Assembly: GCA_905221615.1 (NCBI GenBank)
Contig: CAJNDT010005924.1
Coordinates: 421,822-485,821 of the forward strand
Source: Symbiodinium sp. CCMP2592
Lineage: Eukaryota; Sar; Dinophyceae; Suessiales; Symbiodiniaceae
Direction of reading: 5' to 3'
Length of the DNA stretch: 64,000 nucleotides
This document shows, in pieces, positions 1 to 64,000 of this stretch. Under the pieces are notes generated by a model that ran no database searches, was not told the origin of the DNA, and saw only the letters and a list, made by a program, of their open reading frames with translations. Made by a program: the position numbers and the translations under genes. How positions within the stretch are numbered: position 1 is the first letter of the stretch; each line of letters begins with the position of its first letter.

Positions 1-2048
1 CAATGTCGTCTGCTGAACCGTAGATGCCTCGCCTCCGCTCAGCACGTGTCTCTTGGATGGATTCAAGAGAATCCAGGCCTGCATATGCATCTCCATCTAA
101 TGCTGGGCTTCGACCAAAGATGCTGAGAAACTCTTGTGTGACGTCCGGCTGTTCAGAACCAAGCCACACCAGTGATTTCCGATTGATTGCCACTCCGTAT
201 GTACGTCTCCGCAGCACCGGAAGTCCCAGCTCCTGGCAATGCGACAGGCAGCCGATGACACCAAAATCATGGACCAAACAATGAACAATGATTCAATGAT
301 GCACTCACACAGTTGCTCAGAGCGAGCTGAAGATTGTGTAATTGTGTAAGCAGGTCGGTCAATCTCAGTTGTGTCAATGAGTTTGGTATTTTGCAGATCT
401 AGTTGTCAAGGCTGTTTCACTATTACTATTCACTATACTTTGCCCCGGCCCCTGTCCTCCGCTCCAAAAACGCATCGATGACACTCCCAGTGTGTCTCTG
501 CCGACATGGCTTCCACGAAGAGGCTCCATGGAAACCGGTCGGAATTTTCAAAGAAAACCAAATCCATGGGACTCTCGCACATCTTGGCTAACCAAACATT
601 CAGCGACTCGATGCTGGGATCTGCAAAGCCCAGCTGAAGCCCGTGTGATGTGAAGGGCGAGCACATCGGACCCGAAAAATTCACTTTCAAAGGAGGGGTC
701 TGCACGTCCACACCCATGGGATCCGGGAAATATAGTGGACAACACTTGCCCGGATGCCTGATGCAATTGCTTGCTGAGCCTGCAAACAGGGTCTTGCGCG
801 AAGCAGAGATGTACTGCAACTGAGCACGATGGCAAGCTTCCGCCTGCTCCTTTCGAGCCCTCGGCTCAGGCCTCAAACTCTTAATTCTCGCCTGTTCCGA
901 CTGTGGCAATGTTTCGAGGAGACCCTTAAACACATGCTCTGGCGACTCCACAGACTGATCCACCAAGGCATCCAGAGCCTCCTTCTGGATGTCATTGGCC
1001 TGGAAGCAGCGGAACCAGACATCTTGAAGACGCACACGCCGCTCCTGCAAAACTGGACATTCACTAGAAGGGGGCAGAAGCAAGGTCACTCCACTTTCCG
1101 GCTCTGACTCTGACTTATTTTCTGCCGTCAGCACAACTGCGGCTCGCACGTGTCAGGTCGTACGGTTTTACGCCAGCAACAAAATTACGTGAAAGTAGAA
1201 TTGGAAGGACGGTGCAAGGGCATCCACACTCCTGACTTTCTGGTTCTGAACAACATGCTCTGTAGTTCCTCAATGTCACAGATACAGCCGTGTCCTACTA
1301 CAGCAGCCCATGCTTGTATCATTGCTTTGCACTTTGCAAACCACGATGTTTGCTCTCTTGTCAGCTCACCCCGTGTTCCTGCGTCATGAATCATGAATCA
1401 TAGCCTCGTGTGAGTGGTGCTGCTGCCATTGGTATACATGTCTGTGTAGCAGTATATTTCTCAACCGAGCAGACTTTGACATACTAGCATAGAGAGGCCT
1501 GAAGAACTCCTACTGTCGCGACGAAAGTGGCTACTCTCGCGGTACTGAAACCGAAATGCAAAACCCCAAAACTTTCCCGAATTCTCGACTGAGCAGTCCT
1601 TGGCCGCCACATCAAACATGCGTAGCATCTGCTCCACGGACCCTTTGCCACTGAAATCTGTGTGCAGCACCAGGCCGTGCTGCAACGAAGCCTCAAGCCT
1701 CCGTCGACGGTGGAAGCCAGCGTCTCCTTGCTCTTTGCCAAAGATGCGTAGCAGCAGCTCTGTCGGCCACTGCTCTAAAGATTCCACTGTTGCAAAGCCT
1801 GGAGGGAAACTTTGCTTCGCAGCTGCCTGGGCAGTGCGACCGGACAGCTTCCGCTCTTTTCTCGGGGCAGGTGAGCCTGCCAAGCTTGCAGCCTCGGATT
1901 CCTGCAACTGCAACTGTTCCGTCGAAGGATTTCGTGAAAAGTCACTATCTGTGGCAGACCTTTTCGAAGGGCTAGACATCTCAGCAAATTCAAACCCACC
2001 ATGATCACTGTCGACGGCCTCAACATGTTTCGGTTCCGGAGACGTCAT
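1..2048 (-). CDS. DNA cytosine-5 methyltransferase-like protein, spliced, 3' part outside window
   Basis: Three coding blocks on the minus strand carry successive C5-methyltransferase-like motifs. Block 1 (about 2048-1560) starts at ATG 2048 (MTSPEP) and holds an AdoMet motif I-like stretch, HTDFSGKGSVEQ. Block 2 (about 1150-470) holds GPMCSPFTSHG, matching motif IV with its nucleophilic Cys, and DLVFFENSDRFPW, matching motif VI (ENV/ENS). Block 3 (about 270 to the window edge) reads LPVLRRRTYGVAINR, matching the arginine-rich motif VIII. The order is right for the family, and the blocks lie in different frames separated by stops, so introns near 1150-1560 and 270-470 are inferred; exact splice sites were not resolved. 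Motif IV has Met-Cys rather than Pro-Cys, so activity is uncertain. The expected role is DNA methylation or a derived function. The target-recognition end would lie left of base 1. Confidence 0.65.
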
Positions 2049-2060
2049 GGCATGCACAAG

Positions 2061-2075
2061 CACACACACACACAC
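2061..2075. repeat. (CA)n microsatellite
   Basis: A short uninterrupted CA run lies just upstream of the first ATG of the methyltransferase-like gene, in its 5' leader or promoter. Confidence 0.8.
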
Positions 2076-2078
2076 ACG

Positions 2079-3290
2079 CCCACAAAGCTAGCACTTTGCT
2101 CTGCTTGAAAATTCTGCATCCGTTCAGAGCTTGGGACATTTGGATCTTGTCAGTGTTGCCAACGCAAAGGCATGTGGCACCTCTGCACTCCTGCATGTTC
2201 AAGGCTTGACAGCTTTGCTCCTACACTGGGTATATCCAGCCTCTGACTGTGAACCTCTGTTCGACGGGCGAGAAAGCAAACAAATCTTCATGGCTTGAAG
2301 CTCTGCTCCAGGGACCGTATGCCAAATGCGAAGCGATGACTGTCTGTCAGTGCCACACTTCAATCTTCAATGCAGCTGCAACACTCAGCACAAAGCACGC
2401 ATGTCAGTCTTGGATCATCATACATGACTGCGGCAACATCTTGCAACAACAGCATGGAGTCAGTCAACTGCATGCCTACACTGAATATTCCTGGATTTAT
2501 GAGCATGTGCCCAGTTGTCCTGTTGCTGCATATGGCTGATTTCTGTTTGTGGAGCAAAGCTCCGGAACCCGCCCCTTAACCCCGCCCTGTGCCCTGTGCC
2601 TCCCGATTTGACTGCCTTCTTTTCTCTGTTTGTGCGTGGATTCAAGTTCATTGATTCATTGTCCTGTCATGGATACAGCTCATATGGGTCACATTGGTTG
2701 CACAAGAGATGTGAGGACTGTGAGGACATGGAGATTTGGGAGCTGACGCTTCAGCAGCTTAATCCAGCATGATGTTTCGAGTCTAGGCTGTTCGGGGTTC
2801 GATCATGAGTTCGGTTTCACAGCATGGCAGCCTTCATTCAGTGCAAAAGCCGAAAAGAACTCCCCTGCCCTGCCCGGACCAGCGACCAGGCCCAGGCCTA
2901 GTGCAGCTGGCCCAAGCCCAGGGCCCCAACCCAGGTTGGACATTTGGACCACCCCAAGAAACAACTCCACTTGACGCCGACTCTCCCGACCGAACCCGAC
3001 CAACAACTCGACTCAGACTCTCAGACTCAGACGGCAGACGCACTCGACAGCAGGATTCCGTTTGTACTTAGTGATTATGTGCTGCCCAGGGCCCCGCGGC
3101 GGCCCGACAAGCCAAAAGGCCCAAATGACAGACACGAGGCCGGAGGCCCCCGCAACTGAACTAAGCATGCCCAAAAGCAATTTTGGGTCTGGAATGCTAG
3201 GAAATGAATATTTGGCACCTGTTTTCGTTGAGAATCCAATAAATCACCTTCATTTGGCTCCAAAACCAACTGCTTTGGGCTGCCCTCCCT
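2079..3290. other. no gene recognised
   Basis: Short open frames occur on both strands but none has family motifs or a strand preference. A GC-rich patch at about 2870-3140 is rich in GGCCC/GGGCC words and resembles simple-sequence decay. It would hold the promoter of the methyltransferase-like gene, but no defined box was seen. Confidence 0.5.
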
Positions 3291-3296
3291 TCAATC

Positions 3297-3562
3297 TCGT
3301 GCAACCTTCGTGCAAATGTCGTGCAACATCGTTCGAGTGTCGTTGGAACATCGTGCAACATCGTTCAAGCATCGTGCAACATCGTGCAGCATCGTTCAAG
3401 CGTCGTGCAACATCGTGCAGTGTCGTTCAAGCGTCGTGCAGCATCGTTCAGTGTCGTTCAAAGCGTCGCGCTGTGTCGTGCAAGCGTCGTGCTGTATCGT
3501 TCAAGCGTCGTGCTGTATCGTGCGAGTGTCGTGCGAGCGTCGTGCAGTGTCGTGGAGAATCG
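3297..3562. repeat. 10-bp minisatellite
   Basis: About 26 imperfect copies of a roughly 10-bp unit, close to TCGTGCAACA / TCGTTCAAGC with A/G exchanges. Ten is not a multiple of three, so all three frames read through in turn and create spurious Cys/Arg-rich ORFs. It lies about 50 bp outside the left end of YR element 1. Confidence 0.85.
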
Positions 3563-3612
3563 TTCATGTCTGGCTCCTCATATGATGCCTGGTATATGCT
3601 CCGGACCACAAG

Positions 3613-3786
3613 GTTCTACATTTCATCTAGCCGCAAAGTATACTCTCACAAATTTCTATAATTCATATATAAACATATTCACATCACGTGTATCACGTTG
3701 CAGTTCGATCCTCTCCTTTTTGGCGGTAAGACACTTCGTGCAGCAGCATAATGTCAAATGCAGATGCAAGAATGTGTACGAACACC
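3613..3786 (-). repeat. YR element 1 terminal repeat B2
   Basis: The 174-bp sequence is identical by eye to B1 (4108-4281) and marks the 3' terminus of the element. It contains a 16-bp word (3623-3638) that is the exact reverse complement of a word in the A repeat. Confidence 0.9.
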
Positions 3787-3994
3787 GGCTGCGGAAGTGT
3801 AAGAGTACCAAAAGCAAGGACCATAAAACAAGTATTGAGATAGCCAAAGATACCACAGGATGTACGCCGGAAGTCGTATGCATTCAATGTCCGCACTTCA
3901 ATGTACAGACAATGTACAATGCACTGGTGTCTTGACTATGCACCGTAAGACATGCATAACGCAAGTGCCACACCACACAGGGCGGGCGGGCGGG

Positions 3995-4107
3995 GCCTTT
4001 CTTGACCCTTCTCTGCTCGAGCAGCTTTGCGGCTAGATGAGCAACAAGGATGAAACATCATGCGTTAGAATACAAATGTAAAACAGTTTTGAGCAAGCAC
4101 AAAAAGC
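3995..4107 (-). repeat. YR element 1 internal repeat A2
   Basis: The 113-bp sequence is identical by eye to A1 (13470-13582). It joins B1 directly at 4107/4108, giving the B1A2 unit expected at the recombination junction. The interval 3787-3994 between B2 and A2 is element-specific spacer with no gene seen. Confidence 0.9.
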
Positions 4108-4281
4108 GTTCTACATTTCATCTAGCCGCAAAGTATACTCTCACAAATTTCTATAATTCATATATAAACATATTCACATCACGTGTATCACGTTGCAGTT
4201 CGATCCTCTCCTTTTTGGCGGTAAGACACTTCGTGCAGCAGCATAATGTCAAATGCAGATGCAAGAATGTGTACGAACACC
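4108..4281 (-). repeat. YR element 1 internal repeat B1
   Basis: Identical by eye to B2 (3613-3786). It lies downstream of the Pol stop at 4715; the 433 bp between them is 3' untranslated sequence with no ORF supported by motifs. Confidence 0.9.
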
Positions 4282-4714
4282 AGGACTGTAAACTGCCACA
4301 AAGGAGAGGTCGGACTCGCAAGCGCTGCACTCCCACTACCGAAACGTGAGGCCGACAGAACCTGAGTGGGCATTCCGCCCAAAGAAACGTCACCGCATAC
4401 GGTTGAAGAGAAAGCAAGGTATATGAGAAGCATAAAGTACTCAACTATCAGTGACGCCCTGCGTATGCAAGCAGACCAAGTTGCCTGCCACTCATGCCTA
4501 TCGCGTTCACTGATGCATGTTCTGCATCTCACAACACCGCCCTCAGGGGAACGCATGTGCTCACGGGGGAAGGCAAGCCGACCGCGCGCCGTGAGTGTCG
4601 AACCCCGACGATGATGCACATCAACACCGGTGTTGCAGGAGCCCCAAGAGCCCACGGGGGAAGGCCAGGCCGACCGCGCACCGTGAGATGTTGAACCTGC
4701 CCGATGCCGAGTGC

Positions 4715-7700
4715 TCACACGCTGTGTGCATTGAAGGACGAGACAGGCGGTTGCCAAAGCAAGTTAGCATCTGGCGGGAAAATGCGAACATCTCGCTCGC
4801 CCTCCCACAAGACTGTGAGTGGGCAACGAACCCGGTGATCCGAGATGAACCGAGAAGGAAGTTCCTGCAAGTCGCCTTTCCACCTGCTCAAGAAATCAGC
4901 TCTATCATTGTGACATCCCGCGATGTGTGTACAATCGAGAGAGATTCCAGACTGCCAACTCCGCGTAGCCAGTTTCTGAGCAAAGAAACACAGCGGTGTA
5001 TGTACTGTGAACAGCTTGTTCGTCAAGGACTCGGTCCCCGAATTATCCGACCAAGATGGGATGCATACCCGAAGTCGCCCAGTAGGAGTGATGGAAATGA
5101 AAGCGATCAGGAGAGCCAGTTGTGCCAGCGTCTCAGACGCTGTAATGTCCAAATTAGCATCATCTTTCATGGGCAATCCCAGCGCACGGAAATCTTGGAC
5201 CGTAAACCATTCGGAAAACCAAACAATGGGCTGATTCGGCAATTCAACCCATCCACCAATCCCAATGTCGTTGCCCTTAGCACAAGCGTCAGCAGCTAAA
5301 GAATATTGAAAGTCCAAAGGCGGCAAAGACAAGCAGCGGGGCATCTGAGGCCGCATGCAAAAGTGCACCCAGAACATGATGAACTGTCTGCTCACCGTGC
5401 TGATTCGACGCTTGCTAGATGATGCATCCGCCACACGAATCCAGACACGTTTGCCTGTGGCCCGCACCAAGCGCAAGTCTGCTTTGCACTTGATTTCCAC
5501 ATGTCGAGCACTCAACAACTTGCTGCCCGGGGGAATGGTCGACCCTGGTGGCGATTTGCGGAAATGCAAGTCATCCGTCAAGGTATCTGCTAGCTGTTGC
5601 CAGGCGCCTGCATGCAAAGAAAAATTTGTGCCCAAGGGACGAGACATGTCGTGGTACAAGCAGCACAGCCACGGTAGCAACTCTGGCGACATCTGTAGTA
5701 TCCAGTGAAGGAGACCGATGAGAGCCTGCAAATCCCGCTTGGTGCAAGGGTCGGACCGGAGCACTTGCATCAGGCTTTGCAAAAGTTTGGCCACCTTAGC
5801 ATCAGGCAGACAAAACGTGCCTGCACGGAAATTAAGCTGCCGTCCAATGTATTCCAGCTTGGGCCCCAACTGGAGCTTACGCCAACTGATCGGGTATCCA
5901 AATGATTGTGGGAATGCCACCATAAGGAGCGCGGAAAATTCGATGGCGGAACTGTGCTGAAGGAGTAATGCGTCGTCCACGTACATAAGTAGGACGTGGC
6001 TGATGAAGATCAGGCGATGGCCGGTGCGAACATAAAAGCCCGCTACGCGTTGCCACCACAACGCTGAAAAAGAACCTCCAAATGGTGCCACTTTATAAAA
6101 ATAGTATTTCCCGTTCACACAAAAACCAAGCAATCCTTGTTCACTCGCCCGAATCCGAACGGTTTTGTGGGCTGCCTGTATGTCTAATGTGCATGCGGCT
6201 ATACAGCCCGACACACCCCTCAGGGGATACACTGCCCGGATGTCACCGAGACCGGGGAGAAGAAAGCGCTCAGGCAGGTGGCAGCTAGGGTTAACCCCAC
6301 TAACCGATGGGTCGACAATTAAGCGAGGATCTCTAGAACCACTTTTCACTACATTTACTTTGCCTACAGCGACCCGGGGCCATTTGGCTTGGGCTTCTTC
6401 GAGAGAGTCGAAGACGTGCACGTAGCCCTTGTCCACCTCTTTTTGCACAAGTTCTGCCAGCAATTCTGGCTCCTCATTGGCCCCAGGCCAGTTGCCCGAA
6501 CACACTTGCACATCAAAATCTTCTGGATCGAAATGCGCTGGGGTAGGCAAGAAACAGTTGCTCATAGAAATGTCACCATCAACACCCGTTGGCACCCCAG
6601 CCTGCAAGTCCTTCCAAAGCTCCACATCACGGTCGTCAAGAGCCTTGCTCAGAAGCTCAAGTGCCTGAAGACAGTAAGGCTGGTCGGGCGCGACCTCCCA
6701 TGAAACTGAATCCGTGAAGCCCTGGGCTCTAAACCAATCTTCCCAAATCGATCGCAATGCAGGGAGCTCATGCTGCTGAATGAGAGGCTCTTGCGATGAC
6801 TGGCTGACATGTCTGCGAAGGCGATCAAAAAGTTTATGCTCTTTGAAAAACCCCCACATATCTTGACGCAACTGGCGGAAAGTATCCTTCGACCCCGCCG
6901 GAGGAGAAGTCCAGTCGGGCTGGCTGTAAATGCCGCCACCATCCTGCTGGCCAGTCGGGAAATCGTTCAAGGGGCGAATTGGCAATGCAGAAAGTGCCTG
7001 ATCCAAGGACGTGAAGTCAGTAGCATGTGAGTTCTCTGGGAATAACGGGCTAATGGCCTCCATGAACGCATTGCACAGCATGGGAGGGAACACCGCCGTA
7101 TGCCGAGACACGAACTGGCCTGCGGCGTCACGTTTACCGTGAAACGCATCATGATGACCCGCATCGTGCTGGCAAGTACTTTGCAATTGCTGCAAAGGTC
7201 GCCAACTTGTGGCGAAGGCCCAGTACTTTGCATAGCTCGAACCGTAACTGCAGGCTGCAACCTGAATCACATCCGCCGCAATTTCCAGAAGGAAAGCCTG
7301 AGTCACGGGCTCAGCCCAAGCCATAGAGTTACGGGGTTGTTCTAAGCTTACGTGATTGCCACTCTGATATACAGCGTGCAAGAGCATGACTGCCCGAGAT
7401 AACAGAAGGTGGCTGGATCGAACACGCTCCTGGGCTGCTTCATTGTTGGAGGGAAAGCCTGCCAAGCATTCCCATGATCGGCAGGGTGGCGGTCCGCCAT
7501 CAAACTGCTTCACAATGCTGTATTCGCAGCAAGGAGGGGATGCGTTTGCAAACGCTACTGCACCTGAGTGGGAAAGCTTCAAGAGGCCATCGAAGATGCG
7601 ATCATCACGTAAGTCTGATGCCTTGTTATGTAGAATATCTATGGGAATACACGCCCAACCCCGACGTGCGGCCTCCTGACAGAGTGGTGCACCTGCACCG

Positions 7701-8698
7701 GCGAAAAGATCCAAGAAGAAAAGAGGGTGCCGCTGTGTGGCCACCACCGGTGGCAGGGCTGAGATTGGCTCATTGGCATGAACCGCGGATGCGGCAGCTG
7801 ACTCCTGTGACTGCGATACACGAGGAAGTTGCTCCGGAGATACCTCCGGAAAACCAAGATTGGCTAATGTACCCGCTGGCACATGGGGCAACGTGTAGCA
7901 AGTGATGGACCATCTAGTACCCACGAATGGCATGGTTTCATGCCAGGCACACGCTGGAAAAGCAACGGGATTACGAAAAGTCTGAACTTCTTCGCCCTTC
8001 ACCCAGTGCTGGCTACCTGGTGGCTGGCGCCACAAAGTGCCTGTTGCTGATTCCAGCCACAAAGCACCCCCCTGAAAGTCCCCAACGGAGACGTTCAAAT
8101 TCATGGAGCCCTCACTGTTTGCTAAGTCCTGGTGAAGGCTAGCTACACGGTTGAGATTTATACAAATCGCATTCCAAAAATGATCCGGCCAAAGAACCTT
8201 AAACAAGGCATTCAAACGGCGAACTATGTTGGGTTTATCTTGGGTGATGGAAGTAAGGACAGTGGGTTCTGAGGGCCTAACCCCAAAATTCCAGTAACCG
8301 GTGTCATCATTGTCACGCGGTTGCAAGACAGCCCTTGCTGTATGGCACGGCGGCCAATCCACAGATTGCAAAATGCTCAAGATTGTGTCACATGCAGCTG
8401 AAACGGCCGACGACGGGTCTGCCACGGCGGCACATGTGGCATTCAACACAGGGCTCGGAGCATCCACTGCTGCGTGCCCCGGTGGGACTTCAGAAAACGT
8501 GGTCAGGGCACTACCTGACGAAGCACATTGTGGAAAACCAGAGAAAACAAAATTGGACTCCTCAGCATCAGATTGTGGCTCAAAGCAAACAGTGTGGCCA
8601 GTGTGCATGGGTTCACATGCCTCAGCCGCATGTAAGACCGACATGTCTTCGTCCGCAAGAACAACGCCCGATTGGGGCGACACCAGGGGCTGAGACAT
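4715..8698 (-). CDS. YR element 1 Pol: 2OG-dioxygenase-like, methyltransferase-like, RT, RNase H
   Basis: A 1327-codon uninterrupted frame from ATG 8698. Residues about 155-275 fit a 2OG-Fe(II) oxygenase: H189-x-D191 in LHQD, a following GDFQGGALW strand, distal H253 and R262 in WHETMPFVGTRWSI. Residues about 325-490 fit an AdoMet methyltransferase: LDLFAGAGAP (motif I), ASPPC with C390 (motif IV), LEQP at 452-455 (motif VI-like). RT follows with D839 and YVDD at 906-909. RNase H follows at about 1130-1310, opening with D1137. The enzymes would copy the element RNA to DNA; targets of the two modification-like domains are unknown. Gag ends only 12 bases upstream in the same frame, so Pol may be made by readthrough of that UGA or by re-initiation at this ATG. 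The frame is intact, consistent with a young element. Confidence 0.88.
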   Translation of the reverse strand: MSQPLVSPQSGVVLADEDMSVLHAAEACEPMHTGHTVCFEPQSDAEESNFVFSGFPQCASSGSALTTFSEVPPGHAAVDAPSPVLNATCAAVADPSSAVSAACDTILSILQSVDWPPCHTARAVLQPRDNDDTGYWNFGVRPSEPTVLTSITQDKPNIVRRLNALFKVLWPDHFWNAICINLNRVASLHQDLANSEGSMNLNVSVGDFQGGALWLESATGTLWRQPPGSQHWVKGEEVQTFRNPVAFPACAWHETMPFVGTRWSITCYTLPHVPAGTLANLGFPEVSPEQLPRVSQSQESAAASAVHANEPISALPPVVATQRHPLFFLDLFAGAGAPLCQEAARRGWACIPIDILHNKASDLRDDRIFDGLLKLSHSGAVAFANASPPCCEYSIVKQFDGGPPPCRSWECLAGFPSNNEAAQERVRSSHLLLSRAVMLLHAVYQSGNHVSLEQPRNSMAWAEPVTQAFLLEIAADVIQVAACSYGSSYAKYWAFATSWRPLQQLQSTCQHDAGHHDAFHGKRDAAGQFVSRHTAVFPPMLCNAFMEAISPLFPENSHATDFTSLDQALSALPIRPLNDFPTGQQDGGGIYSQPDWTSPPAGSKDTFRQLRQDMWGFFKEHKLFDRLRRHVSQSSQEPLIQQHELPALRSIWEDWFRAQGFTDSVSWEVAPDQPYCLQALELLSKALDDRDVELWKDLQAGVPTGVDGDISMSNCFLPTPAHFDPEDFDVQVCSGNWPGANEEPELLAELVQKEVDKGYVHVFDSLEEAQAKWPRVAVGKVNVVKSGSRDPRLIVDPSVSGVNPSCHLPERFLLPGLGDIRAVYPLRGVSGCIAACTLDIQAAHKTVRIRASEQGLLGFCVNGKYYFYKVAPFGGSFSALWWQRVAGFYVRTGHRLIFISHVLLMYVDDALLLQHSSAIEFSALLMVAFPQSFGYPISWRKLQLGPKLEYIGRQLNFRAGTFCLPDAKVAKLLQSLMQVLRSDPCTKRDLQALIGLLHWILQMSPELLPWLCCLYHDMSRPLGTNFSLHAGAWQQLADTLTDDLHFRKSPPGSTIPPGSKLLSARHVEIKCKADLRLVRATGKRVWIRVADASSSKRRISTVSRQFIMFWVHFCMRPQMPRCLSLPPLDFQYSLAADACAKGNDIGIGGWVELPNQPIVWFSEWFTVQDFRALGLPMKDDANLDITASETLAQLALLIAFISITPTGRLRVCIPSWSDNSGTESLTNKLFTVHTPLCFFAQKLATRSWQSGISLDCTHIAGCHNDRADFLSRWKGDLQELPSRFISDHRVRCPLTVLWEGERDVRIFPPDANLLWQPPVSSFNAHSV

Positions 8699-8713
8699 GC
8701 ACCCCGCCTGTCA
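8699..8713 (-). promoter_or_regulatory. candidate UGA readthrough site between Gag and Pol, element 1
   Basis: The Gag stop UGA (8713-8711) is followed by CAG GCG GGG UGC and the Pol ATG in the same frame, with no other stop. A single stop between gag and pol in one frame is the layout used by readthrough retroelements. The C after UGA is a known leaky context. Readthrough itself is inferred. Confidence 0.55.
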
Positions 8714-9984
8714 GTGGGGCGTTTGCTTGTGCTCAGCCGGACTGTGATCCCCGAGACACATGCGATTGTTTGGCAAAATCACCCCACACACATGTTCAAA
8801 CTTGCACTGCTCGCGAGTACACTTGCCCTGCTGAAACCCGGAACACAGAAGGCGTTTGTTCTTGCCTTGCATCCATGAGGTACCCACTCGCAGGCCATTG
8901 ATCATCAAGGTATGACGCTGAGAACCTTTGCCATCCTTAGAACCGCCCTTATTGCCCTTATCCCCTTTGCCACCCTTGCCGAGGTTCCCCTGCTTGCCAT
9001 CGCCTTTGATGCGATGCGGCGTCCACGGTTGCCATGGAATTTTTGGTGCGACGGCCCTCGGCATGAGCAGAACGTGAAGCTCGTTGCGAGCCACGACAAC
9101 CTCGCGTATTGCCTGATCCATCGTCCAGTTCTCTTCATTGAACAAGACCGCGATCTGTTGCCAAAGCTGTTTCTCTGCGTTCTCGGCCTCCAATCTGTTT
9201 GGAACTCGCAACCCCCCATCCCGAGGCAAATGATCGAAACACTTGACAAGAAATTTACGGTTCATCTCCCGCAGGGTGTAGAGATGGGCGCCGTCTGCTA
9301 GCGCAATCGCCACTGCCTGCAAATGAAGCAGTTCTGCCATAACACTCTTAGCCATGCCCTGTGTGGGCAACTCTCTGCTGGGTATCTCTTCCCACAACAG
9401 ATTTTCAAGCCGTGGGGCCTTAAGGGAACGCTCAAGAGACTTAGAGTCATATTGTTCTTCTGACAACCGCAACTTCCACGGTATCCATCGCCAACGGCGA
9501 TCCTGCAATTGCTGATGAACCAATGACAGAAGTCGTGGTGATGGCATTATCTCGGGGCTTAATGGTTCCGAAGGGTACTTCTCACTGAAAGCCTTTATCA
9601 TTTGGCGGACTGCCTCGCCACTGAGACGCTTCGGGAATGCCTCAGACCATGAGGCCTGATCGGCAAGCGCACCTGTGCTCCCCACGGGATTGGGCTTGGG
9701 AGGATCATGTTGCAAGGGTGCCCCCGACTTTTGGCATTTCCGCCACAAGAGGCGAATCCTGGCCTTTACCAACAGATCGGATGGCTGAGATGGGTACGTG
9801 AGGCCATCTAAGAATTCCTGAATTTCTGCATCAGAAAGAGACCCGAACTCATGGCAAACACAGCCACATCTTTCCAAAGAGACTCCGGGATGCCCGAGCC
9901 TTCCAACAAGGCCCGCATCGGGCTGGCCTGTTCAGCGGCTTCCTCTGAGAGATCCAAGAAGGGGTTGGGTTCCGATAGCGCCAT
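8711..9984 (-). CDS. YR element 1 Gag-like protein with C-terminal zinc fingers, frame change near 9850
   Basis: The long frame (9877-8711, 388 codons) begins without an ATG; its natural start appears to be ATG 9984 (MALSEPNPFLDLSEEAAEQ) in another frame, joined by a shift of one base backward around 9850. The C terminus is basic and Gly-rich (GGKGDKGNKGG), then LCSGFQQGKCTREQCKFEH, a CCCH-type finger, and a second C/H cluster GDHSPAEH. This fits a nucleic-acid-binding Gag that packages element RNA. The frame change could be programmed -1 frameshifting, an intron, an indel or a sequencing error. Gag lies between recombinase and Pol on the same strand and ends in the UGA that separates it from Pol. 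Confidence 0.7.
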
Positions 9985-10676
9985 GCTCTTTTCTAGAAAG
10001 TGTATTTACCGAACGTGGAAGCTAAACGCAATGGAAACACAATCACTTCGGAAGCGCTCACACAAGTTACAGAAGAAACTTCGTGGTATGACTTGAAAAA
10101 GCACAACATGTCCTACCATGACCAGCTGAGCCAACAACCTTCCTGTTGATGTTCTTTGAACAACAGTCACTCGCAGCACAGTCACCTAACCTGAGACATC
10201 TAACGCATGAGACATGGCAGCACACACAGCGACTACCTTGAGCGACGACCGTGCATAGAGCGTTCTTTTGGCATGTCCGATAGCCCAGAGATCGAATCTT
10301 CGACAAAACTGCCAGCTACAAGCGTTGCAACGCCTTATGAGCACGCAACCAAGGAGTTATGCCGATTTGGCACACATGATCTGCGATGCGAGGCTGGTGT
10401 CCAGGACTTCAGTCCCCACCACTGGTGTCCAGGACTTCAGTCCCCACCAGAACAGCCACCCGAAACCCCAGCGCGGTGTCCAGGGCAATGCCCCCACCGG
10501 CTGTATGCCATATCCCAAGACGGGATAACACACGGGCATACCGCCCTGAAGGTGTCCAGGGCCCGAGCCCCCACCACTGATACCGTGCCGACTCTGGCAA
10601 CCCACTTATCTCATAGCCAGCCGAAAAGAAGCCAAAAACCCCAGGGCAACACTGTGTGCACAACTGAAGCAGCTTG
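9985..10676. repeat. intergenic spacer of element 1 with a short tandem repeat
   Basis: Between gag and the recombinase gene the sequence GGTGTCCAGGACTTCAGTC..CCCACCA recurs at about 10397, 10423, 10476 and 10552, the last two diverged. The first two copies are direct neighbours about 26 bp apart. No coding motif is seen; this may be an untranslated regulatory spacer of the element. Confidence 0.6.
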
Positions 10677-13046
10677 TCAGCCGGCCGATGCAAAAATTTT
10701 ATGGCAAGCTGGATGACGGCATAGCCTGGACCCGGGTGCGAAAGACATGGACAGTTGAAGATTCTTGCACAACGTGCCACAAGCTGGACGCACGAGACCT
10801 GCCTTGCAAGGAGTGCCATGGGATGAAGGCATGGCCACATGCATGACACCTGAACCGCTCACCAAGTAACCAAACTCCTCGGGAGCGCCCAAAGATTCTG
10901 CTGCTGATTCCGAATCTGAAGACACCAAAGCATGCTCGTTCAAGAATGCATTATCTTCCGCCTGCGAAGGCTGGACGTCGGCAGTGGCCTGCGGAAGCAG
11001 CGCCTGCTCGACCGCCACGGAAGGCACATGCGCTCCTGCTGCATTCTCCGGTACAGAAACATGCACTGGACCGAAAATGGGCGGAACCTCAAAAAAAGGC
11101 GGCACGGCTTCTAAGGTGCACAACGGTTGCTGAGGAATCGAATGAGCTGCCCCCCGCTTCTGCGGGGCAGGAGGCAGCCATCCGGCCCGTACTGCTGTGC
11201 AGACAACGGCCTGAGCTCTGAGCGCCCCCACAGTGTCTGATCTGCTATATAATGAAGCGCTGTCGAGGCGATGATGCCCCGCTGAGAGTCTATCCTCCTT
11301 CCCCACTGCCCGAAGGTGCATAAGATACAGCAAAGCCGACTTCAAGGAATGCAGAGTGAAGACTGACTCCGCCCCAGTGGCGCAAGCACCGGATGCCACG
11401 CACCAAGATCGCAGCACTCGCAGCGACTGTGCGTAGGATAAGGGCGCAAAATCACCTGTCGCCTCGTCGAACCGAAACCAGACACAGTCAGGATCAATGC
11501 TGTCGCCATGCATATCGCGCAATCGATGCCAGACTTCACCAAGCGCAACTAGCCAAGCTGAAACCCAAGTGAACTCCAAAATATCCGCAGTACCATGGAA
11601 ACCCATAACCCCCGCTGCCAGCGGCATGCCCTTGCGCGTGGTTTTGGTCTTGAAGGCCTCTGCCCTAATGCAATCGGCACACACTTCGAAGGATGACCAC
11701 CGAATGCGCTGGGAATCCGACCACCTCAAGGAGGCGTGTGCACACAAGAGCAAAGCACCCGCGTGACACCTGTCCTGCAAAGACATCTGAGCCTCCAAGA
11801 GCATCACCTCACAATATGACATCAATCTGATCGGAACCGGATATGATTCTCTATGTGGTTGAACTCGAGGGGCCAGCAACATGGCCACGAGCCCATTGTA
11901 AAGATCAGGAAGGTGCAAATTGAGCATCCGACGGAACCATCGAAGGGCTTTGATGGTGTTGACGGGCTGAAAGTCGGCTGCCGAGTGCCCCCGGTGGGTC
12001 GCCCAAAGCATATCAACCAATTGCGCCTGATTAAGCTGATCAATTGCTGGCAAATCAAGCTCAAACCCTGCCCTAAAAACCGCTAAGACTGCCGTCATGT
12101 ACCGCAAGAGTGTGGAAGGCGCCAAAGTGTTGAAGAACTTTTCAGTAAGCAAAAGCTCATTCGTGGAGCTCGACATCTGAAGGAGCACATCAGAATGATC
12201 CAAGAGAATCGGCTTGAGTTCCAACCATAAAGCCTGAGCCAACTGAAGCTTCTTGGCATCATGCTGCACTGCAAACTCCACAGTCCCACTGCCCTTAGTA
12301 GGCCTAAAATTCGTCCCTGCATGAAAAATGCCACTGCTCATTGCCTCACGTCCTGCTGGGTGCTCAAGAAATGAATGCTGCTGAGGCGGGCGAAGGGCAC
12401 GCTTGCATGTCGGCCTGACAAATGCACTAGCCTGAGGTTGGGGATCTGCTGCAACCGAGCGCTCGTGATGGAACAAGGACCTGGATGCCGGTGATGCATG
12501 CATCGCGGGACGGGGAGCAGGACTAAACCCAAGACCTTCCGAACTAACATGGTGCAACATTGTCGGCCGCATACACGGTCGAAGGGATGCAAGACTAGTA
12601 GGACGTACACCCTGGGCCGGCAGAGGAATCTTTGTGCGCTTCAAGGGTTGCATGAGTACGGGACGGGGTGCAGGCTTATCCGAAACCCATAAACCCTTAC
12701 TTGAGAAAATGCGCTCTGGTGCCATTACTTCATCAGACAAAACCCACTCGAAGGAATCCAAATCAAATGAAGACACACTTGGTGCCACAGCCGGCACGAG
12801 GGCAGCCTGATCGCCTGCATTCGAATCTACCACGGAAACTGCCTCAACAGCAGAAGCATCACGCTTGAGAAGACGAGCAGCACGCCGGGCCCAAGGCGTG
12901 GTAGCCGTAGCACTGTCCTGTGTTTCAGGAACAAACGGCAATGGAGCCGCCACCTGTGAATTCTCATCTGGCACCGCAAGAACATTTGCAGCTGGAGCTG
13001 CATGTTGCCTAGCCTGCAACACCTTTTCAAGCAAAACAAGTGCCAT
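10677..13046 (-). CDS. YR element 1 tyrosine recombinase
   Basis: A 789-codon frame from ATG 13046. Residues 1-290 are low-complexity and probably unstructured. The catalytic half resembles tyrosine recombinases: R441 in HASLRWSDSQRI, basic KTKTTRK near 466-472, H566-S-L-K569 in place of the usual HxxR, H591/H592 in AGHHRL, and candidate nucleophile Y600 in SLYSRSD. The C terminus is Cys/His-rich (CGTLCKN, CRHPACHK), a likely zinc ribbon. It should integrate the circular DNA intermediate by site-specific strand exchange. The Lys for the second catalytic Arg also occurs in element 2, so it is probably a lineage trait rather than damage. It is the second ORF from the element's 5' end, followed by gag. 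Confidence 0.82.
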   Translation of the reverse strand: MALVLLEKVLQARQHAAPAANVLAVPDENSQVAAPLPFVPETQDSATATTPWARRAARLLKRDASAVEAVSVVDSNAGDQAALVPAVAPSVSSFDLDSFEWVLSDEVMAPERIFSSKGLWVSDKPAPRPVLMQPLKRTKIPLPAQGVRPTSLASLRPCMRPTMLHHVSSEGLGFSPAPRPAMHASPASRSLFHHERSVAADPQPQASAFVRPTCKRALRPPQQHSFLEHPAGREAMSSGIFHAGTNFRPTKGSGTVEFAVQHDAKKLQLAQALWLELKPILLDHSDVLLQMSSSTNELLLTEKFFNTLAPSTLLRYMTAVLAVFRAGFELDLPAIDQLNQAQLVDMLWATHRGHSAADFQPVNTIKALRWFRRMLNLHLPDLYNGLVAMLLAPRVQPHRESYPVPIRLMSYCEVMLLEAQMSLQDRCHAGALLLCAHASLRWSDSQRIRWSSFEVCADCIRAEAFKTKTTRKGMPLAAGVMGFHGTADILEFTWVSAWLVALGEVWHRLRDMHGDSIDPDCVWFRFDEATGDFAPLSYAQSLRVLRSWCVASGACATGAESVFTLHSLKSALLYLMHLRAVGKEDRLSAGHHRLDSASLYSRSDTVGALRAQAVVCTAVRAGWLPPAPQKRGAAHSIPQQPLCTLEAVPPFFEVPPIFGPVHVSVPENAAGAHVPSVAVEQALLPQATADVQPSQAEDNAFLNEHALVSSDSESAAESLGAPEEFGYLVSGSGVMHVAMPSSHGTPCKAGLVRPACGTLCKNLQLSMSFAPGSRLCRHPACHKIFASAG

Positions 13047-13049
13047 GAA

Positions 13050-13331
13050 TCACAAGTTGTCTCGAAGCTGGCTAAAGATCGAACGCAGATGTTGTATGAA
13101 CTGCTCCAACCAACTGAGGCGTCTGTCTGAAACCTCGCGCGAGGACTCAAGTGACTGGATCCTTTCTTCAAGATATGCTTGCGTATCGGTTAAGATCTGA
13201 TTCTGCTCTCGCAAATAATTCAACTGAATCTGCAAGTCAAACACGTGGCGAGAGATCTCTGATACTGTGCTAACCGACGAACTCGGAGGATCACTGGCCG
13301 GGCTTGCTGCACCGGACGAGGGCTCCGCCAT
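13050..13331 (-). CDS. small coiled-coil protein at the 5' end of YR element 1
   Basis: A 93-codon frame from ATG 13331, ending 3 bases before the recombinase ATG. Residues about 20-90 are heptad-like and charged (LQIQLNYLREQNQIL, EERIQSLESSREV), so a dimerising coiled coil is likely. It lies between terminal repeat A1 and the recombinase gene. It could be an accessory or Gag-like oligomerisation protein, or an upstream exon of the recombinase. No family recognised. Confidence 0.5.
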   Translation of the reverse strand: MAEPSSGAASPASDPPSSSVSTVSEISRHVFDLQIQLNYLREQNQILTDTQAYLEERIQSLESSREVSDRRLSWLEQFIQHLRSIFSQLRDNL

Positions 13332-13469
13332 GCGAGACCCCCCTTTGAGGATACCAACTCGCTACCTAAGCAAGTTCAATGGAAAGTGAATGTAGATACA
13401 ATGTCTTACATAAAATGACCAAGACTCATGAGTCGTCGACAAACCAAGAAGCACACAGACATGCATGAT

Positions 13470-13582
13470 GCCTTTCTTGACCCTTCTCTGCTCGAGCAGC
13501 TTTGCGGCTAGATGAGCAACAAGGATGAAACATCATGCGTTAGAATACAAATGTAAAACAGTTTTGAGCAAGCACAAAAAGC
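13470..13582 (-). repeat. YR element 1 terminal repeat A1
   Basis: Identical by eye to A2 (3995-4107) over 113 bp. It forms the 5' terminus of the element on the minus strand and would contain the start of the genomic RNA. Confidence 0.9.
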
Positions 13583-14314
13583 ACCATGTCTCAGAAAGCT
13601 CCAAACCACATAAAAATAGCAAGAACATCCAAAATGGTACAAAACCACCCAAAACCATAGAAAATCAGCCAAAACAACAGAAAAGCAATCAAAACCACAC
13701 AGAAACAGCTGGAGCTCGAGCTAGAGCTGCTGTCACTGCTGTCGCAACGAGATGGCAAGTCTTCATGATCATCAGCTTGGAGCTGTTCTTCATGTGCCAA
13801 CATGCCCTCGGACTCGGACTCACAACACTGCTGAGGCTCGTCCCCAGCCCCATCCTGGAAACCTACATCTTTAGGTCCACGGCTGCAAGCCGAGGACCGG
13901 GAAGCTTTGCGTTGCTTGCAGCATCACTTGAACCCCGGTCCAGATGGTTCCGATGTCTCGCTTGCTGCACTGGATGATTTCGATTTTCGGGCTGCTCCTT
14001 GCATGATCCCGCAGCAGACAGAATCCGACATCTCTGATAATTCTTTGAAAAGTGCCGCTTTGACTTCTGTATTCGTTTTCACTGTCACTTCCCAGCGACC
14101 AGCAAACTACAAGCTTCCGCGGCAAGCTTTGCAAATCGAAGACAAGGATGCAATGGCAGTATGCAAAATGGAGGTGTCGCATGTCGATGTGGCTCGAGGG
14201 TGTATGTATGTTCGGATGGAAGCACAAGCGCAGCCCATGCTTTTCAGTTCTGGGATGATGTCCGTGGATGCTTTTAGCTCCTGCCGCTTTGGCAAGTGGA
14301 AGAGAAACTGTTTT
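13583..14314. other. 732-bp interval between the two YR elements
   Basis: No repeat boundary or RNA gene is seen. A plus-strand frame at 13907-14314 (MRCLQHHLNPGPDGSD...) is open up to the edge of element 2 and may be a coding remnant that element 2 interrupted, but it has no recognisable domain. Confidence 0.4.
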
Positions 14315-14529
14315 TTATTTTCCAACGAAACTTCCGTTAGCGCGCGTTTGGGGAACCCTAACTGCGCTGCAGAGGAACCCTGTGCAAAACACTCTCTTTT
14401 TTTCTCCTAGCGGACATGGGGGGTCAGTTCGGGCCCGATCTTCGGGCACTGACGAAACGATGCCACTGGCATTTCAGTCCAAAACTCGACCGCTGGTCGA
14501 TGGTAAGGCGAACGACTGGTTCACCCCCC
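14315..14529 (-). repeat. YR element 2 terminal repeat B2
   Basis: About 215 bp matching B1 (14931-15147), with small differences in the CTCTCTTT/CCCTCCTTT pyrimidine run and in a C run at the far end. Confidence 0.88.
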
Positions 14530-14764
14530 CTACCAGGGAAAAACCCGTACCACGGGGAGATACAGTGAAACATGCTAGGACCTACTGGGTCACTGCAGCT
14601 ACCAGTTGCTACTCTGTAGTTGCACGGCCTACGGCCTATGTACAAAAGCGCACTCTGTGCTGACGTCTCTCTGCGGGAGAAAACATAGGAGCGCTGCTCC
14701 TGGCAGCTCTGCTGCCGAAGCGGTGTCCCGGACCCCGCATACTATACAGGGTGTGGTGGGTGGG

Positions 14765-14930
14765 ACAAAAACTTTTTGGATCACAGATCCAACTCCAAGC
14801 CGAAAGCTGCACGGCAAAGTATGTCTAGTGTCACTCACACACAAGTGAAAACACTGTTTTCCTTTTTCGACAAACTTTGTCTACACTTTCGGCGGAAAAT
14901 AAAACCCATTCACGCACGCATGATGGACGC
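14765..14930 (-). repeat. YR element 2 internal repeat A2
   Basis: 166 bp matching A1 (25428-25593) with about two substitutions. It abuts B1 at 14930/14931. The stretch 14530-14764 is spacer between B2 and A2 with no gene seen. Confidence 0.88.
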
Positions 14931-15147
14931 TTATTTTCCAACGAAACTTCCGTTAGCGCGCGTTTGGGGAACCCTAACTGCGCTGCAGAGGAACCCTGTG
15001 CAAAACACCCTCCTTTTTTTTCTCCTAGCGGACATGGGGGGTCAGTTCGGGCCCGATCTTCGGGCACTGACGAAACGATGCCACTGGCATTTCAGTCCAA
15101 AACTCGACCGCTGGTCGATGGTAAGGCGAACGACTGGTTCACCCCCC
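14931..15147 (-). repeat. YR element 2 internal repeat B1
   Basis: Copy of B2. It lies only 32 bp past the Pol stop, so the 3' UTR is made almost entirely of repeat. Confidence 0.88.
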
Positions 15148-15179
15148 TTGAGGCACTCGAAGCCTTACTCACCCCCCAT

Positions 15180-18170
15180 CTAGTCCGCGCCGAGTGACAA
15201 TGCCAACGACACTGCGTTGGGCGGCAGGTATTGGCGCGCTGCGCCTAGCCGCTCTGTCTCTTCCCACCAGTCTCTGCTGGGGCCGTCAGCTATGTTGCTG
15301 TCCGTGGGGACTCGAAAGAAAGCAGCCCTGCACTGCAGGGACTCTTCGAAGTCCACCGCTTGCAAGACTATCGCTGCGCCTTCCACTTTGCGTGTGAAGG
15401 CCTTGTGCAAGGAGGTACGCGCTGCGTCGTTGTCTATCCAGACGAACAGGTCACTGCCTGCTATATGCTTGGCCCACATTTGAAGGCTGAGCAAGTAGGG
15501 CAACAGTTCGCACTCGTAGACGAGCTGCTGCTTCTGTGCCCTGGCGGCCCACTGGGCTGTAACTTGGCTGCTGATCTGCAGTCCCCAGGTGAAGGCGATG
15601 CCTTCTCCAATGAGCACTGCTCCGAGGCCACACTTGGGCACGAGTCTCGGGGTCTCCCACTCGCATGCCCCGTCGATGTACAGGTGGACTTTCCTGCGCG
15701 CATGGATGGACACTGTCCTGGGCGGTCCGTGCACGACTCTTTGCAGCAGGAACGCCATGGCTTGGCATTGCTGCTCTGTGAGGGGGACTTGCTCTGGTCC
15801 ATCCCCAAGGACGTCGCCTACGCAGATCACTGCCATGCGAGTGTTGCGACCCCAGGCTTGCTGCTCAGCGAAGATGAGCCTGCCGCGCAGGCTCTGCGCT
15901 TCCAAGGGGGACATGCTGCCGCGGGCGAGGGCCTCGCTGAGGACCAACCACAGCTCTGCTGCACGGGTCGGCTTGTTGCTCACTGAGATTTCTCCAAGGT
16001 GCTGCTTAGACAAGTCCACTCGTACGCCTAGCACGTCAAAGACTTCGCTGAAGTCTGCGTTCTTTTTAGGCTCCGTTGCTACTTGCCATCCCAGCTTGTG
16101 AAAAAGGTTGGACACTGCCAACGTGACGAGTTTCGAATGCGCGCTGCGCGTAAGAACGGTGAAGTCGTCAAAGAAGCTTGTCATGACCAAAGCAAGCTTT
16201 TCGCGGCCGATGGCTTTCAGCGCCTCGCTGCAGCGGAGGAAAGCGTGCACGGCGGCCACTGCGCCGAAAGGCATGCTATGTAGGTGGGCGATTTTCACCT
16301 TCCCACTCTGTGGGTCCAGCATGACGATGCACGCAAATTTCTTGTGTGCGGCCTGCACTGCAAGCTGCTTGTAGGCACTCTTGAGGTCCCAGGTCCTGCC
16401 TACAATGCGGTGGGCCCGCTCTGCAGGGACACCCTGGCGCAGCCACTCAAGGCACACGGCAAGGAGCTCGTCGATGCTATCGACTTGGACCTTCTCAGTG
16501 GCCCCACAGCAGCTGTTGATAAAGCTGCTCTTGAAGTTATCAATGGGGCGCACTTTGCCCTTTTGCACAACGCCGAAGCGGGACGATACTATCGTCTCGT
16601 GCAGTTGCTCTGGCGAGAAGTCCTCCAAAGAAAGCCAGCCCTGCTGGCCTTCCTCTATCGTGCTTTCCCAGACCCTGTCCGAGACCCCGTCCTGCGAGGG
16701 GCGCAGGGCGCTGCGAACGCCGCGCATACTTATGCTATGGGCGTTTTCCAGTAGTGACTTCTCGTCTAGAGAAGGGGGCAGAATCTGCACTGGCCACAAC
16801 CCACTGGGTTGTATCCAGCCAAGCAGGGGAAAACCTTCCCGCACCTGCTGGGCCAACGTCTTGTCCGGGAAGTCGATTTCGGTCAGAAGCTTTGCTAAAG
16901 CTACTGTCTGCTTGGGCTTGGTGACGCTGTTCACCTGAGCATCAATCGACGAACGTACCCCGGTCTCGAGGGCTTGGCACTCTGTGCAAGTTCGAGATAT
17001 ATGCATCGATGCCAACGTGCGGCGCTTGGCCAGCAGGACAGTGTCTTCGTGCACTTCGGCAGCGATGGCGCGCTTGAGGGATAGAGGCACTGCCTCAATG
17101 TCCCTGGCTGGGTGATCTATCAGATGCGCTCTGCGCACCCAGTGTAGAGGCTGCAGCGGGATGGCGATGATGGCTTTCTGGGAGGCTTCAATCCACTGGA
17201 TGAGCCTAGAGCCTTTTGGGAAGCAAGTCCACGACTGTGGAAGCTTCTGGGGGGTCTTCCAGCCTCGAAAGCACCGCGCTGCGGGGCCTTGGAGAGTGAC
17301 TTTGTCACTGAAGTCTGGCTCGTAGCGCAGACGCCGCAGACGCTTGCGACTCAGGGGCGCTGCCTGGAGTGCTGCTGCGCATTGGTCTGCCGCGAGGGAG
17401 ACCCAGACCGAACTCAGCTGAGTGGTGTAGGCGCTTTCTAGGGAGGTAGACCACACTGTGGAACCATCCACCGAGGCTCTGCCCCACGGCAGGTGCTTGT
17501 GGCCTCCGTCGCAGTCCCTGCTTAGGCCGGCGAACCAATCCAAATTGGAGAGGATTGCGGTACGCTTGCGGCGCATGCTTCCGAACATGCACGCGTCAAA
17601 CTCTACTCTGTGAGCTGACTGCAAGGCCTCTCTGAGGCAGGGCATCCTCCAGAGGAGGCTACGAGCTGGATTTTCTATGGACCAGCAAACGCCGCGCTGG
17701 GACAGGGAATGGCAACACTGTGCCATGAAAGCGACTAGGCTGTTCGCGCTGCGAACTCGTGCTGCGTCGGCTCCTTTGAGGCCTTTGAGGCCCGCTGGGC
17801 GCGATTCGCTGCGCAAAGGGCGCGGCGCTCCCGGCCTGGGAATCTCTCTAGCTCTGCTAAAGGTGCCGCACGGCGGGGCCCAGTGGACCCATCTCAGGTC
17901 TTGGTGTGAGAGCACTGCTCTCAGCAAGTTGCGACCCAACTGCGTGCAAAGGTCGAGCTGAAGGACCTTAAGGCCTCTGGCCTTGGTCTTGTGATCCACG
18001 GTGACGTTCGAGAAGCCTTTCTCGATGGCTGCCTTACTAAGGCGACCGAGGCCGCAGAAAACTTCCACAAACAGCGGCGGCCGAGGGGTCGCTTGCAAAG
18101 CGGGCTCGGGGAGAGAAACGCCCGGCGCGTTGTCTGCCGGCACGCTGGGGTGTTCAGACAAAAGGAGCAC
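15180..18170 (-). CDS. YR element 2 Pol: methyltransferase-like, RT, RNase H
   Basis: A 996-codon frame counted from the GTG at 18170; the same frame stays open upstream to the UGA at 18404, adding about 77 Pro/Ala-rich codons and supporting synthesis as a Gag-Pol fusion. Numbered from 18170: residues 33-170 are methyltransferase-like with FVEVFCGLGRLS (motif I), APPC with C101 (motif IV) and IENP at 164-167 (motif VI). RT has D594 in TWDLKSAYK and the catalytic pair D667-D668 in FFDDF, replacing the common YxDD. RNase H spans about 826-975 with D832 in YIDGA, E-rich YECELLPY and WIDND. No dioxygenase-like domain is present, unlike element 1. The intact frame in an element with damaged neighbours suggests recent activity or selection on this part. 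Confidence 0.87.
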   Translation of the reverse strand: MLLLSEHPSVPADNAPGVSLPEPALQATPRPPLFVEVFCGLGRLSKAAIEKGFSNVTVDHKTKARGLKVLQLDLCTQLGRNLLRAVLSHQDLRWVHWAPPCGTFSRAREIPRPGAPRPLRSESRPAGLKGLKGADAARVRSANSLVAFMAQCCHSLSQRGVCWSIENPARSLLWRMPCLREALQSAHRVEFDACMFGSMRRKRTAILSNLDWFAGLSRDCDGGHKHLPWGRASVDGSTVWSTSLESAYTTQLSSVWVSLAADQCAAALQAAPLSRKRLRRLRYEPDFSDKVTLQGPAARCFRGWKTPQKLPQSWTCFPKGSRLIQWIEASQKAIIAIPLQPLHWVRRAHLIDHPARDIEAVPLSLKRAIAAEVHEDTVLLAKRRTLASMHISRTCTECQALETGVRSSIDAQVNSVTKPKQTVALAKLLTEIDFPDKTLAQQVREGFPLLGWIQPSGLWPVQILPPSLDEKSLLENAHSISMRGVRSALRPSQDGVSDRVWESTIEEGQQGWLSLEDFSPEQLHETIVSSRFGVVQKGKVRPIDNFKSSFINSCCGATEKVQVDSIDELLAVCLEWLRQGVPAERAHRIVGRTWDLKSAYKQLAVQAAHKKFACIVMLDPQSGKVKIAHLHSMPFGAVAAVHAFLRCSEALKAIGREKLALVMTSFFDDFTVLTRSAHSKLVTLAVSNLFHKLGWQVATEPKKNADFSEVFDVLGVRVDLSKQHLGEISVSNKPTRAAELWLVLSEALARGSMSPLEAQSLRGRLIFAEQQAWGRNTRMAVICVGDVLGDGPEQVPLTEQQCQAMAFLLQRVVHGPPRTVSIHARRKVHLYIDGACEWETPRLVPKCGLGAVLIGEGIAFTWGLQISSQVTAQWAARAQKQQLVYECELLPYLLSLQMWAKHIAGSDLFVWIDNDAARTSLHKAFTRKVEGAAIVLQAVDFEESLQCRAAFFRVPTDSNIADGPSRDWWEETERLGAARQYLPPNAVSLALSLGAD

Positions 18171-18389
18171 TGGAGGCTCGGCGTTTGCCGCGGACGCGGC
18201 GTCAGGCGACGGCGCAGCTGTGGCACGTCCTGGCTTACTTGTTGCAGGCGGGTGCAGCGGCGGTGCCGAGGCAGGAGGGTCAGGGCTCTGTCCTGAGCGT
18301 GGAGCGGTGGCGGAAAGGCCCAGCGCTGCTGGGCAAGGAGCTGCAGGCCCAGTGGCCGAGGGCTGTTGCGGCTCTGCCGCGCTCAGGGC

Positions 18390-18404
18390 AGGGGTGCCTA
18401 GTCA
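18390..18404 (-). promoter_or_regulatory. UGA-CUA readthrough context between Gag and Pol, element 2
   Basis: The Gag stop reads GCC GCC UGA CUA GGC on minus and is the only stop between the zinc-knuckle frame and Pol. UGA followed by CUA is the best-known leaky stop context in eukaryotic and viral genes. Programmed readthrough is inferred; no reporter evidence exists in the sequence. Confidence 0.65.
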
Positions 18405-19644
18405 GGCGGCCCCTGCATTCTTGGGGCAATCTGCGGCTCCGTGGTCGGTGCTGCCGCAGCTCATGCACTGATGCAACCCCCTGTCGCACTGCTTGGGGGA
18501 TCCGGAGGTCTCAAGGTCGCACCCGCACTGCAGGTTGAAGCCGTAGCAGAGGCGCTTGCCTGACTTTGAAACGCTGTTGAAGCTCTTTGGGCATGCTCGG
18601 CGGCCTGGAGCGGTCTGCGCTCTCGTGGCGCTTGCCCTTGCCCTTTCCGCAGCCTTTCTTGCCGCCTTTCTTGCCTTTGCCGGTCGTGCTACGACTGCGG
18701 TCTTCTTCGCTGCGCGTGGAGCTGCGGCCCTTGCCCTTGCGACCCCTGTCCGCCACTGGCGAGGGGAGCAGGTGCAGCGTGACAATCGGATCGGACCACA
18801 TGTTCTCTACTAGAGACTCTAGTGGCCTCTTACCATCCTTGTCCGGTTTGCAACCCTTGCGACACTCTCGCGCGAGCAGCGTCCATAGTTCTTTGTCGGC
18901 CCGTACTACGTGCCAACTGTTGCCGCGCTCCATCCCCGGCGGCGCTGGCCGGTTCAGGACGGAGAAGAACTGTCTCACGAGTCTCTCGTGAATTGTGAAA
19001 TCCAAGACGCCGACCCTGTCGAGCGCGAGACCTCTGCGCGTGAGCGCCTGCGTGAGCTTTAGCTCATTGCCGATCTCTACGTGCACGCTGTGCTCCTTTT
19101 TCTTTACTGTGATCTCCCCAGACTCTAGGGAGAGGAAGTCCTTGTCACGCCTCACTGAGGCGATCTCGGCATCCCGGCTGACGCACTGCGACGGTGGGAT
19201 GTAACGGACGATGCCGTCCTGCAGCATGAGCGCGGCCTTGTCCACGAGGCTGTGCGCGGGGTCGTAGTCACCTTCGATGACGACGCCCCGGAGGCGCGCG
19301 ACTTGCGCGGCTCGGCGCTCCTCGCGCTCGTGCAGGGGCAAGCTCTTGGGGGTGACGCTGTCACCCTCGACCCTCATCTTCAGATCCTGGATACTGAAGG
19401 TGAGGCTTTCGAAGGCCAGGCGCCGCGCTGCGGCCTTGGTGCCTAAGGCTGCCGCCCCGAAGACCTTCTTGATGAGTTCTTCAAACTTCGCATCGCTGAT
19501 GCGGTCGGGTTGGTCGGCGACGCTGTACGCGAGCGTGCCGAAAGTGCGGATGTCTGCCGCAAGGAGCTTCGCCGACTCGGCGGCTCCTAGGAGTTGTCCA
19601 GCTCTGCTGGAGAATTCCGCGACACTGTCGACGAGGTTCGCCAT
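18402..19644 (-). CDS. YR element 2 Gag with zinc knuckle, one frame change near 18565
   Basis: Starts at ATG 19644 (MANLVDSVAEF). The first frame is alpha-helical and charged, then a basic linker (GRKGKGRSS, GKGKKGGKKGCGKGKGK). At about 18565 the coding sense passes to another frame, which reads GKRLCYGFNLQCGCD and then LHQCMSCGSTDHGAADCP, a CX2CX4HX4C knuckle, before the UGA at 18404. Together they make a standard nucleocapsid-like Gag of about 410 residues. The shift may be a real frameshift signal, an indel or a sequencing error. The knuckle frame is the one in register with Pol, so frameshifting plus readthrough could both set the Gag-Pol ratio. Confidence 0.72.
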
Positions 19645-19747
19645 CGTCCTGCAGGGCAAGAGAAGATAACAAAGAGAGAGAGACGCAAACACTGTGCAGA
19701 CTGCGGGACCCTACTAGGACAGACAGGCACATGAACTCGCTCTCTTT

Positions 19748-21626
19748 TCACTCTGCATCGAAAGACTTGCTGCTCCAGCAAGTCTTGCAGTGCGGTCGGC
19801 CCGGTGCGAGTTCGCGAACTTCGCAACTCTTATACTTTTCATTCCAACAGCGACCGCAGAGAAGCCTCTTGGCATTCTCGCCGCGGCTCGCGTGGAGCTT
19901 GCCACTGGCAAGATGACACCACGAAAAGGCCCAGTCTGGGAGAGTGCACTGCACCTCCCTTCTGAGGCGAGGGTGCTCCTCTACCTCGGGCTCGGCGACG
20001 AACTCGTCTTCTCTGTCAGTGTCACTGGCACTGTCTTCTGTGTCGCTGAGCTCCTGTTGTTGCGAAACCTTCAGGGCTTCCACCCCCACTGGGGGTGCCG
20101 AGCCAGAGGAGGTTTTCCTGTGAGAAACCTTGCTAAGGTTCTCTCGCCTCAGGTTAAGCTGGCTGCTAGGCAGCGCGAACTGTTTCCCGAGCGGCTGGTC
20201 GGGAAGGAAGTCGCCATCTCTGATGGCAATGAGAACTTCCTCCAGAGCCCGCGCTGCGGGGATGAGCACGTTACGGCTGTACGTCTCAGTGCTCCGAGCA
20301 CTGTCGTGGACATGGTGGGCGAGGAGCCTGCGCAGATCCAGGTTGACGCCAGCCTGCGAGGCCCATGTGAGGCACGTCGCTTTGAGACTGTGGCTGCTAA
20401 GGCGCTCTGCGTCTTCACAGCCGGCGTTCGACAGCGCGCTGCGCAGCCAGGAGGTTATTTCTTGAGAGTTCATCGGGCGATCTGCTAGATCACCATCCGA
20501 TGTGAAGGCAGGGATCACTGACCCGAGCGGGATTTCTCGCTGGAGCTGAGGCCCAGCTTTTCTCGATTTGCGAGCCACTGACTCACCCACGACTCTTCGA
20601 AGAAAACCACCGGGGCTACCAGCGGGAGCAGTAGGCGGCTTCTAGCCCCTACGGCGGTTTTCGCTTTGTGCACGTTCGCCTGCATCCACACTGTGGCGCA
20701 GGGGTCATCTGGGAGCTCGACCGAGAAAGAGGCAACTCGGGCCGCGTCACTGGCGCGGGCGCATGCGAAGAGCATGAACAACAAGCCCCCAGACACGACA
20801 CTGTCGTACACAGTCACAGAGCCAGACAGCGCGATGCGCTCAAGGGTGGCCACCTCTGAGGCCTTGAGGGCGGGGGCCCGTTTCGGCGCAGGCGCGCTGG
20901 CTTCCGTGCTCTTACAAAGGCCCACGATACGGGAGCTGGTCACCTCCGACTCGAAGGACAGACCGAAGACTCCCGAGCACCAGTTCAGACTCTGAATCAG
21001 GCTCGAGGGGCTGCTAGCCCCTTTCCCATTTCTCATCATCCACTGGATGTAGCGCCAAGTGGCACGCTCGGACACTGGGAAGGGCACCACCACCGGGTCT
21101 TGGGAGTTTGCCCACTGGACAAAATTGCTGAGAGAGTTGAGGCGGCGAACCACTGTATTGGTGGCCTTGTAGCTGAGCGCTGCCTCGATGCTGAAGTCGA
21201 GCTCGTCCAGGTCGACGCAACCGGCCTCGTCGGCACACTGTGAGACGATCTCGAAGGCCTCTGGCCAGGCAGTTTGAAAACCGCGCTGTCGCGGCGGTCG
21301 CCTTCGTACGCTGTACGACGGGAGCAGACCTTAAGTGCGAAGGCCGTGTCTTCCGCTACTAGCGGCTGGGTGCTAGCGGAAGCTTTCCGCTTGAGCATCA
21401 GGCTTGACTCGTGCAACACTGGCACGGGGCCCACGGAGGCGGGGCGAGTCACCGACAGCTCCCAGGGCCAGCTTGCATTACGCGCAAACCATGAAGCTGA
21501 TTCCCACGGCTGACGAGCACCAGCTCGGCGTGGTATGGACGACCAGAGGTTACTAACCTGGTCGTTGAAGTCGCCCTCCGGGGCGCTGCCCCTGGGCAGC
21601 ATCCTTGACACAAGGAAGAGGAGCAC
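19748..21626 (-). pseudogene. YR element 2 tyrosine recombinase, frameshifted
   Basis: The coding sense moves through three frames: about 21626-21265, then 21153-20515 (or slightly upstream), then 20590-19748. The middle part holds LLFMLFACARASDAARVASFSV, with the first catalytic Arg in a CARASD context. The last holds SSHSLKATCLTWASQAG, LLAHHVHD and TETYSRN, fitting H..K, H and the nucleophilic Tyr. The C terminus has LCGRCW and PHCKTCW, a zinc ribbon like that of element 1. At least two frame changes mean no full product without recoding, so the gene is probably dead unless the changes are introns or assembly indels. HSLK instead of HxxR is shared with element 1. Confidence 0.72.
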
Positions 21627-22225
21627 TGCTCAAGCCAACGGCTGTTGTCCAGGCGGCTTTCAGGAAAGGGCTACCAGCACACGAACTCAAGTGCACTCAC
21701 TCTGGAAAGCTCTACTGAAGCGACGCGCTGCGACCCGCACCCTCCCCGGACAGTCCTGGGGGAGGAGAGGAGGAAAAGAGAGCTGGGAAGAGTGAGGCTT
21801 AAAAGGCTGCGGCAATCACAAACTGAAGACTTGAGGCCCTGCTGGTGGCACTGCACCTAAAGCTACCTCCTGAGGACCTACCAGGTCTCGGGAAACTGCG
21901 TGAAGACCTACTAGGCAAAAGAAACCTACTAGGCAAAAGAAGCTGCAGCCCTACAAGGTCTGTGTGCACACGCAACCTGCGGTGTTCTTTTTTCAACCTC
22001 GCGGTGCGAGTTTCTGGGCGGGGCCCGGTTGTCGAGGTGCGCTGCACCTGCCTTCTGCGATCCGCAGACAGGCCGGTGAGCAGCGAAGGCTCTTGTGGCC
22101 GGACTGCGCCGGCACTACTGTGCTCTGCACTTGTGTGAAACGGGCGCAGACGGAAGGGCCACTGGCCCTTCAAAAATTTTGTCCGAACACTGTTCGGGGT
22201 GCACTGGATAACGCCGCTGGCGTAT

Positions 22226-23602
22226 CTACCATTCGCGGTGGTTCCAGCGCCGGTCGTGGTCCCAAGACCAGCGACCACGGGACCACTGGTCCCGGTCCTC
22301 GTCGTCACGGCGGGACCTCTGGTCCTTGCCTTTGCCTTTGCCCTTGCCGTCTCTGCGGCGGGCTTCCCGTTCGCGGTGCTCGCGCTCACGGGCTTCGGCT
22401 GCCTCGCGCTGCAAGGTCAGCCGAAGGGACTCGGGCGGCCCCCTAGTAGGGCGGCGCTCGCCCCTGTACTCGAGCTTGCCGTCTGTCCGCGGGACAGTGC
22501 CTGGGCAAGAGTAGTTTTTCGCGCAGCGTGTGCAATGCATCACGCCGCATTCTGGACACTGCCAGGCCTTGCTGCGACGTTCGTGGGAAAACTGTCCCAC
22601 AGCGCCACTGGCGCTGGGCTGATCATAGGCATGCACTGCAGCCACGAAGGGGTGGAGCTCTCCGCATGCACTGCACACGAATTCCGACGACGGATCGCTC
22701 CAGATGTTCATCTGCATGTTGTCGCAGACTGAACATGCGAAGACTCGCTGTATCTCCCCCGCTCGGGGACGCTCCGCCGCTGGCGGGCGAGCTTCCTGAT
22801 CGTCTCGATCAGTGTTGTCGTCTGTTGCCGGGCCGCTGGCCCGGGTCCCAGCGACGCCAGCGGGGTTGTTGCGCGGGGGCTGCTGGCAGGGACGCGGGCG
22901 AGAGCTCTCCCCACGACGCGCCACTGGCGGTGGGGGAGGCCGCTTGTTTTGGCGTGGGGCGGCGGCCTTCGCGGGCGCCGCTGGCGCCTGATTCCTGTCG
23001 GCTGCCGGCACTGCCGGACTGGAGGACTTGCGTGCCACCTTGCCCTCAAGGGGAGGGTGTGGCTGCGCTGGCGGTGGCGGGGAGTCGCTCTCCGACTCCG
23101 ACTCTTCCGAGCGGGAGCCTTGGTCATCTTCGGTTTCTTCCCGCCGCCCGCTGGGCTCCTCCACATCCATATCCTCCGGCGCTGCCGAGGGAGCTTCCGC
23201 TGGAAGCGGTTCTTCTTTGATGCCCGAGCCCGCTTCCTCAGCGGGGCTGGTCGGGGAGCGGTGTTGCGAGGCCGGCGCTGCGGCCGTCGTAGGAGGCAAG
23301 CTTGCCACCTCGCTGCGGTGGCCGTTGGAGGAAACACCACGGGCCGCCACTGGCGGCTCGGTGTTCGCCGGCACCACTGGGGGCTCGTAGCCGAGCAGAA
23401 GTCGCTGAAGCGCGACTGCATTGGCCTCGGTGCCGCCACTGGCGGGCTTGGTCCAGCCAGCGAGTTCCGCTGCCTCTGCCGCATGCACCACCACGTCCCC
23501 TATCTCTGATAGGGAGACGGCGGCCTCGTAGATGGCGGCCCTCTGGGCCTCCGGCACTGCGCTGAGCGCCTGCAGCATCTGCTCGTTTGTCGGGTTTGCC
23601 AT
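22226..23602 (-). CDS. YR element 2 zinc-ribbon protein of unknown role
   Basis: ATG 23602 (MANPTNEQMLQALSAVPEAQ) is the better start because the frame upstream of it is low quality. The N-terminal 60 residues are helical. A long Pro/Ser/Glu-rich disordered middle follows. Near the C terminus are two Cys pairs, FACSVCDN and FVCSACGELH, then WQCPECGVMHCTRCAKNYSC, consistent with two or three zinc ribbons. A highly charged Arg/Glu tail (REAREREHREREARRRDGKGKGKGKD) ends it. This could be a second nucleic-acid-binding Gag-like protein. It sits between the 5'-most ORF and the recombinase on the same strand. Confidence 0.6.
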   Translation of the reverse strand: MANPTNEQMLQALSAVPEAQRAAIYEAAVSLSEIGDVVVHAAEAAELAGWTKPASGGTEANAVALQRLLLGYEPPVVPANTEPPVAARGVSSNGHRSEVASLPPTTAAAPASQHRSPTSPAEEAGSGIKEEPLPAEAPSAAPEDMDVEEPSGRREETEDDQGSRSEESESESDSPPPPAQPHPPLEGKVARKSSSPAVPAADRNQAPAAPAKAAAPRQNKRPPPPPVARRGESSRPRPCQQPPRNNPAGVAGTRASGPATDDNTDRDDQEARPPAAERPRAGEIQRVFACSVCDNMQMNIWSDPSSEFVCSACGELHPFVAAVHAYDQPSASGAVGQFSHERRSKAWQCPECGVMHCTRCAKNYSCPGTVPRTDGKLEYRGERRPTRGPPESLRLTLQREAAEAREREHREREARRRDGKGKGKGKDQRSRRDDEDRDQWSRGRWSWDHDRRWNHREW

Positions 23603-23955
23603 CGCTGATGGCAGACAGAGGCTTCCGCTGAAAGCGGGGTTGCTGTAGGCACGGGGGGGGCGACTTACTAAGCTGAAAAAGGCTGCGGAAGAGAAGCACT
23701 GCTTGAAAACCGACACGGTTTAAAAAGCTGACTCAGCTGAGGAGACCTACCAGGCTCGCGTGACACACGACTGAGAAGGACTAGCGGCGATCTTTTGCCG
23801 CCCTTCAAAGCATGCCGTCGGCCCGCCGCTGTGGGCGAGGTTCCAAAAAACCTCGGAGACGCCCGCCCTGCAGAGGCTGCCGAGCTGTCGGCGGTGAACC
23901 AAAAAGAGGTGCACTGCACCAAAAAGGGGGGGGCGACTCGCTGAGAAGCCAGCAG

Positions 23956-25344
23956 CTACGCGCTGCACTCAAAGCCTAACGGCGGCCGCCCCTGACGCCG
24001 CGGTTTCGGGGTCGCTGACCCCGACTGCTGCGGTAGCAGTTGTCGCATTCGTGATGATTGTGGGGGCTCCTGCCCACTGAGCAGTGCCGCCCACAAATCG
24101 CCATACCCTGGGAGATGCAGCCCTGCTGCGCGCAGGGCATGCAACACATGAGGTCGCCTCGCCTCTCCGGGTACCTCTGAGTTGGGGGCTGCCCAATAGG
24201 GCCATTCATGCACGTCTGTGACGTGCAACTGTGGAGAGACTCTCCTAGCGTGCGTAACTAACGCACGAAGGCCGGGGTACCTGTTGTCGGTCGCTGACCC
24301 GAGGTTACGCCAATCGTTATTTTGGGGGTCCTCCCCAGGCTGGAACTGCCAGCCTCGTTGGCGATTGCGACGCTGCGGTCTGGACACGACCACAGTGTTC
24401 GCGTTGGGCGCGAACGGCACTGCCGTTGCGGCCTGGCTGCTAGCCAGGGATACCTCGGAATCTCCCGAGTTCTGATCACTGTCAGTGTCGATAACTTCAA
24501 TGGCAGGCTCCGCCTCTGGCGGAGCGACGTCGGCAGCTTCGGCTGCGGGCGGGCTGCCTGTTGTGGCCGAAGCGGGCTTAGCAGGAGCGGCCGCTGGCGG
24601 CGGCAAGGGAGGGTCCGAGGCTGATGCCGACGCTGTCGGCAGAGCGGTGCTGGACGAGGCGGTGGGGTCAGTGCTGCCGCTGGCAGCTTTGTGAGTCTTC
24701 TTCTTTTTCTTCTCCGAAGGGAGAATCTTGACCCAACCACCCTTGCCTTTGCCCTTACCCTCTGGGTGCCAATGGAAGCCGCTGGCTTCCACCTTAGTGG
24801 CCACGTGGCCCTCTAGGGCGTCCACCCAATTAAGTCTACACTGGAGTTTGGGGACATTATCCTCCTCCCCGCTGGGGGGCCAGTCAAAAAGGCCGGTATA
24901 CGGCCAGCCAGGCGTGGCCGCTGGCCGCATAGGCACGTCGCGCTGCGACATCGTATACCGGTGCATCGGATAGGCACTGCCTGAGGTGTCCGGTTGTTCC
25001 CCTTGCATCTGCGCAAAAGGGTAAAAGGGAGGCCAAACTTTGGACTCCCCTTCCCCTGCTCGATTCAGGGATTCGTGGTCGTCGCTGACGACCGCGGGGT
25101 CTACCCGCATGGCACAGCTAATGGCCCAGAGGAGATAACTTATCTCCTGTTGTGCCATTTCTTCACGCATGGCCTGCTCAAGCACAAAAATTGGATTGCA
25201 CTGCAAAAAACGGAGGCAGGAGCGACACTGTCGCACGCGTTGCAGGCATTGTGGCGCTGCCAACTGATTTTCTCGACCGTCCCTTCTAGGGTACGGCGCC
25301 TCTGGCGACTCAGCCGCGTAATTGCGGGCTGCTTGGTCTACCAT
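23956..25344 (-). CDS. first ORF of YR element 2, unknown, possible frame change at its zinc-binding end
   Basis: ATG 25344 (MVDQAARNYAAE) starts about 85 bp inside repeat A1. The N-terminal third has a Cys-rich segment (QCLQRVRQCRSC), the middle is Lys-rich (KGKGKGGWVKILPSEKKKKK) then Ala/Pro-rich and acidic. In an overlapping frame at 24209-23976 the sequence reads DLMCCMPCAQQGC and HHECDNCYRSS, a convincing Cys/His cluster, whereas the main frame has none there. A frameshift near 24210 is therefore likely. No family recognised; position suggests a structural or nucleic-acid-binding element protein. Confidence 0.5.
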   Translation of the reverse strand: MVDQAARNYAAESPEAPYPRRDGRENQLAAPQCLQRVRQCRSCLRFLQCNPIFVLEQAMREEMAQQEISYLLWAISCAMRVDPAVVSDDHESLNRAGEGESKVWPPFYPFAQMQGEQPDTSGSAYPMHRYTMSQRDVPMRPAATPGWPYTGLFDWPPSGEEDNVPKLQCRLNWVDALEGHVATKVEASGFHWHPEGKGKGKGGWVKILPSEKKKKKTHKAASGSTDPTASSSTALPTASASASDPPLPPPAAAPAKPASATTGSPPAAEAADVAPPEAEPAIEVIDTDSDQNSGDSEVSLASSQAATAVPFAPNANTVVVSRPQRRNRQRGWQFQPGEDPQNNDWRNLGSATDNRYPGLRALVTHARRVSPQLHVTDVHEWPYWAAPNSEVPGEARRPHVLHALRAAGLHLPGYGDLWAALLSGQEPPQSSRMRQLLPQQSGSATPKPRRQGRPPLGFECSA

Positions 25345-25427
25345 AACTGCCACTGACAGTTATATAAAGGGGAGTGGAAGGACGTCGCTGACGACCCCCA
25401 CTGCTGCGGAGCACTACAAGCTACTCT

Positions 25428-25593
25428 ACAAAAACTTTTTGGATCACAGATCCAACTCCAAGCCGAAAGCTGCACGGCAAAGTTTGTCTAGTGTCACTCA
25501 CACACAAGTGAAAACACTGTTTTCCTTTTTCGACAAACTTTGTCTACACTTTCGGCGGAAAATAAAACCCATTCACGCACGCATGATGGATGC
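25428..25593 (-). repeat. YR element 2 terminal repeat A1
   Basis: 166 bp matching A2; 5' end of the element on minus. It includes a short palindrome-like TTGGATCACAGATCCAA. Confidence 0.88.
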
Positions 25594-25601
25594 ATGATTT
25601 C

Positions 25602-26609
25602 GGGAGGGGCGGCCTGAGTTCAATGCCTCTATGCAGAGTGCCATTGTTGCACTCGTGAAGGCGGCTCGCTTCGGTGCAGGTCAAAGCTTCCAATTAAGGA
25701 ACAACTGCGAGGCTGCAAAGTTGGAAGCCTTCACGGCGTTGGAAGCAAGTGGCATCGCTGAGCAAACTGTCAAGGAATCATGGACCGAATGGCGCATGAC
25801 GGCTGGGCTGTGGGGCAGCGCCGACTTCGCTTTTTGCTCCAACTACGCACCTGCACTAACAAAAGCAGCAGCAGATGTGCCACTCGAAGACAAATCAGTG
25901 TTCCAGCTCTTGTGTGACATGCATGCTGACAAGTGGATATTATGTGTTCACGATCCTCAGCGAAGCCGAGCAGAGTCACAGCGTCTTCATCGCAGGCGCC
26001 TGTGGATTTGCCAGATCCACATCACACTGTCTCATACAAGCTCGGAGAAGCGAAGCACTGGTGGTTGAAAGACAGCAGTGAGACCATCGATCTTCCTCGC
26101 ACTATGTCGCTTTGATGACAGGCCAGCCAGCTTTGCCGAACAAGCGAAAGAACGCAATCTCGGAGGGATTTGCTTATCTTGCAGTGGATGATGACCAGGC
26201 TCGTGTATCCATGCTGGTCGACAAGCCCGTTCGTGCCAAGGCCCAGCAAAAGGTGGCTCGCCGCCGCCGCAAGGACAATCCACCTCCTGAAGATGTGGCT
26301 GCTGTGGATGAAGAGATTGCCAGCAACGAGCCTGAGCCTCTTCTTCACAATCTTCACAGCCCACTTGACCTGGCACGCTTGATCATGGCTGTCAAAGTGG
26401 GCACGCAAGTGCGCTATGGCATATACTTCGACCACAAGGCATCGTGCAAGGCTCCTCCACGCGAGGTCATGGCAAAGTCTGCAAACGGCCGAGCCCGGGA
26501 CGAGCTTGCAGGGATTCATGGCTTCAGTCTGTCCCTGCACTTGCGTAGACAACTGCAGGCCACCACCCGCGGTGCCCGGCGTGGTCGGAGAGCTGCGGGC
26601 TATGTTTGA
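25602..26609 (+). pseudogene. degenerate plus-strand coding remnant, unknown
   Basis: From the edge of element 2 a frame reads FREGRPEFNASMQSAIVALV and continues to about 25920 with ordinary protein composition; coding then seems to switch frames (TVSYKLGEAKHWWLKD near 26030, RKNAISEGFAYLAVDDDQ near 26150, basic KVARRRRKDN near 26265). These are open pieces with protein-like sequence but no named domain. The minus strand is also open across 26022-26700, so the coding strand there is uncertain. It may be a gene fragment truncated by insertion of element 2 or the far end of the neighbouring minus-strand gene's element. Confidence 0.35.
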
Positions 26610-26699
26610 TGCGCTGCCCACATTCTCAGGGTCAACTTTCTTTGACGGTCCAGGCGGGTCCCCGCCATCATTGTCATCCGGAACGAAGCCACCATCAGC

Positions 26700-27863
26700 T
26701 GGAAGGTCCTGAAACAAGGTTGCTTTATCTACATGGTACAGCAACTCAATCACCCATGGACGATAAGATCGAGCCAACTCCTTCTGGCTGGTCTGCAAGA
26801 CTCGCTGAACTTGGGGATGCCAATGCAATTTCACGGACTGTAATGCCAGCAGAGGATTCTTGGTCAGTTCACACAGTAGCACAAGCCGCTCAAATTCATG
26901 CGGCATGTTTTGGAAGATATCACGCAGGAGGGATTGACAGCTCATGAAAGCCACATGCAACGCAGATGCATGAGTGCACTTCCGCAAGTGCCGCTTTATC
27001 AACGCATGACGACTTTCCACCCAGCGCTCAGAGATTGGAACGAATTTGAACTTCGAAGCATGGGTCTTCAACAGAGCAAGGTTGGACAGCGGCTCACCTC
27101 TCACAAAAGCTGTCATCTCCGCACGGCCTTGCGATCCTGCACTGCACAGCAGCCTTGCGAGCTCATGCTCGCACGGTGCAGCATCCTGCAGCTGCAGTGC
27201 GCGGGCAGCACAACTACGAGCGGTTTGAGTATCGTGATGGGCTATTCCCAACAACAACCAGGGGAGCTGTTCCCAATGCGAGAACTTGAGCGTGCACACA
27301 AGCATGCTGTAACGTCGAGCATGATTGAAATCATTGATCACGGCAGTCTGGTCTGCTTCAGAACCGGATGCTAAGCTCGGAGACAGCAAGACTTCACGCT
27401 GGCTTGCTTGGAAACCCTCTCGTGCAATCTCCAGTAGCCTGCCTGCTGCACACTCTGGAGCTCGGCGTGCCTGCAATGGACAGCTGGCCATGCCAATGCG
27501 AGAGTGCAAACCTGGCAGACGGTGTTTGCTCTTGCCTTGCAAAGCCGTGTTGTGACCATGACAAGGGCACGACTCGCACCAAAACATGATGTGGTCAATG
27601 GTCTCCCCGATATGTTTGATCATATGCAGATAAGCCCAAAATCTCCTGCTCTGGATTGCTTCATCTACCACATCAAGATCAAGTTTCTTGCTGCCCCCAC
27701 TTGCATCACGTCCTTCCCGTGCACCCTGTGCATTGAAAGCGAATTTTGCTCTGGACCAAGCACCTCGGAGAGACGCCTCCAGAGGCAAGAGCTCCCTGAC
27801 GGCATGCTTATAGCTAAAGCTACTTTTCGCACAAATCGTATTCAAGTGAAAAGGATATTTCAA
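26700..27863 (-). CDS. C-terminal exon of a large unknown protein (candidate transposase)
   Basis: Open frame continuing the minus-strand gene disrupted by the Copia element. It reads HAVRELLPLEASLRGAW at its start, then a Cys/His cluster CESCPCHGH, and ERWVESRHALIKRHLRK. The good-quality part ends near 26700 in an acidic tail (GGFVPDDNDGGDPPG); the frame stays open to 26022 but that tail is doubtful. The Cys/His cluster inserted in a long helical region and the ESRH segment are reminiscent of RNase H-fold transposases with zinc-binding insertions, but no catalytic triad was established. From memory similar proteins recur in dinoflagellate genomes; that needs a search. Confidence 0.5.
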
Positions 27864-28281
27864 TCAAAGAATCTTCAATCAATCGATCCGCCAATCAATC
27901 AATCAATATATTGTACAACGAATGTAAAGTGCATATAATCTCAGCTTTCAGAATGCACATGCAGTCGGACTCACTCTTTTTTCTTGAGACGGCACAGCCG
28001 ATTCGGGAAAGCATCCGCACATTCGAGAGAAAGTCGATCGAGCATCATTCACGAGGATTGAGCTCGTTCAACAATCTCCCGGGCGGGTTGGGTGGGACAA
28101 AAATTTCGAATATCGCCCGATGGCGAACTCGAACCACAAATGACTGCCGCAATATAAAGTCATTCAAAGGTTCGACATCAAGGTTCGCATCAGGACGAAA
28201 AACATCGTGGCAAAAACCGACGAGTTAAAGTAAGGTTGTTTGCCCCTCCCGTATTTAAAAGGTTTGGGCGAAAAGCGAGTT
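27864..28281. other. probable intron or small insertion in the unknown minus-strand gene
   Basis: About 400-530 bp (true limits perhaps 27830-28345) separate a block ending GSVYQGRWGAVL from one beginning HAVRELLPLEASL. Frames on either side do not connect through it. It is AT-richer than its flanks, contains AATC-rich repeats near 27890-27905, and shares only the word GTGGGACAAAAA with the end of YR element 2 repeat A. No gene seen. Confidence 0.45.
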
Positions 28282-28647
28282 TCAAAAGCAACCTGGCATT
28301 TGAAACATAGCTTGAGCTATAAAGCCAAATGAAACAAGTTTCAAAATAGGCAGCACAGCTCCCCATCGACCTTGATATACCGAGCCATCAAAAGACTGGT
28401 ACAAGTCGACGAAGGCATTCCAAGGAGCATCAATGAAACAAGTTGCTATCAGGCGGGATCGATTCCATTTACGTCCTAGCAAACGGCACAGGTGCGTCAT
28501 CCGAGACACAAAGTCTTTCCACCAAGACATGGCACGATCGAGACCTTCGGTCAAATTGTGCATGATGTGCAGTGGGCCTGCAATGTATAGGGACCGCGAA
28601 AAATCCAAGTTGAATTCCTTTAGCCGCTGCAACCTGGCCATGGAATT
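28282..28647 (-). CDS. middle coding block of the unknown minus-strand gene, left of the Copia element
   Basis: The frame reads NSMARLQRLKEFNLDF, then AGPLHIMHNLTEGLDRAM and FIDAPWNAFVDLYQSFDG. It starts inside the 5-bp duplicated target (28643-28647) and continues exactly in frame from the block at 37470 when the Copia element and one target copy are removed. PLHIMHNL resembles the His/Asn-rich helix near the second catalytic Asp in some RNase H-fold transposases; this is a weak inference. Its last codons before the stop at 28282 may already be intron. Confidence 0.6.
   Translation of the reverse strand, partial: NSMARLQRLKEFNLDFSRSLYIAGPLHIMHNLTEGLDRAMSWWKDFVSRMTHLCRLLGRKWNRSRLIATCFIDAPWNAFVDLYQSFDGSVYQGRWGAVLPILKLVSFGFIAQAMFQMPGCF
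28643..28647. repeat. Copia target-site duplication, left copy (GAATT)
   Basis: GAATT directly precedes the left LTR and recurs at 37465-37469 directly after the right LTR. Confidence 0.95.
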
Positions 28648-29031
28648 CGAAAAAGAACGAAACTGCAACAAGCCCCAGCAAAACCCCTTACCAAGCACAA
28701 CACTCGGACAGAGACCTTCGTTTTGCTGCACTCCACACGCAGTTCCGGTCTTGAGCCAAGTCGGCACAAAGTCTTCCAGCAAACTGAGGTGCAAACTACC
28801 TAAAGGTGGCTCGGAGCTCTCTAAACACTTCCCATGGGCCAAAAGCACCCTGGTACTACCAAAACTCCTCAGAACGTCCGAAAACAGGGAAAACCTACAG
28901 GACCTACGGCTTTAAAGCGAAAAGAGTCCCTAACACTCCAAGTGCCAGGAAACTAGCCGAGAACTGTTCAGGTTTCTACAGATGAGCCGGACGCCCACCA
29001 TATCCTCCCAAACAGAGGATATACGTTTACA
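28648..29031 (-). repeat. Copia 3' LTR
   Basis: 384 bp, matching the copy at 37081-37464 at every position I compared. On the minus strand it begins TGTAAACG and ends TTTTTCG. Promoter and polyadenylation signals should lie here but none was clearly identified. Confidence 0.95.
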
Positions 29032-29041
29032 CCCCCTCTGG
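29032..29041 (-). promoter_or_regulatory. Copia polypurine tract
   Basis: CAGAGGGGG on minus directly precedes the 3' LTR. This is the expected RNase H-resistant primer for plus-strand DNA synthesis. Confidence 0.85.
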
Positions 29042-29460
29042 GCGTTCGGGTCAGTCACCCTTCTTTGTAGACTCTTGAAGCCTCGAAGGTTCCCGAGCGC
29101 AGAAAAGACAAATCCTGCGTGTCAGCGGAGTCGTATGCCGAATGCTTGGACAATCACGTTTCACGTGATAGCAAGCACCTTTGGAAGTCAAGTAAAGTAC
29201 TGGCCATTCTGGCTCTGCCAGACAACGGGCGTACAGACAGCGACCAACCCCTAGGAAGACGCACCCTGTCACAAACCCTGCGGCAAAAGTCAAGACAAGC
29301 AGTCTCTCAAGAAGCAGTGCTTCATTCTGCGAGTCAACAGAAGAAAGAGAAACCATGGCATCCTTGAAAGCCTGGAGACCGTAGTGGTCCATTCCGGCGG
29401 GACTACCAAACCCTTAAAAGGAAAAATTTTGAGTGGAAATGGCTGCGAAGAGGAACTTAG

Positions 29461-32400
29461 TCACTCTAAGCTCTCCAAAACCCTTCTACACAGAAGTTCG
29501 GGGTAGTGCTGAGTATCTCGAAGCACAAAGCGCATAGAATGCTCGTGGGAGCCGTCACAGCGCAAAGCAGAAAGCTGAGTCGCGACCCTCTCGTGTGTAA
29601 CCCTAACCCTCCAACGCTTAGAAACCAAGAGCCCATCGCACCCCTGAAGGCCAACGGAGCACGCATCCACAACCGAATCATGGATCTGGTACTTCTGTAG
29701 CTTAAAGTAGTGCTGGGTCTGCTTCCAGGTCCAATAAGCGCATTTCATTGGCCACTCGATAGCCCAATGATCAGAAAGATCACACATCTCTCGGACAGCG
29801 ATCCACAGCTTCCGGTGAACAGCCCAAAGGCCGTCAAGATGCTTCTGGTAACTGTCTCCGTACCTCTTGAGGTTCATCCGCTGATACGGGCATCCTCCAG
29901 TGCATGGAGTTGAGCTCCAGAAGAAAACCCTCATGCCGCGACCCCTTGCTTTCTCCACAATGGCAACGAGATCTTCTCGAGTTTCTTTCTTCGTTCCATC
30001 ATCGGCGGCGGTCACAGTCAAAAGATGAATCTTCGGAAACTCCCTAGCACAGACCCTGGAGAACCCTGACTCAAGCGGCGCGCAAAACTCCACAAACAGC
30101 CACTTCTGTCCCTTTTGAGGTCTAAACCGTTCCATCAACGAAGAAATCCCTCCCTTCGCAACACAATTCCGCAAAATTGTCATTGCCAACCCCTTTACCC
30201 CCTCTGGAAGCAAGGCGGCGCGCAGACCCACATGATGCATGTGCTTAAGCGTGGAGGCTAAATCTAAGTTCTTGGTAAAGATATCCGCAGGATTTTCAGT
30301 GCCACGCACAGAAACCACGCGGAGGGATCCGGACTGAACTTCTTGTTGGAGAAAACAAGACCTGATATCGATGTGGCGCAGCTTGCGAAGACCCTCAGCT
30401 TGGCTGATTGCAACGGCGGCCTCACTATCACAGTAAAGCAGAGGCACAACTGGGTCACACCCCAGAATATGCTCAACAGCACACCGTGCTCCTAGGGCTT
30501 CCTTAGCCCCTTCAACCAAAGCATAGAGCTCACTCTCGGCCGAAGACAAAGCAACGGACTGCTGCAGTCTCGCCCACGTCTTAATACAGGCCTTTCCAAG
30601 CATGAGGCACCCTCCCGAGATCGACCGACGATCGACGGAGCGCTCGCTGCCCCACGAGGCGTCCACATAGGCATGGAGACGGAGCTTCTCAACACTCTGG
30701 CGCGGAAAAAGCTGAAAGTAGTTGACGACAGTCTTGAGGTACCGCAAAACAGCGCGCATAGCGCGCTCATGCACCTCCAGCGGCGAGCTCTGGCCCCGAG
30801 CCAAAACAGAGACATAGTAGACTAAGTCCCCGCGAGTGGTGCTCAACCAGCTTAGCTTGCCAAGTGCACGGCGGTAGCGGGCGGCAGCTTCGGCTGAAAG
30901 AGGAACCCTTAACCCCGGCTCGTCCAGAGCCTTGTCAAGCAAATCCCTCAAGCAAGGCGGCGTTGGGACACCCTTGGCGTTCTCAAGCTTGTACTCCTCC
31001 AGAATATCGTTCATGTACCCTGGGTCCATTCCAAACTTAAGGTCCCCACCCTGCTCAGACCGAAAAACTTCCCTTCCTAGGAAATGTATCTTACCATCTT
31101 TGGCGAGGTCCGCGGTGACCTTGAGCTTCAGCTCCTTGCGTAGTTCCTCCACCATCTGGTAAAGATCAGCTGTGTCTGGCCCAGCCAAAAGCAAATCGTC
31201 AACATAACTCAAGATGTAGATTGCTTGACCCTTGTAAGACCCTACGAAGAGACAGGGCTCAGTGGGACAGGCCTTCATGTTGAAGAGCTTGTGCAAGAGC
31301 TGAGAGAGATGGCGCGTCCAGTGTAGCGCTGCCGAGCGCAGGCCATACAATGCTTTATTCAGTTTGAGAAACAATCTCTCTCCGGCGGGACCCCGACAAC
31401 CCTCAGGCATGCTCACCACAACCTGCTCCCCCCTAAGGTAAGCGAAGAGGAAAGCCGTGGACACGTCGAGCCCTAGAATGTTAAAACCCTGGGCCCCAAC
31501 AACCGCAAGAAACAGTTTCAGCGCCTCGGCGGATGCCGTGGGAGAGCTAATGCCTAACTGTGCTGCCGACGGTCCGGTGGAATAGTCACGGGCGACGATT
31601 CTGCAGCGGACCAGGGGCGTCTCGCGACCCTCGATCCTTTCGGTTTTAGCAGCAACCACCCAACGTGTGCTGATTACCCGCTGCTTTGCATCAACGTGCC
31701 ACAACATATCCCCAACTGCCAAACTCTCCAAAGCCCTCAGCTCCTTGATCATCCCATCATAGGTCAACCCTAGGTCAAGCTCAACTTCGGTGACATCGTC
31801 CCGGGAGGCACAGGGCCTCTGGACCTTCACAAGCCCACCCCCAAGCTCGACAATGATTTCTCCGTCCTTGGTTTCTTCACCAACTGTGGAAACTGCTGAA
31901 GCAACATTGCCCAGAGCCTCCTGATGCTCAATGCGACCAGCAAAGGCATCGGCGACCCCCTCTGGGACCCTGTCCAGAGGCTCTGCCTCAACTTCCATGA
32001 GGTCCTGCATCTCTTCGTTGGTGATCTCACCTGCTGGCTGCTCTGGCAGCTCCCGGCTATCATCATCAGCAATGGAGGGCTCATACAAAGAGTCCTCGTA
32101 GTCTTCCGGAACTCCCGCAACGTCACCGGGCAACTCTACATACTCCCCAAGCCCTCCCTCAAACCCTAAATCCCCTAGGTCAGGAACCGGAGCATCAAAC
32201 CCCATCTCGGCATCGATCTCCTTATCCCTTTCAAGCGAACCCTTGGGGTCAAAGGTGTCCCTGAGGTACTTGGCGTAACGAGCCCTACAGGCTGGAGTGT
32301 GCATTGCCTTGTCCATGTCGAAACCTTTGATCTTGCATGCGCGGCAGCGCGGCGTCTTCCCATGTTCCTCGACCCACGTCTTCGGAGGTCCCCGGGTATT

Positions 32401-33564
32401 CGTATTTGGTAGAGGCAAGGCAGCCAGGCTGTCCGGGTCAACGGGTGGTCCCTCGGCGGGCGGATCCCTCCCTGGAAGAAGGCGACAAACCCCACGAAGC
32501 AAGCCAACCTCGTACCTCAACGGCATCAGCATCCTGACCTTAGGTGATCTCACCACCCTTTTCTCACCATTGTTCAACTGAACCCTGACCCAGTGGCTCC
32601 CCGACGCGACTTCAGGACCCATGTAAGACCCTTTGCAAAGACGACCGTTCACCAAATGTGCAATGGAAGGCGGAGGCAGGCACAACACAGAGGCACCAAA
32701 GATATACGTGGGATGTGCCGGGATGCGTTTCATGCGGCACCTTTGCTCTGGTGTCAAAGAAGAACCCTCATCAAGGTGATACCTGTTGTGTGCGACGCTA
32801 AGGTGCGAAAACAAATACGGTATACCCCCGGACGCAATAGTCAACCCTACCTTCTCCATAGAACACAGCTGAACCTGGGCGAGCTCCTTCAAGGTTCTGA
32901 TCGCCCTCTCCGCGTTGGGAGCGTGGCGGTCCACCGGAACCTGTTCGAGCAAAGCGTGAGGAAGCTCCCGGGCACACCGCTCAAGGAACGACACCAGAGC
33001 GGGTTCACCGTCTGATCTCATGGAGATGATCACTTCTTGCGACCCTGCCAACCCTGCACTTCTGGTCCAACGCACAAAAGAGGTCACCATCGACTCACGA
33101 TCTGGCTGCCACTGGATAGTCCCTAAGACCCCGCACCCAACGGCAACAAGCACTAGCATGGCGATCCCTTTGAACCAAAACTTGTCTGCTTGCACCTCCC
33201 TCCGATCCTTGCGCTCCTGGGGCAATCTCCGTTGTGGGCACACACCCCGGCCACGCTGACACTCCTCACAGCTGGAATTGTAGGGGATGTGGGACCGCAA
33301 CACATGCTCATTCTGCAAGAGAGAGAAGTCACTCGACGAAAGGTAACCCTGATCACCTGCAACGATCCAAGGAGCAACGCCACCCTCGATGCTACCATGA
33401 CCCTCTGGACCCTGAGAACCCTCTGCAACTGGACCCTGAGAACCCTCTGCAACTGGACCCTGAGAACCCTCTGCAACTGGACCCTGAGAACCCTGAACCC
33501 TCGGAACCCTGCGCAAAGGAACCTGGACCCACTGCATTGACGCTCTCTTTTGAACTCTGGCCAA
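29461..33564 (-). CDS. Copia Pol: integrase, RT, RNase H and C-terminal methyltransferase-like domain
   Basis: 1367 codons; the frame opens at TTG 33564, with no ATG until codon 10. Residues 24-52 carry tandem SQGPVAEG repeats. The integrase has H87, H92, C99, C102 (zinc site) and D127, D185, E219 as catalytic candidates. A Cys/His group C407, C410, H422, C426 lies between integrase and RT. RT has D700 and YVDD at 787-790. RNase H has D968 and E1010 and ends near TENPADIFTKNL. A further 230 residues fit a methyltransferase: LFVEFCAPLESG (degenerate motif I, glycines lost), STPCTGG with P1220-C1221, and IEWP at 1269-1272. Gag lies upstream in the same frame but several stops intervene, so Pol expression is unexplained. 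Confidence 0.93.
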   Translation of the reverse strand: MARVQKRASMQWVQVPLRRVPRVQGSQGPVAEGSQGPVAEGSQGPVAEGSQGPEGHGSIEGGVAPWIVAGDQGYLSSSDFSLLQNEHVLRSHIPYNSSCEECQRGRGVCPQRRLPQERKDRREVQADKFWFKGIAMLVLVAVGCGVLGTIQWQPDRESMVTSFVRWTRSAGLAGSQEVIISMRSDGEPALVSFLERCARELPHALLEQVPVDRHAPNAERAIRTLKELAQVQLCSMEKVGLTIASGGIPYLFSHLSVAHNRYHLDEGSSLTPEQRCRMKRIPAHPTYIFGASVLCLPPPSIAHLVNGRLCKGSYMGPEVASGSHWVRVQLNNGEKRVVRSPKVRMLMPLRYEVGLLRGVCRLLPGRDPPAEGPPVDPDSLAALPLPNTNTRGPPKTWVEEHGKTPRCRACKIKGFDMDKAMHTPACRARYAKYLRDTFDPKGSLERDKEIDAEMGFDAPVPDLGDLGFEGGLGEYVELPGDVAGVPEDYEDSLYEPSIADDDSRELPEQPAGEITNEEMQDLMEVEAEPLDRVPEGVADAFAGRIEHQEALGNVASAVSTVGEETKDGEIIVELGGGLVKVQRPCASRDDVTEVELDLGLTYDGMIKELRALESLAVGDMLWHVDAKQRVISTRWVVAAKTERIEGRETPLVRCRIVARDYSTGPSAAQLGISSPTASAEALKLFLAVVGAQGFNILGLDVSTAFLFAYLRGEQVVVSMPEGCRGPAGERLFLKLNKALYGLRSAALHWTRHLSQLLHKLFNMKACPTEPCLFVGSYKGQAIYILSYVDDLLLAGPDTADLYQMVEELRKELKLKVTADLAKDGKIHFLGREVFRSEQGGDLKFGMDPGYMNDILEEYKLENAKGVPTPPCLRDLLDKALDEPGLRVPLSAEAAARYRRALGKLSWLSTTRGDLVYYVSVLARGQSSPLEVHERAMRAVLRYLKTVVNYFQLFPRQSVEKLRLHAYVDASWGSERSVDRRSISGGCLMLGKACIKTWARLQQSVALSSAESELYALVEGAKEALGARCAVEHILGCDPVVPLLYCDSEAAVAISQAEGLRKLRHIDIRSCFLQQEVQSGSLRVVSVRGTENPADIFTKNLDLASTLKHMHHVGLRAALLPEGVKGLAMTILRNCVAKGGISSLMERFRPQKGQKWLFVEFCAPLESGFSRVCAREFPKIHLLTVTAADDGTKKETREDLVAIVEKARGRGMRVFFWSSTPCTGGCPYQRMNLKRYGDSYQKHLDGLWAVHRKLWIAVREMCDLSDHWAIEWPMKCAYWTWKQTQHYFKLQKYQIHDSVVDACSVGLQGCDGLLVSKRWRVRVTHERVATQLSALRCDGSHEHSMRFVLRDTQHYPELLCRRVLESLE
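33409..33495. repeat. 24-bp coding minisatellite in Copia pol
   Basis: Between three and four copies of a 24-bp unit (ending CCCTCTGCAACTGGACC) encode the SQGPVAEG repeats at the Pol N terminus. Being a multiple of three it keeps the frame, so copy number can vary between elements. Confidence 0.85.
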
Positions 33565-33612
33565 AGATCATTGGAAGATCACTCCTCAAAACTGCTGCCA
33601 TCACAGACTCAT

Positions 33613-36600
33613 CTACAGATCGTTCCACACCACCCCCGGTGGCAATGGGAACCCCGCCGGCGTTGTTGCCACAGGTGCTCGGACTGGCGGCGGGCCTCGA
33701 GGAAGAGGTGGCGGCGTCTGCTGCATCATGGCCGGGATCTCCATTGACCCGCTCGATGGCTCCAGAGGCGCCTGGTGCATAGCCGTCCACTCTGGAAGCG
33801 GAGGAGGAGGCGGCACCGTGCCCTGCATCCCTTCCGACCTGTAGGTGATCTCGTCCGACGGGGGAACCAAAGAGCGTGTCCGCACCTCGAAGAAGCCGGC
33901 TGCCACCGATATGCTGAGCAGAGGAAACTCTGCACTGAACTCGGCCGTGCTCTGGCGACTCTCGAGATGCCCCGCAAAAGCCCTGGCGTACCTGGTCATC
34001 CCCGCATGAGCTTCCCCGTGCTGGGCCACGGTCCTCAGCTCCGGCGTCTGCGTCTCCTGGTCCACCATCTCCGGCTTGCCCTTGTCCTTGGACCCTGACC
34101 CTGAGCCGTGCTTCTTTCCCCGATTCCCCGGGTATGGCCTCCAATGTTTCCCCACGCGCCCTTCCTGGGTCGGAGAGCCACTCGAGGCATGGCCTTGGTC
34201 GCCGGATACTTTGGCATCCTCTTCACCTTTGGTTTCACCCTTCCGACGCTGCCCTTGGCTGCTTTGGCTGCTCCCTGGCCCTCGGTCTCCTTCTCGGCAC
34301 TGTCCATCTCCTGAGACCGAACAGTTTCCCCCGACGTTGAAGCATAATCCGTTGCCAGCTGCGCAAGCAGAGGCGGTACCGCATGAACGGCTTGAGGACC
34401 CGGCTTCAGGTGAACCCCCTCTGGCCCCATCACACTTGGCAACCCTGGCTCCAACAGACCCTCGACCCTGGGACGCGGCACTCGACCCTCTGAGCTCCCC
34501 TGATGCAACCCCTGACCCTTGCTCGACGGAGATCCCTGACCCTCGCGGTCCTGGCCCTCTCCCAGCATCTCTGGGCGGCGCCACGCTGGAACCTCTTCTT
34601 CCGAGCTGCTGCTCATCTTGCACCGCAGCAGACAGGAGCTGAAAACGCAGGCGGGTGCTCTCGGGCACAAAACGGCTCGCAGACAACCAGAAACAGTTCT
34701 GAAAACTTTCTACATACAGCTTGCATCCGGGCTTTCCTCGTGAACTGGGACCCAAAACCCGAACCTTGCTGAAATCTACATCCCAACCTTTCTTCAAAAG
34801 GAGGCCCAGAGACAGAAGGCTATACCGCACAGGTGCGATTAAAGCTTCAAAAGTCACCGGCACTGAACCTGTAGGAGGAGATCCGTTGCTAGAGGCCAAG
34901 ACCAACCTAACCCTAACCCTAGCACGCCTTCTAATCTGAATGTCCTCCCCAGTTGCCGTGACACAGCCAACACCGCTATCACCCAATGCTTCCAAAAACT
35001 CTGCAGACCCACTGGAAAACATGCTCTCAGCGATCAGATGCACAGAGGCTCCTGAGTCGAGCAAGACATGGTCCACCTCCTCTCCATGGGCGGCGGCGCG
35101 GGCCACTGCAGAAACATGATGCACATGAGGAAGCATGCTGTTGTTGTGTTGGGTGTTCTCGGTGCTGCTTGCTACTGCTGCTACATGCTGTACAGGACCC
35201 TCGCTGGCACGCAGAAACCCTGGACCCTCATCACGCAAACCCTGGTCGCCGGAACCCTGGCCTTCCACCACAGGCTCTTCCAAAACACTGTTCTGAAAAT
35301 TCTCCCAATCGCAATCGGAAAAATCAAGCGACGTCTCGGAGAAACTGTCTTCCTCCCTATCATGAATCACGTGATGCACAGCGGCACACAACTCCGGCTC
35401 CATCAAAACCGTGGCTGCCCTGTTGTTCTGATCCTTCCCTTGGTTTCCCTTACCCTGCTTCCCTGCAGCACCCTGAGCCTGAGCAACCAAAGGACAATCC
35501 CTTGCAAAGTGGCCGACCTCTTGGCACACATAACACTTCTTCTGCGTGCCGTTCCCTGGGGGCGGTGTCACCGCCGCTCCTTGGTCCTTTCCTTTGCCAC
35601 CCTTTGGGGTTTCCTTCCCATTGCTCTTTTTGTCCTTGCCTTCTTTCTGGTCCTTTCCTTTTCCTTTCTTTCCTTCCTTTCCTTTGTCCTTTCCTTTTCC
35701 TTTGTCCTTTCCTTTGTCCTTTCCTTTTCCTTTCTCCTTCTCAAACTGAAGCTGATTTGCATGATCCCCCTTCCCGCCAGGCTTCTCCTGGAACATCAAG
35801 ATCTTCAAATTCGCATCATAAAACTTGAGTGCGGTCTCCAACTGATCAATAGAATCAATCTTGGCATGAAGCAAGACATACTTCTTCACTTCGGTATCCA
35901 GATTCCTAAGCATCACCATGCACCTGTCCGCCTCGGTCAACCCTAAGTCCCCAAACGCTGCCGTGAGTCGCTGGTACTTGGCCAGCTCAACCTGCACACA
36001 GCGAAAGACCTCGAGGGGCCTCACAGAACCCTTGGGCACAGTGAACTTCAGGATCTCTTCCCTCAGCGAACTGGCTTCTATCCTGCTACACACACTGAGC
36101 TCCGAATGGAGTCGCCTCATAGCTTCATATCCCGCAGGTGCGCCAAGCTGCTCCTTCTCAACCTGCTTCAAAACATCGAGACCCCTTGGGTAGGCCCCAA
36201 AACTCTGACGCAGATAAAGGAAAACCCTCGTGCTCCTCACGCTTTCACCCCTCGACAAACTGCTGTTCTGGATGGTGCTGTCCTTGGTCATATAGGCTTG
36301 AATCTCCCCTGGGATACGGTCATCAAACAACGCTAGCCATGGAAGGAAAACTTCCAGGTACTCAACCCAGGTTTCAATCTCAGCCCTCCTGCCCTTTGCC
36401 ATCCTAGTCCCATCCAAAGAAGGCAGCTTCGGGATGTAAGCTTCAGCCTTGGGGTTCCTTATAGGAGCACCTTCGTCAACATCCATGGAAGAACCAGAGA
36501 TGTCGGACAGGCTTCCAGTCCCTTTTCCCTTGGTCTCCCTCTGGCTTTCCCTCGACACCAAACCCTCAACTAGCGTGACCATCTGGCTGATCTGCTTCTG

Positions 36601-36966
36601 CTGCTCCTGCACCGTATGCATCAACAGCGACTCCATGTGTGAGGGTGCCGCGCCCTGAGCGGTCGGCACTGGTGACGGTACTAACCCCGGTGGAACCGTA
36701 AAGGAGCCAGTAGGGGGAACCGGAGTTCCAGGTTGTGACCCCGCAGGCGACCCAGTTGGGTGGAACCCTGGTGGCGACCCTGCAGCGGAAAGGTGGGAGA
36801 TCGGGCTGTAAGCAGGTCCAAACCCCGCTCCTCTAGGAACCGAAGAAGGTCTCGCTCGTCTCTCCGGGTATGGCATATCAGAGCCACGACTCGAACGTCT
36901 GACAACTCCAGGGGTGTCATCATCCCTAGTCATGTCATAAAACGACGGTCTTCCTCGCCCTTCCAT
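33613..36966 (-). CDS. Copia Gag-protease
   Basis: 1117 codons from ATG 36966 (MEGRGRPSFYDMTRDDD), 102 bases inside the primer site. The first third is Pro-rich then helical capsid-like (LRQSFGAYPRGLDVLKQVEKE). A very Lys/Gly-rich block (KGKDKGKDKGKGKDKGKEG) precedes one zinc knuckle CYVCQEVGHFARDC (CX2CX4HX4C). The protease follows, with the active site in LLDSGASVHLI. The remaining 450 residues are Gly/Ser-rich and poorly conserved in appearance. It ends in UAG at 33615. Knuckle and protease in Gag with integrase first in Pol is typical for Copia, but Copia usually makes one polyprotein, so the split is odd. Confidence 0.9.
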   Translation of the reverse strand: MEGRGRPSFYDMTRDDDTPGVVRRSSRGSDMPYPERRARPSSVPRGAGFGPAYSPISHLSAAGSPPGFHPTGSPAGSQPGTPVPPTGSFTVPPGLVPSPVPTAQGAAPSHMESLLMHTVQEQQKQISQMVTLVEGLVSRESQRETKGKGTGSLSDISGSSMDVDEGAPIRNPKAEAYIPKLPSLDGTRMAKGRRAEIETWVEYLEVFLPWLALFDDRIPGEIQAYMTKDSTIQNSSLSRGESVRSTRVFLYLRQSFGAYPRGLDVLKQVEKEQLGAPAGYEAMRRLHSELSVCSRIEASSLREEILKFTVPKGSVRPLEVFRCVQVELAKYQRLTAAFGDLGLTEADRCMVMLRNLDTEVKKYVLLHAKIDSIDQLETALKFYDANLKILMFQEKPGGKGDHANQLQFEKEKGKGKDKGKDKGKGKDKGKEGKKGKGKDQKEGKDKKSNGKETPKGGKGKDQGAAVTPPPGNGTQKKCYVCQEVGHFARDCPLVAQAQGAAGKQGKGNQGKDQNNRAATVLMEPELCAAVHHVIHDREEDSFSETSLDFSDCDWENFQNSVLEEPVVEGQGSGDQGLRDEGPGFLRASEGPVQHVAAVASSTENTQHNNSMLPHVHHVSAVARAAAHGEEVDHVLLDSGASVHLIAESMFSSGSAEFLEALGDSGVGCVTATGEDIQIRRRARVRVRLVLASSNGSPPTGSVPVTFEALIAPVRYSLLSLGLLLKKGWDVDFSKVRVLGPSSRGKPGCKLYVESFQNCFWLSASRFVPESTRLRFQLLSAAVQDEQQLGRRGSSVAPPRDAGRGPGPRGSGISVEQGSGVASGELRGSSAASQGRGSVGARVAKCDGARGGSPEAGSSSRSCGTASACAAGNGLCFNVGGNCSVSGDGQCREGDRGPGSSQSSQGQRRKGETKGEEDAKVSGDQGHASSGSPTQEGRVGKHWRPYPGNRGKKHGSGSGSKDKGKPEMVDQETQTPELRTVAQHGEAHAGMTRYARAFAGHLESRQSTAEFSAEFPLLSISVAAGFFEVRTRSLVPPSDEITYRSEGMQGTVPPPPPLPEWTAMHQAPLEPSSGSMEIPAMMQQTPPPLPRGPPPVRAPVATTPAGFPLPPGVVWNDL

Positions 36967-37068
36967 GCTTCACCGACGCAACGAAAACCCTCAACTCAGT
37001 TGTAAAACTTGCGTATTGGGCTCACTTCTCTCAAAGCGGTCAAGCGTGCGTCCCAGAGGATCAAACAC

Positions 37069-37080
37069 GCTCCGCTACCA
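37069..37080 (-). promoter_or_regulatory. Copia primer-binding site
   Basis: TGGTAGCGGAGC on minus, immediately after the 5' LTR, matches the usual Copia initiator-methionine site TGGTATCAGAGC at 10 of 12 positions. It would prime minus-strand DNA synthesis from a tRNA ending GCTCCGCTACCA. Confidence 0.85.
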
Positions 37081-37464
37081 CGAAAAAGAACGAAACTGCA
37101 ACAAGCCCCAGCAAAACCCCTTACCAAGCACAACACTCGGACAGAGACCTTCGTTTTGCTGCACTCCACACGCAGTTCCGGTCTTGAGCCAAGTCGGCAC
37201 AAAGTCTTCCAGCAAACTGAGGTGCAAACTACCTAAAGGTGGCTCGGAGCTCTCTAAACACTTCCCATGGGCCAAAAGCACCCTGGTACTACCAAAACTC
37301 CTCAGAACGTCCGAAAACAGGGAAAACCTACAGGACCTACGGCTTTAAAGCGAAAAGAGTCCCTAACACTCCAAGTGCCAGGAAACTAGCCGAGAACTGT
37401 TCAGGTTTCTACAGATGAGCCGGACGCCCACCATATCCTCCCAAACAGAGGATATACGTTTACA
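37081..37464 (-). repeat. Copia 5' LTR
   Basis: 384 bp, matching the copy at 28648-29031 at every position I compared. It should drive the element RNA. Gag begins 114 bases downstream on minus. Confidence 0.95.
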
Positions 37465-37469
37465 GAATT
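37465..37469. repeat. Copia target-site duplication, right copy (GAATT)
   Basis: Second copy of the GAATT found at 28643-28647, directly after the right LTR. Confidence 0.95.
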
Positions 37470-39044
37470 TACTTCTGCAGCTTCTGCTGGCAAAGCAAAA
37501 TCAAACTCAGATTCCTGCTCCCGCTCGTTTGCAGTTGCAGATTCGTAATCTTCAGGGAATGCTTCCTGCAATGCCCAATCTCCGAAAAGCCGACAGACGT
37601 TGCCCTTGAATCCAGGCATGCCAGATTCGACTCCGAGATCCCCTGTCCAACTGAAGGTCGCATTCATTATGCGGCATGTGTAGCGCCAATCGGCCGCAGA
37701 AAGGCGGGTGCTGTGCGCAACGGCATGGACTTTGTGCACTAGCGATGATCGTCCTGATCCCAATGCTGTGGGTGTCAGCTGATGCATGCACAGATATTGT
37801 GCAAGTTCCTTGGTGGCTGCCAGATGCTGCTGACATACATTTGTCTCAGTAGCCTCTTGGTCTGAGCATGTCTGATTGCCCAAGCGGATCAACTCATTTG
37901 CCTTCTCAAAGCAAACTCGGAGCTTGGAGAGGCCCACAGCCGTGGAGCCTGAAAGCATCCAATCCCAGGCCCCTTGAGGACTGGAATCCAAGGTGGCCCA
38001 TCTGCAAAAGCCTTGCTTATCCATATACACTTCAAAGACTTCACGGTCTTGAACCCAGCGACAGAGGCCTATGTGAACAGTGAGCCTGTGACGATACAAG
38101 GTCGAAGACGAAGGCACTTTGTGGGGCTGGCACAAATCTGAATCCAAAGCTTTCACGAGTTCAGGCACTCGAACAATGGTCCGCAAAGCGGCACGCAACA
38201 TTGGCAGCATGTCTGCTGAGCTGTGCACATAGCCACTGACGATCAAAGCATGCACCATGTGCTTCAAAGCAAAAGCCTTTTGTGAGGAAGCTTGTGCATC
38301 TTGAACCATCTGATCTACAGTGGACTGCAGTACACTGATGTGTGCAACAGCTTCGGCTTTCATGTCCGGAAGCGACTGTGCAGCTCTACGAATGAAGTCG
38401 GCGATATCTTGCAGAACGTTCGGCTGGAGCAAGTTGTCAGTCCGGGATTCCGCCATGCGCTCCTCGAGCAGGCCTTCCTGGTCCTGGTCAGAAGCCTTGA
38501 TTGCCTGCTTAATCAAGTCTGATAAATGTGCTAACCCGAGAGCAGCACGATTCTTCCCGGAACCGGTCCTAGGCACTGGAACTCCATAACTAAGCCCTGC
38601 TCGTTGCGCTAGCAGAAATGCATGAGCTGCCGGAATAGCAAGACACACCGTTGGCTTTGACGGCAGCGCCAATCTGAAGTTGCGAGCCCATTGATTAATC
38701 ACACCAGCTACGATTGTGCCCGGAGTTCCAGCAACCTTCTCCTGCAGCAGGTTCTCTGAACTGAATGATGTACACTGAAAAACCATCCTTGGCACTGCAC
38801 TCTGCTTTGAATCTCGGATGCTGCACGGATGCTCTAGCCTCGCAGCAGCCACACACTCCAAAAAAAGAAGACGATCCTGTCCATACTGTGTGGCTGTCCA
38901 ATATTCGAAAATGCAACGTTGGGCCGGACTGAAGCAGGTGAAAACGTTGAATGATTGAGCAGCTTTCACCAGCATGATGCCAACGACTTGGTTGTGATAT
39001 GCTCGGAACTCATGGTGCAGCTCTTTCGTGCACTGCGGCTGCAC
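37470..39044 (-). CDS. N-terminal coding block of the unknown minus-strand gene, right of the Copia element
   Basis: About 525 codons from ATG or an upstream exon (the 5' end is not certain). Mostly helical, with SSSTLYRHRLTVHIGLCRW followed by a segment ATLDSSPQGAWDWML, and later LARYLC-like and HAVAHSTRLS segments; the end reads FALPAEAAEV and runs into the Copia LTR. DSSPQG could be the first acidic residue of an RNase H-like fold. With the blocks at 28282-28647 and 26700-27863 it gives a protein of more than 1000 residues. Function unknown; a transposase or other mobile-element protein is the leading guess because such genes recur in these genomes. Confidence 0.5.
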
Positions 39045-40638
39045 AGCTGCTCAGCTGAGCGAACTGAAGTTTGGATGCCAAGGAGATTCAAAATGTCTGC
39101 TTTCAGCACCTCCTTCCTCAAGCGCAAGCTACAACGAGACTCCTGCGGAATGGTGGTTCTTCCTGGACCTATTCTGGAGTATTCAGGCTCGTTTGCTACG
39201 AGCCATACAAGGTGTGTTGGTGTCGTCATGACGACAACACACCACACACGGAAGTGGACAGCGCAGCTGCAGTCTCTAGGAACATATCGCGGCCGCCCAC
39301 ATGATGCTGCTGGGGCCGATGCCAGCGACCAATGCCGGATGCACGAAGTCGTTCAAATCCCTGGCACCAAGGTCGCCAAGCACCAAGGCCCAAGGCAAGG
39401 CACAATGCACAGAGACACATGCCACACACGCAGACTACCCACCAAGTGCAGTAAACGAAATGCCGTGAACAACTAGCGAGAGCCACGACAAGGTCAATGC
39501 TCTGGCCCAGGCAGTCAAAGAATTGCAGGAGGCAGGAGGTCCCAGGCGGAACCTGGCCGGTAATGTGGATCCATGGTCCATGATCTATAAGGTTCACATG
39601 TGAAGACTATTGCCCCCGCAGTGGTGGTGGCAGAAGCTGTTCTTCTTCCTGCTCCAAGTTGCTACCGTCGTTGTTGCTGTTGTTGTTGTTGTTGCTGCTG
39701 CTGCCTGTGGGAGCGCTAAGCTTCTGCCTCAGAGCCCCAGAGTTCTCAGAAGTTATCGGTAGTTGTGTTAGGAGTGCAGCGGCTCCGGGAATCAAGCTGA
39801 CAGCAACGGCAAGGCGCTCCAGCAAGAGCGCGGTCACAACCAATTCGCAGGAAATCCGAAAACCCTCAAAACCGTTCAGAGGTGAAGCCGCCCCGCGCTT
39901 CCGCTCTCGGCTCCAGGCAACAAGGAGTCCAGTTGCGACGAACCAGCGAAGAGGACGGACCTGGGAGCGAAGGAGGGGCTCCCGGAGCTCCCGGGACGGG
40001 GTGAGGCTGCAGGACACTCCAGATTACCGGGAGGGGGGGGATTGCAGCGGCAAAGCACTCCTGCACGCACACACGCTCACAACACAGAACCTCCAAACCT
40101 CAAGTCCGAAAGCAAAAACCAAGGACAAACCCTCTGAGAAGCAACGCGGCAACGATGAGATCCAAGCCTGAGCGAAAGGGAGGTTCGGAGACGCAAGGCA
40201 CTCTAGACTACAGGGGGACGCGCCACATCCGGCTTCGTGCCGATAAGTAAATCGAGCCAGAAAACCCGAACAAACCCCCAAGAACACTCTGAGTTGAGCG
40301 TCCAAGCGAAGCGGAGCGCCCAAGCGAAGAGGTTCGGACCTGGGCAGAGTCAGACGGGGTTCCCGGAGGAGGCGCTGCAAGGCACTCTAGTTAGGGGTGA
40401 CAGGTAGGGGCAGCGGCAAAGGCACTCCTTCACTCACACTCGCGCAACACGAAACCCTTCCAACACAAAAAACCCTGGCAAGCACTCTCACGCGCCGCGA
40501 ACGGTCCGACCAGGCAGAGGACTCTAGTTACGGGTAGGCGGCGCAAGGCTCACACAGACAAAACCCTCACAGAAATCCGAAAAACCCTCAAGAGCCACCG
40601 GCAAGGACCGCTGGAAGGCTGCGGATGAATTCGTCAGA
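39045..40638. other. no confident gene; GTT/GCT microsatellite at 39659-39706
   Basis: Open frames here on plus are Leu-rich because they run through the (GTT)n run at 39659-39706, giving a false signal-peptide look. The 39480-39600 stretch reads protein-like on plus (VNALAQAVKELQEAGG) and may be a 3' exon scrap. From 39900 to 40620 the sequence is repetitive, with recurring GGCAAAGGCACTC and CTCAAG words, and no motif is visible. Confidence 0.4.
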
Positions 40639-40722
40639 GTAGGAGGCCTCGAACCCGGCCTCCAACTTCCCTGCTATCCACGGAACTGATGCTATAACCA
40701 CGACACCCACCAATACTCCTAC
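40639..40722 (-). other. tRNA-like module, possibly a SINE head
   Basis: On minus an 84-base unit has complementary ends GTAGGAG / CTCCTAC and a B-box-like GGGTTCGAGGC near its 3' side, with TTATAGCATCAG as a possible A-box. The arms do not fold into a clean cloverleaf; the T-arm is part of a longer GGAGGCC hairpin. A degenerate tRNA or tRNA-derived SINE fits better than a working tRNA. Confidence 0.3.
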
Positions 40723-40927
40723 TCACGCTTGAAGGAAATACACCGAAAGGAACTATTAAATACTCTATCTCTTGAAGGAGAGTCACTTCCCCTCGAGTGG
40801 ACGTGACATGCAACGCTTACTCGACAGCTGGCCGCACGAGGCAGCAACCGGCTCCACTAGGTGACCTCCGCTCTATGCGACCTAGAACCGACGACATGCA
40901 CCAGCAACCGACCAATCAATTGGGAGA

Positions 40928-41362
40928 AGATTGAGTAAGAGCATGTGTTTTAGAACTCCAAAGATGGTGAACTATGCCTGCGAAGGGCAAAGTCAGGGGA
41001 AACTCTGATGGAGACTCGTAGCGGTACTCACGTGCAAATCGTTCGTCATACGTGGGTATAAGGGCGAAAGACTAATCGAACCATCTAGTAGCTGGTTCTC
41101 TCCGAAGTTTCCCTCAGAATAGCTAAGTTGAACAGTTTTATCAGGTAAAGCGAATGATTAAGAGGAATCGGGGACGCGTTGTCTTCGACCTATTCTCAAA
41201 CTTTAAATGGGTAAGATCCACAGTGGTTACTTGATTGAATTCCTGGGATAAATGAAAACTTTAAGTGGGCCGTTTTTGGTAAGCAGAACTGGCGATGAGG
41301 GATGAACCTAACGTCGGGCTAAGATACTTAATTGCACGCTCATCAGATACCACAAAGGGTGT
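40928..41362 (+). rRNA. fragment of nuclear 28S rRNA, domain II region
   Basis: Matches conserved eukaryotic LSU blocks: GAGTAAGAGCATGTG, GATGGTGAACTATGCC, GGCGAAAGACTAATCGAACC, ATCTAGTAGCTGGTTC, TTTCCCTCAGAATAGC, TTTGGTAAGCAGAACTGGCG, GGATGAACCTAACG and CACGCTCATCAGATACC. Some positions differ from the usual conserved text, and the piece lacks both flanks of a 28S gene, so it is a truncated, probably non-functional copy. Confidence 0.85.
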
Positions 41363-41874
41363 TGACGGCTACCAGGCCTTCATCCGCGAGGGCACCGAAT
41401 GAGAGACACGAGGCTTAAGACACGTAGTCAGCGTGGGCGCGGACGTACACCCGTCCATCTCTCTGGCTGTGACGTCCCTTCAACGTACCATCTCGAGACT
41501 GGAACACATACACCTCCAAATGTACGAAGGGGTACTTGCTGGTGCAGGTGCTTCCAAACCTCCCTACATTCCGCTCTGCCCAGATAGGGACTTCTTCGCT
41601 GCCATGTTGCTTCTGAGCCAGCAGTCACCTTCATTGCGCACAAAGGTTTGACACCTGAGAACTTGCACAGTGCTAGACTTCTTGGTCCGTGTATCGAATG
41701 GAACTGATTGATCAACAAGCACAAGAGCATCGCCACAGCAAACACAGCATGAGCAAAGAGCCATCCTCACGTATGCATACACGTTGATGTTCAAAGCTGA
41801 GACATGTTAACAAGCACTACTTCAAACCAGACAAAGGACTTGCGTTCCAGAGTCCAGATGTCGCAGCCACTTGC
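41363..41874. other. 512-bp interval between the 28S fragments
   Basis: Sequence past conserved LSU text diverges at once. Short frames on both strands lack motifs. No RNA family was recognised. Confidence 0.4.
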
Positions 41875-42180
41875 AGCAATTTCAACCAGAGCACTATCAA
41901 GCACTTTTAGCTCTCTTTTCAAAGTTCTTTTATTTCATCTTTCCCTCATAGTACTTATTTGCTTTTAGATGAAATTTACCACCCAATTTACGCTCCAATT
42001 CCGGAAGTACGCTCGCGCCGCCGTTGGTAGTATGTCTAAAGGCCACAATCCAAGGCAGAAGCCCCAGTCTCCAACCCAAGCTGATCCCTGTTCGTTCGCC
42101 ATTACTAAGGAATCCTGTTCAGTTTCTTTTCCTCCGCTTACTTATATGCTTAAATTCGGCGGGTTCACTTGTCTGACTTC
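41875..42180 (-). rRNA. fragment of 28S rRNA 5' end (D1 region) in opposite orientation
   Basis: On minus the text begins with the ITS2/28S border (CCGCCGAATTTAAGCATA, AAGCGGAGGAAAAGAAACT), then AGTAATGGCGAACGAACAGGG, GTGGTAAATTTCATCTAA, GTACTATGAGGGAAAGATG, and AACTTTGAAAAGAGAG followed by TTAAAAGTGCTTG-like text. The core between GTGGTAAATTTCA and the GTAC block is shortened, and the orientation opposes the domain II fragment, so this is rearranged rDNA. Confidence 0.85.
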
Positions 42181-42337
42181 ATGCTAGGAAGTGTTGCAAC
42201 ACACAAGCTTTTGTTTCGCCAACTGAAACGACATGAGATGTTGATCAGTCACAACAGCAAGCAAAACTTGGTGCTAAGCATGTCAGTGCCAATTGCAGAA
42301 GCATGCAGCAGCACTGCTCCTGATAGCAAAGTACAGG

Positions 42338-42531
42338 GGAGGCCCGCTCAAGCGAAGCCAGAATTGCTGGACTTTTCCAGCCCTACATTTGGAGTCGCGA
42401 AGCTTGCGATTTCACCAACAATGCAAAGCCTCTTGAACCGTCATTTGTGGGGTTTCGAGACAGAAACTGAAGCCTTCCAAAGCCTTCCTTGTGGGTTCGG
42501 AGCTTACAATCTTACCGTAGTCTCTGCACTC
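42338..42531. repeat. direct repeat copy 1 (partner 44126-44376)
   Basis: Shares AGGCCCGCTCAAGC, GCTGGACTTTTCCAGCC, CCTCTTGAACCGTCATTTGTG and GTAGTCTCTGCACTC with the partner. This copy has about 30 extra bases near 42397-42425 that the partner lacks. A U6 sequence follows both copies, but in opposite orientation. Confidence 0.8.
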
Positions 42532-42570
42532 TTCTGGTCTGTAGTTCCTGCAGCTTGCAGCTGTCCCTGT

Positions 42571-42676
42571 TATCTTGTGCTTCACGTTGGTAGATTTCTC
42601 GGCTTGCGCGTGTCATCCTTGCGCAGGGGCCATGCTAATCTTCTCTATCTCGTTTCTCCACCTTCGGAAAGCACAC
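42571..42676 (-). ncRNA. U6 snRNA-like gene
   Basis: On minus the core AGAGAAGATTAGCATGGCCC and CCTGCGCAAGGATGACACGC is the most conserved part of U6, preceded by a GTGTGCTTTCCGAAGG 5' stem-like block. The AGC catalytic triad is intact. The ACAGAGA box reads ATAGAGA, one base from consensus, so it may be a variant or early pseudogene. Ends are estimated from the usual U6 length. U6 is the catalytic RNA core of the spliceosome. Confidence 0.7.
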
Positions 42677-42835
42677 GGCAAACGAGAGTGCCTCAACTGC
42701 TGAAGCAGTGCGAGCTTCGCGAGAGCATGCTTTGATTCATGCATGCTTTTACTGAAGAAGTGTTGACACCGTTTGGGACATGACCTGGACTACAATGCTA
42801 AAGGCCGTTCATTTAAACTTTTAAAACCTAAACGG

Positions 42836-43085
42836 GGTGTGGGACCCGGCCCTAGAAAAATGGGACCCGGGTGGACCGGTGGGACCCGGTGGGACCCGGA
42901 TTCGATCTGGCTTGCAAAGTATGGGACATGTGACAACCAGATGAAACTTCTTGTGTGGGAAACATGGGACCCGGTGACACCCGGATAAGACCCGGCGAGC
43001 AAAAAAACGGGATTCGGTGACGCAGAAGGTGGGACTTGGATGGGCCCGGTGGGACCCGGTTGGGACTCCTCGCAAAAAGCGGGAC
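42836..43085. repeat. GGGACCCGGT-type minisatellite
   Basis: Irregular copies of GTGGGACCCGG with variants (GGGACTTGG, GGACCGGT) spaced 10-40 bp apart. Confidence 0.75.
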
Positions 43086-43094
43086 CTTGTGACC

Positions 43095-43225
43095 GCTCAG
43101 ATGATGTGGCCTCAAAACCACACGTTGATGTGGCTTGAGAACCACACGTTAAGTGGCCTTGATGTGGCTTCAAAACCACACGTTTGTGGCTTATGTGGCT
43201 TCAAAGCCACACGTTTGTGGCCCGG
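43095..43225. repeat. TGTGGCTTCAAAACCACACGTT repeats
   Basis: Four to five copies of a unit near 20-24 bp; each holds an inverted pair TGTGG...CCACA, so each could fold as a small hairpin. Confidence 0.75.
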
Positions 43226-43809
43226 ATGTATTAAAGGGGTCACCAGAAGCCTCGGACCTGAACGAACACGTGGGCTGCCTTTCTTCTTTCTTTACTACAG
43301 AGAATTCTAAGCCGGAGCTGGCTCCAAGTCCACTTGCTGGAGCTAGAAAAAGGCTTCAACAAGCTTCGATGATCTTGCAAGCTATTAGCTATTGCTGACT
43401 CCATAGAGTCATAGATCTTGGCAATCCTAGACAGGAGCTTCGATGATCGTGTCGCAGCGATGCATCCTAATAAACGTCAAAGATCTCGATTGGCTTAAAA
43501 AGATCCTCGAGACACCTCGATGACATTGCAAACTGACACTGATCTCCAGTGGATTTAGAAGCACCAAGAAATGATGCTGCGGACGACCCGTTTCTGGGCC
43601 CACGAAACGAAATCAATTCTGGCTTCGCCACAATGGGCCTCCCCAGTTGCAAATCCGCTGGTTGTGGCATTTAAGGTGAGCGTGCAGCTGCTTTGGACAA
43701 GACTTCTGGCTTTTCAATCTTGCCTCTGCATGATGCCCAAAACTGCGGAACAAAGGCAGGCAGGCACACGCCCGAGATCCAGCTGGTTGGCCCCGAACAT
43801 TTGCGATTT

Positions 43810-43961
43810 GCGACCCCAAAAATGGGGCCGTTTCGCGGCCCCGAAAACAGGGCTGCGACATGCGCCAGGCCTCATTAAACAGAGTTTGAGCATGAGTTGG
43901 AGGCTTGGAACCCCGACCCCAAAAATTCGGCCGCCAAACGGCCCCATTTTGGGGGAGTCGC
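43810..43961. repeat. inverted repeat, MITE-like hairpin
   Basis: Arms GCGACCCCAAAAATGGGGCCGTTT (43810-43833, given here in two parts: GCGACCCCAAAA + ATGGGGCCGTTT) and its near-perfect reverse complement at 43936-43961 enclose about 100 bp. No transposase or obvious target duplication is seen. Confidence 0.7.
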
Positions 43962-44125
43962 GAATTCTTCTACTTTGAGGCACGTCGCCTGACTGCTTCA
44001 CAACAGGCGACTGTGGCACACAGGCGCGCGTCCAGCTTGAAGAAAAAAACAAGCTTTCAGGATTAAGGCTTCCAAGCCGAGCCTTGCTTTCTTATACAAA
44101 TATGTTTAAATCAAACGGGCACAGC

Positions 44126-44376
44126 GGAGGCCCGCTCAAGCAAAGCCAGAATCAATACAAGAGTTCGAACTCTGGGTTCGAAAACTCCAAGTTCGAACTC
44201 TGGGTTCGGAAATGTTCAAACCTGGGTTTCAACTCCGAACTGCTGGACTTTTCCAGCCCTACATTTGGAGTGCAAAGCCTCTTGAACCGTCATTTGTGTT
44301 TCGAGACAGAAACCGAAGCCTTCCAAAGCCTTCCTTGTGGGTTCGGAGCTACAATCTGACCGTAGTCTCTGCACTC
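44126..44376. repeat. direct repeat copy 2 with a TTCGAA-rich insertion
   Basis: Same unit as 42338-42531 but interrupted at about 44152-44228 by a stretch built of TTCGAACTCTGGGTTCG words. Similar TTCGAA-rich text recurs at 50960-51040. Confidence 0.75.
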
Positions 44377-44636
44377 CGGACGCTGGCCACAGCCTTTCGG
44401 TTGTTGTCTTTGACAAAGCCGGCGGCCACCATAGAGCTCATCACCAACTATCCTTGCTTTTCACAACATGCTGACAGCACATCTCTGTTTCGAGGACCAG
44501 CGGTGCCAAGAGGCCAAAAAACATCCTTCCGATAGCTTCGCAGCTGTTCATCAACGTTAAGTAGAAAGTACCATAGAGTGGGCCTGATATTGGGTACGAG
44601 AAGAAAGTGACACTCGAGGCTCAAGGAAAGGAAGTC

Positions 44637-44735
44637 AGAAGATTAGTTGGCCCCTGTGCAAGGATGACACGCGCAAGCCGAGAAATCTACCAACGTGAAG
44701 CACAAGACAACAGGGACAGCTCCATCTGGTCGGTC
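44637..44735 (+). pseudogene. U6 snRNA pseudogene
   Basis: AAGATTAGTTGGCCCCTG, then GCAAGGATGACACGCGCAAG and the same downstream text as the copy at 42571-42676, but the GCAUGG core reads GTTGG, destroying the AGC triad, and the 5' part does not match. It is in opposite orientation to the better copy. Confidence 0.75.
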
Positions 44736-45578
44736 CAGAAGAGTGAAGAAGTTCAGCGTTGAAACTCGTATTGTCCTGTACTAATACTGCAGTACACATC
44801 ACAAAACGAACATTTGTCCAATTATAACTTCTAGAATGCCTTCTTTGCAACGGCAGTTCCACTTGACATGGTTAGATGATGCTCCTTGACTGTATCGGGT
44901 TCTTGGGTGAGCTTTGTCTTGGTCAAAGCCGAGGAGTGAACCTGCAGGAAGTGTCTTGTTCCAATGTCGGTCCGATTCGGAAGTCTTGCTTGCAACCCAA
45001 TCTACTCTCGAAGCCGAGGCAGGCATGTGATGTGTTGAATGCAGGCCAAAGAGTCACAACTCCAGTAGTTGATTCTGGTCCCTTCCGTCCAGACGACGCA
45101 AGATATGTCAGTGGCAGGCTGCATTGATGTATCGGTGCAGTGCTCTTCAGTTCAAGGTGATTGCAGGAGTGCCAGCGTTTTGAATGTCATGCATTCCATG
45201 ATACAGTCATGCTTCTGAGGAGCAAGGGTCTAATGATCTTTGCAAGAGGTCCAGAGTACATGTCCAGTTACCGGATTGTCACATGCATCAGCAGATGCCA
45301 GTCAGCTGAGACCCTCATGTGTGTTCTGGTTTGACAGCAATGCCTGAAGTGTCAGTGAAAATCAGTTTTTGAACAAGGATTGTCAAACATGTGCACCTAG
45401 GTCGCTGCATGGCAACACAGATGATGGATTTCCTCTGCCAGTTGTCACTTCTCTTCAACACATGAACTTTTCCTCTCGAGGAGTATGGCCTGTTAGTGCG
45501 ATTTTGTGCGTGCTGTGGGCTTGGACTGCCTTTTCGGGAAGCCTCTCGACAGCTTGCTGTGTCAGCTGGAGAGAGGAG
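44736..45578. other. no gene recognised; probable upstream region of the next gene
   Basis: Short frames without motifs. It should hold the 5' region of the plus-strand gene at 45579, but no promoter box or spliced-leader relic was found. Confidence 0.4.
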
Positions 45579-47053
45579 ATGTCAGAGCGGGCTCAGGCTA
45601 AAGCGGAAAAGGGCAGTCCATCCCAAAGTTTGGCTCCGAGTAACAAGGACGCCCCGGAGTCCGAAGCTGCCAGCTTCGTCTTTGCCGAGGGTGCTGCACG
45701 TGATCTTCGCAATGCTTTGTTCAGTCATCGTGCGGAGGCGGACGAAAAATGTGGCGGTGATGCAACTGCAGCTTCCGGCGGCGGCTCCGGCTCCAGCAAA
45801 GATCAGCCAGGTGGCACTGGCTCTCCGGCTTTGGAGAAAGACTCAGGCTTGACAGAGAAAGATGCGGAGTTGTGCAGAGCTTGCGAGGAGCCGAAGACCA
45901 AAGGAAGCGCGTTTTGCCAACGCCACAAGAGAGGATTCCAGGTGATATACAACAGATGCTGCAAAAAAGACAAGCACGGCAACTATGTGGATCCGACCAA
46001 CGCAGCACGGTTCCATAAGATCTTCGGAGAGGGGCGGGGCGGGCCAATCAAGTTGTGCTGGATTATGTGAGGGAGAACCCGGAATTGAAGGACGGGGGCA
46101 AAAGGCGAGGAACCGTCAACCTCGCCCGGTACACGGACCAACTGTACGCGAAGCAGTCCACATCCCGCATGGAGGACGAGTGTCTGTGGGATGAAGAGCT
46201 CTTCGTGAACAAGTTCAAGATCTTGCGTGGCTGGTCGCAGCAGCATGCCCGGATGAAGTTCAAAGAGTTCGAGGCCGACCCGAACGTGTACAAGGACAAG
46301 CACGGCATGGGTGGAAGCGTCCGGGTTTCCGTGCCACCATCTTGGACCGGTGAGGACCGGCAGCGCAAGAATCGGGAAATCGGGCAGCAGAAGATCTTAG
46401 AGCGCAGTACCAAGAATACCAAGCCTTCAGATGCTGACTGTGAGAAGGTAGAGGAGGAAATGGCAAGTGGAGGTTTCAAGATGATGGATGTGTCATCTTT
46501 TCAGCGTCTGCCTTCCTCTTGGGCAGCTCCACTGCCTTCATCTTCGGTCACCAATTTGCAGGGTAGCAGCGAGTTAACCAACGCCGTGAATCTCGTGGCA
46601 GCTGCAGCTCAGAAGCAGACAGAGGGTGGTGAGGCCTCCCCGCAGAAGCAGCTGCCAGCAAAAGGCAGCGAGCCAACCGGCAGCGACAAGGACATGAAGG
46701 AGGAATCGCCAGCCAAGAAGGAAGACTTAGACCTCAAGCGGCTGAAGCAGAGTAGATCTTCTGATGCCAATGTGCGAGAGCATCAGAAGAAGCTTCAAGA
46801 AGCCTTGCGCAAAGGCTGGCAAGCATATCAGCTGAGCGATACAGAAGATGACGATCTTCGAAAGTTGCTCACCGAACGTGCACAGATCATCATGCATTGC
46901 ATTGGCATGGAACCCCAGGCTGGTTCCAGTGCCGATCTTCCTGCTGCGACAGCCGATCAGGCTGCCAATGGTGGCACTGGTGGAGCCGGAGCAGAGGGAG
47001 CCGCCCCTGTGGTCGTGTTGAAGCCGATCGAGTACGACGTGCAGGACCGCTGA
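45579..47053 (+). CDS. unknown protein with Cys/His N-terminal motif, frameshift near 46045
   Basis: Best start is ATG 45579 (MSERAQAKAEKGSPSQ). The first frame is acidic/Gly-rich, then LCRACEEPKTKGSAFCQRHKR, a C-x2-C-x11-C-x2-H group likely to bind zinc, and ARFHKIFGEGRG. It then stops after KLCWIM, while the next frame continues with QVVLDYVRENPELKDGG and runs to 47053. One extra G in the GGGGCGGGGCGGG run at 46030-46043 would join them, so a sequencing deletion or a real frameshift is likely. The second part has LRGWSQQHARMKFKEFE and VSVPPSWTGEDRQRKNREI, then a Ser/Ala-rich middle and a helical end. From memory this family is multi-copy in dinoflagellates, so it may belong to a mobile element. 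Function unknown. Confidence 0.6.
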
Positions 47054-47847
47054 CCGATGCCATGCAGCCCTGATGTGCAAAATTTGAGGCTTTATAGGCA
47101 TTAGGTTGTGTGCAATCATTCGAGAACAAAGACCTGCATGGGAGGCTATTCTCCGTGTCATGTTGTCATCGCCGCGGGCCGTGTGTGTGTGTGTGTGAAG
47201 TGTGAACGGTGGACAGTGAAGATGAAGACAGCATCGGTGTTGGCAGCTTTAATGAAGCTTCACGTATCGGTGTCCGGGCCAGTCTTGACTTGGTCGGGGC
47301 GAATAACTCAGGGGAGCCTGGGACACAGTGACAGTGACAGCGTGCTGGAGGCGAGTGATTGGAACTGGAAGGCGAGCTCCGTTGTTTTTCTTTCGATAAA
47401 AACAGGTTGAACAGACACGTATTTCAGATGTTCGATCCGAGCCCGAGTGTCTTGGTGTGTTCTCAGTTGGAAAATTAGACATGTCCGAGTGTCTTGAATT
47501 TGGGAAGTGGTGTCGGATTTCATTGTTTCATCTGCGAGGCTGGCTGCGCATGACCGACATGTCTGCGTGTACTACAGTGTACTATGGTCTTAACAGTCTT
47601 TCCTGAGCAAAGCTGTTTTGGAGACTCTTTGGAAAGTGGAAAGGTTGTTGTCTCGGCTGTCGCAGTCATGGACTCGGCGACTCGGCGATCGGTGATCCTC
47701 TGATGTTGTTGATGGTGGCGGGCGTGCGTTGGCTGATGGGTGGGAAACAAGAGAAGGATGAGTAGGTTGTTTAGCAAGATAAGATTCCAGACCAGATCCA
47801 AGTGAAGGTGACTCGGCGACCCAGGGGCAGAATCAAAGGAATATTGA
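47054..47847. other. intergenic interval with (GT)n at 47182-47197
   Basis: No protein motif on either strand. A short GT run is present. It could contain the 3' UTR of the preceding gene and a 5' exon of the following one. Confidence 0.45.
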
Positions 47848-49461
47848 TTGTTTGTTGATTTCACATTGACTGTCTGGGAGGAGCTTTGGAAACGTCCAAA
47901 TTTCACCCGTGCGACTGTGGACATCGGTGTCGATGAAGCCACGGCGGCAGGATTGTGGAATGCTATCGTGCTCAGCAGCAAGAAAGATGCCACAGAAGAT
48001 GACTTGAAATCGGAGTCTGCGGAATACAGCCTGCGGAAATCTTCAAGATTGGCCGATGCAAGTTTGACGTTTCAGGAGAAGGCAGCCGGTGCCTGGAAAG
48101 AGATGCTAAGTAAGTCGGCCGAGGATGCTGATGGTGCTCGGAGCTGGTTGGAGGAGTGCCCTTTGGGGAGCAAGCATACTCAAAAGGAATGCTTGGCAAA
48201 TGCAATCGCTGCTGTGGCCAAGCGACTGCTCATCGAGCGGACGCATCTGCAAGTTGTGCAAGTGTGTCTGGAGTCCTCGGCAGCGATGAAGAGTGCGGAG
48301 ACAGAGAAATCCCTCGACGTGTTGCTGGACAGTGTCAAGGAGCAATGCACCCTCATGAGCCAGCTTGCGACCTCCACAAAAACTGTTACCAACGAGCTCA
48401 TGCAATTGCTGAAGAAGCGGAAAGCTGCGCAGCAGAAGGCAGAGGATAAGAAGAAGACGGAGGCAATGAAAGCCGAGGAGCAACAGGGCGAGATGGAAAA
48501 GCTTCGTCTTCAAAAGAAGAAGAAGATGAACCCCTTCTTTCTCGACTTTAAGACTTTGGTGGCAGAGGCCCAGGCTACAGTCTTCACGGACCCCGCCAAA
48601 ATTTCGGATGACAATTACAGCAGACCCTTCATCCTCGCCGGGTCGAAGCTCATCTCTGTGCTGATGTCTGCGTCTGATGAAAGCAGCCTTATGCTCCCGA
48701 CTATGGGGCGTTGGAAAACTTCTTTCCCAGCGGCCAAGCAATTCCAGAGCCATGGTGCAGTCATTGCACCAGTGATGAAATCGAGATCCGAAGATCCTGC
48801 TCTGCTGCAGCTGATTTCCAAGCTGCTGCCGGACAGCATCAACAACGAGTTTCCTCGCTTTGCTGCTGCAGTGGGCACTTGGTTCTTCTATGGATTCTAT
48901 GGAGAGAGTGACATGTTCATCTGCACAGATTTCGAGAGTGAGCTAATCGGTGGATTGAGGGTCCAGCTTGGCGGTGAGACCCAGTTCTATGGAATGCCGG
49001 TGACAGCCATTGTGGACGTGTGCAATGCAACCAAGATGAAGGCTGCTGACATCAAGGGCTTCCTTGCAGAGATGACTCCGGATCGTTTGGCTACCATTGC
49101 GGAGAGGGCGCTCCCCTTCGTGCATGGAAGCCTTCAGCCCAACTCGGCATTGGTGGTGCCGCCAGGGTGGGTCATGAGCTATGCGACGGTTGGTGATGGA
49201 GAAAGCTCTTATGTGTATGGGTTGCGCAAAGGGTTCTTGTTGCGCAAAGGCTTGGAAGAGAGCAAAAAGCAGTTCCAGATGTTGCTGGCGAAAGAGATCG
49301 GTGGAACTGCAAATACATCCTGGTTGCAGTTCTTGCAGACGCTTGCCGATGTTGAGCTCAAGGGCAAGCCTGACTCCGGTGAAAAGCGGATTGCCCCACC
49401 AGCTGATCCCACTCCTCCTGAGAGTGAGCCTGCCAACAAGAAGCCACGGGTACTGGAGTAG
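47848..49461 (+). CDS. unknown protein, 5' end unresolved
   Basis: Long open frame ending at a stop at 49461; it opens at TTG with no ATG for about 85 codons, so an upstream exon or a spliced start is likely. Residues about 60-190 are helical, with a strong coiled-coil-like Lys/Glu stretch (KKRKAAQQKAEDKKKTEAM). The C-terminal half looks globular: GTWFFYGFYGESDMF, then NSALVVPPGWVMSYATVG, which faintly resembles the PPGW turn of cupin/JmjC folds, without an identified metal site. The tail NKKPRVLE could be nuclear-localising. It follows the gene at 45579 on the same strand; both may belong to one element. No family assigned. Confidence 0.6.
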   Translation: MFVDFTLTVWEELWKRPNFTRATVDIGVDEATAAGLWNAIVLSSKKDATEDDLKSESAEYSLRKSSRLADASLTFQEKAAGAWKEMLSKSAEDADGARSWLEECPLGSKHTQKECLANAIAAVAKRLLIERTHLQVVQVCLESSAAMKSAETEKSLDVLLDSVKEQCTLMSQLATSTKTVTNELMQLLKKRKAAQQKAEDKKKTEAMKAEEQQGEMEKLRLQKKKKMNPFFLDFKTLVAEAQATVFTDPAKISDDNYSRPFILAGSKLISVLMSASDESSLMLPTMGRWKTSFPAAKQFQSHGAVIAPVMKSRSEDPALLQLISKLLPDSINNEFPRFAAAVGTWFFYGFYGESDMFICTDFESELIGGLRVQLGGETQFYGMPVTAIVDVCNATKMKAADIKGFLAEMTPDRLATIAERALPFVHGSLQPNSALVVPPGWVMSYATVGDGESSYVYGLRKGFLLRKGLEESKKQFQMLLAKEIGGTANTSWLQFLQTLADVELKGKPDSGEKRIAPPADPTPPESEPANKKPRVLE

Positions 49462-50740
49462 GTCATCTCTTCGCGATATGATATGATCATATGATCTGAG
49501 GCCGAGGGCCTTGCGGGCCTTGCTGAGTGCATCATGTGCAGTGCAGTGCAGCAAGTTTTGGCCCTGCTGTCAAACGAAAGCTTTTGCTCCAGCTGCTCAT
49601 GGCGTCTGGAGCCGACCTTGAGCCTAGAGCTGCAGCTCTGTGCAAATCCTGGTGCAAAAACGAGGTGTCGTGCAAGGTCTTTGCTCCAGAGTCCAGATTG
49701 CTGCACCAGCATTGGTTCTGTCCGCCTAGTGCGAATTCCGCAGCATGCAGCCGTGCAGAGTTCAAATTCTTCGGCCATGCAAGCATCATAGAAGCCTGCA
49801 CGTACACAGTAGACAGATTCGTGAATCAGAGGCTGGCGGAGTTGTCGCAATGTAGCTCTATTGCCTTGACTGCTTCGACGTGACACTCTTGCGATCTAGT
49901 TCGGTATCCATTTTGAGTTATTTGAGCTTGCCATGCGTGGACTCTTTCTACATGCATTTTTTTTGATGGGCGGATTTCGCTGTGTTGCACATGGAAGCTC
50001 ACTCAGAGATATGCATGCCGGTAGACATACATTCCGGAATCCACGTTCTTCTTAAGCGAACGATCTCTTATGGATCATGCAAACGAGCTCGCGCAAACCT
50101 TTCTGAAAGGAAATCTTTAAATTATTTTGCAGTTGTCGCGCGCTACGCGTGTCAAGTTTCCACATGTCTTTCATGTGCTTCAAGGAGAACAACAGTGTGG
50201 CATGAACGTTTCTCGAGGAGCGCAGGGATTCTGAGCATGGAGCGGGGGCCGCGCCAAAATATGTTGAGGCCGGACGGCCATTTGTTTTAGTTTTTGGACG
50301 GAAATGATGATTTTCTCTCGGAGCAGCACAACACTTTCATTGTCCATTGCAAAGGGAAGTCTTTTCAGCGTTGTGGGCGAACGTATTGCAGTGCATGTCT
50401 CGATCACGGGTCGCATGTCTTGTTTTGGTTCGTTTTGCAGGTGCAATAGTGTTGCGAGCATCACATACATTGAAAACATGTGATTCCATGTCCGTTTTGG
50501 CACAAAAGTCTTATCACGATATTGCCGGCATACATGACTGGTGATTTCAGGAAGCAAATATCCGATCGGGATCCAAAACGGCTTGATATATTTCGGATCC
50601 AGTTGTCATGTCACTTCGAAGTTCATTTTGACCCAAGAAAGGCTTTTTCTGGACTGCAGCATGCCAAATGTCGCTGTTAATTTTCGACTCATCGTTCAGG
50701 CTACCTGGGGGACCCCGTGTCTGTCATATGCGGGCTTTTG
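49462..50740. other. no gene recognised
   Basis: Frames on both strands overlap each other and lack motifs. A palindrome-rich patch (ATGATATGATCATATGATC) lies at 49476-49497, just after the stop of the preceding gene. Confidence 0.4.
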
Positions 50741-50900
50741 TAGTTAAGAAACTAGGCGAAAGCTGTTCTGCTTTAAAGAGTTGAGCCGGACGCCCACCGT
50801 ATCCTCCATAAGACAATAACTGTTTACACCTTCTAAGCCTCCCTTGAAGCTTCTTCAAAGCCGCTTTGATGGCTCAGGCCTTTTCATGCCCTCGAAGTTT
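50741..50900 (-). repeat. remnant of a related Copia LTR and 3' end
   Basis: GAGCCGGACGCCCACC and TATCCTCC with a following GTTTACACC match the LTR edge at 28985-29033, and CTTGAAGC-type text beyond matches the adjoining internal region. About 15-20% diverged, so an older relative inserted in the same orientation. Confidence 0.75.
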
Positions 50901-51397
50901 CAAAAGGGTCCGTTCAAAGACCCTCTTTGCCTTAGCTGAAACTCTTGAAATCAACTGGAAGTTCAAAACTAAGTTCGAACCCGGGGTTCGAGGCTTCGAA
51001 CTCAAAGAACTCTGGATTTCGGAACTCTAAGTTCCAAACCTTGGGTCTTCCCAAAAACCCATGTGGGGTTCAACCCAGCCCCGAAATATCTCGTAACAGT
51101 TTTTTCGGACCCCATTGGATTCTTTTTTCGCGCCACCAAGATCGTAATCTCGAAAAAAACATCTCAGGGTCTGGAAAAAGACCAGCCGAAATTCAAGTTG
51201 CGTGTGTAAATTTGATCTTCATTGTGGTGCGTGAAAGGATGCAAAGTTGCCGACCTTGCACGTGCACTGCAAATTAAACTTTGCAGTTGCAAACTTTGTT
51301 TTGTTTATTTTTCCAAGGCATGGGAGAACAAAAAATGATTGTACTTATGAAAGCCGTGTCGTCATCACGATGAGCAGTAGCTAGCAACTGAGTGGTC
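50901..51397. other. TTCGAA-rich sequence, no gene
   Basis: At 50960-51045 repeated GTTCGAAC/GAACTC words resemble those at 44160-44225. The rest shows no feature. Confidence 0.4.
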
Positions 51398-51627
51398 TAA
51401 TGCAGTAGTAGCAGTAGTAATAGTACTGGCAGTCGTAGTGGTAGTAGTCTTTGTCGTAGGAGAACTACAGTAGTCGTGCTAGTAGTCCTGCTCGTGGTAG
51501 TTAGTCATCGTGGTCGTTGTAGTGGCAGTTGTCCCAATGTTCGTCGTAGTAATAGTTGTTCCAGTAGTCGTCGTCGTTGTCTTAGTCGTCGTCGTGACTT
51601 CAGTTAGTTTCAGTAGTGGTAGTTGTT

Positions 51628-51658
<31 letters not shown>

Positions 51659-51715
51659 CAGTAGTAGTAGTGGTAGTAGTGGTAGTAGTGGTAGTAGTCT
51701 TAGTAGTGGTAGAGC

Positions 51716-51754
<39 letters not shown>

Positions 51755-51839
51755 CGTAGTAGTAGTAGTAGTAGAAGAAGTAACTAAGTACGAGTAGTAC
51801 CAGTAGTAGTAGTCGTACTAGTAGTACTACTAGTAGTGC

Positions 51840-51905
<66 letters not shown>

Positions 51906-51908
51906 CGC

Positions 51909-51944
<36 letters not shown>

Positions 51945-51945
51945 C

Positions 51946-51985
<40 letters not shown>

Positions 51986-51987
51986 AG
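51398..51987. repeat. (TAG)n microsatellite, interrupted
   Basis: About 590 bp of TAG/AGT/GTA repeats, purest at 51840-51985. Long Leu, Ser or Val runs predicted here are artefacts of the repeat. Confidence 0.95.
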
Positions 51988-52861
51988 AGTCCGTTTCTTT
52001 GCATGACCACTTGTCGTTCTTCAGCTCGTCTTCAGCATTCCGTCCGTGGCTTGCTGGACAAGAAATTGCCATCTTTCTGCAGCAATCTGTGTGTCTCGAG
52101 CCTTTCTCGTGTCCGTCTTCTCGCCACCATGTCTCGTCCTCATCCGCGTGCGGCTTGTGTGTGCGGAGCGTGCTACCGCACAGGCCTCCTGCACGGGCTA
52201 CTGTTGAGAAAGTCTTCGCCAAGTTGTCCGCGGCAGACGTGCACGTGGGCAGTCAAGCCGACGACATGTAGTGTGCATGCGGACTTACTTTTCGCCCACA
52301 CAGGCAATGCCTCTTGCAGAACGTCAAAAACTTCAGAAACTCCTTCGCGTCTCGGCTGCTTTCTTAACTCTTGCCTTTGCCACCATGCTTCGTCCAAGGT
52401 CCCTTGTTCCGCGTTGACTCCATGGAAGACAAGGTGCCGAGCGGGGTGCTTCCCTCCTAGCACTTCGCCGAGCGCACGTCCTTCCTGCTGAGGCTTGCGC
52501 AGTGCGCAAGTGCAAGAACAAGAAAGACGTATGCGGAGTCCGCGCGCCCCATCTCCTGGCCGTTGCAGGTCTGCTGTTTCCGTTCGCTTGCTCTGCGCTC
52601 GTGTGCCCTGTCGGCAGGAAAGTTGGGCAAGACGAAGAGGCTTCGCACGCCTTCGCTTGTTGTTGTGTTGTTGTTCCTCTCCTAGATGTTAGGCATGGTG
52701 CCAAATTGGACAAGGGAGATCTTATTTGTGGCGCTTGTCGCTGCGCGCTCTCCTGAGCCGTCCGTCTCTCAGTTTCTTGTTCTTCTCTTGCGAGGTATTC
52801 GTTTCTCCTTGTCTTAGGCTACCGCTGAACGCGCCGCGCCTGCACCGGCGCCCAGCAGCGA
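51988..52861. other. GC-rich interval, possible gene remnant
   Basis: Overlapping frames on both strands with many Cys (for example KCKNKKDVCGVRAP and LICGACRCALS on plus at 52500-52756). They could be exons of a Cys-rich protein, but no strand or splice pattern stands out. It ends at the sharp composition change at about 52862. Confidence 0.35.
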
Positions 52862-55019
52862 CAATATAATTCTTTACTTTTCACGATATTCATTGATTTT
52901 CAATCTAATTCATTTAAGATATATATTTAAGGATATATTATGAAGCTAATTTTTCATAATTATTGATCGGATTTAAAATAAGAATTTTTGAAATCTTCAT
53001 TTTTTCGAATCATCTATTTATAAATTTCCTAAGATCCTATATCCGAAAATCATCCCATACAATCTTACGAATTATCTGTTTCATATACTTATATGTAATT
53101 AGCAATATGTATATAATTAAATTGAAATATTTTTTCGAGACTATAATTTATAAATTAATTTCTTCGCAAAAAAAAAAAATATCATTTATCCGCTCCATAT
53201 TTTATATCATCTCCCCTGGTATAGAAAATATTATAATTGTTATTTTTAAGATTCGATATAGCATTTATGATAATATAAATTTGAATATATATCGGTATGA
53301 AGATCTACTTTTCTCGAATAAATAGATTTTTCAGATGATTTATATCGATTCTATTTATTCTTTTTTTTTGCGTATTATATATTATTAATGTTCAATTTTG
53401 ATATTAAAAAAATAAATATATAAATATATATTAATATATATATATATATCATATAGATATCTAGGGACGCCAATAAATCTAAATATGCGGACGAATTTTC
53501 AAATATAGATGAACTATATATTTTACGAACTATAAAATCTTTTATTGAAATTTTTGAATATTGGGATCTTTCTTATAATGAAAAATAATATTCTTGCTAT
53601 TATTACGCATATAGATAAAAAATTCGAATATTATGAAAGGAGAGAGAGAGAGAGAGAGCATCGCACAATAGTGGACTTACGGCTAGCGAATTAGCAGAGT
53701 CCCACTTTTTAGGCCGAACTGGCCGACCTCGGCCGAAGTTCCAGACGGCGACTGTTGAGCCCCCTAGGAAGCCGTAGGCGTATACCAGCTAGCTGCCGTA
53801 CTGATGACTCGGATTAATTCACATCAGGGCTGTGAACCAATACTCATATATACTATGTTGTGTGGGGGAATCTGCAATATGGTAGCCTACCAGTGCTGTT
53901 GCTTGCCATACACGGTGCCGCCGGAGCTTCAGTTGTACAGTTTTGTGAAATGCCCGCCGTCAATCACCCACAGTCGCAAGTTGTAGGGTACAGTGGTAGG
54001 CACAGTCGCTGCTGCAGTGACGTGCAATAGTGGAGAAGTGGCTGCTCGCCAATACGGCGAGTGATGTGCGGGGCTAAGCTCGAGACAGAATTCTGATTTC
54101 CGGCGTGAGGGGGGCCCCCCCTTAGCCTACGAGGCGGGTTGGGGGTCATAGGCTAGCGGTTCTGGGGGGCAAGCCGGTGAATCAGATCGAAAACAGTCTC
54201 GGCCTTTCACTCCTTCCTGTACTCCCTCCAGTGGGCGGAAACGCGCGAGGGGGGCACGGACTTCTTCGTGCTTCCCTCTGCCTGTGCTGAAGAAGAGAGC
54301 ATCCTTCCTTCAAAATAAATTTAATCTTCTAATAAAAATACTTATATTTTGTATTTAGTGACGTGACCTCTCCCTCTTCCACTTATTCTTATAATATTCT
54401 TCATTCTTCATATCTGGATCGTTTGAACTTTCCTGATTTCTTCAATCAAGCTTCTACCTTATATGAATTTATAATTTCCTATATCATCAGAATCTTTGAC
54501 CTATAAGAAATTATAATTCAAATATGAAATTCAATTTTGCGATTTTTTTATATTTTTCAAAATATATCTTGAAATTAAACTTTTAAATCGCTCAATAAAT
54601 GATCCAACCCTTATTATAGATATGGGCGTTATCCTCGACTATGCATTGGAATATATTGATTTCATTAATTTCTTATATAATTGAATTTATATAAGCTCCG
54701 ATATCATATAAATTTAAATTCATTGATAAAATCGTCAATTCATCAGGAATAAATTTCCAATCTATAGATTCCATAATCTAATGGCTCGCATACGCTGCAA
54801 GAATTGACGTTGTCGATGAGTCAGGATAAGAAATTTAGAGATCAAAGATCAATGACGAATAATAAGAAAACCCAGACGATATTTCTCGAGGATGTTTCAG
54901 AATTCCGCCGACTCGAATTGGAAATTGAGCTTACGAAAATTCAATTGATGCAGTCGCGATTAGAGATATATAAAAAAAAATGAGAAAAAAAGAAAGAATT
55001 CAAAAAGAAGGGGGCAGAA

Positions 55020-56818
55020 AAGGTCCCGGCGTCGCCCTCCCGATCTGTCCGATATCGTCCGATCCCGTCGAATCAGGTCAAGCGCATTTCCCCTACGAGG
55101 TAGGAGGCTCTTGCCGCGGTAGAGACTTCTTGCGATATCCGGATCTATCTTCTTGATTTAAGGGGGGTTGCTTAAATATTCTTGGTTCAGGGGTCAAGGA
55201 TTCTGAGCTTAGAGTTTCCGGGTTAGTATTTCTTCGATTCTGGATTTTAGGGTTTCAGGGTTCAATGATTTAGGGTTTCTGGGTTAGGTCCTCTGGGTTT
55301 AACGGTTTCGTGTTGAAAAGGTTAGGTTTGGAATTTCTGATCGGATTTGGGATGCGGGAATTATATTTTTAGGAATTTAAGATTTCTGCGTCGTATATTT
55401 CTGGATTAAGCGGTTTTCTAGATTTCGGAGAGTCCTGCATTGAGAATTTCTATGGTCTTCTAAATTTAGGAGATTAGAATTTCTATGACTAGTGATTAGG
55501 ATTTCAGGAATTAAAAATTCTAATAAAATATTTCTAAATATTATGCGAAGATATCCATTATTCTTGGCAATATGATATCTATATGCCAGGAATTAAGTGA
55601 ATTTATAAATTATTTCAAAATTTTATTTTTTTTATTGATTCTCGCTCTTAGGGATCGAGCATATCTACGACATTTCAATAACTAGTATTTCTATAGAGAG
55701 AATCGCCAAAACTTCTTCGGAATCCTAGACTATTCTCCAATAGTAAGATTCATTCTCTAATAATTTTTCGATCTTTGAAGACGAGCTCCGTTAAATCTCT
55801 GATATTTCAGAAGATAACGACCCAGGATAGAATACGATGAACTCTATGAAATAATTCTGATATATCATTTTATTTTTCTCCTAGGCGAAAGAAATTCTAT
55901 AGCTAATTTATTTATTCTTTTGAAATTTATTTTTTTTTTCAATCTCCAGCAATATATTCCGGAGCTCGTATCCCTCAGAAATAGATTAATTAAGACTAGA
56001 TCCTTTTTCATAGAAATCATATTTTCAAATTTCGTTTCATTAAATATGAATCATGTATAATAAGAATATTATCAAATTTAAATTAGGGGGGGCACTATTT
56101 CCAGCAACGTACGATGCTCCGTGCTATTAGCAAGACTAGTTATGCCTAATAATCTCATTCAATTCCAAGACTATATTAATTTCGCATTCGAGCATACATT
56201 CGAATATTTAAAGATATATCTTATACCTAATTGAAAATCCCATATATATATATAATAATCATTGAAAGACAGAAAGAAATAGAGAGAAACATAGAGAGAA
56301 GGTCAGAGAGATAGAGAGAGAAGAATAGAGAGAAAGATAGAAAGAAAGATAGAGAGAGAGATAGAGAGAAAGAGAAAGAGATAGAGAATTAGAGAGAGAG
56401 AAAGAGATGCATCGAGAGAACAAAAATAGAGAGAGAGACGTAGAGACAGAAAAATATAGAGAGAGAATATAAGTAGAGAGAGAGAGATAGAAATAAGAGA
56501 TATAGAGAGAGACGCAGAAAAGATCTAGAGAGAGATTCAGAGGCAGAGAGAGATAGAAAGAACTTGAAAGAAAGATAGAAAGAAATATAGATAGGCAAAA
56601 TTTCAGAGAGAGACGTGGAGAGAGATATAGAGAGAGATCCAGAGAGAGAGATATAAATATTCAGAGATATAAAATGAGAGAGAGAGAGAGAGAGAGTCTT
56701 AGAGATAGAGAGTCAGAGAGAGAGAGAGAGAGAGATTCAGAATCAGCCTCAGAGAGAGATGTAAAATCAGATTTTGAGAGAGATATAGAAGCAGATACAG
56801 AGAGAGACACAGAGAAAG

Positions 56819-56851
<33 letters not shown>

Positions 56852-57836
56852 ATTAGAGACAGAGAGAGAGATAGAGAGAGAGACAGAGAGAGACAGAGAG
56901 ATAGAGAGAGAGATAGATAGAGAGACAGAGAGGGACATAGAGACACAGAGAGAAAGAGAGATACAGACTTGGGTAATAAGGACCGTTTTCTACTGATTGT
57001 CTTATGAATTAATTGGATAGTCGGGGATCGTTTTCATGAAATGATCTGAGAATTTAATCAAGATGGCAGACAGTTTTTTTTTTCTGAAATTCCCAGACAA
57101 TTTCATAGACGCTAGATCTATGAACTTTGCGGAGATTTTCATAAGAATTCTTATGAAATTCTTAGCGAATTTCTCAGCAATATCTCCAGGATCTCGTATG
57201 AAACGAAATAAAGCAAAAACCTATGAAAATTACCGAGAATTTCATAGAAATGATCTGGCGCCCATACAGACAGACGTAATGACACGATATCGCGCTCCTA
57301 TTGAATTAAATAAATATTTTTATAAGAAAAGCAATAAATTCAAAATAAAGATTTCGATAATTGAAATCATATAGAGAAATAGAATCTATAGATATTCATT
57401 TTAAGATTTGTCATACGAATTATAATTAAGAAAAATCGTGAAAGAGCTGATTAAGTAGATTAGGATGCAAATTTTCAGAAAATTTTGAGAGATTAGAAAT
57501 TCAGAATCTTCTCATATTATATATAAGCTTCAATGCTATATAAATGATATAATATTTTTTAATGAGATTTATCAGATAATATTTCCTGAGAAAATTAAAT
57601 CTTTATCGATTTTAGATTTCTATTTTTTTATGAATATTCTGAAATTAGATAATATCAAATTCAATTTCGATCGTATTTTGAATTTAAATAATCATTAGAT
57701 ATCTCCAAGCTAGATATAGAAATTGATTCCGGAATATTTTGAATCTAGCCAGAAATCAATCGAATTTGTGCAAAATCTCACTGACGGAATATCGTGATTC
57801 CATACCTTGAGTCCCAAACGCTGGCAGGCCGGGAGA
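55020..57836. repeat. AT-domain long repeat, unit 1
   Basis: Opens with GTCGCCCTCCCGATCTG and contains TAGGAGGCTCTTGCCGCGG, TTGCGATATCCGGATC, TTTAGGG-like text, an AT-rich body, a GA-rich purine tract at 56256-56975 and a following TTTCATAGA-rich part. The same order recurs from 57837. Confidence 0.7.
56256..56975. repeat. GA-rich purine tract, longest copy
   Basis: About 720 bp on plus consisting almost only of A and G (GAGAGATAGAGAGA-type) with scattered T and C. Preceded by CCCATATATATATA. Confidence 0.9.
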
Positions 57837-59690
57837 TTGGGGAGGTAGATATCCGACGTCACCCTCCTGATCTGCCCGTAATCGCCTTATCTCCCCCAAA
57901 TCAAGCCAAGCACTGCACTACCCACGAGATAGGAGGCTCCTGCCGCGGCACGGGTCTCTTGCGATATCCGGATCCATCTTCTTGATTTAAGCGGGGTTAT
58001 TTTGAGGCATACCCGGTCTTCCACCTTCGTGATACCGGAATAAGGGATGAAATGGGCACCCCCTTGTCGGGTAACCGCTGCTTCCTCTTCCACCCAAAAA
58101 GGCACTCCGACAACTCCCGGCAAACTGCGAGGCTGGTACCCGGGGGTGGCTCAGCGCCCTGGTGGCCGTTGTGTCGGTGCCCAAGGCTGGACCACTGAAC
58201 TGTGTGCATCAAGGATTCTGGGCTTAGAGTTTCCGGGTTAGTTTTTTTGCGATTCTGGATTTTAGGGATTTCAGGGTTCAACGATTTAGGGTTTCTGGGT
58301 TAAATCTTTTGGATTTAGGGATTTCTAGATTTCGGGGAATCCTATCTTCAAGATTTCCAAATTTAGGAGATTCGAATTTCTATATATAATGCTTAGGATT
58401 TCAAGAATTAAAATTTACAAGAATATCTTCTTAAATATTATGCTAAGATATCTATTATTCTTGATAATATGATATCTATATGAAAAGGATTAGGAATATC
58501 TCTAAAATATTTTCATATTTTATTTACTTCCTAAGTTCTACGACTTATTCTTTTTATTTCTGAAATTCAATTTTATTCAATTTCCAGAAATATATTCGGA
58601 GCTTTTATCTCTCAGAAATATGATGATTATAATTAAACCTTTTCTCGTAGAGAATATATTTATAATTTTTTTTAGTTAAATATAATTTCTTTTATAAGAG
58701 ATTTATCAAAAATAAATTAGAGGGATCTACTATTCCGCGAAATTTACAAGACTAATCATACCTACCCATCCCATCTAAATCCAATCTTAAAATTATTTCG
58801 TATCCGAGCTTGCATTCGGATATTTAAAAATTCATCTTATATCCAGACGAGAACCCCATATATAACGTATTCGCAGACAAGCAGAAAGAAATAAAAAGAA
58901 GATAGAGGGAAAATCTCAGAGACAGATAGATAAGAATATAGAGAGAAATAGAAAATAAAATAGAGAGAGAAAGATAGATTTATCGAGAGAAGGAGATAGA
59001 AATAGATCCAGAAAAAAAATATATAGAGAGAGAAAGAATCAAAGATAAGAGATATATTCCGAACAAGATATAGAGAGAGATATAGAGGTATATAAAAAAC
59101 AGAAGGAGAGATAGAAAGAAAGGCAGATAGAGAGATTTCTTGAGGGATATAGAGAGAGATATAGTGCGAGAAAGAGAGAGAGAAAGATATAGAGAGAGAA
59201 ATAGAAAGAGAGCGAGAAACAGAAAGAGAGAGACAGAGAGGGATATAAGAGATATAGAATTTAATAATAAAGACCATTCTCTATTGATTTTCTAGGAATT
59301 AATCGAATTGTCGGCAATATATTTGTGCAATTTCTTGAGAATTTCATCAAAATTGCGGATCGTGCCAACTCCAAGAAATTCCTAGAGAATTTTATGCAAT
59401 ATTTTGAAATTCGCGGAGAATTTCATAGATTTTCTTGCAAGACCTCGAATATAATAAAATAAAGTAAAAGCCTATGAAAAAATTAAGGAAAAAATTCAAA
59501 AATTCATAGAAATGATCTAGCGACCACGAATCCGCGATTATATTTTAATAAAAAATTAGTATTCAATATCTCCGTGCTATTCATAGAGAACGGCAAAGAA
59601 AAAAGCAATGAGATAATAATTCCATATATATGGAAGATTAAATGAATTTTCATTCGCTTATATAATCGATTATTCAATATATAGCTTCTA
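57837..59690. repeat. AT-domain long repeat, unit 2, with a 200-bp GC-rich insertion
   Basis: Same landmarks as unit 1 (CACCCTCCTGATCTG, TAGGAGGCTCCTGCCGCGG, TTGCGATATCCGGATC). About 58000-58205 is extra GC-richer sequence absent from unit 1. The purine tract lies at 58870-59255, preceded by ATATCCAGACGAGAACCCC. Confidence 0.7.
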
Positions 59691-60780
59691 TCTAGACGAG
59701 AATCCCAAATATAATATATCCGTAGAGAGATGGAGAATGAGAAAGACGCAGAAGAGAGAGAGAGATAGAGAAAGAAGAATAGAGAGAAAATCAGAGAGAA
59801 GAGATAAGAGAGACCCAGAAAGAGATCTAAAAAAAGAAGAATAGATAGAGATATAGACAAAAATTTTGAGAAAAATAGAAAGAGAAAAAAGAAATAAAGA
59901 TAGAGAGAGAATGAGATAGAAAGAGAGAGACAATGAGAATTATAGACAGAGATATAGAAAAGAGAAAAAGAAATATAAAAAGAAAGAGATATCGAGAGAA
60001 ATTTATATAGAGATATATAGAGAGAAGAGAAAGAGAACGAGATAGAGATCTCGTGAAGAAATAATATTCATTAATATTCGATCTTGCATTCGAATATTTT
60101 ATATCCAGACGAGAATCATATTTTATAATACAGAATTTTAAAGAGATAGAGAATGAATGAGAAAAGAAAAAGATCCAGAAAGAGAGATAGAGAGAAGACT
60201 AAAGAAAAATTAAAGAGAAAGATAGAAAGAATATTAGAGAGAAAAAGAAAGAGAGATAGAAAGAGATAGAGAGAGAGAGATAGAGAGAGAAAGATAAAGA
60301 CAGAGAACGAAATGAAGAGATATAGAAAGAAAGATATATGAAGAAAGAAGAATTCTGCGGAAATATAAAGATGCTCAAATCTAGCTAGCACTCCTAGCCA
60401 AATTCAAGATTGAATTAATTTCGTATTGATCTTATATTCGAATATTTATATATATATTTTATATCCAAGCGAGAATCCCCTATATAATATAATCTCATAC
60501 AAACAGAAAGAAATAAAAATATATATAAAATATCAAAAAGATAGAACGAGAGAAGAATAGAGAGAGAAAAATAGATATAGAGAAATTCTAAAAAAATATA
60601 TAAAGATAAATCCAGAGAGATACGCAGAAACATACATATAGAGAAAGAGATAGAAAAGAAAAAATAAAGATAAATAAAGACAAAGAAATTTAGGAAAAAA
60701 AAATAAGAGAGAGAGAGAGAGATAAAGAGAAATAATCAAACAAAATATAGACAAGGAGATACAGAGAGACGGCACGTCAC
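59691..60780. repeat. three truncated repeat units with purine tracts
   Basis: The leader (CGAATATTT ... TATCCAGACGAGAAT) recurs near 59680, 60100 and 60460, each followed by a GA-rich tract (59725-60015, 60130-60345, 60500-60765). Only the end of the unit is present in each. Confidence 0.75.
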
Positions 60781-61261
60781 TGATTAGATAGTAGAGATTT
60801 TTTGATTTATTTCTCTATGAATTCAATAGTCGATACCATTTACACATTTTGCTGAGAATTTAATAATTAGAATTTTTATGAAATTACTCGACGGGTTCGT
60901 GGTTTCGTTTTATTGAATAAATATTTTTATAAGATAATCAATAAGCTTGAAATGAAGATTTCGACCTTCGAAATCATATAGAGAAATTGCTTATTATATA
61001 AACAGAAAATAAGATATTACGGGCCCCATATTTACAGCATTACTGTTTTTCATGTTTTTGGTTTGCTTCAGATTTGAAGCAACATCACTCGTGCACACGA
61101 TATCGTTATCCTCATATGCATATTCTTAAATAGGATACTTGTACGTATACCCATACATGTGCTTGTTTCAACTGTCTACGTGACTATAGAGCAGGAGGTT
61201 TGACTCACTTCTTGGCTGTTAGGTCGAAGGGCGAGACACTGCCATAACTAAGGGGGAAGGG

Positions 61262-61490
61262 CGGGGGGGGGGGGGGGGGGGCGGCCCCGGAAAAAAAAAA
61301 AAAAAAAAAAAAATGGAGGGGAGGGGGGGCAGCGCCAAAAAAAAAAAAAAAAAAAAAAAAAAAACTAAATCTAAATCTATTTTTTTTTTTTTGTGCGCTT
61401 CCCCCCCCCCAGCAGATTTTTTTTTTTTTTTGGGGCTGCCCCCCCCCACACCCCCCCCCCGCTCCGGTGTTTTTTTTTTTTTTTTTTTTG
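61262..61490. repeat. stacked homopolymer runs
   Basis: Runs of G (about 20), A (about 23), A (about 27), T (about 13), C (about 10), T (about 14), C and T (about 20) follow one another. Such a stack is hard for any sequencing platform and may be partly artefact. Confidence 0.9.
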
Positions 61491-61615
61491 GAAGCAAGGC
61501 AAGCGACAGCCAACGCCATGGTGCGCCATACTGCGGGAGCGGACACCAACCAAGAGCCACATGATTTAAACCTGGTGTCCTTAGCCGTTAGCCCATGCAA
61601 GCCTCACTGCAAGTG

Positions 61616-63819
61616 AGTAGATACTCTATGCCGAATATTAAGATCAATGAGATTACAAATTTACCAGATAAATATCTATAGAATCTATAAAAGACCTCAG
61701 AGACTTACTGCGTATAGAAAAGTCGATATCTGAGATTACTGCTCACAAAGATGATAAACTATTTATGACTGATGACATCATATGACGAGGAGACCTGACC
61801 TTACATTAACATACATTCGATGGATGCGAACTCACGACACAACCACTGCCTGAGCAATGGCAGGTGGACAACCAGTTGAAGGGTCTGTCGTAGTCAAACG
61901 ATAACAACAATGCTTGATGTCGCATATGATGTGGTAGTATATGCGAGGACATACGGTCGGTATATATGCTAGATGTCAGATACATGCATGACCAGTCTCC
62001 TCGATAACATATACAACAAACACTGTCTTCGCCTTTCATTGACAGGTTGCGATGTAAGGAATCCGAATCCGACTATTTTATAGGTGCATGAAAACGGGAG
62101 TTTGAATATTCCACTTGTGCGATGTTCGAGCAACATGGTGGGCTCTGTCGGGGAGTTTACAACTGGAAATCATTATTGGTTTATGTTCCTGTGATCAGGA
62201 TCGGCTACTCGCAGTAATCTGAATATCACTATACCATAACTGGCTAGATATGGAAACAATATATCTCATGAGCACGTCATGGTGAAGTATCAATCTTCCC
62301 GTGAACCATGCGCATCATAGTATGATATGGCATAACACACTCGTGCGCATGTAGCATGAGGTGCTAGGGAGATGCCATACGAGCTTGGCAAGCTCACGGG
62401 ATGCACGAGGACATCTAAGTCAAATCTCATAGTGAAGATATGTGTCATGAGATGCTGCCTGCATCTTGCGACCTATTCATACTTAGCTGCGACTGTTGTA
62501 ACTTCATGCGAGATTGGGTTTATGTGTGAGAATAAGTCTCCGGGCTTTTAGAAAGGTCTACCGAGGGGTTTAACCAATATGTGGTGCAATCCCGCTTGCC
62601 CGCGCGGCCGGAAGGCGTAAAGGGGGAAGCCCGAACGATACGGACATCTTATAAGGACACATACTGCGATGATCTATACGGATGGCTCAATATCATAATG
62701 ATATGTTGAAGAAATTTCCTGGTGCTCTATGTTGATATGGCCATATTCAACACATAACATGCCTTTTACATCGAAGGAATGTGGCGAATATCATGTTCAA
62801 CTGCCGGTTGGGTGCCTCATTATGACGGCTCCATTACTCTTGCCAAAACTGGCATGCAGCTGCCAATGTAATCTGCCATATTTACTTCCACCACAAGAGA
62901 TACTTGACTTCTTGATGATGTCACATATTAAAAAATTGGTTTTAGGCATAGTATAGTTCTTATATGTTTTCTTGGATAACAGGATTTAGTTTACAGAGAT
63001 ATCCACAAGACACACGATGAAGTGCGTCATGGACTTTATCAAGACCATATCAGAATGGTTGCGGCATACAGGTGCATTGCCTGCAGCATAGATATAACAA
63101 GCGGTATCGTTTACAGCTGATGACAATCGTATGTGCGTGTCGGTGTATGTTTGTGTGTGCATGTGCAAATAATGTGTTTTCACGGCAGTCGACCTATGAC
63201 TAGATGGTATAATTAACAAGACAGCGAAAATGATTAATATTGCAGGTGGATCTCCATATGTCTGCATATACAATAATGATAGCAAAGCACCATCTCCTTG
63301 GAAAGTATATTAACTAAATTATATCCTTATCCTTTAGGGGCTCGTGGGCTTCAGCCGCAATGATCACTAATCTGGATAAGCCAGCATTGTAGTTGTCAGG
63401 ATGTATACAGCAACATCCATGCGATGATTGTCTTCGAAGGTCGTAGGTTTTCAGTTTTCTGGGTTGGCTTCTGTGAGAAGCTGTTGCAATTGAAATACAC
63501 AATTCCGCACACACAGCTCCAAATACTGGACAAATTATTGGACTGGGAGCTCCGAAACAAGGACAACCAATGCAACAATAATCGCAAACAATAAATACGC
63601 CTTTGAAGGAGGTTGCACTAAACAAGCTAGCATCCATACGCAAAACGGTATCGAAACTGAATGTAGCAAAGACATCTATGTACATATATGTATATATGTA
63701 CACATGCAAATGGATCCGGTAACACGATCCAGTTGATCGCCTGCATGTATACAGCTTGAGACGGTGGGAACTGTTTGAGCAACCTGCCTGTATGGTGCCA
63801 AACTCAACTTGTCATGCTA
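61616..63819. other. no gene recognised
   Basis: Composition is intermediate. No coding frame above about 130 codons and no RNA motif was seen. A GC-rich island at 62590-62640 (CCGCGCGGCCGGAAGGCG) stands out without an assignment. Confidence 0.45.
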
Positions 63820-63937
63820 CAGTATATGGGTAGCTGTCAAAATTAGGGTCCCTTCTTGGGTACCCTAAATAATAGGTGCCGTATTATAATAAGGACCCAA
63901 GAAGGGACCCTAATTTTGACAACCACCCATATGCTGG
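63820..63937. repeat. 118-bp hairpin (MITE-like inverted repeat)
   Basis: Arms of about 42 bp (63820-63861 and 63895-63937) are reverse complements with only a few mismatches; the core word is TCAAAATTAGGGTCCCTTC. The loop is AT-rich. It may be a foldback element or a miniature inverted-repeat transposon. Confidence 0.8.
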
Positions 63938-64000
63938 ACGTCTATATCCAAAATCATATGTTACCATGCACATGATGGGGCCTGCAAAAACCGGTGGGAT

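What the first reader, a model, noticed from the sequence alone, without database searches (positions are those of the whole stretch)
3613..13582. YR retrotransposon encoding both a dioxygenase-like and a methyltransferase-like domain
Pol of element 1 starts with a domain carrying the full HxD...H...R set of 2OG-Fe(II) oxygenases (H189, D191, H253, R262), followed by a Pro-Cys methyltransferase-like domain (C390), then RT and RNase H. An element with a potential writer and a potential eraser/oxidiser of DNA or RNA modification in one polyprotein would be remarkable. Residues are seen; the functions and the pairing as a modify/demodify system are inference.
Basis: partly seen in the sequence, partly recalled or inferred. 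Interest (0 to 1): 0.93.

Follow-up and report, generated by a model that had tools for sequence, protein, structure and literature searches.

The report
Retrotransposon with TET-like oxidase and methyltransferase
A jumping gene in a coral-symbiont-type alga carries, in the same protein that copies it into DNA, one part that looks like an enzyme adding methyl groups to DNA and one that looks like an enzyme oxidising them, so it may chemically disguise its own DNA copy.

Summary
The finding holds up, with refinements. The element (minus strand, 13582 to 3613) has exact A1-coding-B1-A2-B2 split repeats and an open 1331-codon Pol. The bare HxD...H...R pattern alone means nothing: 1034 of 2000 shuffled Pols contain it. 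The case rests on other evidence. All four residues are kept in the 5 of 16 Pol homologues that cover the domain. Pfam's only match for the window's domain is Tet_JBP, below cut-off. The predicted beta-rich fold matches best the TET enzyme CcTet, with AlkB close behind. Two TET base-contact positions are invariant and AlkB's second arginine is absent. The second domain is remotely homologous to short phage C5-cytosine methyltransferases by profile comparison; its fold search was inconclusive. DNMT3 in Symbiodinium DIRS elements, AlkB in orchid Gypsy and TET in fungal DNA transposons are in print; a 2025 fungal survey found no retrotransposon with TET/JBP. Activity, substrate and cooperation of the two domains are inferred. 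This copy's Gag frame is broken.

The parts
13470..13582 (-). A1 repeat, 5' end of element 1
   Evidence: 113 nt, 100% identical to 3995-4107
13053..13331 (-). small ORF (93 codons, coiled-coil-looking by eye), same frame as the next ORF, ended by TGA
   Evidence: read from the sequence
10680..13049 (-). putative tyrosine recombinase ORF (790 aa; RWSD at 442, HSLK at 567, GHHR at 591, Tyr601)
   Evidence: no Pfam hit; aligns HSLK...HH...Y with element 2's YR (Pfam Phage_integrase E 2.8e-4, below cut-off) at only 7% hhalign probability, reversed-sequence control 0.13%; motif roles recalled
8714..9931 (-). Gag-like ORF, CCCH zinc-finger-like stretch near its C-terminus; ends in TGA in frame with Pol
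   Evidence: zf-CCCH_10 E 0.0022, below cut-off; its N-terminal part (to 9984) lies in another frame, unlike P0003/P0008/P0010/P0012
4718..8710 (-). Pol, 1331 codons open
7835..8395 (-). TET/JBP-like 2OG-Fe(II) dioxygenase domain, Pol residues 106-292
   Evidence: Pfam Tet_JBP E 0.002, below cut-off; fold search top CcTet; 51 of 187 columns invariant in five Pols incl. the window's
8126..8134 (-).
   Evidence: kept in 5 of 5 homologues covering it
8117..8119 (-). N198, H+5, position of CMD1 Asp350 / HsTET2 Asn1387 / NgTET1 Asp234
7940..7942 (-).
7913..7915 (-).
7895..7897 (-). Y272, R+6, position of HsTET2 Tyr1902 / NgTET1 Phe295
6986..7738 (-). C5-methyltransferase-like domain, Pol residues 325-575
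   Evidence: hhalign to seven phage MTases 90.7% over 65 columns, to element 2's MTase-like domain 97.5% over 217 columns
7529..7531 (-).
   Evidence: invariant in 7 of 7 rows incl. the window; SPPC in 14 of 16 homologues, P0016 starts after it, P0007 covers the region without that exact string
7340..7342 (-). E457 of LEQPRN, aligned with IENP (motif VI) through element 2
   Evidence: LEQxRN in 14 of 16 homologues
5771..6520 (-). reverse transcriptase, YVDD at Pol 910-913
   Evidence: Pfam RVT_1 E 2e-4 at 838-956, below cut-off; 59-96% identity to four relatives over 731-980
4841..5308 (-). RNase H-like region (DACAKG...ETLAQ...WSDNSG...HIAGCHN..AD)
   Evidence: by eye and recalled motif only; no Pfam hit
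4108..4281 (-). B1 repeat
   Evidence: 174 nt, 100% identical to 3613-3786
3995..4107 (-). A2 repeat, directly abutting B1
3613..3786 (-). B2 repeat, 3' end of element 1; 208 nt lie between A2 and B2
4025..4133 (.). 16-nt inverted repeat CTTTGCGGCTAGATGA (4118-4133 minus, 4025-4040 plus) facing each other across the B1/A2 junction; single arms at 3623-3638 and 13500-13515
   Evidence: 4 matches in the window, 0.01 expected

Best explanation
Element 1 is a YR-type (DIRS/Ngaro-like) retrotransposon of a Symbiodinium-type dinoflagellate whose Pol carries a TET/JBP-like dioxygenase and a phage-type C5-methyltransferase-like domain in front of RT. Most likely mechanism: during or after reverse transcription, before the recombinase inserts the DNA, the methyltransferase methylates cytosines of the element's own cDNA and the dioxygenase oxidises 5-methylpyrimidines on it (5mC to 5hmC, or thymine to 5hmU), so that the unintegrated copy resembles the host's heavily modified DNA or resists host nucleases or silencing. 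Shown here: the architecture, residue conservation, fold resemblance and remote homology. Inferred: enzymatic activity, substrate, and action on the cDNA.
Confidence: 0.5

Rival explanations
1. Eraser model: the dioxygenase oxidises 5mC laid by the host (or by the element's own MTase) at integrated copies, and so keeps the element expressed, as proposed for fungal TET+ DNA transposons.
For: Kojima 2025 proposes escape from methylation-based silencing for TET+ DNA transposons (PMC12730594, abstract and passages). Most of the Symbiodinium genome is CG-methylated (PMC5890265 abstract).
Against: The domain sits inside a Pol that works on cDNA and RNA, next to a methyltransferase that would work against it. 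CpG observed/expected of the element (0.77) is like two neighbouring stretches (0.71, 0.74), so no special CpG protection is visible.
Confidence: 0.2
2. Thymine-hydroxylase (JBP-like) model: the dioxygenase makes 5hmU from T in the cDNA, independently of the methyltransferase, matching the 5hmU-containing dinoflagellate genome.
For: Same family as JBP. Asn at H+5 could hydrogen-bond O4 of thymine (idea stated for CMD1 D350N in PMC7854593), and the cytosine-N3-reading His at R+8 is replaced by Leu/Ile in 5 of 5 rows. 5hmU enriched in repeats.
Against: The same passage says that neither wild-type CMD1 nor D350N was active on unmethylated CpG DNA (the passage was cut there). HsTET2 also has Asn at that position and acts on 5mC. 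No substrate data.
Confidence: 0.2
3. AlkB-like model: the domain removes N-methyl groups from the element's RNA or single-stranded cDNA, as the ALKBH5-like domain of orchid Gypsy elements does.
For: AlkB/ALKBH structures rank just behind TETs. An orchid Gypsy-encoded 2-ODD demethylates m6A RNA in vitro (PMC9289625, passages). CcTet itself also acts on 6mA (PMC12730594).
Against: AlkB's second Arg (ALKBH5 Arg277/Arg283 spacing) is Tyr in 5 of 5 rows. No AlkB Pfam family was matched; Tet_JBP was.
Confidence: 0.15
4. One or both domains have lost catalysis and serve as nucleic-acid-binding parts of Pol.
For: The MTase has E-Q instead of E-N in motif VI and no PF00145 match; one homologue covering the region, P0007, lacks the exact SPPC string; the dioxygenase evolves faster than RT (35-44% against 59-87% identity in P0006, P0009 and P0015).
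Against: The metal and 2OG residues, SPPC and the Glu are unchanged in P0006, P0009 and P0015, which differ from the window at 56-65% of dioxygenase and 35-51% of MTase positions.
Confidence: 0.1

Closest known systems
SymbioDIRS-Dnmt3 (de Mendoza et al. 2018, PMC5890265; sections 6 and 10 read, outline and find passages seen)
   Same: Symbiodinium YR retrotransposon with A-coding-B-A-B repeats, cytosine-MTase domain inside Pol with RT, recombinase in a separate ORF, shuffled ORF order reported.
   Different: Its MTase belongs to eukaryotic Dnmt3 and was found with Pfam PF00145; element 1's is a short phage-type domain with no PF00145 match. The words TET and dioxygenase do not occur in that paper's main text.
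Fungal TET+ DNA transposons (KDZ, EnSpm, Helitron and others; Kojima 2025, PMC12730594; passages seen)
   Same: A TET/JBP-family dioxygenase gene carried by a mobile element.
   Different: DNA transposons, not retrotransposons. [quoted passage not shown] its survey is of fungi.
Orchid Ty3/Gypsy elements with an ALKBH5-like domain (PMC9289625; passages seen)
   Same: A 2OG-Fe(II) dioxygenase domain in a retrotransposon, active in vitro.
   Different: AlkB family, LTR element, domain in ORF2; no methyltransferase of the element is mentioned in the passages seen.
Phage C5-methyltransferase plus TET/JBP hypermodification sets (statement in PMC12730594)
   Same: Pairing of a C5 MTase with a TET/JBP oxidiser; element 1's MTase is related to short phage C5 MTases.
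   Different: Phage-encoded and working with glycosyltransferases; here fused in one reverse-transcriptase polyprotein, with no glycosyltransferase among the Pfam hits of its three long ORFs.
DIRS elements with a Dam-like N6-adenine MTase (noted in PMC5890265; details recalled)
   Same: YR retroelement with a methyltransferase.
   Different: Adenine MTase, structurally unrelated to cytosine DNMTs; its position after RNase H is recalled.

Membership tests
TET/JBP dioxygenases | HxD...H Fe ligands and 2OG arginine in a double-stranded beta-helix | tested here: met
   Residues kept in 5 of 5 homologues covering them. HxD (model 98-100) lies between strands 86-91 and 108-119, H at 162 and R at 171 on strands 162-164 and 167-177; 13 of 19 ten-residue blocks have pLDDT 74-93. 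Best fold match CcTet. Ligand clustering not measured in 3D.
TET/JBP dioxygenases | Pfam PF12851 at the curated cut-off | tested here: not met
   17.4-17.8 bits against 34.9; E 0.002-0.0028; 3 of 5 members match below cut-off. Remote relative at best.
TET/JBP dioxygenases | Base-contact residues (Asn/Asp at H+5, aromatic at R+6, His at R+8) | tested here: inconclusive
   First two kept in 5 of 5 rows; His at R+8 replaced by Leu/Ile in 5 of 5, though CMD1 also differs there (Arg418).
TET/JBP dioxygenases | Oxidation of 5mC or T | not testable with these tools
   -
AlkB dioxygenases | Second conserved arginine (R-x5-R) | tested here: not met
   Tyr at R+6 in 5 of 5 rows; spacing from the ALKBH5 legend in PMC9289625. 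The fold alone does not exclude AlkB.
C5-cytosine DNA methyltransferases | Motif I (F-D/E-L-F-G), motif IV Pro-Cys, motif VI Glu | tested here: met
   FLD...GA, SPPC and LEQxRN invariant in 7 of 7 rows incl. the window; SPPC and LEQxRN each in 14 of 16 homologues; aligned to phage motifs, LEQPRN through element 2. Motif VI reads E-Q, not E-N.
C5-cytosine DNA methyltransferases | Homology to PF00145 members | tested here: inconclusive
   No direct PF00145 hit. hhalign to seven phage MTases 90.7% over 65 columns; element 2 links the rest (97.5% over 217 and 96.2% over 175 columns). One of the seven checked against Pfam: PF00145 E 4e-9; five of seven are annotated DNA methylase/methyltransferase, two are unannotated.
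C5-cytosine DNA methyltransferases | MTase fold | tested here: inconclusive
YR (DIRS/Ngaro-type) retrotransposons | Split direct repeats A1-coding-B1-A2-B2 | tested here: met
   both pairs 100% identical.
YR (DIRS/Ngaro-type) retrotransposons | Tyrosine recombinase | tested here: inconclusive
   Candidate ORF 13049-10680 has RWSD and HSLK...GHHR...Y but no Pfam hit; HxxK rather than HxxR; weak alignment to element 2's YR.
YR (DIRS/Ngaro-type) retrotransposons | RT and RNase H in Pol | tested here: inconclusive
   RVT_1 E 2e-4 below cut-off, YVDD present; RNase H by eye only.
SymbioDIRS-Dnmt3 | Dnmt3-class MTase detected by PF00145 | tested here: not met
   No PF00145 match in Pol or isolated domain. 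No tree with Dnmt3 was built.

The most novel reading that the evidence does not exclude
First retroelement that encodes a complete two-step base hypermodification pathway (C5 methyltransferase plus TET/JBP oxidase) fused to its reverse transcriptase, so that the cDNA is born modified. By extension, elements of this kind could contribute to the unusual modified bases (5hmU, oxidised 5mC) of dinoflagellate DNA.
Probability: 0.33. Interest if true: 0.93.

Novelty: new variant of a known kind. Interest (0 to 1): 0.82.

Why it matters
Mobile elements that bring their own DNA-modifying enzymes are few. A methyltransferase and a TET-like oxidase together in a reverse-transcriptase polyprotein would be the retroelement counterpart of phage base hypermodification, and would be of a kind that a 2025 fungal survey reports not finding (no retrotransposon with TET/JBP). 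It also gives a testable candidate enzyme, in a fitting organism, for the question of what makes 5hmU and other modified bases in dinoflagellates.

Tried and rejected
Bare motif as evidence: rejected, present in 1034 of 2000 shuffled Pols.

Relatives elsewhere: no relative in viral contigs for the dioxygenase alignment or the Pol alignment, none in genome contigs, and no tblastn match in phages up to E 10 for either domain. The domain-only protein search returned 8 short proteins that look like fragments of the same family: P0019 spans all four residues and keeps them; P0020, P0021 and P0024 reach only the HxD and keep it (HxDxxN); P0022 shows only the distal H and R; P0023, P0025 and P0026 do not show either part. 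The region search with P0009 returned P0009 alone, missing relatives already in hand, so its silence means little. PHROGs and NCBIfam gave nothing useful for either domain. The sequence search against PDB gave nothing credible for the dioxygenase profile or the MTase or element 2's MTase.

MTase fold by structure search: SDR Rossmann enzymes tie with DNMT3 and Foldseek gave no PDB match at E 0.001 or better, so I rely on profile alignment instead.

Copia C-terminal extension (29461-33567 ORF) as a third MTase-like domain: hhalign at most 14.2%, not supported.

Readthrough stem-loop after the Gag TGA: z -1.29, longest Watson-Crick stem 7; dropped.

Gain or loss of the dioxygenase: tree of 8 rows, with element 2 on a very long branch, leaves P0017/P0018 against P0009/P0015 unresolved.

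Whole-genome survey (genome search, own): asked nine times in the same form, machine did not complete.
Full report
What is there. The minus strand from 13582 to 3613 is one retroelement bounded by split direct repeats in the order A1 (13582-13470), coding region, B1 (4281-4108), A2 (4107-3995), 208 nt, B2 (3786-3613). Both repeat pairs are 100% identical, which suggests a young insertion. A 16-nt inverted repeat sits in the repeats and faces itself across the B1/A2 junction; it occurs 4 times in the window against 0.01 expected. Reading 5' to 3', the coding order is a small ORF, a 790-aa putative tyrosine recombinase ORF, a Gag-like ORF with a weak CCCH zinc-finger match, and a 1331-codon Pol in frame with Gag after a single TGA. 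Of 16 homologues of Pol, 12 are named as Symbiodinium sp. CCMP2592, several 98-99% identical over their aligned parts, so the window is from that or a near dinoflagellate; the other four are unnamed ENA proteins.

Checking the observation. The motif as such is uninformative: half of shuffled Pols contain it (1034 of 2000). Of the 16 homologues, five cover the whole dioxygenase domain (P0003, P0006, P0008, P0009, P0015) and 5 of 5 keep H, D, H and R. The other 11 have no HxDxxN: three gene models start after it (P0004, P0005, P0007), four skip it (P0010, P0012, P0013, P0014), and four begin further on or have another N-terminus (P0011, P0016, P0017, P0018). Of 8 short fragments from a domain-only search, one spans and keeps all four residues, three reach only the HxD and keep it, one shows only the distal H and R, and three show neither. 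Domain identity to the window is 95% for P0003, 91% for P0008 and 41, 44 and 35% for P0006, P0009 and P0015. The N-terminus and linker fall to 19-29% in those last three, while RT stays at 59-87%. P0009 stands for 40 and P0015 for 10 database sequences.

Methyltransferase identity. No direct Pfam, PHROGs or NCBIfam match of use. The equivalent domain of element 2 in this window hits a PHROGs DNA methyltransferase weakly (E 0.014) and three inovirus records annotated DNA methyltransferase (E 0.03, 27% of the query). From one of these (a PF00145 protein, E 4e-9) I took, with six of its relatives, seven phage proteins, five annotated as DNA methylase or methyltransferase and two unannotated. hhalign gives 97.5% for element 1 against element 2 over 217 columns, 96.2% for element 2 against the phage set over 175 columns, and 90.7% for element 1 against the phage set over 65 columns. 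Controls (RT, the C-terminal RNase H part, and the dioxygenase) give 1% or less. The alignments superpose motif I, SPPC/APPC, LEQPRN/IENP and the AC.FG...K stretch. C394 and E457 are invariant in 7 of 7 rows including the window; among the 16 homologues 14 contain SPPC and 14 LEQxRN. P0016 starts after both; P0007 covers the first region without the exact string; P0012's gene model skips the second. The domain-only model is poor and its fold search mixes SDR enzymes with DNMT3; among viral models the first match is a phage putative DNA methylase (E 1.9e-3).

How it may work. Inference: YR elements make a DNA copy that is inserted by recombination, so enzymes fused to RT are placed to modify cDNA. 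De Mendoza et al. showed de novo CG methylation by SymbioDIRS-Dnmt3 domains in yeast and proposed cDNA self-methylation. Phages pair C5 MTases with TET/JBP oxidases and glycosyltransferases to make glycosylated cytosine (stated in PMC12730594). I think element 1 does a similar thing: methylate, then oxidise, its own copy. Asn at H+5 and loss of the N3-reading His leave thymine as a possible substrate, which would give 5hmU, a base enriched in repeats of a related alga. None of this is shown.

Results against. Tet_JBP is below threshold and not matched by all members. AlkB is structurally close. The MTase has E-Q in motif VI. Element CpG ratio (0.77) is like two neighbouring stretches (0.71, 0.74), giving no sign of a special methylation history. 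P0018 has the MTase with an unrelated N-terminus, and P0017 starts at the MTase. This copy's Gag is out of frame relative to four relatives near its N-terminus, so this copy may not be autonomous. The recombinase ORF lacks a Pfam hit and has HxxK where the textbook motif (recalled) has HxxR.

Novelty. Ten paper searches were answered, in an open-licence PMC library only. A search for TET, JBP, retrotransposon and dinoflagellate together returned 0 papers. In these I found no report of TET/JBP in a retrotransposon, and one explicit statement that none was found in a fungal survey. Retroelement DNMTs (PMC5890265), AlkB (PMC9289625) and DNA-transposon TETs (PMC12730594) are known, so this is a new variant of a known kind whose combination looks unprecedented within what I could search. 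Papers were seen as follows: PMC5890265 outline, sections 6 and 10 and passages; PMC11071213 section 5 and passages; PMC12730594, PMC9289625 and PMC7854593 passages; PMC11065319 and PMC8670742 were opened for terms and gave none; all others as search listings.

Noticed in passing
15180-20641, minus strand: Element 2: YR, Gag-like and Pol ORFs in the same order; Pol begins with an MTase-like domain (APPCGTFS, IENP) related to phage C5 MTases but no dioxygenase was seen.
   Followed up: partly
29461-33567, minus strand: Copia-like Pol has a C-terminal extension of about 230 aa with STPC, IEWP and HYPELL; it looks MTase-like by eye but profile comparison did not support it.
   Followed up: partly
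10680-13049 and 19748-20641, minus strand: Both YR candidates read HSLK where tyrosine recombinases usually (recalled) have HxxR: a possible lineage-specific change of a catalytic Arg to Lys.
   Followed up: no
13050-13052, 10677-10679, 8711-8713, 4715-4717: The small ORF, YR, Gag and Pol of element 1 each end in TGA, and two pairs of ORFs are in frame across a single TGA (small ORF/YR, Gag/Pol): readthrough or another recoding is possible.
   Followed up: partly
51400-62000: GC drops to 33-42% from 52 kb, with AGT repeats at 51.4-52.0 kb and GAGA repeats from 56 kb; CpG ratio of 52-62 kb is 1.07 against 0.70-0.79 in six other stretches: a different sequence landscape or a join in the assembly.
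   Followed up: no
40955-42163 and 42581-42690: Large-subunit rRNA fragments on both strands and a U6 snRNA (Rfam), the U6 overlapping one arm of a 77-nt inverted repeat.
   Followed up: no
3270-3560: Irregular short repeats (GCACGACACT-like on the minus strand) lie next to the B2 end of element 1.
   Followed up: no
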